This document shows, in pieces, positions 1 through 64,000 of a stretch of DNA of 64,000 nt. Made by a program: the position numbers and the translations under genes. Location of the stretch: positions 62,001-126,000 of the forward strand of contig NW_023501123.1 of NCBI RefSeq assembly GCF_014066305.1. Direction: 5' to 3'. The notes beneath the pieces are model-generated. The model worked only from the letters and a program-made list of their open reading frames with translations, did no database searches and had not been told where the DNA came from. Position 1 is the stretch's first letter. The number at the start of each line of letters is the position of its first letter. This DNA is from Letharia columbiana (taxonomy: Eukaryota; Ascomycota; Lecanoromycetes; Lecanorales; Parmeliaceae).

Positions 1-723
1 ATTCCCACCGCAATGCTTCTGATTCGCGAGCCTACCGTTGTTATCTGTGTTCTCTTCTGACACCCACGACACGACTCTACGGAAGCCTCGTCCGTCATTC
101 GTTCTTCCACACGTCAAGGTGAGTACAAGAAGAGCCTTGCATGATGGGAGCGACTTTTGTAGCTAGATTATATTTCGGCCCTCTTGGATTACCAAGGGTC
201 CGAAGTAAGGAGCCATATTTTCAGGGGGGCCTTTTTTTTCCCCCCCTCTCGCTCATCCTTCCCATTGAGCCGCAAGACCTATCTCCTCCAAACCCGCGCA
301 GAGAGAAAGCTGAAATTGAAAAAGCGATAAAGTAAGGGGTTGATATTCATTAGCATCTCATTTTGAGAGGTAATTATTTCTTAAATTAGATCGAAAGAAC
401 GGTAAGAAGCCTATACTTATCATAAGCTTTACTATTTCTTCCCATCATTTACCCTTCGAATGCGTTGTTATACGGGCAAGCAATCTCAAAAGTCTCTTTA
501 CTCAGTACTTTGATATATTCAAAGTCCATATCTTTGAACTGTTTGTTACCTCTCTACAGTCACATTGTAAGGGGAAACTACCATGAATAGCAACCAAAAT
601 TTGCTTCATGATGACAAAAGCTAGTAAATCAGAGCGTCAATTCTACCAAAGTTGCTGCAAAGTGTCTCAAGTACGTGGTTAAGACCCATGCTATGCGCCC
701 GCCCTTCCAGCAGAATCCTCCGT
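1..723. other. intergenic, no gene seen
   Basis: I see no gene here. The only open frames are short and lack family features. The stretch includes pyrimidine- and purine-rich runs near 225-250. It lies downstream of the minus-strand dioxygenase gene and probably holds its 3' UTR and terminator, but I cannot point to a specific signal. Confidence 0.5.
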
Positions 724-3450
724 CTAATCCTCTTCCTCTGGGAAATTCGCCTTGAAAAGTGCCAAATCACCATCATAGACCTTCTCCGGCGCGATGGTGA
801 ATTCTCCTTTCCAGTGCTCCTCGACCGGGATATTCTCCGGCTTGATGTACCGGCCCGTCAATCCAAAGCGAAGTTTTCCCTTTGGCATAACACCGTGCTA
901 AGGCGTGTTAATAGATGTGAAAGAGATAGTGGTGGGCAGGAGCGCATACCTCGTTGTTTTTTTGGATGTCTTCACCATGCATCACCACCATGTCTCCGTG
1001 CCTGAGCTCCAAGGACAACACAGTAGGCCCGTTATTCTTGTTCTTATCCAAGGCCTTAAAGAGCGCCGTCTTGGCCTGTTCGTATTCGTCCATGTGACCA
1101 GCCTGGTAGAGCTCGTTGAGGGCGATGCGCTCCTTCCAAGCCTGAGAGCCAGGGCGCACGGGCAGCTCGGGATCGTAGTTATCGGCGTTACGTTCCTTGA
1201 ACTTCCAGTACTTGGACTTCATCCTGAAGCCCATGGTGGCTGCACCTCCCAGCGACCAAGATGCGATATCCGGGCCAAGATCCTTCTCACCGTCATCGTG
1301 CCACTGGATCTCATCAGCGTTTGTAGAAGATTTGAGTAGTACTGCAAGTATAAAGGACTTACCCCAATTGACTGCTTCTCCATGTATCCCAGACACAGCA
1401 GTTCATTGAACGGCCGGTATGAGCCATCCTTGATCGCGTCTTTGCCAGCCCAAGTCAGGTGGTTTACGGCATCCATGATCGCTGGTGGAGCCTCCGAGAA
1501 GCCTCTGGAGTCGACTGCGACGACGTAGTTGTATGGCAAGCCCTACACCGGTTTAGCAGGAATGACGGATGTGCGGATGTTAGAGGAAAACATACAAAGT
1601 TAATGCCAAAGTGCTTTGTTATCATCTCGCCTTCCACTTTTTTCGAGTTAGTACCGTGTGCGTGAACCATTTTGCGAACCACCTACCTGGGCTGTTCTCC
1701 AGTGGAAACCTCTGCATGCCTAATTTGGTTCCTTGTAAGGCCTCGAGGGCTTCATCCGCCCCGCCAGGTTGTCGGTTGATGACCTCATTTGCGAAGTAGT
1801 GAGTGATGCAGTTGCCGGGAGAAATCTCGTACGTCGCTTTTCGCCAATAGCCATGGAATTCTGATTCTGTGCGAACGACCGGTGCTTCCCACTTGTCGAA
1901 TGGGATCGAATGTCCCTCAGCTGCGAAGGCATGATCTGGTGCAAGCTGACTTCGTGGAATGATCGGATAATGGATGGGTACCTCGAAGGTGCAACCTTCG
2001 GTTTCGCACTTCCATTCGTCCCACTTTGTTCGGGAATTGCATCTGCCGCAATCACGACAGACCATCCCTTTCCAAGCCTGCAAAGATGTCTCCATCAGTG
2101 AAGCATTCAGTAGGCCATTCGGAGGAGCCGGCTTCAGCTGCAAAGGCGCTTTGATATGGGCAGGCCATTTGTTGCGCTCGTCTATGAACGCTGGGTTCCA
2201 GGTCGGAGCTTCCTGGTCCGCCTGTCCGTTGATGATTGAGAAGTTCGCGCAAGTCTCATTGAGACACATCCATCCTGCTGTGGAGACTTCTTTGCTTGAA
2301 GTGTTACAAGTGGTGCAAGTCTTGAGTGACGCTTTTGTACTATAATCAGGGGTTGGCGTAGGCAAGGACGATCCGTGGATGCCGCACCAGCTTGGCGTCT
2401 TGAGGTCAAGCATCTCAAAACGCACTCGGCACACCACCTTTCCCTTGACTTTCTCCGACCATATGTCTGTGACCTGGTAAACACCCAGCACGTTGTAACG
2501 ATGCGGCACTTTCGTGGGACAATGTGGATTTTTGGCGCCGACGATGAGTATCACAGGAACGCGGTCTCGTTGGTTATTCACAAATGGTGTGACCTTGTTG
2601 GACGAGCTGCTCTGGTCTTCAGTCTGTACCATCTTGCCAGACTTGGTGCTAGTCATTCCACCGCCGAGTCTGGTGATTACAACCTTCTCGTCCATATAGC
2701 CATAGTCGTCATTATCGTTATCTAAGAGAAAGCCGTACGCATAACCAGCCGACCCATTTGAGCTTCCCCAAGTGTAGGCACCTGACTGGTATGCCTGATA
2801 GTAGGTTAGCGACTCGCATAATGCTTGTCGCATCTCTGCCCACACTTCTGGCTGGCCTCGAGGCTTAGGACGAGTTTCGTTATCTGAATCCAGCGCGACT
2901 TTGGCTCTTGGTGCTGCCCTTTGCTTGGGAGCCGAAGACTCCAGACGTTGCTTCTTTAGGGTCGTACCATGACATAACGATGGTGCGAACAGATCAGACT
3001 CGTCGTGGCTATCAGGAAGCGCAGCGCTCCTCTTCTTCGAATTTTGAGAGGAAGATTCCGGCGGAGCTCCAAAACTGTTCTCGACCTTTACTTCCGGAGA
3101 GCTCTGAGGTCGAGGCGAAGGCAAAAGAGGGGTTTGAGAAGGTAGAGGTAGCTTCACCCATAAACTTGGCCTCCCACTTGCTCGTTTGCCTCCTTTGCGC
3201 ACAGCAGGCGCAATCTTCCTTGGTTTGGGAGCCTCGATCTGAGGAGAGTCAGTGCCACGAAGTCCAACGAGTGTGCTGCTGTATGCTAGGTTTTTTAAGA
3301 GCACGCCCAGATCAGAAATCGACTTACAAGCTCTTCTAATTCCTCATTTGGCTCAGAGTGCCCAAAATGTTGGGCTTGCTTCCTCTCGCGAATTGACCTG
3401 CGCGATGGCTCCGAGCCTGCGTTCTCATCAATGCTCCCGGTCGAAGACAT
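724..3450 (-). CDS. AlkB-like 2-oxoglutarate/Fe(II) dioxygenase with two zinc-ribbon-like modules
   Basis: Predicted member of the AlkB branch of 2-oxoglutarate- and iron-dependent oxygenases, a family that removes alkyl groups from DNA or RNA bases; the substrate cannot be told from sequence. My model has six exons: 3450-3328, 3238-1687, 1630-1596, 1542-1363, 1303-950 and 897-724. All introns are GT-AG and in phase (the first has a CTGAC branch point), giving 805 residues. The N-terminal half is low-complexity and basic. Two Cys clusters follow, each with CxxC-type pairs and a Cys-x4-Cys, and look like zinc ribbons. The C-terminal catalytic part shows WHDD (His632, Asp634) and a distal His749, which is the first codon of the last exon. 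Then comes RFGLTGRY with Arg764 as the likely 2-oxoglutarate ligand. The ATG at 3450 heads the only frame that splices cleanly into exon 2. The catalytic fold is well supported; the nuclear repair role is inferred. Confidence 0.85.
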
Positions 3451-6400
3451 GCTTTCAAACGAACAAATGAATGATAAATGTGTAAAAAGCTCGATGAATA
3501 TGACTTTGTCGAGTATCGCAATAGCAGAAGATTGTAAGAGCAAAGGGAGTCAAATGTTTGATGAAGGTCAGTGGTGACTACTGTCCTTGACTTTGCAGTT
3601 CAATGCTGAGAAAAGGAAGGGGAGATCGAATACTGTGCTTGGCTTCGAGGTCTGGTACTGTAGAAGAAAGACTTGATGACTGCTATGCGTGACTTTAATG
3701 TCCGATTCAAGAAGAAGCAAAGAGAATTATGGTCAAGAATGGTGAAGCAATGAAAACAGAAAAGACCCAACTTGGCTGATGTGCTTGAAGGTTTGCTGCT
3801 GTCCTTGGCTGCAAGTCCGATGTTGTAGAAAGAAAGATGGCTTGGAGTCGAGGGTTTCCCAGGTATATATAGTCCTCGATGCTCATGGAGCTTCATTTCG
3901 AAAGAGTAGTGATGCGTTACGCATTCATTGCGTGCGCTCCTTCATCTTGACCGACTTTGTGAATAAGACGTATACTCACTACCGTTCGCCGACTCGCCCG
4001 ATAATTAACGGGCTTGCACTGCTTCATTTCAACTAACTCCGTGAAGATGATGCCTATTCATTGTTATTCTTTGTCTCGCCCGAGAAGTGATAGGCTTACG
4101 CTTCTTCACTCCGACTGACTTCGTGAATGTGATGCGCCTTCATTGCAATCCTTCATCTGGTCCCAGAAGTGACACACTTAGGCTTTTTCACGTCGTCTGA
4201 CTTTGTGAAAGAAACACGCGCTCATTGCCATCCTTCACCTCATCTCAGAAGTGATAGGCTTAGGCTATTTCGCATCGACTGACTTCGTAAAGCGATTATA
4301 TATTTATTACCTTACTGTATCGTCTAAGAACTGATAGAGTTACGCTTCTCCAATTCGACCACGTTATGAATAAGACGCGCAGTTATCTCTGTTCTATATC
4401 TCATCTGAAAAGTAATAGAAGACTGATGATTCAATGCCATTCCTTTTTTTATCTGGGAAGTGATTGGTGATCCAGATCAAATATAGCGAGATACTATGTG
4501 AATCAGGATGTATAATAAAAAAACGGCTTTGTAAAGCAGTATCGGCTTGGAAGTTAAAGAATTTAGAAAGAAGTATAGTACCATGCAAGCGCGTGAATGA
4601 AAAACGCAAACTACAGTAGCTGCTGCACTGTCTTTCAATGTATGATTTTACTGCTTTTCCAACGAGTTTGATACACAGAGAAGGACATAAAGCTAGTAGA
4701 AGGAAGTACTGAGAAAGGCGGTAAAAGAATATCTCTGTCAAATCTCATTATGGTCTTTCATTTACTTAGGGATAGCATATGATGAAAGAGTGTACGAGAC
4801 TTGTTGGATTGGAGACTTCAAGCTTAAGAGGCTTGTGGGACGTAGAAGTGGCGTGCCTACAAGTAAAGCAAAGCTTTCCCGACTTGGGCTCAAAGTTATT
4901 CAAGCTTGGTGATGTGAAAGTGACGTGGAAATAAGTAACTTGGCAGCTTAGTTTTCTCGACTTCGTGAGATTGATTAGACGTAGAAGTAACATTAGATTC
5001 CTCCAGCAGAGCTTTATCAACCTAAAGGTGCAAGACTGTGTGAGCTCAAACGCATGAAAACAATGTTGAAATGGGATGTATAGAATTATGTTCCGGCACT
5101 GAAAGTCAAAGTCGGTGAAAGTGTTGTAGGAGTAATGAAGTGATTACGCAGAGCAGGGCTATGCCAGCTGAAAGTCAAGCTTTCCGAGCTTGGGGACATC
5201 GACGCGATGCCAAAATGGAGATTGCAGGACCATGTCGAATCTGAAAGCCCTAAATTTCCGCCGAACACTGAGAGGTGGAAGAGGGAAGTGGTTGGCAATG
5301 AAGGACTCGGTTGGCCGTACGAAGCCATCCTGTCGGAGACAGCGAATAGAAAACGACATAAGAGTGAGGAAGCCAAAGACAGGTAAGTAAGGAAGAGTCT
5401 GCGACGAGTAAGGGGAGGTTGCGAAGACTAGGATGCTTGCAGCTCCAGATCTGTAGATTAGTCCCGATCTCGGTGGTCTTAGATGAAGTGGCAAGTATTG
5501 CAAGGTCACGACAGCTCTCAAATTCCAAGCTCCAGCATCTCATGTGATGTGGAAGGAAGCAAGAGCAAAGCACAGAGGGTGGGCCTTTGGAAATTTAGGT
5601 GCGCAGGTCGTCCAATCTCGGTGACCTGGATGGTGCCGGTGTGCGAAGAAATAGTGCAGATTCCTGCTAGCTCTGCTCTGAGATTTCGAGCTTCGGCCGG
5701 TCAAGCGGTGTGAAACAAAGGTAGCACGCAGATTCGGGCCTTGTGACGATTGGGCCACCTAGGGACGACAGGTCTCCATGTCCGCGCATTATTTAAATGC
5801 TTTTGGGTGCAATAGCAAGATGTAAAGAGCTTGTGCACAACCGTGTGGGGAAGAAAGTTGTTGAGAGATAGATGAACACCTTCTGCCACGGCTGCGCGTT
5901 CAGATAACAAGATATTTCTCGTCAAAAAGACGTTGAGGGAGAAAGGCTTGCTCTTGCTTTGTGTGGGAGCTTCTTTGAGCTCATGTGCTAGACAACCTTT
6001 AGTTTTGTATCCTTTCCACTACCAGACATGACACCATACAGCAGTTGGACCTTGCGAGCAATTTTTTTTTTTAGAAGGGGGTTTTGGATTTATTTTCTTT
6101 GGGCATACCCTCATGACCCCGCGAACCTAGGCAGTTGTCAAATATACCAAACAGTGTATCGTCCCTGCGGACCAAGCAGGCGTTCAAACATGTTGATGTT
6201 GATACACGATCTAGCAGGCTTTCATTCTTGTCAGACTGGTGGGGTGACCGTTCAGCGTACGGACGAGACGACATCGACGCCCTTGCGTGGGCAACGCCAC
6301 CGGACGTTCTGTAAGCACTCGACATCCGTCGCTTGAATATGAAAGGAGTTTCCCGATGACCACGGTGAGGTACGAGGTCCTAGTCTCATCCGCAAAAATT

Positions 6401-7784
6401 GCTAGGTTGATTGTGTTGTGGTCGAGTGCTGCTTAACAAGAGGAGGGTTTCATCACGAGAAAAGCAGGGTAAATGGTGGGATAGGCCATGAACTTCCCTC
6501 TGGTTATAGCTACCAGCTCTATATGGAGACTGATGACACGTTCTTCGATGTATCAAATGTGTGGCCGAATGAAAGAGATCACGACACAGACCAAAAGATT
6601 TCATGAAACACTATAGCTATTCTGGCCTAGCGGCATCACATGACGAATTTTGCCAAGCCCTGTAAAAGTAGATCTTGGTGAATTAACTTCCTCCTATCAA
6701 CAGCTTTCGCGTATCAAACTCATCTCCTCCGAGTATAATCCTTCAACACCTGCTGATACGGAGTATGAATGCAACGCAGACCGCATAGATGAGGCACCAT
6801 CAGACCGGTGAACTCGGAAGTGGCGAACAAAAAGACGCGTTCGCGACCTGGTGTTGACAGAAGCAGTAGCGACCTATCTCGGAGCATGGCTTGACAGAAA
6901 CCCAATCCTCGTGGAAGGAGCTCTTGGACTCAAATGGCTAAGAACCCAATTGCGTATTGTCCTAGAAAGGACTATTGTACTCCCAGTCATGCAAGATCTA
7001 ATCAGCCTGCATGCGCTACCTCTCTTCCATGGCCTTAAAGTCAGCCTACCGCGTCTACTTTATGCCATCATGCTTTTGCTGATTAAATCATTTTTGGTAT
7101 TGCTGCAAGTTCTTGGCTGGATCTAGTTGTTTGCGCCGTACTTCTTTTCATGCAAAAGATCAAAGGCGGCGGCTCAAGCGGTACTTTTGCTTTGCTGAAA
7201 CGCGACGTTCTATCTCAGTCATTTTTGTTATAGAATGAGACCTGGAACGATTTGATCGGTAGCCGCGTCTAATGCATGCATTATCTTCTTCAATGTTGGA
7301 CGCCCTTCTTCTACGACTCAAATTCTTTTACAAGCTGAATCTGCCGAGCAGAATATTGTGGCTGCAAAGCACAAATACATGCGCTTTGTCCCCGAGAGGT
7401 TTCCCCTCACAGCTCATTGCAGAATCATGCAGGCAGTTTGCTTGCTTGCTTGCGACTTGTTTGTTTGCGTATTCAGCCACGTACCTTGCCACGTATCCGG
7501 ATCACTCCAGGTCGTTCCCGCCTGCATTGCAAACCGCGTACTGGGAGCACAAAAGCAGCATTCTCCCGAAAACATGAAAGCATTCCTCCACAATCACAAA
7601 ATGTATTCTTCATCGCTGAGAAACACAAATTTGAAAAACTCACAGAACATCAGAACTTGTACTGTCTGTGTATGGTGGGAAGGCCTGCTGAGTGAACCTT
7701 GCTCACCAATAACTTTCCGTTCGTCACCACAAAAATCTGCTCTCTATCTAACGGCCGACCATAGCGCCGGGGCACAATCTCATC
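3451..7784. other. long intergenic region without a resolved gene
   Basis: Between the divergent dioxygenase and Argonaute genes I find no frame with family signatures, signal peptide or spliceable exons; open frames are all under about 100 codons. The left part (3903-4440) is an 82-bp minisatellite, listed separately. From about 4830 to 5260 there are further loosely repeated phrases (AAGCTTTCCCGACTTGGG-like at 4870 and 5177, and ACGTAGAAGT at 4837 and 4979), too diverged to define a period. A TATATATAG box lies near 3863. The last few hundred bases should contain the Argonaute promoter. Confidence 0.45.
3903..4440. repeat. degenerate 82-bp tandem repeat (minisatellite)
   Basis: A phrase resembling AGAAGTGATAGGCTTA recurs at 4001, 4083, 4165, 4247, 4327 and 4407, a spacing of 82, 82, 82, 80 and 80. 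Each is followed by CTTCTTCAC, CGACTGACTTCGTGAA and TTCATTGC-like blocks. A weaker first unit starts near 3905. About six and a half units are present, roughly 70-80% alike by eye. The array lies 450 bp upstream of the dioxygenase start codon and is AT-richer towards its right end. Confidence 0.8.
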
Positions 7785-10700
7785 ATGCCCCCGAAAAAGG
7801 ACGTCCCTGGCTGGAACCCTGTGTCCGGCGATGAGAAAGCCAAAGGGGCAAAGAGGAGTAGGCGTAAGGCAAAGAGCGGCACCAACTACGAGAATTCTGA
7901 AGCAGGCCCGTCAGTATATCCTGCTTCTCTACCATATTATTTCGAGCTAGACTGACAAAGTTAGGTCTTCGACTGTCCCATTACCATCCCCTGCTCAAAC
8001 CGGCTATGGACCAGGCCCATCCCTTCAAAAACCACCGTCAGTATATCCTTCTCTCATACTCAGTACTTAAATTCCTGCTCACATAGATAGAACATCGACC
8101 GGGACTAACCAGACTCCGGCACCGATTGGTGCTCGGTATACTACACAAACTCCAGACCAGCCTGCCCAGGCAACTCCATCTTCGACTCAGCCAACTCAGC
8201 CTTTGACACAGACTGGTTCTGGTCAAGCCGGTCAAGCTTCAGGTCAGCCTGCTCAAGCAGCCGTGTGAGTTTGATCCATGCTGCACCCGATCGTATCCCA
8301 GATCGACTCAACGTTTTTTTAGGTCGACTAAGCCAACCAAAACACCTGGCCCAAATGCTTCGGCTAGTAATGATAGGAATACGGGCGAATCTTTTGCTGG
8401 GCTCGCTGCAGCCCAAATGGATCCAACTGGCGGACTACCAAACCGAAGTTTGGCTGGCTTGAACAATACAAAGCCAGGCTCTTCGACTGTCGCTCAACTA
8501 CAAAAGACTTTGCCTGGTGCGGAAGGCTCCGAGAAGAAACAATCGATCAGCGATCCAACCAATGCGGATTCAGGAGCCGAATCGCCTGAGAGAACCCATC
8601 CACAGCTTCAACCACGACCAGGCGGCACCGGAACTAAAGGAAACCCCGTCACTCTTTCCACAAACCACTTCAAACTGGCTATTAGGCCGGGTCTAAAGCT
8701 GTATCGCTACAGCATCACAGTCTCGCCCGAGGCGAAAGGAAAGAAGCTAACCCAGATGATCAAAGAGGCACTGAGTCTTCCGGAATTCGACCTTCTGAGA
8801 CCTGTAATCTTCTCAGACTTTTCGGCCTTCCTGTTATCACCCCAAATGCTCCCCGGTGATTCGTTGAAGGTCTCTGTACCTTACAAGAAGGGGGACGGCG
8901 CTAAAGACCCAAATGATGCAAAATCTTCCAACGACGACGAGATTTCAAGTGGCGTTGAAGATTCAAGTGACCCTAGGAAGTACTACGTTAGATTTGAATT
9001 CATCAGGATGGTCGACTTCATCAATGCTACAAACGCCCAAGATGGCTCAGCAAACCAGGGAAATCTACCAATAGCGCAGGATCTCGATATCGTTCTTGGT
9101 CATTACCGAAAATTATCGCCGGACATTGCCATGATCGGTAAGCGGAAAGCATTTCCATTGCGAGTTCCAAACGTGGAGCCAATTTTCCTTTCAGAAGGCC
9201 AGCGTGAGGAGAGAGCTTTGCTAGCCGCCCTTCGAGGGTTTTTTTCCAGTGTCCGCCTTGGGACAGCCGGAATCTTAGTCAACGTCAACGTCAGTCACGG
9301 GCCATTCTACGTTCCAAAACAACTGCCCTTTGTGTTCAGAATGATTGAGAATCGTCCGCAAGTCCATGCTACAAGAATTCCGGGCCTTCTAAAAACGTTG
9401 CGAGTAGAACTCACGCATTTACAACCCAAAAAGATCCTCAGGACCATTTCAGGATATGCATCTCCTGGACAAGGTAACGGCTATGAGGCTCATCCGCCAA
9501 GGGTGTCAACGTTCGGAGCTGGACCCCGGAATGTAGAGTTCTTCGAATACATATCCACCAAGCCGGCCATGGGACTGAAAGACAAAGAAAAGGCCAAGGA
9601 TGGCCGTCTGACCGCTCACAGTCTTAGTCAATGCGGCTGCGATGGCTCCTACATTAGCGTCTACGATTACTTCAAAAGGAGTATGTTGTTTTGTCATCTC
9701 CCTTCCCCCGCCCTGACTGACTTTCAGTAGAATACCCGTCGCATCAGGTCTCTGAGACTATGCCCGTTGTCAATGTTGGGAATGCACAACATCCAGCATA
9801 CCTACCGCTCAGCGCCTGCCTTGTGATTGCCCAACCATCAAAACTGACGCTCAGCTCAGACGAAACGGCTATCATGCAAAGATTTGCCGTACGCGTTCCT
9901 TGTCACAATGCAGACTCCATCAGCAACCGCGGATTCTCGACGCTTGGTCTGACAAATAACCCAAAGCTGGTAAAACTGCCATCCTTCCACAGAGCTAGAC
10001 ATGATCAAGATGACACTAACGTCGATAGGCAAGACTTGGCATAGCCATTGACCCTAAAAGAGTGGTACTCCAGGGTCGTGTCTTGCCACAACCGACCGTA
10101 ATGTTCCACGACAAGTATGGAAAGGACAAATTTGGAGAATATGGTGGAAGTTCTCGATGGAACCTGGGAGGTATGAAGTTCAGGAGCTCAAAAAAGTTGG
10201 GAAGTTGGGCCTGTCTGAACATTCACTACGGCCAACGACCTGAGCAAAAGCACGACACTTGCGTGAAGAACTTCGTGAAAGTTCTCAATGACTGTGGCGT
10301 TGAAGCATCAGGACCACACACGACTCACCTAAGCGCAAGCCAACTCAACCAATTGGTCAGCATTTTTCAGAATTATCAGTCCTCCAAGCCTGCCATCCGC
10401 CTCCTGCTTGTTGTACTACCCAACAAAGACTCGCAGCTTTACAACCAGGTCAAGCGACTTGGAGACCTCAAATATGGCATCCAAACAATTTGCGTCGTGG
10501 GTTTAAAAAATAAATTCTACAACACCGCGACGAACGACCGTGGAGAGCTCAGATCGACGCAATACTACGCGAACGTCGCGCTTAAGGTGAACATCAAAAA
10601 TGACGGAATTAACCACGTGCTCAAAAGTGACCAATTAGACTTCATCAGCGAAGGTGAAACAATGGTTGTGGGCATAGATGTGACCCATCCGTCTCCCGGA

Positions 10701-11670
10701 TCTGGACCCGTTGCGCCAAGTGTAGCCGCCATGGTCGCTAGCTCTGATAAACACCTAGCTCAATGGCCAGCTGAGATTCGCATCAACCCAGCCCGTCAAG
10801 AACAAGTCGAAATGCTTCGCCCGATGCTTCGATCACATTTAATATATTGGAAAGAGAAGCATGGATCATTTCCAGAAAAACTTCTGATATACCGCGACGG
10901 AGTTTCCGAAGGCCAGTATCAGATGGTGCTTGACGAAGAGTTGCCGCAGCTCCGAGCGGCTTGTGAATTAGCCTACGGAGACCAGAGACCTCCACGTATA
11001 ACCCTCATCGTTGTCGGCAAACGTCACCATACTCGGTTCTACCGCTCAAAAGTCACAGGTGAAATTATCAGAACCAATGAGGGAAAAGACGGCAACCCAC
11101 CTTTTGGAACTGTGAGTACATTCTTGTCTATCTCGCCCCTAGTAGTGGGAGTTTCAACTCGCAAGATCTCCAAAGGCATCCAAACTTCTCAGTGCTTGCC
11201 TTCTCTCCGCGTTTTCGTTGTTAACCAATTCTCTCTCTACAGAGATGACATCCTGACTTCCAAATTAGGTCGTCGATACGGCAATCGTGGATCAAGTGCG
11301 AGATTGGGATTTCTACCTACAGTCACACACCGCCCTTCACGGGACCGCACGTCCAGCACACTACTTCGTCCTCTTGGACGAGATTTTCAAAAACCACACC
11401 CCGGAGATGCTGCAAAAAAACAAATGCAATAACGCTTCTGATCTTCTCTACAGCATAACGCACAACATGTGCTACCTTTTCTGCCGAGCCACAACGTCAG
11501 TCAGCATCCCTCCACCCGTTTACTACGCGGACATTGCGTGTGAGAGGGGTAGGCGCTGGAACAGCAGAGTCTTCGATTCATCGCAAAGCGAGGGGAGTGG
11601 TGGGAATGAGCTAGTGAATGATGACGTGAAGGTCCATAAATGGTTGACAAAAACGATGTTCTACATCTAA
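7785..11670 (+). CDS. Argonaute (QDE-2-like), slicer-competent
   Basis: Argonaute protein of the RNA silencing pathway, binding small guide RNAs in the cytoplasm. My model has seven exons: 7785-7909, 7965-8036, 8091-8264, 8323-9680, 9728-9969, 10029-11111 and 11269-11670. Every junction is GT-AG and in phase, giving 1151 residues. The first ~220 residues are disordered, basic then Gln/Pro/Thr-rich. The N and L1 parts follow, then PAZ features around residues 450-650 (PVVNVGN, YLPLSACLVI) and a Piwi domain in the last ~350 residues. Catalytic residues are visible: Asp874 in GIDVTHPSPGS, Asp947 in YRDGVSEGQ and His1049 in ARPAHYFVLLDE; the glutamate finger is not pinned down. The protein ends in the bulky hydrophobic tail TMFYI usual for the family. 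The fifth and sixth introns have CTGAC/CTAAC branch points. The start is the first ATG in frame with MPPKKDVPGW. Whether it is the quelling or the meiotic-silencing paralogue needs a tree. Confidence 0.93.
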
Positions 11671-11969
11671 GGTATGTGTCTGAGGGCATTTTGGGATGGG
11701 CCGGAGGGAATTGGAAAACTGAACATTGATGCTGCAGAGGAGCGCGATGGGATACCAAATCTAGATTGTTGATGTTGGCGTGGGAGGTAAAATGGCAAAG
11801 CGTAGCGATGATAATGATTGCGAAGTGCAGATAGAGTTCGACATCAACGACTAATGATTCAATGCTTCCATATGCCTGGCTCATGTAGAGCGACCACAGC
11901 CACATTGCGAGACTGCAAACCCACCGGGAAGACAGCTGTGCGCCTCTCTCTTCATGAGTGCCAACATCG
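11671..11969. other. short spacer, no gene
   Basis: The sequence is the 3' flank of the Argonaute gene up to the methyltransferase remnant, with which it is convergent. I see no coding or repeat feature. Confidence 0.5.
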
Positions 11970-12465
11970 TTAATTCAGCTCAACAAGAGCTCTCCATGGC
12001 CGACTCGTGACGGCGCCGGTTCCGCAGCCGATGTCGAGGAGGCGGTGCGGGTTGCGGGCGAGGCGTGGATCACGCGGTTGTGCATGAGGTCTGCGAAGCC
12101 GGCGGCTTGGTCTTCGAGGCGGTTATGCTCGACGGTGCTGGGGTTAGTGGTGGCATGACGTGTGGGTGCGTGGGGGGTGTAGGGGGAGGGGATGATGCCT
12201 ACTCATTTGGTAGGTTGTACTCGGCGTCGGTGTTGTGGGACGATCGTTGCGCGGCAGGGGTCGCCGTTGGGAAGGACCGGGGGAGATGAATGATTGGTTC
12301 GTCTTGGGATTGCAATGCTGGCACCAAGATTCTAAAGATAAGTTTGGGGTGGACGTGGTTACCAGACCCGTTTGCCTCAGGAATCACAGATAGGGAAGAT
12401 ATTTCGCAGACAAAGGTTGGAACAAGCGGGCCGGAGTTGAGAGAGTCTAGTACATATGATGACAA
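11970..12465 (-). pseudogene. SAM-dependent methyltransferase remnant (frameshifted, truncated)
   Basis: The minus strand encodes the start of a class I methyltransferase of the kind common in fungal secondary metabolism. An exon ends with EYNLPN (donor at 12202), spliced over a 65-nt intron with a CTAAC branch point to TVEHNRLEDQ...LMHNRVIH (from 12137). About 25 codons later the reading frame must change by one base near 12051-12068 to read RLLDIGCGTGAV, the glycine-rich AdoMet-binding motif I. The frame then stops at 11970, so the rest of the fold is absent. The gene is therefore dead or badly truncated. An alternative is a sequencing error for the shift, but that would not explain the missing C-terminal two thirds. 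The upstream limit (ATG at 12465) is a guess. Confidence 0.7.
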
Positions 12466-14250
12466 GAGCGCATAGGAGACCTCGCTAAGCGAAAGTGCTG
12501 CGGAAGAAGCTGAACGTGGGGGTTCCTTTTAACAACAAGTGCAAAATGTGAGCAATGTGAAACAACAATATGGGTCTCGCGAATGGGAAGAAACCCCCAG
12601 AAAAGGGGCAGAACCCCCTTATCTACCTGTCTTCATCTATACATTACTTGTCCCAACTCAGGTGTCAACTCTTGACGCACCGGAAGCAAGCATCCAAAAA
12701 CCTCAGCTGCGTCTTCGAGTTTTGGCGTGGATTCAAACAGCAAATCAGCCCATGCGCTGGTTTTGCTGAGGATGTCGAGTGTTGACGCTGATTCACTGTG
12801 ACAACTGCAGTGCCTGGTAGCAGACTAGGTTCTACTTCACCCTTATGTACGGCTTCCAAACGCTAGACCCGTTCGGGTACGTATTGGCGACGATCAGATT
12901 GACCTGATGATCCTTGGCGACGTGTCGTATAACCATCACGCGGGTCACCAGACAGGCACTGACTGGGCGGAGAAGATGAAGCTGCAGAAGCAGGGTGGGA
13001 AGATCAAGGGTTGCTTTTTATCACATTATTGCGGTGAGTTTTGCTATTGATGGGTCTGTATGTGTGAGTGAGATCAGCTGCTGCTGGGTGGTAGGGTTCC
13101 AAAGCTCATATTTTATTTTGCGAATGTTCGGCCTTCTCACTTCCTTCCTGTGAGGGAGGGAAGGTTGAAAAGGGGGTGCAGTATAAGATATCGTATTGCC
13201 TGCTCACATTTCCTGGCAGAAGAGCAAGGGATTGTTGTTAAGTAGAACATAGAAAACACTCAGATGGAGGGGCGCTACCGTCTTACTACATGATCGTCCC
13301 CAGCAAACATCATCTTCCAGAACCTCAAAGTGTCCGCATCCACCAACGCAATTATTCCCTCCTCTGCCAAAACCACAAAAGTACCCCCATACCATCATCC
13401 CCAATCCAGCCCCTCTTCCAGCGCGGACCTTTCATTCCCCCTTCTCCACGAACCTACAACACTCCACCCCATCACCAGTTCCACAAGCCATCAACACGAT
13501 CTCTCACCCACCACCCCGCCACCGCACCTCCGTCGCCTCCCAACCAAACCCCACCATCCGCAGCTACACCTCTGGAAAATCTTCACACCCAGCCGCGACT
13601 CCCGCACCACGGCCTGGGCTCTCCAACATCGAGCGCAGAACACCCGACCACGAGCCGTTTCCGCTCCGATCCAGCGGCGGGACTTCCGTTCCGTCGCTGT
13701 TTCTAGGCGTAGGTACGACATCGCACGGCCAAAACGGCCCGGGCCCGACGTGCGCGCGGAGAAAAGGCGCACGTCCGATTCTGGCCCTCCGACGACGTGA
13801 AGACATGCAAGAAGATGCCGCCCTCGTGGTCGGAGATGCAGAATGTCTGATACCAGCTCACAGACACGCTGGAGGCTGCAGCCGGCGGGGTGGAAACCCT
13901 GGCTTTTCGGGATCGTTGGAAGGGCATGCGGTCAGCGCGGGTATGAAATGTGCGGACTTTGATAAATTTGATGATTCTGGTGTTTCAGAGGCACGATTGC
14001 ACGTTTCGTCTCTTGCATCATTTACCAGTACTTACATACGTACGTCTCGTTCCGAAGTGTTGTAGCCCCGAGTTCCCCCCACGATGCCGTCTAGATACGT
14101 GGTTGTACCGCGCGCTTACCCAGTGCGTGGGTCGTACGTGTGCTCCGTCCGTCAGCAAAGCCCGCTCGCGCTCCTCGCTCGCCTGGATTGCCCATCCAAA
14201 ACATATAAGATAGAGATAACCTCCGGCTCCGCCTTCACAGCACCGGTCCC
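12466..14250. other. region without a resolved gene
   Basis: No convincing gene. From 13290 to 13800 the plus strand is C-rich and all three plus frames stay open for over 100 codons, which reflects composition rather than coding. A phrase reading DDQIDLMILGDV near 12890-12930 (plus) may be a gene scrap but I cannot extend it. Confidence 0.4.
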
Positions 14251-15403
14251 TCACAGCCAATATGCAGAAGCAGACCCCAGACTCGCTTTACCGACGAGAT
14301 CGTGGACAGCAGACGAACGCTTGCCAGTCTTTATTGCCATCCCAATAACGTATATGGCAGCCGAAATCTCTATGAAGCCCGCTATTTGTTGGATAATTGC
14401 TGTGTTACACAAGACGCACAAGTAAGGTTCTACCGGCAATCATCGGACCATAGTTGTAACTAGTGACAGCAGTGAGGGTGATGATAGTTCCAATGATGTC
14501 GCCATTCAGGAGCCATGTACGTCTGCCCAAGCAAATGCCGAACATGAAGATGAGAAGGGAGCTCCCAAGCCAAGCTCCAAATATGAAATCTGAGCTGATC
14601 ATGAATATCGTGGTAACGGACGGCCGCTGGTAGGACGTCAGTTAAGCACAGATTAGTTGTCTCATTCTCTTTGCGAGAAAGCGCATCATACGCAGAAGTG
14701 TAACGCACATAGGAGATAAACAAATGGTTAGGCGGTCTCACGCCGGGGATAGCAAGCCTGAATGGGCCAAAATAGAGGCCTAAATAGGCATTGTCCTCGT
14801 ACCCCGGCGCAAGGAAAACCTCATGCCTATGGCATAGAACTGGAGTAAAATAACAATGGACAGGCGTGGGTGGGTGGGAACAAAGTATGCAATGGCTATG
14901 AAAGAGACGAGTTCGAAAGAAGTGCCATCGACAGGTCCAAGACTGGCATCTATATAGCACTTAGTGAACACCTGTCTCCTACCCCTGTCAGGGTATCTGA
15001 CAGGGACCTGAAACGGCGGCAATAGCATAAGACCCACTAAGCCCCAGTCCCACGGTGGCGAATTGTACGGCATGTAACCGGTACCTACATGCATAGCTTC
15101 TTGGAACGACAGAGTCAACAAAAAGCCACCAAGGACAGCTTCAGCCCAGGCGAGATTGATACAGCAAACCAGCGCCGACGACTGCTTGCCATAGGAGTCG
15201 CTGGCCTTGAGCAACCATTGGCGCAAGAGTGAGTCACACGATTTAAGAAACGCAAGATGAAGGAAAAGCGTGGTCGATGGAAGACCAACTTTGTGCTGCG
15301 AGACTCGGGGTGAATGGGGGGGAAATGAAGTTGTGAGTTCGGCTGGGTGTGACGTGAAACCTTTTATCTTCAGGTGTGTGTAGGAGGGAAGGCATGATTT
15401 CAT
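14251..15403 (-). CDS. predicted multi-pass membrane protein, family not recognised, model incomplete
   Basis: I do not recognise the family. A 207-codon minus-strand frame starts at 15403 and contains hydrophobic stretches and a Trp/Pro-rich stretch (PPWDWGLVGLMLLPP), ending with ELVSFIAIAYF and LSIVILLQFYAIGM, clear membrane segments. The frame closes near 14780, but a neighbouring frame continues plausibly (APGYEDNAY, FGPFRLAIPG). A 3' exon (about 14420-14620) encodes GAWLGSSLLIFMFG and IIGTIITLTAV. A last exon encodes another helix (QQIAGFIEISAAIYVIGM) and stops at 14251. An intron with a CTGAC branch point fits before the 3' exon. I could not find clean splice sites joining the first frame to the APGYED segment, so either a short intron is missed or the gene carries a frameshift. 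A decayed relative lies at 59868-60330. Confidence 0.5.
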
Positions 15404-16512
15404 AGGCTCCCATTTGTACCTTTACTAGTTGTCACGAGACAAAAACAGTAGCGTATATGAGGCCAAGGTCGGCTATGGAGCTCTTTGCGCTGGTAGTGCG
15501 GGGGTGTTGCAAATTGCTACCACGCCGACGGCGAACCGTTTTCCCTAGATGAGCGAAGGATGGGTCTGATTACTAATTCATGTTCCAAAAGTACGATTTC
15601 TTGCCGAATCATACCCCAAGATTTGGTGTATGGGTATGAATCATTATTTAGGGAAATGACTCGGTAAGAATTCATAATTTTGGGGTATGGTTCGGTAAAT
15701 TGCCCGGGGAGGATGCTGCAGCTAACGTGCCCCATAGCCAGACCCCACCGGCTTTACCTATGAACGCCGGCTTATTAATGCGGTGAGCGTCGTTCAAGAT
15801 ATGCCGGAAGTGGGCGATGCATGGCTAGAAGATGTATGTAATGTGACTTGAAGATCATTTACCGGGAGGGGACGAAGATGCTTGATGTACGGCGCCATTT
15901 CGGACAGGTACTGAAAAGGCGTGCATGTCCTGGTTGATGGTGCTAGCATGATCGGTGGCTAATTGTAGCCGAGTGCTACCCGGTAATGCACGGTCTTAGA
16001 TCCGATAAATCCGGGTGTGAGTTCTGGGGGATCCTGCATTACCGGGTACCTTTCCGGGTGCGATACGAATAATCGCCTGCTAGCGCCGCTTCGTTCGGAG
16101 CTTAAACCAGGCCCCCGGGTTCTAGTACTTCGGACGAAGCAAACCCATCCTCTCGTCCTCCCATCCTCCCATCCTCCCATCATATCCTGTCCGACACCCT
16201 GTTCTCAACCGCCTTCGGTCAAAGCCGTTCGACTACTAGCTCAGCTAGGGGACATTGATTGGAGATGCCCTGAAATGTACGCAGATCAGGGTGTAGGGTG
16301 AATAAGAAGTTTAGTCCCCCTCCTTGGGACATTTATCCCACAGACCTGGCTCTGATGCCATCTTCGTTCAAGTGTGCCAAGAAAGTGTTACGATATTGGA
16401 AAAGGTGGAGATCTAGGCCTCCTCCAGTCAGGCCGGCCCTTTGCCACAGCGTTCTGTGCGATAACAGCGGACATTTGAGACTGCTCCAGAACCAAAAATC
16501 AAAGCAAGGAGA
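15404..16512. other. intergenic with a palindromic repeat
   Basis: No gene. The segment lies between two minus-strand genes and holds a palindromic repeat at 15595-15715, listed separately, plus a CATCCTCC-type microsatellite near 16145-16180. Confidence 0.5.
15595..15715. repeat. imperfect palindrome of a dispersed repeat family
   Basis: The arms CCGAATCATACCCCAAGATT (from 15604) and AATTTTGGGGTATGGTTCGG (to about 15700) are inverted copies of one another around a central ATGAATCATTATTTAGGG. A related sequence occurs in opposite orientation near 57110-57190 (ATACCCCAAAACAC, GGATTCGTTACCGAGTG, TACCCTAAATTC). This suggests a MITE-like dispersed repeat. I cannot define target duplications. Confidence 0.55.
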
Positions 16513-18161
16513 CTATCCCAGCCTGCCATCAGCCGCTTGCTGAGATAGCAACTGCCGTTGCGTCTTTCCCGTCGCAGTCTTCGGGAGTTCTTGCACCAAG
16601 AATATCTTGGCCGGCACCTTGTGTGCGGATACCCTATCTCGAATCCATCTTTTCAGCTTTGATCGTTCCACTTGTTCACCCTCCCTTAATGTTACAGCCA
16701 GACCGACGTCTTGCCCATAGATGTCGTCGGGCATGGAGAAAGTTGCCGCCTCGGCCACGGCCGGATGCTGCGTAACGGTGTTGTCTAGCTCGACCGGGCT
16801 GATCTTCTCCCCTCCTTTATTGATGAATTCTCTTATGCGTCCTGTGATGAAGAGATAATGATTGCTATCCAGATAACCAAAGTCACCAGTGCGGAAGAAA
16901 CCGTCCAGCGTGAACAGACGAGCATTTGCATCAGGGTCGTTGAGGTAGCCTTTCGTAATGTTGTCTCCTCGCATACAAATCTCTCCTTCGAGTCCAGCAT
17001 CAAGCGGTGCGCCAGCCTCATCGCGAATCGTAACCTCAGGACCCTGCGGGATCCCGACGCTGCCCGGTAGTCGAGGACCTGGAGGCAGAGGGTTGGATGT
17101 GCAAAAGGACGAGGTTTCGGTGAGACCGTACGAGTCAACCACGGGAATTTGAAATCTTGATTCAAGCTCACGAAACATGGCAGGTGGTAGCGGTGAAGAG
17201 CTACACCTGATGAATCGGAGCCTAGGTGGCATGACCCCAGGAGGAGGAAGCTGCAGAATCAGTCGGTGCATTGTTGGCGTCGTTGTATACCAAGTGGCAT
17301 TGTGCTCAGTTAAGTCTTGCCAGAAAGACTTCGGTGAGTACCTCGGAGGTAAAATGACGGCTCCTCGAGACTTCAAAGTGGCGAGACAGGCGAGCAGGCC
17401 TGCAACATGGAACAAGGGTGTAAGGAGCATCGTACGGTCGTCTACCTTAAGATTGTACCCTTTGCAAACGTTTTCTACGGCCCATTACCGCCGATGTCAC
17501 TCTCACAGATGGGATGTACTTACTCGCAGATACATCAAGGTTCTTGTGGGTCAATGGCACCTGAAGGATACATGTCAAACAAGCATTTGATCTCCAAGAA
17601 CACCAGACTCACAGCTTTCGGCCTTCCAGTGGTCCCGCTTGTATGCAGCAACAAAGCAATGTCAGTATCAAGGGATTTGATGCACGTGGTCGCCCTTTGG
17701 TCGCCCTTTGTCCGCACATTCCGGACAATTATCTCCAGAATTACATCTTGTCCGTCCCAGTAGCACTCGGCGATGCCAGCACCATGTCTCTTGGCCGCTC
17801 TGACTGAATCACTGTTCGCCTCGTATGCCCCTTTCGGTACAATGACCATCACTGGATTCACATCGCCCAAATAAAAGTCAAATTCATTTTCTTTGTTGCT
17901 AGGGTTCAGAAGAGCAGCGATGCCCCGTTGCTTCGTTATGGCAAGGAACACAGTGACCAGCTCAATGGAATTAGGCAAGGCGACGGCGATTGTTTGTTGA
18001 GTGAAGTCAGTCGTAGCTGCAAGTCTCTGTTGCAGGAGCCTGGTTTGATGTTCCAGTTGAGACTGCGAAAGGGTGACAATGTCTTCTCCAGGTACGATAA
18101 TGCTTGGCTCTGGGTGCTCCGAAGAGCCATTTGCACCACTAGTGTTAATGCTGTCTTCCAT
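16513..18161 (-). CDS. AMP-dependent acyl/aminoacyl ligase (adenylate-forming enzyme)
   Basis: Free-standing member of the ANL superfamily, which activates a carboxylic acid as its acyl-AMP and passes it to CoA or a carrier protein. Exons 18161-17613, 17560-17524 and 17474-16513 splice in phase to 515 residues. Motifs in order are LLHTSGTTGRPKAV (ATP-binding loop, split by intron 1), YGLTETS, FFRTGDFGYL, GRIREFINKGGEKISP and PKTATGKTQRQ with the catalytic Lys. The C-terminus is not a peroxisomal SKL-type signal, although similarity in style to Pcs60/oxalyl-CoA synthetases is evident. I start at 18161 because residues encoded upstream in the same frame (to 18356) look non-conserved. The gene is divergent from a carrier-condensation protein 497 bp away, so it may load that carrier in trans; an ordinary acyl-CoA ligase role is the alternative. 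Confidence 0.88.
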
Positions 18162-18658
18162 AGCAGGGATGCATCTAGAGGTGATGGGATCAATGCCAGA
18201 CAGCTTTGTAGGAGAAAAACAGCAATAATATGCTCTGGAAACGCAAGTCAAAAGTACATGGCGATCAGTTTTTGCGATCAGTTTTCGGCGATCAGAGCAC
18301 CGAGAAGGGGGATAAGAGAAAGCGGAAAGCGAGATTAAGATGGATCTGGTGAGCAAAACGATGTTCAGCCATCACTAGCTGCATGTGCCAAAAATACACG
18401 TCAAGATGCCAGCAGAAAGTATAATGGTGGGGGACCGTTCGCTCGCGCTCGGTGACTGCAACCACTCGCGTTCGGCCTGGTCAGAGTCAATCAAAGTTTG
18501 CGCTAGCGAAACCCGATTAAGTAGGTACTCAATATCAACCATCATGGTACACTGACGTCTTCATGAAGTCATTCGATACAATCTTACTGTTATTAATTGA
18601 GCTATTGATGTATCCAGGCAACCCAGACATTGCTCCTTTGTACACGAGTACGTGAACA
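18162..18658. promoter_or_regulatory. shared divergent promoter of the ligase and carrier-condensation genes
   Basis: A 497-bp spacer separates two start codons pointing away from each other, so it must hold both promoters. I see no recognisable operator; the segment includes short near-repeats (TTTTTGCGATCAGTTTTCGG near 18268). Co-regulation is an inference from geometry. Confidence 0.55.
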
Positions 18659-20548
18659 ATGGAAAGCATGGAGACGCGTCTGCGAGCCGCATGGTGTCAA
18701 GTCTTGGACATGGAGGAGGATGAGCTTGATAGCGACAGCCACTTCTTCCAACAAGGTGGCGACTCCGTAGCAGCCATGCGCCTCATCGGCATCGCAGAAG
18801 GCTATAAAATCCAACTCGACAACGGCACCATCTACGATTTTCCAATGCTGAAGAACATGGCATCAAACAGCCAAGAGATCAGCGTAACGTCGGAAACCAG
18901 CGCCCCTAAGGCTATCATAGAAAGTCTTGATGAGGACCTAGTCCAAGCCTGTGCAGAAGCCTGCAAGATCAATTCGCAGGTAATTGAAGACATCTTTCCA
19001 GCTATCGAGATCCAAAACATAATCCAACAATGGCACATGAAGCATGGAAGTGCCATGCTGCAATATGTGTTCCAAATCCACGGGCCGGCCAGCAAAGATC
19101 TCATACGCGAGGTGTTCGATGTAATACGACAAAAGAATCAAATCCTACGGACACGGTTAGTGCAGCACAAAGGTGCGCTTTATCAAGTCGTCGTTAAGGA
19201 CAATGCAGAATGGTACGAAGGCACAAATCTATCCGAGTACCGGAACAGTGTTTTCTCCCAGGACGGGTGGGTACTATACGGCGATCCGCTGTTCCGATAT
19301 GCTTTCATAGAAGAAGGCCGTGATCTCTACTTTGCATACACGTCCCACCACAGCGGCTATGATGGATGGACAAACCATCTCGTATTTGACGCCTTGGAAG
19401 AAGGACTGCGCGACCTCGAAGTCTTACGGCAGAAGCCAGTGCGAGCCCAATTCAAGCAATTTGGCGAATGGCTCCAACGCCATTCCACAGCTAAAGACGA
19501 TGTTACAACGTCCATGGCGTATTGGAAATCATACCTTGGTGGGTTCCAGGGCTTCGGGGATCAGTTCCACGTCGCTTCCGGTTACACGCCATACGAGACG
19601 ACACGTCTCACGAAGATCATGCCCGTGAGAAGACGAGGATCTGCATTTGCTCTGTCGACAATGGCCCATGCGGCTTGGGCAATCTCCCTTGCGAATGTGT
19701 ATCGGCATAATGATATCCTCTTCATGTCAGTCGCGTCAGGGCGTCGGATGCCGCGCGACAACCCTTTACCTGGAGTCGAATCGATCATGGGGCCACTCGT
19801 GGCTGGGACGTATCTCCGTCCCCGGCTCCGTGCTGATCAGGCAATCGAGGACCTACTGCGAGACACGCAGGACCACATGTTATCGACGATTCCATACCAG
19901 CGCGAAAGCCGCAGAGTCATAGCGGAGATTTTGGGTCCGCGGGCTATCTGTCTGTCAGCCTTAAACTGGCATCCTATGGGTAACGATATGCCGGCACGCG
20001 TCATTGACTTTGAGAATCCCGATGGATCTATAACGCGACTCGAAGGACGGCGCGATCTGCACACCCCCTTCACCATTCCAATCACGCTGGTCATTGATGT
20101 CTGGGAGCATCATGACCATCTCAGGATAATTGCCAAGTGGGACGAGAAGCTCTACGACAACGACCGTGTGGCCTTGATGCTGGATCAGCTGGCGGAGAAC
20201 CTCGGTAGAATTGCCGCATCCAAAGTTCAACGTGTGGGGGATCTCTGGACGATGCGGGGTTTGTCGGGCAACGGGCCGGCAGATGATCGGGGGCTCGATG
20301 ACAGAGACAGGTCTGTCCCGGCCCAAGAAGCCCTAGTCGACAGCTCTCCGCCCGGGACAGAAGTTGGAGACACGCTTGGCACAGGGGCCAAAGGAGATTC
20401 AGCCACCTTCACTCCTGGAACCACCGGTCAAGGCATCTCAGTCGAACACCCCTCCAACGACAACGCAAGTCCCAAAGTCGCGACACCAATCCTCGATATC
20501 CCTCACTCCGACTCAACCACCAACGTCTCCATCATCAACGGGGAGTAA
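18659..20548 (+). CDS. NRPS-type carrier (T) plus condensation (C) didomain protein
   Basis: A 629-residue intronless protein. Residues 1-75 form a peptidyl carrier domain with the phosphopantetheine site GGDSVAAMRL (Ser36). After a short linker, a complete condensation domain follows (about 100-530) with the active-site motif HHSGYDG (His230-His231...Asp235). The last ~100 residues are Pro/Ser/Thr/Gly-rich and look disordered. There is no adenylation or thioesterase domain, so the carrier must be loaded in trans; the divergent ligase next door is the obvious candidate. The condensation domain would then join the bound acyl group to an amine or hydroxyl acceptor, or act on a partner carrier. 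A terminal fragment of a once larger synthetase is the alternative, but both domains look complete and the start at 18659 is natural. The product is unknown. Confidence 0.88.
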   Translation: MESMETRLRAAWCQVLDMEEDELDSDSHFFQQGGDSVAAMRLIGIAEGYKIQLDNGTIYDFPMLKNMASNSQEISVTSETSAPKAIIESLDEDLVQACAEACKINSQVIEDIFPAIEIQNIIQQWHMKHGSAMLQYVFQIHGPASKDLIREVFDVIRQKNQILRTRLVQHKGALYQVVVKDNAEWYEGTNLSEYRNSVFSQDGWVLYGDPLFRYAFIEEGRDLYFAYTSHHSGYDGWTNHLVFDALEEGLRDLEVLRQKPVRAQFKQFGEWLQRHSTAKDDVTTSMAYWKSYLGGFQGFGDQFHVASGYTPYETTRLTKIMPVRRRGSAFALSTMAHAAWAISLANVYRHNDILFMSVASGRRMPRDNPLPGVESIMGPLVAGTYLRPRLRADQAIEDLLRDTQDHMLSTIPYQRESRRVIAEILGPRAICLSALNWHPMGNDMPARVIDFENPDGSITRLEGRRDLHTPFTIPITLVIDVWEHHDHLRIIAKWDEKLYDNDRVALMLDQLAENLGRIAASKVQRVGDLWTMRGLSGNGPADDRGLDDRDRSVPAQEALVDSSPPGTEVGDTLGTGAKGDSATFTPGTTGQGISVEHPSNDNASPKVATPILDIPHSDSTTNVSIINGE

Positions 20549-20822
20549 CTTCAGGGTGCTGGCGTGTCTAGAGAGAAAATCATTAGGATGGTGAGATATG
20601 GGTGGTTTAGTCATGCTATAGTCTAGTTCTTGTACTGCAGAATTTCGTAGACTGGTTCATCCCCGAACATGCCTCCAGATCTTAGAAAGCTGAATATTTG
20701 TTGTCGTCTAGAATGGGCAGGACATCGGGGCCAGATACGCCAAGCACTGTGAAGAGCCTCCTAAGGAGTTTGAGCCACGACCTGACAGACTTGTAAAAGG
20801 GGTTTCTTTTTTAAAAAAAAAA

Positions 20823-20892
<70 letters not shown>

Positions 20893-21124
20893 TATCCCCC
20901 CACGCCAAGCTCACTTTCAGACCGTCCTTCTCGCGGAAAAAGCCCTACCGGACAAGCAGACCTGCTCCGGATTTATAAATAAGACTATCACAAACCTTTT
21001 CAGCTAAGTATTCAGAAAAAAAAAAAAAAATAATTGTATTTACCGGCAAACACAAATTCGATAAGACGTATCCACAGCACCCTCCCCCTGCACCCATTCC
21101 CACAGACCTCTCTCTCAGACCCCC
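20549..21124. other. intergenic with homopolymer tract
   Basis: No gene. This is the 3' flank of the T-C gene and of the convergent secreted-protein gene. It contains an A/T homopolymer at 20804-20892 and a second A15 run near 21016. Confidence 0.5.
20804..20892. repeat. A/T homopolymer tract
   Basis: About 89 bases consist almost only of A with blocks of T at the left and near 20858-20867. This could be a decayed poly(A) tail of a retroposed sequence or an error-prone assembly stretch. No LINE or SINE body is recognisable beside it. Confidence 0.8.
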
Positions 21125-21841
21125 TCACACCACATCCACCGCCCCAGCCGCACTCCCATTCCTCCCCACCCCCACCCCATCCAAATCCGTCGTAACCACC
21201 CTCGTCCAAGCCCCCACATACACAAACCCCAACCCGGGCCCCAAACCCTGGAACCGATAAAACGGCTGCTGCGCCGTCGGCGCCGGCGGCGAAGACGGCC
21301 AGTAAAGCAGCACGCCCTCGCAGAGCCGGTAGAAGCCCCATTCGCGGGCGAGCCGCCACGCCTCGTCGAGGTCCAGGCGGACGTCCAGGTGCATGGCGCC
21401 CATGTCGGCGGGGACGTCGTCGGGGGAGAGGACGGGCGGGTCCCAGACGGACCAGACGGGGGTCATGTCGACGTGGAGGCTGCGGAAGGCGTGGTGGGTG
21501 GGACCGTCCCGGATGCTGAAGACGATGCGGACGCGGGTGAGGGAGGGGAGGGAGGCGGTGGGGCCGGTGGGGGAGGAGGCGCGGACGAAGCGGAAGGTCG
21601 CGGTGGGGTGTTTGGCGATTGTTTTCAGGACGGCGGAGGTGACGGTGTTGAGGAATGATGGGGTGTCGGTTTTGGTGGTGGTGGTGTTGTTGTGGGGGGG
21701 CGAGAGGGGGAGGTTTGAGGTGGTTGGGTGGAGATCAGGAGCTGGGGAGAGGCTTGGGGTGAGGAGGATGTTGGGGATGTTGCTTGCGGTGACGAGGAGG
21801 GTGATCGGAGGGAGGAATAGGAGGCTAAGGAGTGGATGCAT
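21125..21841 (-). CDS. hypothetical secreted protein
   Basis: A 238-residue intronless frame begins MHPLLSLLFLPPITLLVTAS, a typical signal peptide, so the product is likely secreted. The frame is open for a further 76 codons upstream, but the ATG at 21841 is preferred because it starts the signal sequence. After a Pro/Thr-rich linker the body contains RVRIVFSIRDG, HVDMTPVWSVWDP and REWGFYRLCEGVLLYWP; the family is one of conserved fungal hypotheticals I cannot name. Composition is strongly GC-rich, unlike the poly(A) tract downstream. The pattern of Trp and Asp residues suggests a folded beta-rich domain, but no catalytic motif is visible. Confidence 0.7.
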   Translation of the reverse strand: MHPLLSLLFLPPITLLVTASNIPNILLTPSLSPAPDLHPTTSNLPLSPPHNNTTTTKTDTPSFLNTVTSAVLKTIAKHPTATFRFVRASSPTGPTASLPSLTRVRIVFSIRDGPTHHAFRSLHVDMTPVWSVWDPPVLSPDDVPADMGAMHLDVRLDLDEAWRLAREWGFYRLCEGVLLYWPSSPPAPTAQQPFYRFQGLGPGLGFVYVGAWTRVVTTDLDGVGVGRNGSAAGAVDVV

Positions 21842-22203
21842 GGCTTGCAGATGACATGCAGAGACTCGTGGATAGAGGGGTTCGTGCGACTGTGCAGTGT
21901 GAAGGACATGAAAACAGAAGTCGTGATGTCCGCAGGAACCTCTTTCCAATTGCGCGTGAATGAATACTTTTGCAATTAAGCGAGCACCGCCCAAGGCCGA
22001 GCAGTGGGGGAGAAAAACGCAAAGACCTACCCCGGATCCAGAGGTTTTGACTTTGAGAACGAGCGGCAATTACGGTTCGAAGACATTATTGGTTCCCATA
22101 AAAATTGGCTCAAGTCGCATCAGACATCGCGTAAAGATTTGGGAGTCCCAAGCAGTGCAAGCACCTAGAGGCGAACCCTGACAGCCACCAGAAATAAAAA
22201 GCA
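21842..22203. other. intergenic, no gene seen
   Basis: Upstream region of the secreted-protein gene, presumably its promoter. Nothing else supported. Confidence 0.4.
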
Positions 22204-22290
22204 CCGCAACCTTGTACCAGCGCCATTAGGAATCGAACCTAATACAAACTCCCAACGACAGCCACGGCTAAAGACTCCACTGCTCCTGCT
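22204..22290 (-). other. tRNA-like sequence with a perfect T-arm (Pol III B box)
   Basis: On the minus strand TTAGG-TTCGATT-CCTAA forms a perfect five-pair T-arm and includes a consensus B box GGTTCGATTCC. About 45 bases upstream is an A-box-like GAGCAGTGGAGTC. The 3' bases TGGCGCT have no 5' acceptor partner at the right distance, so this is not a functional tRNA as it stands; a tRNA relic or the head of a SINE is possible. Confidence 0.45.
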
Positions 22291-22329
22291 CAGATGAACG
22301 ATAGCCGAAGACTCAAGGTCCCCCAAATC

Positions 22330-22960
22330 TATAGCTTGAGATTCTGTGCACCTCGGACAATTCCCCAGTCTGTGCTCTGTCGATTGGATGCCGCAGCATA
22401 CACGCAACCCGATGGATACCAAGCCTTGTATACGAGCTCCATTCGTCAAGATCAGTATCGACTTACTCGATGTCCTCCCATCCCAATCTTCCATAAAGCT
22501 TGTGCGCCACCATACAAGATTGCAGATATGTGTCCAGCTACTCTCTGACAGCGACGGACAACAAGTGCTGCATAAGGATTTTTCCGATGCCTTGTCGGTG
22601 ATGGTCCGGAGAGACTGCTAGAGTATTAAAGTCTTGTAAACCCCCATCAGTTGAACTCACCTGACAAGGTTGCAACAAAAGATAGATGTCGATGGAGCTC
22701 ACGAATATACCGCCTCCCCCTATCGTATGCACCCTTTGTTTCTGAAGCCTCCTAAAGACCGCTTGGTTGAACTGCGTCTTAAGCGGTGGCCGGAGACCCC
22801 TCGCGCTTCGGTCCCCCTGCTTCTCTATCACAGATCATGTGATGAAGCCTACGATCTCCCCCGTGGCTTCATCCAGAACCTCTTGCTCGGGTCCTCTTAG
22901 TCACTTTTATAGCAGGCCTGCCAACTCTGTTTGGAAAGATCGAGGTCGTGGCCATGGAGA
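22330..22960 (-). pseudogene. GNAT N-acetyltransferase pseudogene with premature stops
   Basis: The minus strand encodes a GNAT acetyltransferase core: GEIVGFIT, then after a linker LAVSPDHHRQGIGKILMQHL, the acetyl-CoA-binding motif A, then VAHKLYGRLGWEDIE and VDTDLDEWSSY. The frame is broken by TGA after GFIT (near 22832), TAG in SVARE-stop-LDTYLQS (near 22537) and TAA after GWEDIE. All three are reachable by single C-to-T or G-to-A changes (Gln or Trp codons). Because homology continues in the same frame past each stop, introns do not explain them. It lies 3 kb from the RIP-affected block. I infer an inactivated gene, possibly through RIP leakage. The 5' end is not defined. Confidence 0.75.
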
Positions 22961-23494
22961 AAGATGAACCGTCAGAGATTATCAGTATCGAAGGCCAAGG
23001 CGAAGAGGCGGCCTAAGGTGGGGATGTCGGAGGACGTGGTGGGCGCCAGGCAAACATTAGAACCCATGGCTCTCTATTACGGTCTCTAATGATATCTCTT
23101 TGGTATTTGATGTGGATGGAGATGATGACACATGAAGACAGGCAGAAAAGCGTTGAACTAGCAATAGGTCATGCGTTGTTGTCTGCGTTCCTTGAATATC
23201 CTGTACACTTTGCATTAAACTTGGCTGGCCTTTGAGGCTGGGTATCCTTTACCTGCTCAGAAAAAAGCAGAGTATTGTGAGACTGTATGGGAAGGTGATG
23301 AACCTGGGAGATTTTGACACAAGGAAAAGCAGTATAATTCAGTAACATTTTAACAGATTAGGCGATCAGCAGGAAACCATTCACAACTGCATGAGTGAAG
23401 CTTATGTGCCAGCACTGTAGATCCAAATTAAAAACAGTCCATCATGGCAGCAACAGATCAACGATGCCACAGCTCACAATACCCATCCCAAAAA
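22961..23494. other. intergenic, no gene seen
   Basis: About 530 bases of moderately AT-rich sequence between the GNAT pseudogene and the small secreted protein gene, with no open frame of note. Confidence 0.45.
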
Positions 23495-24008
23495 TCAACC
23501 CTGAGCTTCAGGTACACCAGGATTATCCGTGATCGCGTCCGGGTGACACTCAGCCGGCGCCAGACTCCTCCAAGGCCCACCATTCGCGCTCATGCTCAAG
23601 CACGTAAACTCGTTGACATCGCCCGTCAACGTATGTGTTGCAAAGTTACCACAGTTGGGGTCCGTGTAGACATTGAGACCGCAGTTGTCATCGCCGCCGA
23701 AATTGATGCCCACGGTATCGAAAGCGGAGTCGAACGGATAGCAGCCGGCAGCCGGAAAGCTGAGGGGTGTTTGGAGTTCTTTGCCTTCGCAGCTTGGGTG
23801 AGAGAAGATACCGATAGCCTATGCATCTATTTGAGACAAAGTCTTGCAGACGTGGGGCGAAAAAGGTTGGCTTCTGAAAAGCACTTACGGGATTGTGGGG
23901 GCCACTGTTGAGGTTGCTGCTAAGATCGCCACCGATGTTGGCATCGGCGGTGGGCAGGGCATGAGCGCCGGCGCTCAGAGCTGCAAGTATGACGGCGGAG
24001 AAGTGCAT
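23495..24008 (-). CDS. small secreted cysteine-containing protein (effector-like)
   Basis: Two exons, 24008-23889 and 23818-23495, joined by a 70-nt GT-AG intron, give 147 residues. Residues 1-18 (MHFSAVILAALSAGAHAL) form a signal peptide. The mature part contains six Cys (in HPSCEG, AAGCYP, DDNCGL, DPNCGN, EFTCLS and PAECHP), enough for three disulfides, and several Gly/Asn/Asp-rich turns. No enzyme motif is visible. Size, secretion, cysteine content and position 1.9 kb from a RIP-affected AT-rich block fit the general profile of fungal effectors, but that is inference only. Splicing is phase 0 and the exon 2 frame is the only one free of stops, so the model is solid. The ATG at 24008 is the first in frame. 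Confidence 0.8.
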
Positions 24009-24382
24009 TATAATCTTCGTCGTCGAGTAAGAGATAATGATATGTTGAAAGGTGATGAGAGCGGATTAAAGTCCTGTGGGCTTCTCGAGGAAAGTTCTGG
24101 AGGTCAAAGGTCCAAATGGGAGGGAAAAGCTGTGTATAAGGAATCGCGAAAGGAGGAAAGCCATCCTTAAAGGGTTTCAAACCAACATGAAACAATTGGT
24201 TCGTGACGGTTTCTCGACCTGTTTCCGAAGCCATAACACGGATCAGAGATTGAAACAACATTGAAACCAAACTGGTCCTAAAACAGGGATGCGACGTGTT
24301 TAGCATCAGTGTGTACTTTGTTTTGCAATAAACCGTATCGCGCAGCGATCGACCGTTACCTAGCATGCGGAGCCAGTGACCT

Positions 24383-25570
24383 TTAATCATGGGCAAGATT
24401 GAGCATCCCATCGAATATTCGCTCTGCATCTGCATAAGCCGACATTGTTTGGAACAGTACAGGCTCTTCCAGCGATGCTGGGAGTATATCCACGAACTGG
24501 CGCACGTGTGCCGGTGACTATTCCTCCGCCTCATTCACAATTCGTACGAAAGGCTCGTCGTGACTGTCTGTCAGGTACGTCAGAACGTATGTGATGAGGA
24601 GTCTTTCTACTTCCGATTCGACGAAGACCATAGTGTCTGCTCTTAGCTTCTCCAGCCTACGGAATCGTTTGAGAGAACCGACAAAGATTCTGCCAGCGAA
24701 GCGATGCCCGTGAGATATTCTTGATTGTCAGTCATTGTCAAATCCAACACGGCGCGGCTGTGGCGAGCGTGAGTGAATAGAATATCAATGACTGCGCGAA
24801 TGTCCCATTCTTCGTATCCAGGTCGAGATGCTCGACAAGAGCCCTCAGAGTTGTTCGGAAAGCCGTACTCATATTTGAATGTGTGTAGGTCCTTGATAGC
24901 GCAAAACAGAGTATCGAGATCGTTGTCGTTGATCATACTTTCTGTGACCTCGAGAGCAATCACGTTGGACTTTCGCGTTAGCAGATATTCATCTACTAGA
25001 CCCTCGGCGTCCTGAAAACTATGCACATCTGCATCTTGGGTCAACCGTAATGACGGAAGACATGCCCATTGAGTAAGCAGTGTGAAGTCTGCGCGTCCCC
25101 CTTGCGTATTGTAGAAGCTGATGGTAACCACTTTGCTGAGTGCGTGACTCGCATGGGGCTCATTTCTGCTGGCTTACAAAGCTCGAATCATGTTTTTGAT
25201 ACTAAAATCAGTCACGCTCTGATCGCGGAACCTGATCGAGCGGAGATTTGGAAGATGTTTGAAGAGAAGATTAAGAAGTGCTACATGACTTTCCAGCTTT
25301 AGCACCTCGTCTATGGCTTTCGGGTACTTTGAAGCCGGATAGTATCGAGACTTCAAGAATCAATCCTGCGCAGTATTGGGCCATGAAGGCAGATTATGTG
25401 TAGCGGACAGAAGCAACATGCTGCTTGCCAAGGAAACGGACGGAAAGGCATCATCTAGGCAGTCGGTGTGGCAACATTGTCTTGCTATTCTCGCTCAACC
25501 ACCGAATTTGATTGTCTTGCGGAAAACGGACCGGTAAAGACGAGTATCGTTCGGGAGATCAACCCGTGAG
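24383..25570 (-). pseudogene. F-box/LRR-like fungal protein, inactivated
   Basis: The minus strand carries a gene of the large fungal F-box-like class. LNLLFKHLPNLRSIRF is spliced (intron about 25186-25141) to FKVVTISFYN, then VIALEVTES, DLHTFKYEYGF and the signature LEKLRADTMVFVE, and finally VDILPASLEEPVLF. Reaching the signature needs a one-base frame change near 24670. A TAG interrupts the frame before SPAHVRQFVDILPAS (near 24510), and further stops occur upstream of 25356. The end TAA is at 24383. Several independent lesions mean the gene is dead. The 5' boundary (around 25570, LPNDTRLYRSVF) is approximate. Proximity to the AT-rich block may explain the C-to-T type stop. Confidence 0.7.
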
Positions 25571-25855
25571 TAATCAAGCTGTATGGAACACACGCCTTTG
25601 AGAAATACGGCACGGAATTGTTCATCACTATGAGGCACTAGTGAAGACTGCGAGCAAAGGGGTAGGGACCACTCAAGCTCCTAGCGCTAGAAAGAAAAAG
25701 AGGATTGTTCACCATTACTGCTGGAGCTAGTCGTGCACATGTACATCGGCATGGGCGAGTGCCGCCTTCTGTGCCGAGACTGCATTTCCACTCTCGAAAG
25801 TCAACTTCTTCAGCTTGGCCAACCTCCGTGGTAGTCGCTTAGATATGGGTTTAAT
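25571..25855. other. left flank of the retrotransposon block
   Basis: Normal-composition DNA up to the LTR boundary at 25856. A short plus frame reads HMYIGMGECRLLCRDC just before the boundary, possibly a fragment of an interrupted gene, but I cannot connect it to the right flank. Confidence 0.35.
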
Positions 25856-26041
25856 TGTCACGGTTTCAATGACCTTACTGACCTTACTTACTTGTATTAT
25901 GGCCCAATTGGGCTTAGCGTGCCAAGGCCTTTCGGCCTTTCTATCTTACTGTGAAGTCTATACTTATAATAATCCTATATAAATAGTATTCTCTTTATAC
26001 TATAATATAGAGTTATTATATATATTATTAAGTTCTTAATA
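25856..26041 (+). repeat. left LTR of outer element
   Basis: Aligned to 39385-39566 over its length with mostly transition differences of RIP type and one 4-bp insertion (ACTT). It starts TGTCACGG; its last bases TTCTTAATA correspond to CCCTGACA in the right copy. Confidence 0.9.
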
Positions 26042-26399
26042 TAATATTATCTCTCTTTTTTCTAAAATAATAATAATCTATTTATTAATTATACTAAATA
26101 TATAGCTAAAAAGAAAATATATTATTAAGAAGTTAATAGCTATAGCTAAAGAAGCTTACTACTTAAAAAATTATTTAAAAGAAAATCTTTTATTTATATA
26201 AAGATTAATTTAGCTAGATTAAAAAAAAATATAAAAAAAAATCTTTAATATATTAAAAGAAATAGATCTTAGATTAAACTTTCTTTATATTTCTACTAGT
26301 TTAATATTAGTTATATATCTCTTAATTTTAAATTTAGATAATATTTAAAGTTAAATTATTATAAGTAAATTATAAATACGTTATTATTTAGAAGAATTT

Positions 26400-28986
26400 T
26401 AAGAACTTTAATAAGAAGATTTTAAATATTAGTAAAGCTAAATCGTTTATATAATAAAAGAAAAAGCGTCCTGCCTTTAGAAGATATATTATTAAATCTA
26501 GTTTAAGTTATATCGGAGTGTAATTTACGGATATTATTAAAGAAGAGTTAATTATAATCTTTATCTCTATCTTTAACTCGTAGAGTTTTATAAAAAGTAT
26601 TATCGAAATTTTTAATACTTAATATAATAGATTAAAGATATTAATAAAAAGCTTTCGAACTGTTAGCCGTAATATTAAGGTTCTTTAATAATAAAATAAA
26701 GAACTTAGCTATAATATCGCTTAAGCTAAGATAAAGATATTAATAATTAATATCTAGTTAAATAATAGTAATAGCTAATTATCTTATAAGCGAGAAATTA
26801 ATAATAGACTTTAAGATTTATATAATAGATATCGTATTAATATTATAAAACTTATTAAAGAAAATAAGAAATTTAAGTAAGACTTAAAACGTAAAGAGTA
26901 ATAGCTAAAGAAGTAATAATCTCTTATATTAGCTAATTTAAAAAACTCTAATAAGAAAAATATAAAGATTATATCTCGTTAGTCGAGTATTCTCGTTAAT
27001 AGTAGTATTCATCGAAATTTACGTTATACTTCTATTACGAATCGCGTAGAGAGTATAGAATTAAATAAACGATATTTCGACGTCTTAAATTTTTATAATA
27101 TTAATAATTAAAATAAGTAGAATAGCTAGCGTTAATATCTTAAAGCGAAGTTTAAATAAAGTATTATAATCTTTCTTATTAAATTTAAAAAAATCGATTA
27201 TATATAAGATTATTATAAGTTTATTATATACGATATTATTAAAATAAGAGTAGATAAAGATATCTTAAATCTATATTAAATTATTTAAGAAATAATCGAT
27301 AAATTAGATAATATATTCGAAATATATAATAAAATTATTAAATTGAATATTAAGATATTTAATTTTAAATTTAATATAAGAGTAATAGATAAGAAGAAAT
27401 CGTTTAAGAACTTCTACGTATAATTCTCTATAACTATCGCTCTCTTAAAATTTACTAATATTTATAAGATATTTAATCTAAAATAATTAATCTTTATATA
27501 TCTAAGATATTAAATTTTAGAATAGTCTTTTAATATTTTTTAAGAATTAGTTATTTTTCTATAAGTATTAAATATAAATCTACGAGTTATTAATAATATA
27601 TTAAATTTAAAGAGTAAGAAAGAAATTAATAAAACTAGTAATAATTATAAAAACTCTACCCTCTTAAATAATTAGCGTAATACTTTATCTATTAAAAGAA
27701 ATAATAATACTATTATTAAAAATTTCTATATATAAGAATATAAGTATTTTAAATTATTAATAAATAGAATTTAAAAAGAAGATAGATATTTTAAGTATCT
27801 AAAAATTAAATATTATTTTAGCGATAATAGTATCTTATATAAGAATATAGATTTATTAATAAAAGAATAAATTAATATAATTCTAAAAGTCGTCGACGTT
27901 AAGAAGAATATTCTCGTTAAATTATTATAAGAATTAAAAAATTAAATATTCTTAATTAAGTCGTCGTTAAAGACTTAAAAGTCTTATATATAAGAATTAA
28001 AGAGTTAGAAATAGAAAGAATACTCGCTTTCATCTCTCTATCCGCGTATATTATTACTATTAAAATCTCTTTATAAAATAAACACTAATTAGATTTTTAT
28101 AAAAAAATTATTATATTAATAAAATAGATTAAGATTAATTATCTCTTAAATATCGAAGCTTTAATACTAAGCTTTATAAATATATCTTTTATTAAAATAA
28201 ATAAGTTATTTAAAATAGTATTAATATAACTCTATAGATTACGATTAGTCGATAATAAATCTATCTTCGTATTTAATATTATATATATAATCTTAATAAA
28301 ACTCGTCTTAGAAGATTATATAAAAGAACTTTAATACTTAATTATCTTATTAAAACGATTTAATATTATTCTAGATATATTATAACTAGAATAATATAAT
28401 TCTTATATATTCTTTAAATTTAAAATTATTATACTTAATTTAGATTATTATATATTTAACTATTTATTATATAATAAACTTATTATTATTTAAAATAATA
28501 ATAAGTTTTTAAAAAAGAATTTAAATTATATAGTAAAGATTATATTTAAAAAAAAGAATATAGTAGAGATCTTCGCTTATATCTTTATTAAGATAATTAA
28601 AAAATTAAAAAATTAAATTACTATTATATAATTCTAAGATTTTAAATAATTTTTTAACTTTATTAATAAGAAAGCGAAGTTTATTACTAATATCGCCGCT
28701 ATTATAATAGAAGATTACGAAAAATTCTTTTATAAGTTAAGAAAAAAATCTTCGATTATAGAATAACTATAGAAATAAATTTCTATAGTATATTATAAAT
28801 ATTTAAATATTTAAAATTCTATTAAAATTAATAAACTTCCCTCTTATCACTTTATTAATTATAAAATATATCTTAAAAAAAAAGCTATTTTATTATTAAA
28901 GAGGGTTTATAGACTCTCTAGAGATTAGATATTAATTATAAAGAAATATATTAATAAGATATTAGAAAAAGGCTATATTAGATTAA
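26400..28986 (+). pseudogene. gag and protease region of outer element (RIP-killed)
   Basis: Reading through stops, the plus strand shows gag-like phrases (KKKSFKNFYVQFS, then KFTNIYKIFNLKQLIF, near 27390-27510). A mutated CCHC knuckle follows near 27780-27850, where Cys codons have become Tyr (YFKYLKIKYYF). A protease-like part lies around 28150-28420. The frame runs into the start of RT (YRLSRDQILIIKKYINKILE) and is cut at 28986 by the inner element. Stops are almost all TAA or TAG where Gln is expected. Confidence 0.75.
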
Positions 28987-29261
28987 TGTGAGGGCGTAGT
29001 CCACTAATGATTAGCTAGCGGGCATAGGCTATAAAAGACGTAGTGTCGTTATGGGGTTTAATAGTATATTTGATAGTAGAACTAATCTCTAAGGAATACC
29101 AAAACTCCGAGATATGCGAAGTAGATCTATATTCGCTAAGCCTTTAGAAATACGAGGTATATTATTAAAACTAAATTCTAAAAGAGACTTTAACGTAGTA
29201 TATACGATATTAACGCCTTAGCATAAGCAGCGCCAAGGCCCATAACGCATCAAGTCTAATA
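28987..29261 (-). repeat. 3' LTR of inner element
   Basis: 275-bp copy matching 35832-36118, shorter by a small GGGACTCT-type duplication present in the other copy. It is preceded by target duplication ATTAA. Confidence 0.9.
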
Positions 29262-30960
29262 ATTGTCTTCTCTTCTAAACTCTAATTTCTAGACGCCTAA
29301 GTAAAGATAGAACGCTTATTAAAAAACCTTTAAATTCTAATAAATAAATAAGAGAAAAGAGTCGATTTATTAAGATTGCGATATCGTTTTAATAATATAA
29401 TAAAATTAATTCTTACGCGTTATAAACGGGTTATTAATATATTATATAATAATATTAATACTATCTTCGAGAATAATATCGCTTTTATAATATTAATTAA
29501 TAATAATCTATAATAAGCCGACGCGCTTAGTATTAGCGTTCTTATAGCGCTAGTTAATAGCCTCTATAGCGAATAATATTAGATTTAAAAATTTATAATA
29601 AAACCTCGAAAACTTAGTAGGTAAAGAAGGAAGAAGAGTTTTTCTATAGATAACGTTATTTCTATAACGTATTACGTTTATAGCGAAGTAGCGTAATAAT
29701 AATCTTTATTATAGAAATTCGAAGAAAGTAATTAATAGAGCGACGCGTTCGCGATAACGTCTTCGATTATTAATTAATAATAGTAGAAATAATAATAATA
29801 GCTAGACGACGCGGTCTAATAGATAATAGCAAACATCACTATATCGCTACTATCTATATTACTAAATACTACCCGCTAGTAATAGCGCTACGATAAAGAA
29901 TATAAAAACCTCTTTTAAATTATTTATTTTTATTCTTCGTAATTCTTAACGCCTCTCTTATAAGTGCTTACTCTAATATTATAACGTCGATATTAATACT
30001 AATGTAAGTGTAGTACATCTCATTATATCAGCAGTCTACTTCTCTTTATCGTAAGTACCTTACTATTACCAATCGCGTTAATACGTAAACTAATAATTTT
30101 ATAGTACCTTTTTTCAACAATAATAATAACTTTAATAGTAAGTGTATAGTCACCTCGCAGGCGCGATTACTAATCCTTAACTATTTCTATCACCATCGCT
30201 TTATATATACATCTACTAATAAGTTCTAGTATTTAATTTATTATATAAAACTTACTTTTATCGAGGCGACGATTTATATATTCGAGATAAGTCTCTTCTC
30301 TATAATAACTATAAGATTAAAAGGCGCGATATTAGCCGCTATATTAAAATTCTCTTATATCTTTAAGCGTAGATAAGAAAATTAATATAACACCATCGCC
30401 GCGCTAAATAGTCTTAAAAGCTATCTTACTAACGGGCTAAGCTCGATAAGAAGATTACCTAATAGCGTAAGTTATAGAAATATACGATAGCGACGACTTC
30501 GACCGCCTCTATTATAATTATAGATCTTTAAAATTAACTTATAGCGATATATAAGCGTATAGAGAAATTAAAGGGAATAAATGAGTTGCTAAAGAAGAAG
30601 CTTAAGAGCCTTTATTAATATACGGCGAATATTGACGAGTATTAATATAAAGACTATACTTTAACTACCTCCTCGTTAGAGAATTAAATTAATAAATTTA
30701 ACTCGAAATCTAACGCTAAGATAGCGAAGAATACTTAAGTAATAACCTTTTTTCAGTAGCAGCGCTAGCGTGAGATTTCTAAATAGTCCTTTAATAGCTG
30801 CCTTAGATAAAAACATATCTACATTAATAGCATATACCTTAATATAATAAACCCTCTCTATAGTAGAGTTTAGTAGATAGTTAAATAATATAATTATTTT
30901 ATTAATCTATATCTTAATAATAGTAAGTGTAGAGGAGTATACGTATAATATAAGTATTAT
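29262..30960 (+). pseudogene. RIP-killed antisense accessory gene inside the inner element
   Basis: The plus strand, opposite to pol, has long coding-like runs directly inside the LTR. In one frame from 29262 to about 29935 every stop is TAA or TAG and falls where Gln fits, giving phrases such as KQEKRVDLLRLRYRF, YVYSEVAQQQSLLQKFEE and a Gln-rich run near 29780-29810. From about 30105 to 30960 another frame continues (RGDDLYIRDKSLLYNNYK, INELLKKKLKSLYQY, FFQQQRQREIS), including an intact CAG-TAG-CAG triplet at 30753. Intron-like borders lie between (GTAAGT at 30051, CTAAT and TATAG ending at 30104). The first and last thirds are Lys/Glu/Gln/Leu-rich and look coiled-coil. I recognise no family. 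The right limit is unsure because it runs tail-to-tail into the pol end. Confidence 0.6.
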
Positions 30961-33900
30961 CTAGAAATATATCTAACCTAGTTGATAATTATATCTTATT
31001 TTATCGCCTCTACTTACTCGCTATTAATTTATATAATTAATCGAGCTCTTTAGTAATAAGAGACTTATTATTTATTACTTAATACTTTCGCTTACTATCC
31101 GCCTACTTATAAACTTAAGTTAGCTCGCTAGCATTAGTAAGTTCATTATCTAATAACTATTAATTATACTCTTCGCCTTAACTAGTCTATTTAACTTTAT
31201 ATCAAACGCCTTTCTTATATTTAACCTTATTAATAATTTCTTTAATCTTCTAAAGCTTATTGTCATCGATAAAATCGAGGATCTATATGAAGGCTTTCGC
31301 TATATTATTATAATCGCGAAAGTAATAAGACTTAAATAACGATATATAAAAGATATTATAAATCTTATATATCGGGGGTAGAAGTAGGCGGTATATCTAC
31401 GCCCCTACCTTATCTATAATTCAAAATAATTTTATAAATTTATAAAATAACTTCTTACTTAGGCGTTTCTACTTTAAATTCTTAATCGCTAATATTATTA
31501 AATCGTCTACTTTATAGCTTTAAAACTAATATATTTTATTATAATATTTAAATTAAGCCGCAACCGCGCTGCGAAAATACTCTACTATCTTATCCCTTAA
31601 TACTTATAACTTCTTTACCCTATTATTTATAACAAATACCTCTTTCTCGACAAAGTCGTTCTCAATCTCCTAACGAATTTCAGAATAATATTTATATATT
31701 AGAAAGAACGATATTATTTCGATAGAGGAATATTAATTATTCATATAAGCGAACTCTGCTATTAGCAGTTATTTTATTTAAATATTTTATTTATCATTAG
31801 TGAATACGCGTAAGAAGTATTCTAGTATCTAATTTTACCGCTTAGTCTACCTATCGATTTACAAATAAAAGACGATATTTAAGCGCCGCTTAATTTTGAA
31901 ATAGAAGTAAATAACGAACTAGAAGTTATTAGTAAATATAGAGTCTCTATTATTAATAATACCGTTTAATATATTATAGCGGTATATTATTTTGAAATAA
32001 AATACTTTCGCTAGTTAAGTAATATTGATCGTGGTAAATATAGAAATATATCTTATTATTTTTATAAATTGATTTACTATAACTAGGATAGTATCGTAGA
32101 TAATACTCTTATATTTACTCGCTAGTAAGCCGATAATAAAGTTTATAGAAATTTCCTTTTATAACTTAATGGCGATAAAAAGCGAGCTTAACTCGCTATA
32201 TAGATAATATCGCGAAGCTTTAATTCGCTAGTAAATATCACATATTTTAATATAGTCGATAACTTACTTTAGACTTTTATCTTAATAGTATTTACGAGTA
32301 AGTAGCTTATATATTTTTATAGTACTAAAGTATTCTAATAACGAATTATTATAATATTTACTAATAAGCTCTTTTCTTAAGATCTTATCTCTAGAAATAT
32401 AAAGATAACTATTATATCTTAATAGTTCCTCGAAGTTTAAGACTTATACTTAACTACGTACGCGATACTTAATCGTTAACTTATTAATATTAATTCGAAA
32501 AGAGCTTATTTAATTATTATAGACTTATAAGTCTTAAATTAATATTTTTATTAGCCTCTAAAATACGTTATAAGTAATCTCTTATACGATCTTAGACTCT
32601 CTTCTAGAAATAATTATCTAGACGCTAGTAATACGAAATATAAGCGCTATAACCGCTATAATCTTCTTATTTCTTTATAATTACTTACCGCTAATTTAAA
32701 GTATAAATTTATTCTATAATATTAATAAAAGTTTAATATTTAACGACGAAATTCTTTTATAATCGAGGCGTCGCGATAGCGAATTAATAAGGTTTAATTT
32801 ATCTACTCGATAAAAAATCTTAAAGTTATAAATAACTAACTTTAGCGCCTAACGGGCTTATTTAAAGTTTAATTTCTTCTACTTTATAAAGCTCTTAAGA
32901 TTATTATAATTCGTTAGAATCTTAATATAAAATATACTACCTTCTAGATAATAACGTTATTACTTTATAGACGCTATAATAGCGAGTAGCTCTTAATTAT
33001 AAATCTTATAATTTTACTTCGTAGAAATTATTTTCCTAAATTAGAATATTATTAATTATTAATAATTATTCTTATTCGATTATAAAAGTATAACTCTTAT
33101 ATCGAAGTTAAAAGTGTCGATTTTAAGATATAGCTTTAAATTTAAATTATAGTAGCGTAGAAATAACGCGGTTATAAAAATACTTCGAAGCTACTAAAAC
33201 GTCAGCTTCGCGTTATCTATTCACTCTAGCAATCTAAATTTCTTATTATTCTTACTCCCTTTAAGTAAGTTAATAAATAACGTTATTATACTAGAATAAT
33301 CATAGATAAATCGCTAATAGAAATTAATAAAGTCTAAAAAGACTTATATATCCCGATAACTTTTTAGTTTTAGCTACTTCTTAATAATAGCAATACGTTT
33401 TTAGTTTATCGCGATACCTTCGATAAATATAATAAACTCTAGAAACTTAACTTATTCGATATAGAATTAATACTTCTTTAAGCTAGCGTATAATTAAAAC
33501 TGGCGTAGACGCTTAAGTACTTACTTAACGTACTGTTAATACTCCGCTAAATTAGCGCTATAAATTAGAATATTATTTAAATATACTACGTATATTATAT
33601 CTATTAGGCCCGCAAGAGCTCTATTAATATACGCTTGAAAAGTTGTTAATATATTGGCGAGTTTAAAAGGTATAATTAAATATTCGAAGTAGTCGTAGTA
33701 ACTACGGAACGCTATTTTCTACTTATCGCCTTCTTTAATTCAAATTTAATAATAAGTATTCTTAAGATCTAGCTTCGTAAAGACTTTAACGCCGTATAAG
33801 CGGTTTAGAGTCTTAATAATTAGGGGTAGCGGGTGTCGATTTTTAATAGTTATCGCGTTTAGGTCTCGATAATCAATGTAAAGATGAAGCCCTTTATCCT

Positions 33901-35800
33901 TTTTAAGAATAAAAAGAATCGATACTTCGGCTAAGGAAGTTAAATAGCGAATTTAATTTTTCTAAAGAAAATCCTTTAGATAGCGCCGTAGCTCCGCTAA
34001 CTCCGTTTAAGATAGATTATATAAAAAGCCATATAGCGGCTCTTTACCGCTCTCGATCTTAATAATATAATTCCTCTACTTAAGCGTAGATAAGATTTCT
34101 ACTTTTTTATTAGAAAAAATATCGTTAAACTTTAATAACTTCTAAGGGAGCTCTAGGCTACGCCCGTTTTCCGATTCGCTACGCGCTATTACAGCGTATA
34201 CGATTACAAATATATTTAGCTTTTATTCGATAATTTAAGTAAACTTAATTAATTCTTTAACCTGCAATTTGCTAGCGTTAACTTTAAACCGCCACTACTC
34301 CGCCGCTAAATTTAATAATACTTATAATTAACTTAGCCCGAGTATACTTAATATAATATTAAAACCTTTTTAATCAACGATATAGAAGAGTATATTATAC
34401 TTTCTACTCTAATCTTAGCTATCTACTAATTAATAGTTTAGCTAATACGCGTTATAGCAATATATACTTTAGTCGCTTAGCGCTTCCGATTACAATAAGA
34501 TAATATTATAAGATTTTAAGTCTTATTAAATTACGAACTTTTATGAAATTAAATTAATATACGCTTTAATATCGAGTAGAGTAACGAGTTACCTCTATTT
34601 ACTCTAAAGCTTTATTTATCCCTTCGTAAAAATAGAAGAAATTACCTCTATTAATCGTTATTCTTACCTCGCTTTTAAGGCGATTATAAGGCCTAATCTT
34701 TTTTTATTAATACTGCGTTAATATAGACTATAGACAGTTTATCGAGATCTAGATACTTAGATATTTAATAACCCTATTTTTTATAATAAAAATAACTATT
34801 CTTTTTATAATTAGGATTAAAGAATTCGGCTTTACGCTTTATACTATCGTCTTAAGTGCGTACTACGTAAGCGCCGCCGTTTAAAGTCGATTTAGGCTTC
34901 GAAATTCGATTCTCTAGAGGCTTATCCTTAATAAACCCCCTCGAAGACTTCGAATAGAAACCGTCGCCGAAGCGTATGCGTTTTAAAATCTTTTTCTATA
35001 TAATAACCTAGATAAGAATTTCTTCTCGTTATTTCAACATACTACTAATATTTAGAATCTTATTCTTAAGCTCTAATCTAAGCTTAGTTAAGAAGAAATT
35101 AGCTTAATGCTTCTTAGAAAATGAGATTATATAGACCTCTAGCTTCTTCAAATAGGCCTTAAAAATAGATACCTTCTAATTAAAGCGTTATTTAGCCTTC
35201 TTTCACTTTTCGTAGATAAAAAGATAACGGTTTACTAAATCCGTTACTAAATTAAGCAAAAACTACTTAAAGAATTTAAAAATTATATTCTTTAGACTAT
35301 AGGCTTAATAGTATTTATATTATTAAATATTAAGGTCGCCTTCTAAGAATTATATATAATAAATAATTCTTAATTAATTAATAGTGAAATACTTAGAACT
35401 TATAAGAAACTTAATTTCAACTTCGCGGAACTAGCGTAGATACTCTCTCTTACTAATATTCTTATAAAAACGTATTCTTTTAAGGCGAAGTGTTTTCGCC
35501 TTAATTAGTATATTCGTTAAAAGCGCGATAATAATTAACGTAGATAGGTCTTCGCTAGTCGTAGATGATAAGCTAATATTACGAAGCTCGCGATTACGAG
35601 TCTTTAACGCAGCCAATTCTTATTCTTATTTCAAGTAACGATTTTCGGTCTTAGCGACTATAAGACATTCTTTTATAGTAAGGTCTTCTACTAGTAAGAA
35701 ATTCTCGAACTCATTATCGGCGCTATAACGGCTCTCGATATTACCTTCGTTTTTTATTATACGATTTAGAGGTAAACCCGATATTATAATAATAATAGAC
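30960..35800 (-). pseudogene. gag-pol region of inner element (RIP-killed)
   Basis: On the minus strand, reading through stops, RT is unmistakable at 33540-33970: FILKKDKGLHLYIDYRDLNA, KVFTKLDL, and YLNNILIYS where YLDD is expected, so both catalytic Asp are now Asn by G-to-A change. Downstream the integrase C-terminal part reads LLIAEFAYMNN, EIENDFVEKEVFV, YKVDDLIILA and LLLPPIYKIYNIFY. A chromodomain-like end follows (KIKEIINKVKYKKGV). Gag-like sequence (SEDLSTLIIIALLTNILIKA, ISKREYLR) lies near 35430-35620. Confidence 0.8.
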
Positions 35801-35831
35801 CTTTTCCTTTAAAAGGTAGAGAGATTAGAAC

Positions 35832-36118
35832 TATAAGGGCGTAGTTTATTAGCGATCAGCTAGCGGGTATAGGCTATAAAAGACGTAGTATCGTTATAGG
35901 ATTTAATAGTATATTTAATAGTAGAACTAATCTCTAAGGAATACTAAAACTTCGAGGTATACGAAGTAGACCTATATTCGCCAAGCCCCTAGATATACGG
36001 GGCACGTTATTGAAACTAGACCCTAAAAGGGACTCTGAAAGGGACTCTAACGTAGAATATGCGATGTCGGCGCCTTAGCGTAAGTAGCGTTAAGGCCTAT
36101 GACGTATTAGGTCTGATA
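35832..36118 (-). repeat. 5' LTR of inner element
   Basis: 287-bp copy, less mutated than its partner at 28987 (it keeps CGAAGTAGACCTATATTCGCC and CGATGTCGGCGCCTTAGCG-like GC-rich blocks). It is followed by target duplication ATTAA at 36119-36123. Confidence 0.9.
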
Positions 36119-36123
36119 ATTAA

Positions 36124-39100
36124 GCACTTCTTTTTATATAGTATCTATTTTAATTATAAAGAAACTCGATAAGAGATTTAGACTATATATAGACTATAGA
36201 GCTCTTAACGTATTTACTATCTCTAATCGAAATATCTTTCTATTAATTAAAGAGATTCTCGTTAAATTATACGCGATAAGAATATATAGTAAATTTAATA
36301 TTATAGCCGCTTTTAATAAAATTAGAGTAAAAAAGGATTATAAAAAAAACTATATTTCTTACTCGATATAGTCTATTTAAATATATAGTTATATCTTTCG
36401 AGTTATATAATACCTCTATCACTTTTTAGATATTTATTAATAACACCTTACGCGAATATCTAAATATATTCTATACTATTTATTTAAACGATATTCTTAT
36501 TTATAATAATATTAAAGATAAGTATATTTAGTATATAGAAAAGATATTAAAGAAATTTCGATAAGCTAATCTCTATCTTAATATTAATAAATATAATTTT
36601 TATATTATTAGAGTTAAATATTTAAAATTAATTATTATAATAAAAGAAGTAAAAATAAATATAAAGAAAATTAAAGTTATTACTTAATAGAAGAAATCTA
36701 GATATATTAAAGATATATAAATATTTCTAAAATTCGCTAATTTCTATTAAAAGTTTATTACGAAGTACTCTAAAATCGCTATATTTTTAATAAATCTTAC
36801 TTATACTTAATAGAAGAAAGACTTTATCTATTTATAAACTTAAGAGTACTCTAAGTATAAAGTAACTCGCTTTCGAAATACTTAAGAAAGCTTTTACTAT
36901 TACTTTTATATTTACTTATTTTAATTTAAATAAAAAGACTTAGCTAGAAATATTATATCTAATTTTATAGTTATTATTATTCTATTATAAAAAAATAAAG
37001 ATAAAGTATTTAAATCTATAATATTTCTCTTTAAAAAGATATCTTCTATAGAGTATAACTATAATATCTATAATAAGAAACTTATAGTTATAATATAAGT
37101 TTTTAAGAAATAATATTCTAAGCTAATTAGTATTCTTATCGAGAATTCTATTAAAGTTATTTTAGATTATAAGAATTTATAATATTTTATATTTTTTAAA
37201 TAACTTAACTTTCGCTAAATAAGATAGATAAAATTTCTCTTTAAATTTAACTTTTATATTATTTATTATTTAGAAAAATAAAATATTAAATCTAATAGCT
37301 TTACTTGATAAGTAGAAGATCTATCTAAAAATAAGAATAATAATTATATCTATTATTAATATTATATAATTCTTAAAAATAATAATCTTAATAAAGATAT
37401 TAAGAATATTATATATTTTATTATTATACTTCTAGATAATATAAGAGAAAATATTATCTCTCTAGCTATAATATTATATAAATTTAATAAATAAAACGAT
37501 ATTAATAATAAGAAGTTTAATAAAGAATTACTATTAAGAGCCTTAATAGAGACTTTTTAAAAGAAATTCTTAAAAGAATTAAGAAAAATCTCTACTATTA
37601 ATACTTCTAAATTATTATATTAAATAAAAAACGCTTATAATTATAATAATATCGCTTAAAAAATTATTTAATTAAAAGTATTTAGATAGAGAAAGTTATT
37701 ACTTAAGATAATTAAAAATAATCTTAAATTAAAATTAGATAATTATTATTTTTATAATAGATTATTATATATTAATAATAGATTATATATATCGAATATT
37801 CTCGAATTATAAATGAAAATTATTAAAGATATTTATAATTCTTTACTCGAAGATTACGCTAATAGATTATTAATCTATAATAAAATAAATAGATATTACT
37901 ATTAATTAAGAATAATAAATTTTATTACTCGCTATATTAAAAGTTATTATATCTATAAAAAATCTAAGATTTATAGAGAGAATAAATAAGATTTACTTAA
38001 ATCTCTTTCTATTCTCGAATAATACTAATAAGATATTTTTATTAATTTTATTATATTATTATCTATTTATCTTAGATATAAATATCTTTATTAATATATT
38101 ATAATAATTATAAATAGACTTAATAAGAAGAAGAAATTTATTTTCTTAAACTCTTTAGAAGTAGAGATAATAGTTTAGATCTTCATCGAATTTATATAGC
38201 GAGAGAAAGAATATTTATTTACTATTATCTCAAATCGAGATATTTAATTTATAGTATATTTTTAGAGAAGACTATACGAAAGGATTAAGACTAAATCTAA
38301 GCTCTTTATTATATTTTATCTCGAAATTAATAGATAAATAGAGAACGCTAACGCTATTCTAAAGTAATATCTTAAAGTTTATATTAATTATAATTAAGAT
38401 AATTAGATAGATTTATTATTAATAGTAGAGTTCGAAACTAACTTTAATAAGAACGCCTTATTAAATATATTATTATTTCTTCTTATTAAAGAATATATTC
38501 CTTATTTAAAAATAGAATCTTTAATCTTTTAAAATTAATTCGCTAGTTAAAGAGCGAAGAGAGATATTAAATTAGCTAATAGATTTATTAAAAAGATAAA
38601 TATTATAAAAAATTATTTAAGAAGTTAACTTAAATAATTATAAGCTTTATAAAAGAAATAAGCTAATTATTATCGACTTTTAATATTAAAATTTAGAGTT
38701 AAAGATATAATTATATTTAATAAAAGAAATATTAAAATTATATACTCTAGCAAATTACTAAATTATAAGAATTTTAAATTATTTAAAATTATTAAAGCTT
38801 TAAATAATTTCGCTTACGAGTTAAAACTCTCGATTTCTATAAATAATATTTATTCTATCTTTTATCTATAACTATTATATCTTAATAATAATAACTTATT
38901 ACTAGAATAAATCGAGCCTTCGCTATTATCTATCGATATTAATAAAAAAGATAAAATCTATAATATTAAAGAAATAATTTAATCTAAATTAAATAAATAA
39001 AAGAATAATCTCTTAACTAATAAGAGGGGATATCTAATATATAAAATTAGATATAAAGACTTTAAGATCGAAGAAAATTTATTCTAGTAATTATTTACGA

Positions 39101-39370
39101 ATATAATAAAATATTCGAATCTAATAGTAGACTTTTATTATTATTACCTCGAGACCGTTAGCCCTTATTTATTATTTAAAAAATCTTTAAAATAATCTTT
39201 TCTATTAGCGCTACTAATCTATAATAGCTATATTAATTTATAAAAAGACTTTAACCCTATAACGAAATACTAAGTTAATATATCTAAGGATATTACTTCG
39301 TATACGTCTAGATATACTTTTTATAAGATCGGTGTTTACTATATAGTAGTCGTCGCCGAAGCTTCGAATT
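36124..39370 (+). pseudogene. pol region of outer element: RT, RNase H, integrase, chromodomain (RIP-killed)
   Basis: The RT frame resumes exactly at the inner element's edge with STSFYIVSILIIKKLDK, LYIDYRALNV and IYSKFNIIAAFNKI, then YLNDILIYN near 36481 (YLDD mutated in its first Asp). RNase H follows. The integrase zinc domain near 37860-37980 has Cys-to-Tyr changes (KSYYIYKKSK for an expected CxxC). The integrase core at 38020-38520 includes SNRDIQF where SDRG/SDRD is expected, and ENANAILK. A chromodomain lies near 38935-39140 (YNIKEII, then YLIYKIRYKDF, then TNIIKYSNLIVDFY). Stops are mainly at Gln or Trp positions. Confidence 0.82.
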
Positions 39371-39384
39371 AAAGGGGGGGGTAA

Positions 39385-39566
39385 TATCACGATTTTAATA
39401 ATCTTACTAACCTTACTTGTGTTATAGCCTAATTGGGCTTAGCGTGCTAAGGCCTTTCGGCCTTTCTATCTTACTATAAAGCCTACACTTGTAATAATCC
39501 TACATAGATAGTATTCTATTCATACTACAATACAGAGTTACCACACACACCATTGAGTCCCTGACA
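39385..39566 (+). repeat. right LTR of outer element
   Basis: Preceded by polypurine tract AAAGGGGGGG (from 39371) and ending TGACA. It is less RIP-mutated than the left copy and marks an abrupt return to normal base composition. Confidence 0.9.
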
Positions 39567-39599
39567 ACAATGGTGGAAAGGTCCCTTGCGGTCGTCAAG

Positions 39600-40133
39600 A
39601 GGGGCGTCATCTGCTCAATAGATGCCGGCAATGAGACCTCCGGTCGATGTACTTGACCGACTGTATTGATCGCATCGTGGATATATCTATCAACAAGGTT
39701 CTTGCGTTCTTTGGCCGAAGTGCGGAGTGGTGATTTCCCTTGCATACGTTCATCTGGCGTGGAGTCTCGAACTCTTCATCAACCGCCTTGAAGGTATTCT
39801 CCTCCTGGGAAGATTCGATGAAGGGCAATGTGTCAGCTGACAGCTTGTCCAAGACCCTGAAGCTCCTAAGATCGCCCGGGACAAAGACCTGGCCAGCGTT
39901 GAGGCTGCCATGGCGTACCTCGGTATTCGAAATCCTGGAGACTGGCCTGAGACCCCAAGGCTCTATCCGATCATCGAGCAGCACATCTTGGAGCGCAAAG
40001 GTCCGATGCGAAGAGGGGAGATCCTGGGGGCTATCCTGGCGAGTCTCGCTGCAGAGGTTGACACCCTCCGAGATGCAGTGTGCTTTTGGTCTCTGATGTT
40101 CTTCGAGCACAGGCTAAGGTTCTCCATGCTCTG
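39600..40133 (+). pseudogene. hypothetical protein remnant beside the retrotransposon
   Basis: The plus strand encodes LELFINRLEGILLLGRFDE, a TGA near 39838, then QLVQDPEAPKIARDKDLASV, AMAYLGIRNPGDWPETPRLY, EQHILERKGPM and DAVCFWSLMFFEHRL, ending TAA-side at about 40133. The text before and after the TGA belongs to one frame and reads as real protein, and CGA-to-TGA is a RIP-type change. Upstream of 39740 the frame cannot be followed. I know no family for it. The minus strand is also open here (167 codons) but gives less protein-like text. Confidence 0.5.
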
Positions 40134-40689
40134 GTAAAAGGTCTCGTGGAGGATCTGAAACGATGATCTGTCAAGAAGGTTGACGAGCTGTATAATCTTA
40201 CCTGACAGGCATCCTATCACCAGCATCCCAAAAAAGAGAGAAAAAAACACTTGATTGACCGACCATGTGGGTAAGGATTCGATTCCGCAGACGAATATTC
40301 GTACTTGGCATCGTTACCTACATGTGGATATATATATTCCACAAAAATTTCCCTTCTACCTAGAGTCTCAGCTCATGTTCTTTGACGGTGACCTTCACCG
40401 CTAATGAAGTGAGTGTGGCTCCACTTATACGTCGCTGCCACTTTGGTGTGGCCCGAGCACGCCCGTAATCAGCCTTACGGATACTAGCTCGGAAATGATC
40501 ACAGTTGGATCGTTTCGGATATTTGCAGTCCCCTGCGGCGCATTCAATATCGATGTACATCATGGCCGAACAACCCCCAAGAACGGAGCCAGCGGCCTCA
40601 GCCTCGCCCTCATCTCCTATACCTGCGACCCGTGATCCGATTCCCCAGGCCTCGCCTTCTCCAGTCCCCTCTCCTCCACCGCCGCCACC
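40134..40689. other. intergenic and 5' leader
   Basis: No separate gene. The last part is the leader of the GPI-anchored protein gene; a short upstream frame (40561-40693, Pro/Ser-rich) ends just past that gene's start and is probably not functional. Confidence 0.4.
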
Positions 40690-41718
40690 ATGAGGCCCAC
40701 AACCCTCCTTCCCCCAGCTCTCCTCCTGCTCATCCACTCCGCCTCCGCCACCTTCTCCCTCAACGACACCGGTCCCTACTGGTCCTACACCGCGCGGCAA
40801 CTATCCCCCACCACGGACCGGAAATGCTTGACGGCCTACTCGGCCCCGATCGCCTGCACGGAAACCCTCCTCGGCCTCGTGACCTCTCTGCGCCCGGGTT
40901 TCCAACCCACACGAGACGACCTCTCATCCATGTGTACGCTGGGCTGTAAGAGCGCGCTTGAAGATTACGTGCAGAATGTGGGCTCGGCATGCGGGGCGAA
41001 AGGGGATCTGGCCACGCAGCAGGCGGTCAAGTCGGGGAAAAACAACACGTACGTGCACGTGTGGGTTGTGGGGCAAATGTTCGAATACACCTATGCGCAA
41101 TCGTGCGCGAAAGACGGGTACGCCCTCCCTCCTTCCTGGCCCCACAGATCCTCAACCTCGAAAATAAGAAGAAGAAGAAGAAGAAGACGAAGAAGAAGAA
41201 AAAAGAAGAAAAAGAAGAAAAAGCTAACCGCCCCCAGAACCAACAACTTCTGCCCCCTAACCTCCACCACCCTCCCCTCCGCCGCCGCCAACTGCTCCTC
41301 CCCCTGCTCCGTCGCCTTCTACACCAACGCCCACGACTTCGCGCCCGCGTCGCAGAAGCAGTTCCAGGACTCGTACCTCGCGACGCAGACGGCGTACTGG
41401 ATCAAGCGGTTCAACCTGGGCTACAGGGCCCTGGTGGCCTGCGGGGAAGCGGTCGGGAACGCCAATCGGACGGAGAGCGCGGGCGCGGGCTTCGCTCCTC
41501 GGCCGACGGGGGCGGCGACGGGAGGTTTGACGGGGGGTGGGGTTGCGGCGGTGGTTACGGCGACGACGGGTTCGCCTGCTGGGACAAGTGCGGGTTCGGC
41601 GGCGACGGTGACGGTGGCGGAGAGTGGGAGGAGTGGTGGGAGTGTGCTGGAGGTTGACGTGAAGACTGCGATAGCGCTGGGCGTTCTGGGCTTGGTTGCC
41701 GCCGCCGTTTTGTCATGA
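40690..41718 (+). CDS. GPI-anchored cell-surface protein (hypothetical)
   Basis: Two exons, 40690-41117 and 41238-41718, give 302 residues. MRPTTLLPPALLLLIHSASA is a signal peptide. The ectodomain has regularly spaced Cys (CLTAYSAPIACTE, SMCTLGCKS, GSACGA, AQSCAKD, NFCPLTS, ANCSSPCSV) and YVHVWVVGQMFEYTYAQ. A Ser/Thr/Gly/Ala stalk follows, then a hydrophobic end TAIALGVLGLVAAAVLS, the usual GPI-attachment signal. The product should sit at the plasma membrane or wall. The 120-nt intron has GTACG and a GCTAAC branch point, and is purine-rich (AAG repeats). It lacks stops and is a multiple of three, so the whole 1029-bp stretch is open. Splicing is preferred because the intron would encode a run of Arg and Lys. 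Confidence 0.82.
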   Translation: MRPTTLLPPALLLLIHSASATFSLNDTGPYWSYTARQLSPTTDRKCLTAYSAPIACTETLLGLVTSLRPGFQPTRDDLSSMCTLGCKSALEDYVQNVGSACGAKGDLATQQAVKSGKNNTYVHVWVVGQMFEYTYAQSCAKDGYALPPSWPHRSSTSKIRRRRRRRRRRRKKKKKKKKLTAPRTNNFCPLTSTTLPSAAANCSSPCSVAFYTNAHDFAPASQKQFQDSYLATQTAYWIKRFNLGYRALVACGEAVGNANRTESAGAGFAPRPTGAATGGLTGGGVAAVVTATTGSPAGTSAGSAATVTVAESGRSGGSVLEVDVKTAIALGVLGLVAAAVLS

Positions 41719-41845
41719 GCAGCGGCGGTGGAAATCCTCAATCCTCACACACAAATACAGTTGCATGCAGATAGATGGATATATACCCAGCAATCGGTTC
41801 CCGTATTTTCGCAACGAGAAGATTTCGATTCGGGCCGTGTTTCAA

Positions 41846-42751
41846 TTAGATATACCACCTCCAGGTGCCGTAACACTCCCCGCCGTGCTCAAGCCGTGTG
41901 CGAAAAGCTCCTCCCCTCCTTCCTCGCTTCAATCCCTCGCATGTCCATCCACCCATTACCTCCCCCCCTCCCCCCCTCCTCCCCCAAACCCCTCCCCATC
42001 CCCCTCCCCCCCTACTTCCCCCCCTCCTCCAAGCCAAAAGACTCAGCGCGCACGAGGCGGCAAAGGCCGCGAACGCGAACCAGATGAAAGCGGTATCGGC
42101 CTGGGCCTCGCGGCAGCGGTTGCCGAGGTTGACGCCCGGGGCGGTGTTGCCGGCGTGGTCGACGCCGCCGTTGGTGATGACGTTGTGGGCGGTGTAGGAG
42201 GCGCGGGAGCAGGAGTGGGCGCCGAGTTTGGCGGCGTAGGCCTGGAGGGGGCGGTGTGCCGTTGTTAGCGGGGTGTGCCGTGCGCGGGGCTTATGTGATG
42301 GGTGGAGAGGGGGGAGGGGGAAGTAGGGGGGGGAAGGAAAGGAAGGAAGAAGGACGGAAAAGAAAAGGAAAAAACCCACGACGCCGCCCGCAAAGGCGAA
42401 GAGGACGCTCAGCGCGTCGAGGGCCGCCATGACGACGCCGCCGAGGGCGGAGACGAAGGAGGCGGCGAGGCCGACGGCCGCGACGACGAGGAGCCAGATG
42501 CCGAGGAAGACGTTGTAGTTGGTGGCCGAGGGGGCGCCGCCGTAGGCCTGGGAGGCGACGAGGTGGCCCGAGAGGCCGAGGACGAGGATGCCGAAGAAGA
42601 TCTGTCGCGGGGGGGGGAGGGGGGCGTTAGTTTGTTGTTGTTGTTGTTTTTGTTGGGGGTTTGGGAGGGATGGGAGGGGAGGGAGAGAGGGAGAGAGGGA
42701 GGGAGTACGTACCTCGAGGCCGCGGAGGGCCATGTTGGGTATCGAGGACAT
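41846..42751 (-). CDS. MARVEL-domain membrane protein, Nce102-like
   Basis: Exons 42751-42713, 42601-42380 and 42241-41846 splice in phase 0 to 218 residues. MALRGLEIFFGILVLGLSGHL, then NVFLGIWLLVVAAVGLA, then VVMAALDALSVLFAFAGGV form the first three membrane helices, and ADTAFIWFAFAAFAASCALSLLAW the fourth. This is the MARVEL arrangement of the Nce102/Fhn1 family, which organises eisosome-associated membrane compartments and sphingolipid signalling in fungi. A conserved loop between helices 3 and 4 contains Cys, Asn and Arg (TAPGVNLGNRCREAQADTAF). The C-terminal 60 residues are Gly/Arg-rich and longer than usual. Because the 3' region is extremely C- and G-biased, the true stop could be reached earlier through another short intron. 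The start at 42751 is firm. Confidence 0.85.
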   Translation of the reverse strand: MSSIPNMALRGLEVRTPSLSPSLPPLPSLPNPQQKQQQQQTNAPLPPPRQIFFGILVLGLSGHLVASQAYGGAPSATNYNVFLGIWLLVVAAVGLAASFVSALGGVVMAALDALSVLFAFAGGVVGFFLFFSVLLPSFPSPPYFPLPPLHPSHKPRARHTPLTTAHRPLQAYAAKLGAHSCSRASYTAHNVITNGGVDHAGNTAPGVNLGNRCREAQADTAFIWFAFAAFAASCALSLLAWRRGGSRGGGGWGGVWGRRGGGGEVMGGWTCEGLKRGRRGGAFRTRLEHGGECYGTWRWYI

Positions 42752-43526
42752 GGTGGGCGGGATCTGACGGGTTCGGCGACAGGTGAGGGTGAGAGGTGCA
42801 GGTGCAGGTGCAGGTAGGAGTGAAGTGAAGAGAAGAGAAGAGAAGATGAGTTATGGGACACGGATGGTAGGTAGTCTGTAGGTAGAGTAACAATAATGTT
42901 TGTTCGAGAGTCAAAAAAATTCCAACACCGTTTCCAGCCCCCTTCGGCGGGAAGGGGAGATTGGGGCTGGTGAAAGCGCTAGGCTGCAAACGGCGCAATG
43001 CGACGCGCCAAGCGCGTTTTAGCTCTGGGTGGTACGATACTTTCGTGTAAGTAACTTGGGGAAAGGATGGTTTACTACAGGTATGACGTGAGATGAAAGA
43101 TGGTTCGGGATGGATATGAGTAGGGGAAGATGATGTGCTGGCTTGGGGAGTGTCTAGTTGTCGTGTTCATTATGTAAAGAAACCTCTTTCACTCAAGTCA
43201 TGTCCGATTAAGCTAGCAACTATAGGCGAGCTCTCGATACGGCTCTTGTCCAATGATTGCACGCTGCTGTTTGAAACTCTTGGTGTTGTTTACCCTTCTG
43301 ATTGTATGGCCCCGGTATTCATCACTAAGCTTTGGCTCTGCCCACGAGCTCTCCGTAGCCAATCCCACCCAGAACCCTCTGACAGCATTGAGCGAGCCCA
43401 CCTACGCACAGTCCGTGCCTGGGTCCTAAGAAGTTGTACGGCAAGCGAGTGCCGAGCAGTGAGACGCTGTGCTAGTACTGGAAGCCGCGTCGTTCCTTCA
43501 GAGCTTTCCAAGGCCGGTGTGGATTG
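42752..43526. other. intergenic, promoter of the Nce102-like gene
   Basis: No gene supported. GAGAAGA-type repeats occur near 42825-42845. The remainder separates this promoter from the 3' end of the 2EXR-like gene. Confidence 0.45.
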
Positions 43527-44463
43527 TCAATAGGTCCTGGTGCGGATCGTTGTCTTGCTCGTCTGCGGATTCTTCGATTCCAAAAACTTCTGGACGGCAA
43601 GAATCAATCCATCACCACATTTTCTATCTGCGACAAGTTCGCAGGTATCTAGCGTCCCTACGAAAGGGACCAGATACTGTACCCAGCTCTTCTCATGGAT
43701 TGCATCCAGATAGCTTTGGGGACAAGGCCGTCTGAGGTCTGAAAAAGTCGAAGCACAGGAGATGCCCATTGTAAGCTGCTTCAGCTCTAGATTCTGGCGC
43801 ATATAGGTGCATGCCGCCTTGAGAAACATGCCGCCTGCACTATCTGATAAGTCATCTGGAAAATGGAGTGGGAGACGAATCTTTTTGATGAGGCTTCGAG
43901 AAACCTGAGGCCGGTCTTTGAGGAACGATATGATAAGCGAGTGGTGGGGAAAGAAGAAGCAATTCTCGGAGTAGAAAACTTGGCGTGCCTCTGAGTAGGT
44001 TTGTCGATCCAGCGACAAGATAGCCGGGCGTATGTTCCGGGAGCAAACACGATACGTCCCCAAGTCTCCAAAACGCGATGGGTCGGTAGCGATAAGGTGA
44101 CTTCTGACTAGTCGCAGGATTTCCCATCCAGGCCATGAAGAGCCTTCCTTTACTGATATAGTGTTCTCAGGAGCGTGTAAGAGGTATCGATAGATTCGAA
44201 CTCGCAACTCGGCTGGTAGGTTGAGGAATGGAAAGGTGGGTAATGTATCTTCGTCCTTGTTGCCAGATCTGCAGCTTCATTAGAAAAGGGGCAATGTTAT
44301 TGGGACATAGTATCATGGGGCACAGTCAGGTGGACACTCACACGAGGCTTGCTGAAGCATGGCTCTCACTGTCCTTCGACCTGGGAATGACACTTCCATT
44401 GCTCAATCCGAGGGCAGAGGTGCGAGTAGCATTGGCAGTGGAGACCTCGGTGAAATCAGACAT
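43527..44463 (-). CDS. 2EXR/F-box-like domain protein
   Basis: Two exons, 44463-44342 and 44268-43527, joined by a 73-nt GT-AG intron in phase 2, give 287 residues. After a Ser/Thr-rich N-terminus the sequence FPFLNLPAELRVRIYRYLL is the F-box-like/2EXR opening seen in very many fungal proteins. It is followed by LDRQTYSEARQVFYSENCF, the usual second block. The rest (SRSLIKKIRLPLHFPDDL, LELKQLTMGI) fits the C-terminal part of that class. Function is unknown; members are assumed to be adaptors for protein binding or ubiquitin ligases. No lesion is seen, in contrast to the F-box pseudogene at 24.4-25.6 kb. Confidence 0.8.
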
Positions 44464-47400
44464 CGCTGAGTAGAAAGTAGCTGGAGTGTGGTAGCTTCTC
44501 CCTGTGTTGCTTGAATGGGTCTATCGTTGATTGACGAATTCACAATTCCGATGCAACGAAGAGGTGAGACAGTAGTGAGTGTGGGCTATGTGATGTTAGT
44601 ATATTCCAAACGGAGATCGTCGTGAGGTGAAGGGTGGTTGATAGCACTGACGCTGACTTTCTTGACGTCAATCTGGCGTCCGAAGACTACCCGAAAGAAG
44701 TCGATGTGAGGTGGTGTCGGTGTGGTTGGCGCAGTGCTGCTGTAATGCCAGCGATGCCAAGAAGGGTCCCACGGACACTAGTCTCCATATAGAGCTAGCG
44801 CTAATGTTCCCTTCCCTTCTGTGTAGGCGAAACAAACACCAACTGCAAAATGAATCTCGTTGAAGACGATCAGCGTAGCCTAGCACTCCGCTTTTGGAAA
44901 AGAAACAAGTCTGAGTCTGCGGTGCCCCTGGGCTGGATCTTTTTCGATTGGCTTTGGAGATCATCGGATGCCCCTCATAAAACTCCAATCCTTGGCCCGG
45001 TTCCTCTCCCTGGCTTCAATGCTCGGGGGATCTTTCAATTCTCTAGACGACCAGAACCTACAATTTGAACTCTCGACAGGAAGACGCTCGCTTTGTACTG
45101 GTTTGTCATCCGGTCATCTCCTCACAACTCCACAAGACCTTCCAGCACTCACATTCAGCAAAATTGAGCATGGCTTCTAGCATGAGGGAAACCGAGTACC
45201 GTATACATGCAAGTTCCATCGCTGGGGGCGAACATCGAGAAGCACCAGCTTTGAGTGAAGAGCTGGTGGGTAGAGGCATTGAGGAAAATGAGGATACCCG
45301 GCTACATCTCTCATCGTCAAGGGCAACCATGCGACGGGTAATGCCACAATACCGGATGGCGCAGCGAGTCAGAGCAGTGCCTGTATCGCCGCGTCGATGA
45401 GGCTTTGGAAAGGAAAAGGTGGAAAGGAGACACAGGAAGGCGCCGTACCGCGAGATCTGTGCCAACAATGGATATCGACGCAGACTTCTCGGGGGCGCTC
45501 ACGGAACATCACATGCAATTATTAGCCAGAAAAAGCCATTTGAAAGAGAGGGGATGCCCCCCGAGCAAGTAGCTGCATAAGGGAATGGGTGGTAGTGATG
45601 GCTTGGAAGACACCATCAGTTCGAAGCCACCTAGATTTTCTCCTCTTCTGTATAGCCAAATTTCGCCATGAAGAGGCCGTGTGTACCGAGCGAAGAGCTC
45701 GATAATAGCGACCCATCACTTCTGACACCTTGACCAATGTGATGCGGTCAGACCTTCGAGTACGGCACGGACGTTGCGCCGATGCCTTACGCATATCTTG
45801 CATTGCGCACATGCACGGGGACAAAGCCCTCATCTGCATGGAGAAGACATTATCTTATTTCGTTCACGGAAATCTCAATTCCCAAGATCGACAAGCCTTC
45901 CGTGGTTGAGCTTTTGAAGCCAGCCATCCTGCGCAGTGCCAACCTGTGGCTGTGAAGCTCCCTGCGTAAATGATGGTGGACAAAAGCACTGGAATTTCAG
46001 CGCGAACAACACTCCAGCCAACCAGGGGCCCCTTTCGGTCGTTATATGGTTGGTGGCCCGGATATGGCAGCATACACCGTTGTGCTGAGCCTCCGACGCA
46101 CAGGAAAAAGGTCCGAAAAGCGGGAAGCGGGAGGCGGGGAAATTTTCGAATCAAAATCTTCACAGTCCAAGAATTTCGCTTCCACAATTCCCAGCGGCCG
46201 GGTCTGCCCTGGCCCCTCGGTCGCTTTCTCTTGTGGGCTTACGCCTCATGATTCATGACTTTTACTGAGCGTCTTTTGCTGTGGAGGTGTGAAGTTGGAA
46301 AGCAGCGATTGGAAGAGTGTCATTGGTGCCTTGAAATGCTCCGAACAGTTTGTACGAGGCTACTGTTGGACCAGGACCCCCTGCCTGCCTGTGTGAGCCT
46401 GCGTTGGAAATTCTCTCGCAGCAACTGTCATTAGTACACAACTTAATACCCGTTTGTGGTAAAGGTAGAATCCACTTGGGCGATTTGAGGGAAAGAAGCT
46501 TTTCCTTATCACCTGCGCATCCAGAGTAGGTGCACTGGTTTTGATGCGCAAACGAGACAGTACCGTAGGGTGGCTAGCTGGCACCTCCTCCTTCTTAATG
46601 AGGAAGTTGAAGGGACTATTTCCTCATGCAGAAGGAAATGAAGGGAACACATGAGGACTGGGGAAGACTACGGTATCAGCTATTCAGGGACGGGGATAAA
46701 ACAGGAGAATGGAGAATGGAGAATGATGGCCATTAATTCATCATAGCGTCGAAGCCAATATGGGGGGAAACAATAGCGCTCCAATCAATCTAAGCGACAT
46801 TTTCATGAGTGTACTTTAGACGCTAGGGTACAGCCAGCAGGCCACAGCGGACCTAAGCCCGGCCCGGAAAGAAGCCGAAAGAAAGTCAGCCGAAGGGCCA
46901 ATTATGAGGGGCACTAGGGAAGCACTAATGGGAAGGAGGGAAGGGTACGGAGTAAGTAGGACTAGATGACTGATGGCCAAAACACCAGGCAATTCAGGAT
47001 TCTAGAGTCAGGGACCCCTGCATCGCCATGCAGCTGCCATGCGACACGGGGCAAGTACTCATACCTAGCACAAATAATTATCCGCTTATCTTGCCAAGTA
47101 CCTTACTCACTTTGAGCTTCTTCTTTTTAGCTTCTTCTTCATCCTGTTGATCCCAGGATGAAGGATGGAGCGCTTCCTCCCAAAATGATCCACTTGACAC
47201 TCGGGCTCATGACACAAACAACCCCTGCTGACATGTTACTGGTCCGGTAAGAAAGGGAAAGGAAAGATAAGGAAAAATTTAGGGAAATTCAAGAGATGAA
47301 GATGCTAATTAAGTACGTGTCAATCTTACACACTACCTGACTACCCATCTTCTTTACCCCTGAGTCGTTTCCTGAATGGCGCGTCTCATTGGACCTCGAT

Positions 47401-47763
47401 TACGTCCCGTGTGGAAGCTAACCGCACTTGCATCTCAGGCCAGTCAAGCCATCCATCTCAATTTTCGCTAATGGCCCGCAACTCTGCTGAATTGCTCCCG
47501 TCCTCCACTCCTCCTCACTGCCTCACTTTTCTTCCTTCCTTCACTACGACGCACACCATCGTTGACATCCCCTCTTTCCCTTTTCATTTCCTTCCCTCAC
47601 CTAGGCAGTATTCGCAAAGGCGGCTGCTGTGACCGGAGAATGTGATAGCAACAACGGAATGAAAATACACTGTAAGTCGGAAATTTCTACTAAACGCAGC
47701 TTCCTTCAAAAATCAACAGCTAACCGTGCAAACTCCTCTACAGAACACCGAGCACATCCGGAT
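44464..47763. other. long region without a resolved gene
   Basis: I find no family signature. The best candidate is a plus-strand frame at 45065-45400 (111 codons, hydrophilic), and minus frames at 45106-45468 and 45522-45839 are of similar length, all unsupported. The final part (about 47600-47763) holds the permease 5' leader, where GTAAGT at 47672 and a CTAACC...CAG ending at 47743 look like a leader intron. Confidence 0.4.
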
Positions 47764-49954
47764 ATGCCTTCCTCCGAGGTCAATTTCAAGATCCAGGATG
47801 AAGGGCGTCTGGCAGAATTGGGATACACGCAGGAGTTGAGGCGAGAATGGAGTCTGTTGCACAACTTCGGCGCATCCTTTTCCATCATTGTGAGCGAACA
47901 CTCCACCAGCAATACACCAACGCACCTTTGCTAATGCTTGCTCACCCTTCAGAGTGTGGTGACCGGGATCACGACGTACGAAAAACACTACATTGCCTGC
48001 CGTGGAAATTGAACTGACCATGTTCAAGTCTCTTCGCCTATGGCCTCAACACAGGTGGGCCCGGCGTCATGACCGTTGGGTGGATCATCGTCAGCATGTT
48101 CAGTATGAACGAACCATTCTGTCATGCCTGCTCCTGGACTGACCACCCGGTAGCACTCATCATTGGCGCCTGCATGGCCGAGATCCTCTCCTCAATCCCT
48201 ACCTCCGGCGGCCCCTACTTCTGGGCCTACATGCTCGCTCCCCAACACAATGCCCCCTTCTTCGCCTGGATCACTGGCTGGTAAGAAGCCACCGCCTCCA
48301 CAGTGCTCATCCCCATCGTTGACCCGATTTCATGTAGGTTCAACCTTTTGGGACAGATAGCCGTCACCACCGGGATAGACTTCGGGTTGGCAAACCTAAT
48401 CTCCACCACGGCCCAAGTCAGTAATGGTTACCACGCTTCGTCCGGGAAGACTTTGGGCATACTCGCGGTGGTGCTGGTGTCGCATGTCCTCATCAACCTG
48501 TTCAGTGTGCGCACTTTACGGTACATGATCTACACCTCCATTGTCTTGAATACCCTGGGGGTGTCATGTCTGGCCATCGCAGTCCTTGCAAAGGCACCGA
48601 CGCACCAATCTGCAAAGTTCGTCTTTTCCACCTTCTACGATGGCACGGGATTGCCGGGTCAGGACGGGTGGAGCATACGAGCGTCTCCGGCATATGTGGC
48701 CGCCGTCGGAGTCCTGATGTCGCAGTACACCATTTTGGGCTTTGATGCTTCAGCCCATCTGTGTGAGGAGACGAGGAAAGCCGTCAGGGATGCTCCGTTG
48801 GGGTTGCTTTCGGCGATTGCAGGGTCGTCTGTGATTGGATTCTTTTTGATCGTCGCTCTGCTATTTTCGATTCAGGACTTCCAGGCTGTCAGAACCAGCC
48901 CGCTACCAGTGTTGAAAATCTTGATGGATGCATGTGGTGAAGGAGGTGGATTGGTGCTCATGGTCCTGATCATGCTTTGCGTCTGGCACTGCGGTCTTTT
49001 CAGCCTGGTCCGTAACCCACCCTTTCCCTCTCACACTCACGCAACCCCGTGCCCCAATAACGGAACTCAACTGCGCCGCACTAACACTGCCAGACGTCCA
49101 ACTCCCGCATGATGTTCGCCTTCGCCCGTGACGGCGGCATTCCGCACCGACTGCACATCATCGACCGCGGCTTCCACTCCCCGATCCGCACCGTCCTCTT
49201 CGGCGCCGGCTGTTCCTTCCTCCTCGCTCTCCCGTCCCTCGGCTCCACCGTCGCGTTCGACGGCACGACTTCCATCGCCACGATCGGCCTCTACCTATCC
49301 TACGGCATCCCCATCGCCATGGGCCTCGCGTACCCACGCAATTTCAAACGCGGGCCGTTCAACCTCGGCTCCGCATCCAAGCCCCTCGCCACCGTCGCCT
49401 GTCTCTGGATTGCCTTCATCACTATCGTGTTCTGCCTGCCGGCGGAAAACCCGGTTACGCAACAGACGCTCAACTACACGCCCGTGGCCCTGGCGGTGGT
49501 AGGCGTCTTCGCCTTCGGCTCGTGGTTCCTATGGGCGAGACATTGGTTCACGGGGCGGTGTAGGCATCATTGCAGGATCTGCATTCGGCAGTTGGACTTC
49601 CTGGGCGAGGAGATGGTGTACAGATCCGACACCGTGGACAGCGATGGCCATCAACGGCTGAAGAGTAACGAGGGCACCAACGACGGCTTTCAGCCCAGTG
49701 ATCCCGATTTCAGGAAAAGAGGGGAAAGTAGAGGCGGGTTGAAGAAGGCGGGTGATCAGTAAGTGCATTCTTCTTCCGTGCTAACCAATTCATCAATCCA
49801 TTCATCCATCCATTCATTCAATCAACCATGGCATCGCCACCACCGACGCAAGGGCTAACGAGCGGTACGTCCGAACAGGAAAATCTCCGTCGGGAGGGAA
49901 TTCGAAGTCTACTCCGCTCCCGCGAGAGAATACGAAGAAGTGGGCGAAATGTAA
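47764..49954 (+). CDS. amino acid/GABA-type permease (APC superfamily)
   Basis: Six exons: 47764-47889, 47953-47975, 48029-48280, 48338-49007, 49094-49758 and 49879-49954. All are GT-AG and in phase, giving 603 residues. Family marks are the N-terminal LGYTQELRREWSLLHNFGASF, the TM1 region SVVTGITTLFAYGLNTGGPG, EILSSIPTSGGPYFWAYML, and about twelve hydrophobic spans. Close relatives are fungal GABA, choline or polyamine permeases (Uga4/Hnm1-like); substrate cannot be told. I extended the gene past an in-frame TAA at 49760. GTAAGTG there is a strong donor, the downstream CTAAC and CAG at 49878 are a good acceptor, and the new 25-codon tail (KISVGREFEVYSAP..) is protein-like. If that intron is retained, the protein is 21-25 residues shorter. 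Plasma membrane location is inferred. Confidence 0.88.
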
Positions 49955-50214
49955 CATAACATAAATGGAAATCAAATCAAATCAAATCAAATCAAAACAA
50001 ATCAAACCATCGGCGGCGATTGGAACCGGGGATGTATGTACAGGGTTCATGTATCCATGGGGACGTGAAGTGAGTGAGTGAGTGAGTGAGGGTTGGTAGG
50101 TAGCTGTAGGAGTAGGAGTAGAGTACGAGGGACTCGTTGGAGTGGGCGGTGGTGGGTGGAGTTGATATGATACCCATGCATGCGTCTATCTATTTATCTA
50201 TCTGTTTATCTATC

Positions 50215-50400
50215 TATCTAGGAAGGAAGGAGAGAAAGAAAGGAAGGAAGGAAAGAAGGGAAGAAGGGAAGAACGGAAGAAAAATGGAAAAATGGAAAGA
50301 AGGAAATCAAGAAGGAAAGAAGGAAAGAAAGAAAGAAGGAAGGAAAGAAGGAGAGAAGAAAAGAGAGAAAGAAGGAAAGAAGGAAAGAAGGAAAGAAAAG
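50215..50400. repeat. polypurine GGAA/GAAA microsatellite
   Basis: Around 185 bases contain almost only A and G on the plus strand, built of GGAA, GAAA and AAGG units, preceded by a TCTA repeat (about 50186-50219). Such mirror-like purine tracts can form triplex DNA. Confidence 0.9.
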
Positions 50401-50584
50401 ATATTCAATCCACTCATGCACACGACCAGGATTGAATTCTTCACTCGATATCACCCATTCGCCATTCGCTACTTCCCATTTCCTATTTCCCAATCTCAAA
50501 TGTCAATCTCAAATCTCAAGTTTTGCCTCTGCGTCTAATTCAGGACGGGTGTGGGCGGCTGCGTCTTTTGTTGTATATCTATCT

Positions 50585-50647
50585 ACGCATCTATCTTACT
50601 CTTATTCTTATTCTTATTCTTATTCTTATTATATCTATTCATCTATC

Positions 50648-50681
<34 letters not shown>

Positions 50682-50745
50682 TATCATCATCATCACCATC
50701 ATCACCATCACCATCACCATCACCATCACCATCATCACCATCGGG
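50585..50745. repeat. compound TTCTTA / TTA / CATCAC microsatellite
   Basis: TCTTAT units, then TTA units (about 50648-50680), then ATCACC units run without a break. The frames reading poly-Ile, poly-Tyr or poly-His across it are artefacts. Confidence 0.9.
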
Positions 50746-51894
50746 ATTGAAGCTTATAATACTATTGTGTTGAAAGACTACCAAGTGTCTCCGTTCCGTT
50801 CACGCACTCGCTACCGTCCGACCGGACTGAGGAGGGGAGGAAGGAGGTAGGTTGGGCGGTTTAAAGAAGATTAGGTAAGTGCAGGGCGTGCCCGGAATTG
50901 AGAGTGAGTGAGAGTGCGAGTGAGGGGACTTTTGACGGCCTGGGCGGTTGGATGGGTGGGTGGGTGGGGGATTGTGGATGATGGGATGGGATGGGATGGG
51001 GTAGGTTAGGTTGGTAGGAGGGGCAGGGGTTAGGGGTGAGGGATGGGGGGTTGGTAGGAGGGAGGAGGGGGGAGGGTTGTGTGTTTGGAGAGTTGGAGAG
51101 GTTGGTGAGTTTAGGATTGGTGCATGGGTGGGTATAGAGCGGGCTTTGAAATGAGGCAGGTGGGTGGGTTGGGTGGGCGAAAAAACCCCAAATCCGGGTA
51201 CCGGTTCTACCACCGACGTGAGGGCTACGGGCAGAACGATCGAGGGGGGCCAAGTCATCAAACAACAACAACAACAACAACAGTGCGAAGGATGTGGAAA
51301 AGCTTCTACTCATGCGTGGGCGAGCGTGGATGGGATCGGATCGAGCGAATCCGTTTCTCACAAACGTCGTGTTGTCGGGATGGGATGTCGGTGACGGGTT
51401 CGAAAGTGCCCACTTGTTCTGCAGTGGACAGCACCGGTGAAGCCCTAACCCTACTCTCGGGAGGTGACCCTACAGCGGAACTGTGCATGAATTGAACTGT
51501 GCATGAATTGAGCTCTGGGGACTTTTTATCACTCGGACGTGATAGGGGCAATAGGCCCGAAGCTGGAAATCGAGGTGCGTGCCGGAACACTTCCACCCAA
51601 GCGCAAACCCTTTCAGGCGGGAGATGTTGGGGCTGGCAGGTGCAGGATTTCCGGTGCCGACCTCGATAAGGTAGGTAGTTAGTGGTTGCGGGCTGGGGTG
51701 AGATGTGTAGGAGGGGCGGGCTGTGGGGTTTATATGGTGGGTAGACGTAGGTACGAGTGCCTTAGAAGGTGGAGAAAACCTACTATGCTAACCCGACTAG
51801 GGAGGGAGGGAGGGTTTGATCTGGTCTGACTGACTGACGGCAATGGATGTCTGAGCTAGCTCTGCGAGAACGACTGCTGACGGGGAAGGAGCTG

Positions 51895-53032
51895 TGTTGG
51901 AATTCAGCATCTCAGCCCTATTGTGCTTGGCAACAACTATCCCCTTCCTTGAGTCCGGGTGGACCACGCTAGCAGGGGCCAGATGTAGGGATTATTATTG
52001 GTCACATCACTGCTTCTAACCGATTTCATCTTGCTTATTAAGATTTTTCTTTGGTAAACGGTGATTGGACAAATGATAATCCCTACATCTGGCCCCTGCT
52101 AGCGTGGTCCACCCGGACTCAAGGAAGGGGATAAGTAGCAGTACTCCTCCATAGAAAAACAACAAGCCGTCATCAATTTCATCAGGTTATGAGCCCGGTT
52201 TGACGAAAATCGTCACCACGACGGCTTCCTTCGTAAGGGATTACTAAAGGTATTCTTACGTCGTATTAATTCAGCCACAGAGTAGAGGTCCCGGTCGACG
52301 TCCGCTGCGTTAACACAAGTTGCTACTCATACCTCTACGGCTTCTCAGCGCAATTTTCACAAACTCTACGCATATCCTACGATACGATATCGACCACAAC
52401 ACTGTTAAAGGCAGAAGATTAAGGGGCTTAAAGGCTTAAGCTAGGATATAGGGGAGGAAAGACGGAAGCGTATCAGACAAGGCAGTTAGGGGAGGACAGT
52501 TTAGAGGGAGGCACGAAGGAACAGACACCCTCTCGAAGCCTACGAATCAGTCACTCGATATACCCTACAACACGCCACAAAGCCCTCTACGGAGATATTC
52601 GATAAGGCTCTAGGGGAGGACTCGATAGTTTAAAAAGATGTCAGATGCCAGTGTCAGATGCCAGTGCCAGAGCCAACGATGCCCGTGCCCGATGCCAGTG
52701 CCAGAAGCCCGTACATTTCGAAGTCGAACTAGTCACTCGATACCCTACAGCAAGTCATCTCGGAAAGCCCTACTACGGTAGACACACTCACATCTAAAGC
52801 ACTCTTCCCGATTTCCCTACACGAGCGAGGTTTACGGGTTTAAGGAGGCTTCAAAGCAGGATACAGGCAGTTGATTTATGGAGCTACAGCTACAGTCCCA
52901 GGGGGAAATAAATAGGTCTTCGCTGCAGGGGGAGTGTTGGAATTCAGCATCTCAGCCCTGTTATGCTTGGCAACAACTATAAGTAGCAGTACTCCTCCAT
53001 AGAAAAACAACAAGCCGTCATCAATTTCATCA
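51895..53032 (+). mobile_element. TRIM-like non-autonomous LTR element, copy 1
   Basis: 98-bp LTR (TGTTGGAATTCAGC...TTTCATCA) at 52935-53032; the left LTR 51895-52184 is the same LTR with a 190-bp MITE inside. Immediately after the left LTR comes GGTTATGAGCCCGG, complementary to the anticodon arm of initiator tRNA-Met, the half-molecule primer site used by many Copia elements. GCAGGGGGAG before the right LTR is the polypurine tract. The 750-bp interior has no long frame. Flanks are AGCTG (51890-51894) and GTACT (53033-53037), not matching each other but matching copy 2 crosswise. Confidence 0.88.
51941..52130. mobile_element. MITE with perfect 54-bp terminal inverted repeats
   Basis: 51941-51994 (CCCCTTCCTTGAGTCCGGGT...) is exactly reverse-complementary to 52077-52130. 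It interrupts the left LTR of TRIM copy 1, whose other three related LTRs lack it. The empty sites read AACTATAAGTAG or GACTATAAGTAG; the filled site shows AT on both sides, so a 2-bp AT duplication (or none, if the element is one base longer each side). No coding capacity. Confidence 0.92.
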
Positions 53033-53848
53033 GTACTTAGTCTCTTTGAAATGTACCTTCCTCATATGCTCTTCAAGAAGGTCTTCTCTCGTGAAACCGT
53101 GTGATCCAATACGCCCGCACCACTCGTACTTACAATCAAGTAGCTCGTCTGGTGCAGGGGGAATGTGCACAACCATATGACTTTTAAGATCGTGAGCTCG
53201 AGAACTTATGTGGCCGCAGTTTGGGTGTAGACAGGGGTACTCGGAAGGCGATGAAGGAATTGGGGTGCTGAATAAGATGTCGTCAGCGAATGCAGAAAAT
53301 TGTCAGAGATGTAGGGTGGAGAGGCAATGCTTCCCACTGAGTGCACCAACGAAGAGAGTAGTATCCTACCTGAGCTTTCGCTCCTTCACGTATTTTGAAG
53401 AGCTTACATGAGCAGTATGAACGACCTCAATACCAGGACGGTCTGCTTTCTGTGGGCCCAGCTGGCGACTGGGAACATAGCTGTGGACTGGGTAACTTTG
53501 GACTGGATAGCTTTGGACTGGGTAGGTCTGGACTGGATAGCTCTGTTGTGGTTGTGGGCTAGCCACTGAAGGGACTCTGGTAGCATAGCCAGAATTAGAG
53601 TTGTCCCTGGAGTGATAGCCAGCGTTGAGAGGAGGAGGCCTGAGGGTTTGATGCCCATGTGGGTATAGGTATCCACTGGTGGATTGCTGTTGAAGATAGT
53701 AATTGGGAGTACCGTAAGTGTGGGAAGAACTGGATGAGAAGCCCAAGGCTTGGCCGCAATGGCCGCCGTTAGGATCATTCTCAGTTCCGCTTGAAGGATC
53801 ATTTGCACTCGTAGGGCCACTGTTCCTCGTATAGGGCATATTGGGCAA
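53030..53848 (-). pseudogene. N-terminal half of a C2H2 zinc-finger protein gene, cut by TRIM/inversion
   Basis: Exons 53848-53370 and 53267-53030, joined by a 102-nt intron with a GCTGAC branch point, encode 238 residues. The N-terminal 160 are Ser/Tyr/Pro/Gln-rich with four near-repeats of SYPVQ. Exon 2 then encodes two zinc-finger-like units: YPCLHPNCGHISSRAHDLK with a following H-x3-H, and CKYEWCGRIGSHGFTREDL with H-x4-H. The reading frame reaches HFKETKY, whose last codons lie in the 5-bp duplication AGTAC, and then stops at a TGA contributed by the TRIM LTR (53030-53032). The rest of the gene is at 58755-59887 on the other strand. The upstream ATG at 53848 may not be the true start; an earlier exon in 53.9-54.6 kb is possible. 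Confidence 0.82.
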
Positions 53849-54612
53849 GGGATATGCTTAGAAGCTAAAGCACGAGACGAGAAGTCGCGATATGAGCTGG
53901 AAATGTTCATTATATTAATGAAAATGCGCCGCCAGGGCATGTATTTTCTTTCCAACGCTCTGAAGATCACATTGATAGATTGATGGTCATGGGATGGGCG
54001 GAGACATAATAATTGGATGGAAGGGGTAGGTTGGAAGAGAGGTCAGCAGTGATATACCGACATGGCGGGGTTCTCCGAGACCATATAGTCGTTGCAGAGA
54101 ATGAGGCTGTTCTTCCTGCGCCCTGCTACGGTGGCTCGGCGATCACCGTGCATGAGGCTACATAGAGCTTGCATCTCGCATCGTCCAATCGCGATGCAGC
54201 ACCGTGAACTTGTTTCTTCTTCCACTTCTCGCTTTGAAGCGCGTAGGTAGCACACGATCTCTGGTGATGCGCGGATTCTGAGATGAAGAGAGTGGCGGAG
54301 ACATTTGACCGCGGTGCTGCGCACGGCAAGGCTGCGCTCATCCTCGCCAATCGTTGTATTGGGAATGTAATATCCGCGATGCTTGCACGACCTCGCATCT
54401 AGACGATACGATTGGTCAATAACATCTGATAAACACGAACGCATAAATCTTCTCCTCGTGCTGAAAGGACTTGTTCTGTTAAAACGATATGTATGATGGT
54501 CATGAAGGATGGTTGAAAGAGAGCAGGAAGTATAGCAGGTCAGCCCTACGGCAATGCCGCCCAAGGCTCTGCAGCCGACTTTTTGTATCGAAGGCAAGCA
54601 GTAGCAACAGCC
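53849..54612. other. spacer between zinc-finger half and reductase gene
   Basis: A minus-strand frame of 184 codons (54043-54597) is open here but has no recognisable domain; it could be an upstream exon of the zinc-finger gene or chance. I do not call it. Confidence 0.4.
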
Positions 54613-55923
54613 TCATCCCTCATTTTCACTACCCCCCTCCTTCTCTCCCCTCCAGCTCCGGCGTATCTCCAAAACAAACCTTCGCCATAACCCCCGGATA
54701 CCGATCCCCACTCGTCTCACAACCCTCCACCGCCTCCCTATCTCCCTCGCCTGCCCCTCACTCAACACCACCCGCAAACTCCCCAAATTCTCCTCAAGAT
54801 ACTTCGCCTTCTTCGTCCCCGGAATCGGAATCACATCCGGCCCCTGCTCCATCAACCACGCCAGCGTTAATTGCCCCGTCGTACAACCTTTCATCTTCGC
54901 GATGGCGGAAAGCTTGTCAACGAGCTCGAGATTCTTGGGGAAATTCTCCGCCGAGAACCGAGGCATGTTGCGCCTCCAATCGCCCGGCCCGAAGTCCTCG
55001 GCGCTTTTGTACTGGCCTGTAAGCACCCCCCGGCCGAGCGGGCTGTAGGCTACGGTCGCTACGCCCAGCTCGCGACACGTGGCGAGCAGGTTTGTGCCGG
55101 AGGCGTTTTCGATGTCGAGGGTGAAGGGGGAGTATTCGATTTGGACGGCGTGGATGGGGTGGATGGTCATGGCGCGGCGGAGGGTGGTGGAGGAGCATTC
55201 CGAAAGGCCGAGGTAGCGCACTTTGCCCGAGTGGACGGCGGAGGCCATGGTAGAGACGATGGTTTCGACGGGGACTTTGCCGTCGAAACGGTGGCTGGAG
55301 GGTTGTCAGTGCTGGATGGGAAAAGGCTTGGATTGGGGGAAGAGGGAGATACGAACCAGTACCAGAGGTCAACATGGTCGGTTTGCAGTCTTTCCAGACT
55401 CCCATCGATGGCTTTTCGTATGTACTCCGGCTCATTGGAGAAAATGCGTGTACCGTCTGCTAAGCCCTTGACTGCGAATTTGGTTGCCAGAAATACCTTA
55501 TCCCTCTCTCAGCATCACATACTCTCAAGATTTAGAACGAAGGTAGAGCATACCTGATCACGCTTTCCAGTCCTTTTGAACCACTTCCCAATCAGCTCTT
55601 CGTTGTCCCCATAGCCCTACACCAGATCAGCTTACGACTCTCGAACATAGCAAACATTCAATCCCGATTCATACCTCAGCAGTATCCCAGAACGTACAGC
55701 CCATCTCAAACACCTTATCCAGAAACGCTAACCGCTCTTCCTCGTCTCCAGCATCGCCGTAGAGCGTAGCTACTCATGCATCATATCATTAGCTCGCCCA
55801 TTCTCATATCGGAGAAATCGGACACGGTAATTCCCTACAACTCAGCCCCATAGCCCCATACCCCAACGCACTAACCCACGGCCCATCCTTGCCCAATTGG
55901 CGCGTGGGAAGTTGTGCAGCCAT
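54613..55923 (-). CDS. aldo/keto reductase with frameshifted C-terminus
   Basis: NADP-dependent oxidoreductase of the aldo/keto reductase fold (AKR13-like, related to YakC/pyridoxal reductase types). Exons 55923-55839, 55772-55675, 55616-55554, 55496-55357 and 55294-54613 splice in phase to 355 residues. Visible marks are PWVSALGYGAMGLS, FWDTAEGYGDNEELIGKW (catalytic Asp and Tyr), LATKFAV (Lys), a His in YCHRFDGKVPVE, then VRYLGLSECS, AVQIEYSPFTLD, VAYSPLGRGVLTG and PIPGTKKAKYLEEN. Near 54760 the expected ending (EAVEGCETSGDRYPG...) is found one frame away, so a single-base loss replaces the last ~30 residues by an Arg-rich tail that runs to 54613. This may be a real lesion or a sequencing error; the catalytic core is intact. 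The gene lies inside the inverted segment. Confidence 0.85.
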
Positions 55924-56183
55924 TGCGGTGCGCTGCCGTAGTTATTGTTAAACGCTGATCGATCGGCAGCACGTTAGAGTTAGATTGGATAGGATTAAGT
56001 GCGTAAGTAAGTACATATAAGATGGACTTGTTTTGAAAGAAAGAAACATTCCGTCTGTTGTAGTTAAGTAACGGTGCACCCGTTCGGCGTTAAGCTTAAG
56101 TACCCCAAACAAATGATTCCTTACAAATCCATAAGGTACCCCGTCTTACCAGTACAGGTATTGATCTGTAAGTAAGCCATAGC
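55924..56183. other. spacer, reductase promoter
   Basis: No gene. Presumed promoter of the aldo/keto reductase. Confidence 0.4.
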
Positions 56184-57092
56184 CTGAGGTGATATTGGCG
56201 TGTGCAGAAAACGTTGGAATACTTGGCACTGAGAAAATCACACACACCACCAAAAGTAGTACTGAATAGATGAATCTTCTCCCATATCGCATTCTACCAC
56301 CTTCCTCATCATATTTGAAGCTCCTGTATATCTCGCTTAGCCAATTCCTGTTGTTTCGAAATGCCCCTCGCAACGATCGATAGAAGGGGCTTACCTCCGC
56401 CTATTCGGTCCAGAATCGTTCGTTTGTTACTCCTTTGCGAGGTCCGATATCTGCCTCCCTACTCACCAGATGTCAATCCCATCGAGCTCTCTTTCAGCGT
56501 CTTGAAGGCACGGGTTCGAAGATACTTTTACGAGGTATGGCCTCAGTTCCAAGGGAACTTTGTTGACTTCTTACGATATGCCGTGATGAGGAGTCGGTGC
56601 GATCTCTTTCCGAGGGAGCATTTCAAGCATAGTGCTATGGGAGGCTATATCTTTGAGGCGGACATGAGGGAGTCAAATAGAGCTCTTAATGAGTGCGATA
56701 TTCAGATAGATTTTGAAGACTAAACTACATTTGCTGCTGCTGCTACTGCCCCAGAGTCATTAAGGCCTTCGCCTGTCGCCATTAAGGCTTAAATACCTTC
56801 AAGTCTGCCTTAAAGCCTCTGACTAAAGCATCAGGAACCCCCAATTGTAAAGCAACACGATACATAAGGGGGGGACCCCTGACTGCGTCGATTGGGAGGC
56901 ATTTTGAAACACTAAGGCAAGATATTAAGGATCGGCTAAGCGAGATATATAGGAGCTTCAAATATGATGAGGAAGGTGGTAGAATGCGATATGAGAGAAG
57001 ATTCATCTATTCAGTACTACTTTTGGTGGTGTGTGTGTGATTTTCTCAGTGCCAAGTATTCCAACGTTTTCTGCACACGCTAATATTGCACC
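56184..57092. mobile_element. remnant of a Tc1/mariner-like element bounded by ~150-bp inverted arms
   Basis: The left arm (about 56190-56345) and right arm (about 56935-57087) are near-identical inverted copies: GCGTGTGCAGAAAACGTTGG on one side, its complement on the other. The differences are few. Between them lies the end of a DDE transposase on the plus strand. Each arm could encode LSEIYRSFKYDEEGG reading outward, so the arms may be duplicated internal sequence rather than true termini. Confidence 0.65.
56361..56723 (+). pseudogene. C-terminal fragment of a Tc1/mariner (DDE_3) transposase
   Basis: 120 codons contain LPPYSPDVNPIELSFSVLK, the hallmark around the last catalytic acidic residue (NPIE) of Tc1/mariner transposases, followed by VRRYFYEVWPQF. 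The first two catalytic Asp and the DNA-binding domain are absent, so the fragment cannot be active. It is short for the family (usually 340-550 residues). Confidence 0.82.
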
Positions 57093-57863
57093 GATTCGGT
57101 AATTTTTCCCGGCCTTAACCCTCGAAAAAGTTACCAACTCATACCCCAAAACACGGATTCGTTACCGAGTGATACCCTAAATTCTGGCGGCGGCGTATGG
57201 AAATGTAACGCCAGGGTACGAGTTCGCAAACCATATCGAGCGAAGACAGTAATGACAGCACGTTGATTCGGTAAATTGCAGGCAGAGGCAGAATAGCCAG
57301 TTGCAACCAACCCTAATGACTGACGATTGGATATCGAGCCGAACCTCATCGCTCTCCTCTCCATTCTCGCGTGCATCCCGGAATCCATACCATCCGCGCG
57401 GACGGCGCTACAAGCCTACATATCTTGGCAGCAGCGGTACAATTGGTGCGCTCCATACACACAAAGTAGGTGGCACGGCTTGTGTAGCTCTGTCCAGACG
57501 AGCCGCGTCAGTGCGTACGTATTACCCATAGACGCATCTACTAATCTCACAGATGTCCAGAAAATCGGAAGAACAGAAAGACCTACCGTATCGTTGTGCG
57601 ATTATGGGATAATGACTACTCTTTCACCTGATTCCTTTCTTACCTTTCCTCCCTTCTCCGTCTCTTCATCTCCCCACCCAGCCCATGTTGCATAAAACCT
57701 CGAATAAACAATCGACACCACACCAGCACATACCTAGCGCTAATCACTTCATTAACGGACTTCGTACTCTCATAACAACACAGATAGTCCCTTCCTCGCT
57801 TCATATACATACAAACATACATACATACATACATACATACATCACACAGCCACGCACTCAGCT
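57093..57863. other. spacer with dispersed repeat and CATA microsatellite
   Basis: No gene. 57093-57290 contains sequence related to the palindrome at 15595-15715 (ATACCCCAAAAC, TTACCGAGTGATACCCTAAA, and GATTCGGTAAATTGC near 57265). A CATA microsatellite lies at about 57808-57840. Short frames elsewhere are unsupported. Confidence 0.5.
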
Positions 57864-58754
57864 TGATGAAATTGATGACGGCTTATTGTTTTTCTATGGA
57901 GGAGTACTGCTACTTATAGTCTATGCCAAGCATATCAGGGCTGAGTTGCTGAATTCCAACACTCCCCCTGCAGCGAAGACCTATTTGCTCCCCCCTGGGA
58001 CTGTAGCTGTAGCTCCATAAATCAATTGCCTGTGTCCTGCTTTAAAGCCTCCTTAAACCCGTAAACCTCGCTCGTGTAGGGAAACCGGGAAGAGTGCTTT
58101 GGATGTGAGTGTGCCTACCGTAGTAGGGCTTTCCGAGATGACTTGCTGTAGGGTATATCGAGTGACTGATTCGTAGGCTTCGAGAGGGTGTCTGTTCCTT
58201 CGTGTCTCTAAACTGTCCTCTCCTAGAGCCTTGTCGAATGCCTTCGTAGAGGACTTTGTGGCGTGTTGTAGGGTATATCGAGTGACTAATTCGTAAGCTT
58301 CGAGATGTACGGGCTTCTGGCACTGGCATCGGGCACAGGCGTCGTTGGCTCTGGCACTGGCATCTGACACTGGCATCTGACATCTTTCTAACTATCGAGT
58401 CCTCCCCTAGCTGCCTTGTCTGGTGCGCTTCCACTTTCCTCCTCTAAATTCTAGCCCTAAGCCCCCCAATCTTCTGCCTTTAACAGTGCTGTGGTCGATA
58501 TCGTATCGTAGGATCTGTGAGGTATGGAATTGCGCTGAAAAAGCCGTAGAGGTAATAAGTAGCAACTTGTGTTAACGCAGCGGACGTCGACCGGGACCTC
58601 TATGGCTGAATTGTACGACGTAAGAATACCTTTAGTAATCCCTTACGAAGGAAGCCGTCGTGGTGACGAGTTTCGTCAAACCGGGCTCATAACCTGATGA
58701 AATTGATGACGGCTTGTTGTTTTTTCTATGTGGCTGAGTTGCTGAATTCCAACA
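57864..58754 (-). mobile_element. TRIM-like non-autonomous LTR element, copy 2 (inverted)
   Basis: Same family as copy 1, reversed. The LTR at 57864-57961 is the full 98 bp. The other at 58695-58754 has lost 38 bp internally (ends TGATGAAATT...TTCCAACA kept). The complement of the primer site (CCGGGCTCATAACC) abuts it at 58681-58694. The interior is about 733 bp and roughly 90% like copy 1 where compared by eye. Flanks are CAGCT (57859-57863) and AGTAC (58755-58759). Confidence 0.88.
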
Positions 58755-59887
58755 AGTACCCTAGAGCGAGTAGACGGGGCAATGGACAAGAAAGTAGAAG
58801 AAAGAGCCCGAGACGTGGATCTAAGGTAGCAGCGGCTGCGACACACTGTTCGGTCGTTTCAGAAAATCAAAGCATGCTTGTAAAGATCAAACCAGAAAGC
58901 ACAAGATCTAGGGCAAGAGAGGAGAGTGTGCTCCCGTCAGGCAACCCTCAGGCTCCAGGACTGTCAGCGGAAGCTGCAGCACGAATTGCGAATTCGCAAC
59001 CCCGGAAAATCTGTGAAAACCCGCCAGATCAAGAGACTGCTGGGTTGAAGGTCTCTATTCCGGATCCAGATTCGGTCGTGCCGCAAGCTCTGGACGCTAA
59101 CAACGTCGGACCTATCGATAAGATGGCTAATGCATCGGACGATGTAGAAATGGAGTCGCATGAAGCAAACGAGTTGATTTCTTCCTCGGATGATAAAAGT
59201 GTGCATCAGCGACTGAAAGACGGTATCCCCGATGACCCTGGATCTATCGCTGAGTGCGAACATAGGCATTCAACAGGAACGGTTCTCGACGGAAACGAGG
59301 GTTTGATAGCTTCAAAGTTTCACCACTCGATCAACGCCAAGCTGGCACTCATAGAATCTCAGGTGCTTGAGGCTTTGTCAGCGGGCGAAGCAGGCCAGTA
59401 CCGCGCTTCGATCAAGATTCAGTGGAACGTCTTGGGTTTCATGAATGACCAATTCCGTGAGGATGACTTTCCAAATTCAGCTTTGAGTCCCGTTGTTACA
59501 ATAAGTGGGTCTGCACAGCACGCTCAAGCGACGACCTGCTCAGATTATATACAACAAAACTGGCCTGCACATGGTTCGAAAGTTCTGGATGCCCTACAGG
59601 CTGCTTTGGATAGCCCTTCCCACACGTCACAGTCTAAAATTTGTGATCGTATTGATGACGGAAATATTTCTAGAGACGGTGCACCCTCCAGTCATGCTGA
59701 GCTTGAGTTCCAAGTCACTCGCGGTTCTATGTCTCTCTACATCACATCCGGAAATCCAGACATCGTTGTGGACGTTGTCCAGCAGCTGGCAAGGATGGGG
59801 GCCGCACTCCGAACGGCCGGACTTGGTCGAATTGAATATTGTGATTCAAAGCTGGAGGCAGTCCTGAGACCTATGATATGGCTCTGA
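58755..59887 (+). pseudogene. C-terminal half of the split C2H2 zinc-finger protein gene
   Basis: 376 codons are open from the TRIM edge to TAG-side stop at 59887. The first codons (AAG TAC CCT) continue exactly the frame of the N-terminal half across AGTAC. The start is basic (RASRRGNGQESRRKSPRRG), the middle acidic and Ser-rich. The last 180 residues form a conserved-looking domain: KIQWNVLGFMNDQFREDDF, SPVVTISGSAQHAQATTC, QNWPAHGSKVLDALQAALDS, IVVDVVQQLARMGAAL. I recall similar C-terminal domains in fungal hypothetical proteins but cannot name it. An ATG at 58697 lies within the TRIM LTR, so a chimeric protein with ~20 element-derived residues could in theory be made. No internal lesion is visible in this half, which argues for a recent break. 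Confidence 0.8.
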
Positions 59888-60330
59888 CAGAGACGAAATC
59901 GAATGAAGAGCCATTGACAGGTGCAAAACAGGTGGCTATATAGCTCGTACTGGACACCTGTCCCCAACCCCTTGCCGGGGTACCAACAGGGGTACCAACA
60001 AGGGTACCAACAGGGCCAACGGCTGATCAAACAGCCATTAACGCTATGGCCTCATAATGGATCTACTAACCCACAGTCCCACTGTTGCGAAAAGGATAAG
60101 GATTACCTTGCCGTCGGCGTTTCAATGCTAAGGATGTTCTACGCAAAAGCCGGACACCGCCAGGATCAGCAATACCTAACCTCTGCGAAGCTCCAATGGC
60201 ATCGAGGCTCCATGCTTTTTGAGCCATGCGCTGGCGTCAGTTCGAATCGCTGCAAGTGCGACCGTTTACAGCAGGTATACCACGACTCGTACAAAATAAT
60301 CGGGCATAGAATCCCACACGGCAAGCTCGA
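59868..60330 (-). pseudogene. decayed relative of the membrane protein gene at 14.3-15.4 kb
   Basis: Plus-strand sequence here aligns by eye with 14905-15260: AGAGACGAAATCGAATGAAG / AGAGACGAGTTCGAAAGAAG, CTATATAGC, ACACCTGTCCCCAACCCC / ACACCTGTCTCCTACCCC, CCACAGTCCCACTGTTGCGAA / CCCCAGTCCCACGGTGGCGAA. The minus strand would read SQQWDCGLV where the other copy reads SPPWDWGLV, but stops and a GGGTACCAACA tandem repeat break the frame. It is a relic, and shows that the long plus frame crossing it (from 59921) is not coding in this part. Confidence 0.65.
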
Positions 60331-60416
60331 AGCCAACGGTTGTGTGGTATTTGGTCAAGCCCATCACCCACTCAAGCTCCCCCAAAGCGTCGCCTGGAGA
60401 CAAAACACGGTCCATA

Positions 60417-61021
60417 TGTTACCCAACACTTCCATTCAGGATGGGAAAACCACCAAGAAGACTTCAACAGAAGATGATGGCTCACTATCACCGTCTCCTC
60501 CAACATCGGTCTCCCCTGAACGTGAAGAAGTCAATGGAAATGCAATCTGGAGCCCACAACGACGGCCGTCGCCACTGAGTTTCACTGACCATCTGGTGCA
60601 AGAAAAAGCGATTGCATCAGAGAGAAGACGTAAGACTCCACACATGCAGGCGTCGAGTTTCGACATGTGCAAGGGACCCAACGACAGCAATGACCAAATA
60701 TCGTTGTCTGACGACTGTGCAACATGTCCCCTGGAATATCAGTCGATACTCAGATATGATAATCTGTCGAACGGACAATATTCGGGATGCAGAGAGACTA
60801 TCCACGCTCCCAAAGCTGAAGACGCTCCACCACATGCCCCAAAGACTCGAAGTCACAAAGCGAAGATCAAAAACTATAGCCATCGTGGTGGCTGTTCATG
60901 TACGACTTGTTCCACAGGATCTTTTGAGCCACCAGAAAGCATGGAGCTTGTCAACACCGTCAAGGGCATTCGAAGGAATTCAACGAATATAGCAAAAATG
61001 CCAAACAGACAGCTAGTGTGA
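60417..61021 (+). CDS. hypothetical protein (3' part of a long open frame)
   Basis: The plus strand stays open from 59921 to 61021 (366 codons). The first third overlaps the membrane-protein relic and is doubtful; the last 200 codons look more like protein (EDDGSLSPSPPTSVSPEREE, HRGGCSCTTCSTGSFEPPES). They are Ser/Pro/Lys-rich and probably disordered. I do not recognise it. It could be a separate small gene starting at the ATG near 60417, or a 3' exon of the split zinc-finger gene. Confidence is low because no conserved domain is visible. Confidence 0.35.
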
Positions 61022-61232
61022 TCTTGCAGTGTCTTTCAGAGCACCCATCACGAGTCGGATCTTCTCAGCAAGCTTTTAAAAAATCAAAACGAGGGACTTC
61101 TGTTTGGAACTTCCGCTCGAAATGTCTATCAAGGGACGGTGGCGGCAGCACAGTGCTTATTGATTAGCCATACTGTACATTGAAGACGCCAAATTCACGT
61201 CAGCCTCAAACCAAACATCTCAATCTCCAATC

Positions 61233-61796
61233 TCATTCGAGCCCAAGCAGCGCCAATCGCGCCGTAACATGCACCTCCGTCGGATCCCTAACCGGATCAT
61301 AATACCTCCTACACTCCCTCTCCCAGCCTTGCAACAAACCCACCCAACGCCTCCCACACTCCTCCCTCTGCCTCCCCAAATCCTCTTCCTCCCTCTGCCT
61401 CCCAGTCCGGAAATACGCCCGCCAAAAATTACACTCGATCTCCGTGCGCAAATGCTCCGCTTCCGCTTCCATCGCCAGCAACGATTCGCGGATCTCTCCG
61501 CGCAGCGCTGCCGGGATGGGGTCTCCGGCGAGCGCGAGGGCTTTTGCCAGATAGGAGAGAGGGTGCAGGAAAGGATCCATAAGCCATGGCGTTAGGGAGT
61601 TGTTGGCCGATAAGGTGCGCAGATGCCACAGGTCTGATTGGCGGCGGCAGAGGAGGTGGAAGAGGCTTGAGGAGATGCTGGCGAAGGATCTTTGCGGTGG
61701 TGGGGGTACGTTGAGAGATCTGATTGATAGTTGGTGGTTCATGTTGTTGGAACGATGGTCGCGATTTTCATTAGTGTAAAAGCTGAGTGTGGCCAA
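61233..61796 (-). CDS. hypothetical protein
   Basis: 187-codon minus frame; the more likely start is the second ATG (61742, MNHQLSIRSLNVPPPP). The sequence is helix-rich with Arg/Glu/Trp pattern (EAEAEHLRTEIECNFWRAYF, GRQREECGRRWVGLLQGW), suggesting a coiled or helical bundle. I do not recognise the family. A frame overlapping its 5' end (61771-62130) might be an upstream exon. Confidence 0.45.
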   Translation of the reverse strand: MATLSFYTNENRDHRSNNMNHQLSIRSLNVPPPPQRSFASISSSLFHLLCRRQSDLWHLRTLSANNSLTPWLMDPFLHPLSYLAKALALAGDPIPAALRGEIRESLLAMEAEAEHLRTEIECNFWRAYFRTGRQREEEDLGRQREECGRRWVGLLQGWERECRRYYDPVRDPTEVHVTARLALLGLE

Positions 61797-62562
61797 GGAA
61801 GAGAGACTGACTGCACATTTTATAGATCTTAGACGCAGTTAGAGTTGCATGAGGGGACCATTGCTCTTTGTCTTCATTGCAAACCAGGCTCTGGGTTCTC
61901 ACATGTTCCACCGTGTCTGAACGTTGTGCGCATTTTCTAAAGAGTTCCGGGACTGGGCAAACAAAGGTCGCAGTGACTGACACAGAACCAGAGACCTGCT
62001 TTCTCCACGCATGTCGGACACACTTGAAATATCTAGAATCGTCATAACAAGGTCCCTCTGCCAATGCAATGTCAAAGACGCTGATCTCCCCTTGAAAAGT
62101 CACGTTTCTTTGTAGCATCGGGTGATGCAAGCCCCACTGCCGTTAGTGAAGGCTTTGGGTGACCAGCGAGAAGTTAGGCAGACTGGTGGCATTGAGGATT
62201 TGCCACCGGAGACTACAGCAGAATTGGGTAGTTATCTGCCGAATGCCTAGTCTTCTTCGTCCCATGATGAACTCCAGCTCCACTCCACGGTCTAGTTCTA
62301 CAGGAGAAGCTAGGATCTTTTTTGCCGACCGTAGCACTCCGGGTTTGCAACAGCGCCTAAAGCGAGCCGCAATCTCTCCTTTCGCTTCTACGGGTCCTTC
62401 TCTAGCACCCAAATCTTGTTGATATCTGCGCTATAGCTTAGGCGCAGGATAATAGGCGCGACTGCTATTTGCTCCTGTGCAATTTCTTTCCTTTTCAAAG
62501 GCGCGCCTGCTGCGCTCGACCCTCTTCCCTCTTCAAAGTCTTCTGGGCTCACGTCTCTTTCG
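61797..62562. other. intergenic, no resolved gene
   Basis: Frames of about 90-120 codons on the minus strand (61771-62130, 62143-62412) lack recognisable features. The right end should contain the metalloprotease promoter. Confidence 0.4.
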
Positions 62563-63642
62563 ATGGGGCCATTAGCATGCATTAGCCAGGCTCTGAGCGT
62601 TTCCTTACTGATACAATGCAGCTGTGCTCTACCTCAACAAAGTAACGTTAGATCCTCGTTTCGTGGAGAAACATGGTTCTGACTTCTTAAGCAGCCCCGA
62701 ACGATATCACGAAAAGCAACGACTACACAATCCAGCACTGCAGTCTACTCGCCCCACAGGTCCAAAACGTGCTGGAAAGTCTCTACGATGTTCTACCACT
62801 GGCTATTCGGGAAACCCATTACGGGGTAACAAGTGCACCATATCAAGCGTTTTTCAAAAATTCGTATTACGAGACGGTTGTCCATGGGATATTGAGCAGG
62901 GTCACGATCGGAGTGCCACTTCGTCTGGATTTCGGCAAAGAATTGCTAGTGCCGAGTCTCGTCTGCGCATTGAAACCAGACACAGTGATCATTCACAAAG
63001 CAGGCCAAGAATTTGACATCTATGATATTTGCAAAGGAAATCCGACTTGGGCGCTCATGTACTACCCGAAAACACCGAACATCTTCATCTGCCCTCTTTT
63101 CTTCCTGATGCCGACACTGCCAGCCGTAGGGAATTGTCCAACTGTCAACGAGGCTACGAACCAATTCGAAGGAAACTTTACTGCTTTTTGGCAGTCGCAG
63201 ATGTACATGCTGCTGCATGAGATTGCTCATTTCTACATTGGCGTCACGGTTGAGGATAGCGTGGACGAAACCATGGATTGGAACTATGCGTTTTCGCTCT
63301 CGCCGATGAATGCGACTTCCAATGCGCTGAATTATGTTCTCTTTGTGGCCAGTAAGTGCATTTTCACCTGGAATGGTCGGTCTTATAAACGCTTAGTATC
63401 ACCTCGTCGCTGACGCTTACCATTTAGGCGTCGACAAAGGATGCAGAGACTATCCACAGGCAGATCAGCCGCAGTCTTTCGAAGGTCGGAAGCTTGGAAC
63501 GATGCTAGATCTGCTAAATACGTCTTCCCCAGACATCGTGGAAAGCCAGAGACTTGACTCTGTACGGGGTAGAGTGTCGCCGTATCATACCGATGCTACG
63601 AACCTAACGTTTGCGCCGAAGAATGAGACTTCCTTTAGATGA
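62563..63642 (+). CDS. secreted zinc metalloprotease, M35/deuterolysin-like
   Basis: Three exons, 62563-62641, 62695-63351 and 63428-63642, give 316 residues with in-phase GT-AG introns (the first with a CTGAC branch point). The start is chosen because it creates a signal peptide, MGPLACISQALSVSLLIQCS. The zinc-binding helix MLLHEIAHFYIG has His201-Glu202...His205. Downstream, a Tyr/Ala stretch (DWNYAFSLSP) and NALNYVLFVAS resemble the DxAYG...NADSYALFA block of the aspzincin (M35) group. Several N-glycosylation sequons are present (NFTAF, NATS, NLTF, NETS). The protein is probably secreted and degrades external protein or modifies the wall. An unresolved point is the third zinc ligand, which I cannot assign with certainty. 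Confidence 0.83.
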
Positions 63643-64000
63643 GAAACTCGTGGAATACGCGTGTGCGGTCCAAAGCATCTTAGGTTCGCGACACTTCTGC
63701 CCTGAGTATCGATGTAGCTGATGCAGATGCCGTCGCCTCTGTATATGTACATGTCATGGCCGGAGCGGAAAGAGAAAGGAGAGAGGAAATGCGCCCCATC
63801 GTAGGGTGGTATAGTATGAATTGTGAGCCATTGTAAGGTCACAGCATGTCCTGTGACAAAAAAAAGAGCGCTTACTCCGCTTGGTAGAGGGAACAGACTC
63901 CGAAAACATCTAGTTTGCTCAAATCTGATGTATTGGCCACGCGCTCCGCTCTGATTGCTCATCCTCCCGACAATATTTGACGGGAACCACTTCATGAGTT
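63643..64000. other. window end, no gene seen
   Basis: A minus-strand frame of 136 codons (63585-63995) overlaps the protease 3' end and has no recognisable domain. A gene entering from beyond the window cannot be excluded. Confidence 0.4.

Follow-up and report, generated by a model that had tools for sequence, protein, structure and literature searches.

Structure of the locus

In the 64 000-nucleotide stretch of Letharia columbiana DNA analysed here (the window), two homologous TRIM-like elements lie in opposite orientation at both breakpoints of a 4831 bp segment (53033..57863). Copy 1 (51895-53032, + strand) measures 1138 bp with a nested 192-bp MITE-like insert and 946 bp without it, and copy 2 (57864-58754, − strand) measures 891 bp. 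Aligned with each other, the two copies show 94 mismatches over 827 letters in addition to indels; their longest exact shared run is 58 bp. The segment between them carries an aldo/keto reductase gene (54659..55923, − strand; PF00248), which is 99% identical to L. lupina HO133_003165 over amino acids 129-313, and a transposase relic (56192..57086) that is bounded by inverted ends and includes a DDE_3 fragment at 56361-56720 on the + strand. An earlier note on this DNA had placed both in the segment together with half of a zinc-finger gene; the first two assignments stand, and the other half of the gene is present from 58755 onward.

The LTRs are short direct repeats of 98 bp that start with TG and end with CA. 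In copy 1, the outer 5′ LTR (LTR A, 51895..52184, + strand) consists of these 98 bp plus the nested insert (51941..52132), a palindrome with arms of ~78 bp that are 92% complementary; the insert is absent from the inner 3′ LTR (LTR B, 52935..53032, + strand), which otherwise differs from LTR A only at nt 26 and 29. In copy 2, the inner 3′ LTR (LTR C, 57864..57961, − strand) is paired with an outer 5′ LTR (LTR D, 58695..58754, − strand) of which an internal deletion has left 60 bp. LTR A is followed by a putative primer binding site, GGTTATGAGCCCGG (52185..52198, + strand), which may be of the tRNA-Met type, and GCAGGGGGAG stands just before LTR B, at the position of a candidate polypurine tract. 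The primer-site 13-mer occurs at 27 places in the genome, compared with one for the reversed control, and ARAGORN found no tRNA gene at these loci, either at 23 of the 27 or, with introns allowed, at all 27. The Pfam scan for coding capacity covered copy 2, and the two longest listed sense-strand ORFs of copy 2 (130 and 107 amino acids) matched no family at E 0.1. The copies are TRIM-like in their short TG...CA LTRs, their apparent lack of coding capacity and the fixed 5-bp target duplication described below.

The target flanks, all given on the + strand, are AGCTG to the left of copy 1 (51890..51894), GTACT to its right (53033..53037), CAGCT to the left of copy 2 (57859..57863) and AGTAC to its right (58755..58759). 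The junctions read ...GGAGCTG, TGTTGG...TTCATCA and GTACTTAG for copy 1, and ...CTCAGCT, TGATGAAATT...AATTCCAACA and AGTACCCT for copy 2. Within each copy the two flanks match at none of five positions, and crosswise they match at five of five in both pairs: AGCTG with the inverted CAGCT (target duplication 1), and AGTAC with the inverted GTACT (target duplication 2). The exact element ends thus bear out the crosswise pairing described in the earlier note, and its estimate of about one in a million for a chance match is close to the 1.4e-6 that we obtained for both matches from the 5-mer frequencies of the window itself.

A 5-bp target duplication is the norm of this TRIM-like family. Among its single LTRs elsewhere in the assembly, scored automatically, nine of 15 have a perfect 5-bp duplication; the six misses, at automatically placed ends, are C41 (3/5), C33 (2/5), C46 (2/5), C150 (4/5), C8:644k (3/5) and C2 (0/5), and a single insertion probably accounts for both the C143 and the C74 LTR among the 15. 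Both full-length copies that were read have a duplication of their own (GTACC on C12 and CACCA on C86), as do the LTR at C8:711.9k (GCACC) and, judged by eye, a solo LTR on C75 (GGAGG). Six further copies (C1:5k, C1:15k, C15, C28, C36 and C75:190k), in which one end is missing or indistinct, were left unscored.

An un-inverted, TRIM-free version of the locus

A second version of the locus lies on another contig, C75, of the same 52.2 Mb assembly, and becomes colinear with the window only once 53033-57863 is reversed. C75:220141-225976 (− strand) aligns to 45.9-51.9 kb of the window, C75:215818-220145 (+ strand) to 53.0-57.9 kb and C75:209603-215820 (− strand) to 58.8-64.0 kb; relative to C75, the segment is on the strand opposite to its neighbours, and the order and strands of the three blocks are those expected before an inversion. 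At site 1, C75 is free of a TRIM and has a single AGCTG (220141-220145), and the adjoining 40 bp to its left and to its right are identical to the two window flanks. At site 2, both flanks also adjoin without a TRIM; the target reads AGTGC, with one substitution, and an extra ~100-bp tandem unit is present. A paralog on C70 has AGTAC at the point homologous to site 2 and reads through it as KESEYPK. The un-inverted version therefore has a single target copy at each site, exact at site 1 and imperfect at site 2. The earlier note had proposed looking for TRIM-free sites and for the 4.8-kb segment in the opposite orientation, and C75 supplies both from within the same assembly. No haplotype with both TRIMs and an un-inverted segment was seen.

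We infer that C75 represents a second haplotype of the same thallus. Three genotypes have been reported from the source thallus (PMC10512270). According to the same paper, its own L. columbiana thallus was haploid, so several genotypes per thallus are not the rule. The C75 locus may instead be a segmental duplication; against this, C75 and C88 overlap end to end (the end of C75 matches C88:81514 and the end of C88 matches C75:183880, as judged from parts of the stretch between these ends), and three further contig pairs (C143/C74, C150/C8 and C53/C81) match closely over the pieces compared. Suppression of recombination by the inversion was also considered and is unsupported, as the left flank is as diverged from C75 as the inverted segment: its largest aligned piece has 68 mismatches in 5149 columns, compared with 53 in 3668 for the five largest pieces of the segment. 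The right flank is closer to C75 (7/1119 and 10/3910).

The gene split by the inversion

The site 2 breakpoint falls within a gene, the two parts of which lie on opposite strands of the window, 5.7 kb apart. The upstream, zinc-finger-like part (approximately 53034..53848, with provisional exon limits, − strand) is the one moved by the inversion, and the downstream part (58755..61018, + strand) matches L. lupina HO133_003163 over amino acids 1-332 and 731-1039. The annotated HO133_003163 begins downstream of site 2, so L. lupina was set aside as an outgroup for the junction. Both halves are found in one chain in 20 of 79 homologous proteins, in each of which the upstream piece (within 53033-53299, − strand) is matched before the downstream piece (within 58757-59869, + strand); the 79 are returns of a homology search whose scoring was limited to the 7994 candidates with the most words in common, two of them also returned by another search. 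In three homologues (P0126, P0146 and P0170), the two half-gene matches meet at residue 48. The zinc-finger label comes from the C70 paralog, which matches zf-H2C2_5 at a sub-threshold level (E 0.044), and from PF00096 labels on two relatives. A Pfam scan of the downstream half, its C75 counterpart (P0123) and the L. lupina protein (P0124) matched no family, and most rows of the homologue list carry a precomputed PF28131 label.

These proteins also bear on whether the crosswise match of the flanks is accidental and the DNA was never inverted. That comparison rests on only ten base pairs; however, its chance frequency is the 1.4e-6 given above, C75 independently provides the un-inverted TRIM-free version, and the gene is continuous in the 20 relatives' proteins, so that we find an accidental match hardly credible.

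Probable position of the proposed exchange

LTRs A and B differ at 2 of 98 positions and are each other's nearest among 31 LTRs, whereas A and C differ at 8 of 98; C and D differ at 1 of 60, and D is equally distant (1/59) from A and from B, hence uninformative on pairing. The probability of at least eight differences when two are expected is 0.001, although in the AT-rich full copy on C36 the two LTRs are nine differences apart, and eight is thus not unprecedented in the family. Four of the eight A–C differences are transversions, unlike C-to-T decay. Since the partner of LTR A is B rather than C, we set aside a crossover in the middle of the elements as unlikely. The LTR pairing gives no sign of chimeric copies, and none would be expected if the exchange fell within the terminal ~57 bp of the inner LTRs. 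Two tracts permit an exchange: these ~57 bp (35 + 21 identical bp) and the 15 bp with which the outer LTRs begin. Unless conversion has masked it, the exchange probably fell in one of the two. For chimerism of the internal regions, an eight-copy alignment was inspected by eye only, and we draw nothing firm from it. The crossover inside the elements put forward in the earlier note is therefore tenable near the element ends or with subsequent conversion; in mid-element it conflicts with the unexchanged LTR pairs.

At both positions at which LTRs A and B differ (nt 26 and 29), LTR B carries the alleles of LTR C. For two random substitutions the chance of this is about 7e-4, a post hoc figure calculated by hand from the 8 A–C differences among 294 possible changes. 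Nucleotides 26-29 may be a patch that was converted alongside a nearby exchange between the inner LTRs.

A different origin would leave the copies non-chimeric from the start: two cDNAs integrate crosswise at two nearby sites, the cut segment is rejoined in reverse and the integrase inverts it in one step. This predicts the coherence of copy 1, in which A pairs with B and differs from C at 8 of 98 positions, and it fits target duplications that are both 5 bp and crosswise. Chimeric copies are the accepted criterion for telling recombination from aberrant insertion, as set out for a DNA transposon (Delprat et al. 2009, PMC2775673). Such an event, however, needs two cDNAs and two sites simultaneously, and the C alleles at the A/B differences point to exchange at the DNA level between the inner LTRs. 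Among the papers listed by a literature search, no title names crosswise integration of LTR retrotransposons. We know of no described case of an inversion made in this way by an LTR retrotransposon, and we consider it improbable here, less likely than exchange near the element ends. If it were true, the unexchanged LTR pair would be its trace, and integrase rather than homologous recombination would have made the inversion.

The short permitted tracts also weigh on the possibility that two TRIMs with their own duplications surround an un-inverted segment and that the present order arose during assembly. Inverted repeats are well known for causing such flips. The end-to-end overlap of C75 and C88, which remain unmerged, indicates a complicated assembly graph here, and three genotypes are reported for the thallus (PMC10512270). 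However, the elements are only 0.9-1.1 kb long, 94/827 letters apart and without an exact run above 58 bp, and the Nanopore reads from which the assembly was reportedly built (PMC10512270) should span them; the flip would also need to fall in the same short terminal tract. We regard such an artefact as improbable.

Proposed origin of the inversion

Two TRIM-like LTR retrotransposons would have inserted in opposite orientation, 4.8 kb apart, in one L. columbiana haplotype: one at AGCTG, outside any recognised gene, and the other at AGTAC, within the coding sequence of the zinc-finger-like gene. Ectopic homologous exchange between the copies, most likely in the inner (3′) LTRs near the element ends, would then have flipped the intervening 4831 bp, swapping the target duplications and placing the gene halves on opposite strands, and the second haplotype (C75) would have retained the TRIM-free, un-inverted arrangement. 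We consider this origin highly probable. The crosswise duplications, one perfect and one imperfect empty site in the un-inverted version and the continuity of the gene in relatives are direct observations; we infer from them in what order the events occurred, that the mechanism was homologous exchange and where it took place. The earlier note regarded inversion by TRIM–TRIM recombination as proved; the crosswise 5-mers, C75 and the 20 of 79 proteins support it, and from an assembly alone that word is too strong.

Comparison with known systems

The closest parallel is found in Drosophila buzzatii, where Galileo gave rise to the inversions 2z3, 2j and 2q7 (Delprat et al. 2009, PMC2775673). As reported there for 2z3, the breakpoints carry opposite copies of the element with swapped target duplications, and each un-inverted breakpoint has a single target, as in Letharia. 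In contrast to the elements described here, Galileo belongs to the DNA transposons, and its duplications are 7 bp long (PMC2775673). Its 2z3 copies are clearly chimeric, with TIRs ~6% apart within a copy and >99% alike between copies, and the exchange was mapped to 141 bp in mid-element (PMC2775673). In Letharia copy 1 the reverse holds: the two LTRs of the element resemble each other, which places any exchange near the element end. Yeast Ty elements are ~6 kb and autonomous, unlike the Letharia elements, which are ~0.9 kb and without a recognised protein domain. The likeness to Ty is that oppositely oriented LTR-retrotransposon copies recombine and invert the DNA between them, as described in PMC3532108. 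In structure, the Letharia elements resemble PbTRIM of the harvester ant, which is described in the same paper as small non-coding LTR elements with solo LTRs and short target duplications; PbTRIM measures 480-781 bp, its LTRs 152-184 bp and its duplications 4 bp (PMC3532108), compared with ~890-950 bp, 98 bp and 5 bp in Letharia.

Among the literature matches listed, no title or abstract opening names such an inversion in Letharia. Inversions made by transposons are often inferred, and both arrangements, the empty sites and a broken gene are rarely seen together. One lichen-thallus assembly contains both the inverted version and the TRIM-free one in this case, and the flip can be followed at nearly single-base resolution. 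The locus suggests that elements of ~0.9 kb lying 4.8 kb apart can suffice to split a gene by inversion, and it is a well-resolved new case of a mechanism already known in kind from the Galileo inversions of Drosophila.

Target flanks and structure of the two elements

The inverted segment (53033-57863, 4831 bp) is bounded by two oppositely oriented TRIM-like elements, whose ends were read directly. Copy 1 (51895-53032, + strand) lies between AGCTG and GTACT, and copy 2 (57864-58754, - strand) lies between CAGCT and AGTAC. Within each copy the flanks agree at 0/5 positions, whereas crosswise both pairs agree at 5/5, as the earlier note had described; its estimate of about one in a million for both matches is also borne out by random 5-mers of the window (1.4e-6), and a chance crosswise match is very unlikely. 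A 5-bp duplication is the usual flank in this family: it is present at 9 of 15 single LTRs (automatic ends) and at both full-length copies that were read (contigs C12 and C86), with six more copies left out of the count as having an unclear or missing end.

The LTR of the family is 98 bp long, starting with TGTTGG and ending with ATCA. GGTTATGAGCCCGG directly follows the 5′ LTR and GCAGGGGGAG directly precedes the 3′ LTR; the two longest internal ORFs of copy 2 have no Pfam match, and TRIM is a fair name for the elements. The LTRs are denoted A (copy 1, 5′ outer), B (copy 1, 3′ inner), C (copy 2, 3′ inner) and D (copy 2, 5′ outer). LTR D has been cut by deletion to 60 bp, and LTR A contains a nested palindromic insert of 192 bp (51941-52132). 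An LTR of another subtype (C8:711900-712310, locus L057) also carries a palindromic MITE-like insert at the identical CTAT/ATAAG point, and this common point in two subtypes suggests target-specific insertion into the family LTR. The putative primer-binding 13-mer (52185-52198) matches the genome exactly at 27 sites; among the 14 shown in context, many are followed by a TG/TA-type LTR-like start and three are TRIM copies, and no tRNA gene was recognized at the loci of the 13-mer.

The un-inverted version

The inverted segment, its right flank and its left flank, used as three queries, each match contig C75 of the same assembly. In the base-level alignment, C75 read backwards runs through 45935-51894, reversed 57863-53037, 58755-59873 and 60091-64000, and the TRIM is absent from both sites. 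The opposite orientation and TRIM-free sites that the earlier note proposed to seek in relatives are thus found within the assembly itself. At site 1, the AGCTG target, C75 reads ...GACGGGGAAGG-AGCTG-AGTGCGTGGCTG... with a single AGCTG; this sequence corresponds exactly to the left flanks of both copies joined together, that of copy 2 being reversed, with AGCTG in common. At site 2, the AGTAC target, both flanks are joined without a TRIM; this empty site is imperfect because it has AGTGC for AGTAC and an extra tandem unit of ~100 bp just upstream. A paralog on contig C70 carries GAGAGTGAGTACCCAAAG at this point, containing AGTAC. The ~100-bp tandem duplication on C75 (215816-215990, locus L033) affects zinc-finger-like sequence at the insertion point, and its two units differ in frame.

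C75 lacks the transposase relic, has small gaps besides and differs from the window at 59874-60090. A further difference of C75 is a solo LTR of the TRIM family (217665-217762, L033), which lies within the aldo/keto reductase (AKR) gene and, judged by eye, is flanked on either side by GGAGG. The annotated AKR-region protein of L. columbiana (P0005, HO173_011751) ends early, at 182 aa. In the window, the AKR frame shifts at ~54739 relative to the L. lupina protein P0004 (aa 313/314), which is either a true lesion or a sequencing indel. The second version extends further, with a 96% match between C75:226504-232832 and 39568-45943. Outside this match, 32000-39568 consists of two adjoining long repeats, of ~4.1 kb and ~3.4 kb, which recur in many copies elsewhere at 82-88%.

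C75 also overlaps end to end with contig C88 (C88:81514-142017 against C75:183880-238906, parts of which were compared), and three further contig pairs match closely; on this basis, C75 and the window look like two haplotypes, and a duplication is less favoured. Identity between C75 and C88 is patchy (93-100% in the compared pieces), with stretches of 99.7-100% beside others diverged by ~1.4%, owing either to haplotype recombination or to shared assembly-graph edges. According to PMC10512270, the data of McKenzie et al. (2020) are Nanopore sequences of whole thalli, their material contained three Letharia genotypes and the L. columbiana reads hold both mating types; the L. columbiana thallus of PMC10512270 itself is haploid.

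The split gene

The outer flanks of site 2 belong to one zinc-finger-like gene, whose family name is uncertain. The upstream piece (within 53033-53299, - strand) matches the earlier part of homologous proteins and the downstream piece (within 58757-59869, + strand) the later part. When the pieces were searched separately, 20 of 79 homologues matched both, and in P0126, P0146 and P0170 these matches adjoin at residue 48. Of the 79, 59 match the downstream piece and 20 the upstream piece; the 59 that lack an upstream match are uninformative on the junction, and some of them begin downstream of it (e.g. L. lupina HO133_003163). Together with the C75 frame, open over 635 residues across site 2, these matches indicate that the target of copy 2 lay within the gene; the inversion moved the upstream part of the gene 5.7 kb away, onto the opposite strand. 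At 59874-60090, a 217-bp repeat (many copies, 78-97%) occupies the position of ~1.19 kb of gene body in C75 and in HO133_003163 (aa 333-730), and is a third lesion of the gene in this haplotype.

Position and mechanism of the probable exchange

A crossover in the middle of the elements is expected to pair LTR A with C and B with D. The LTRs argue against this simplest picture: A-B differ at 2/98 positions, A-C at 8/98 and B-C at 6/98, A and B are mutually nearest among 31 LTRs, and eight differences where two are expected have a probability of 0.001. LTR D, at 1/59-1/60 from A, B and C alike, is uninformative. Elsewhere, within-copy differences are 1/98 in C12 and C86 and 9 in the AT-rich C36. 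A mid-element position for the crossover inside the elements claimed earlier is thus unlikely, and an exchange near the inner ends is favoured. From the unexchanged pairing, the exchange would have fallen either in the terminal ~57 bp of the inner LTRs (two identical tracts, 35 + 21 bp, around a single difference) or in the initial 15 bp of the outer LTRs, unless it was overwritten by conversion. A and B differ only at LTR nucleotides 26 and 29, both with alleles of C; this looks like a conversion patch and favours exchange in the inner LTRs.

Crosswise integration of two cDNAs is improbable; it would account in a single step for LTRs that were not exchanged, but is not known to have a precedent. 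A flip in assembly is also improbable: both copies are short, with differences at 94 of 827 aligned letters plus indels, and they have no common exact run longer than 58 bp. By far the likeliest origin of the inversion is that the two TRIMs underwent ectopic homologous exchange close to their inner ends.

Among the matches listed in the literature search, titles and abstract openings name no such inversion in Letharia. The value of this case is that the inverted and un-inverted arrangements, the two empty sites and the split gene can all be seen within a single assembly; the unusual LTR pairing adds to it. The type of event is already known, from Galileo inversions and from the yeast Ty inversions mentioned in PMC3532108, whose ant TRIM is shorter than the present element (0.89-0.95 kb). 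The Galileo copies, as described in PMC2775673, are plainly chimeric, by which its authors exclude a hybrid-insertion model. The present LTR pairing (A-B 2/98, A-C 8/98) gives no sign of chimeric copies, but an exchange in the short terminal tract of the inner LTRs would leave no visible sign.
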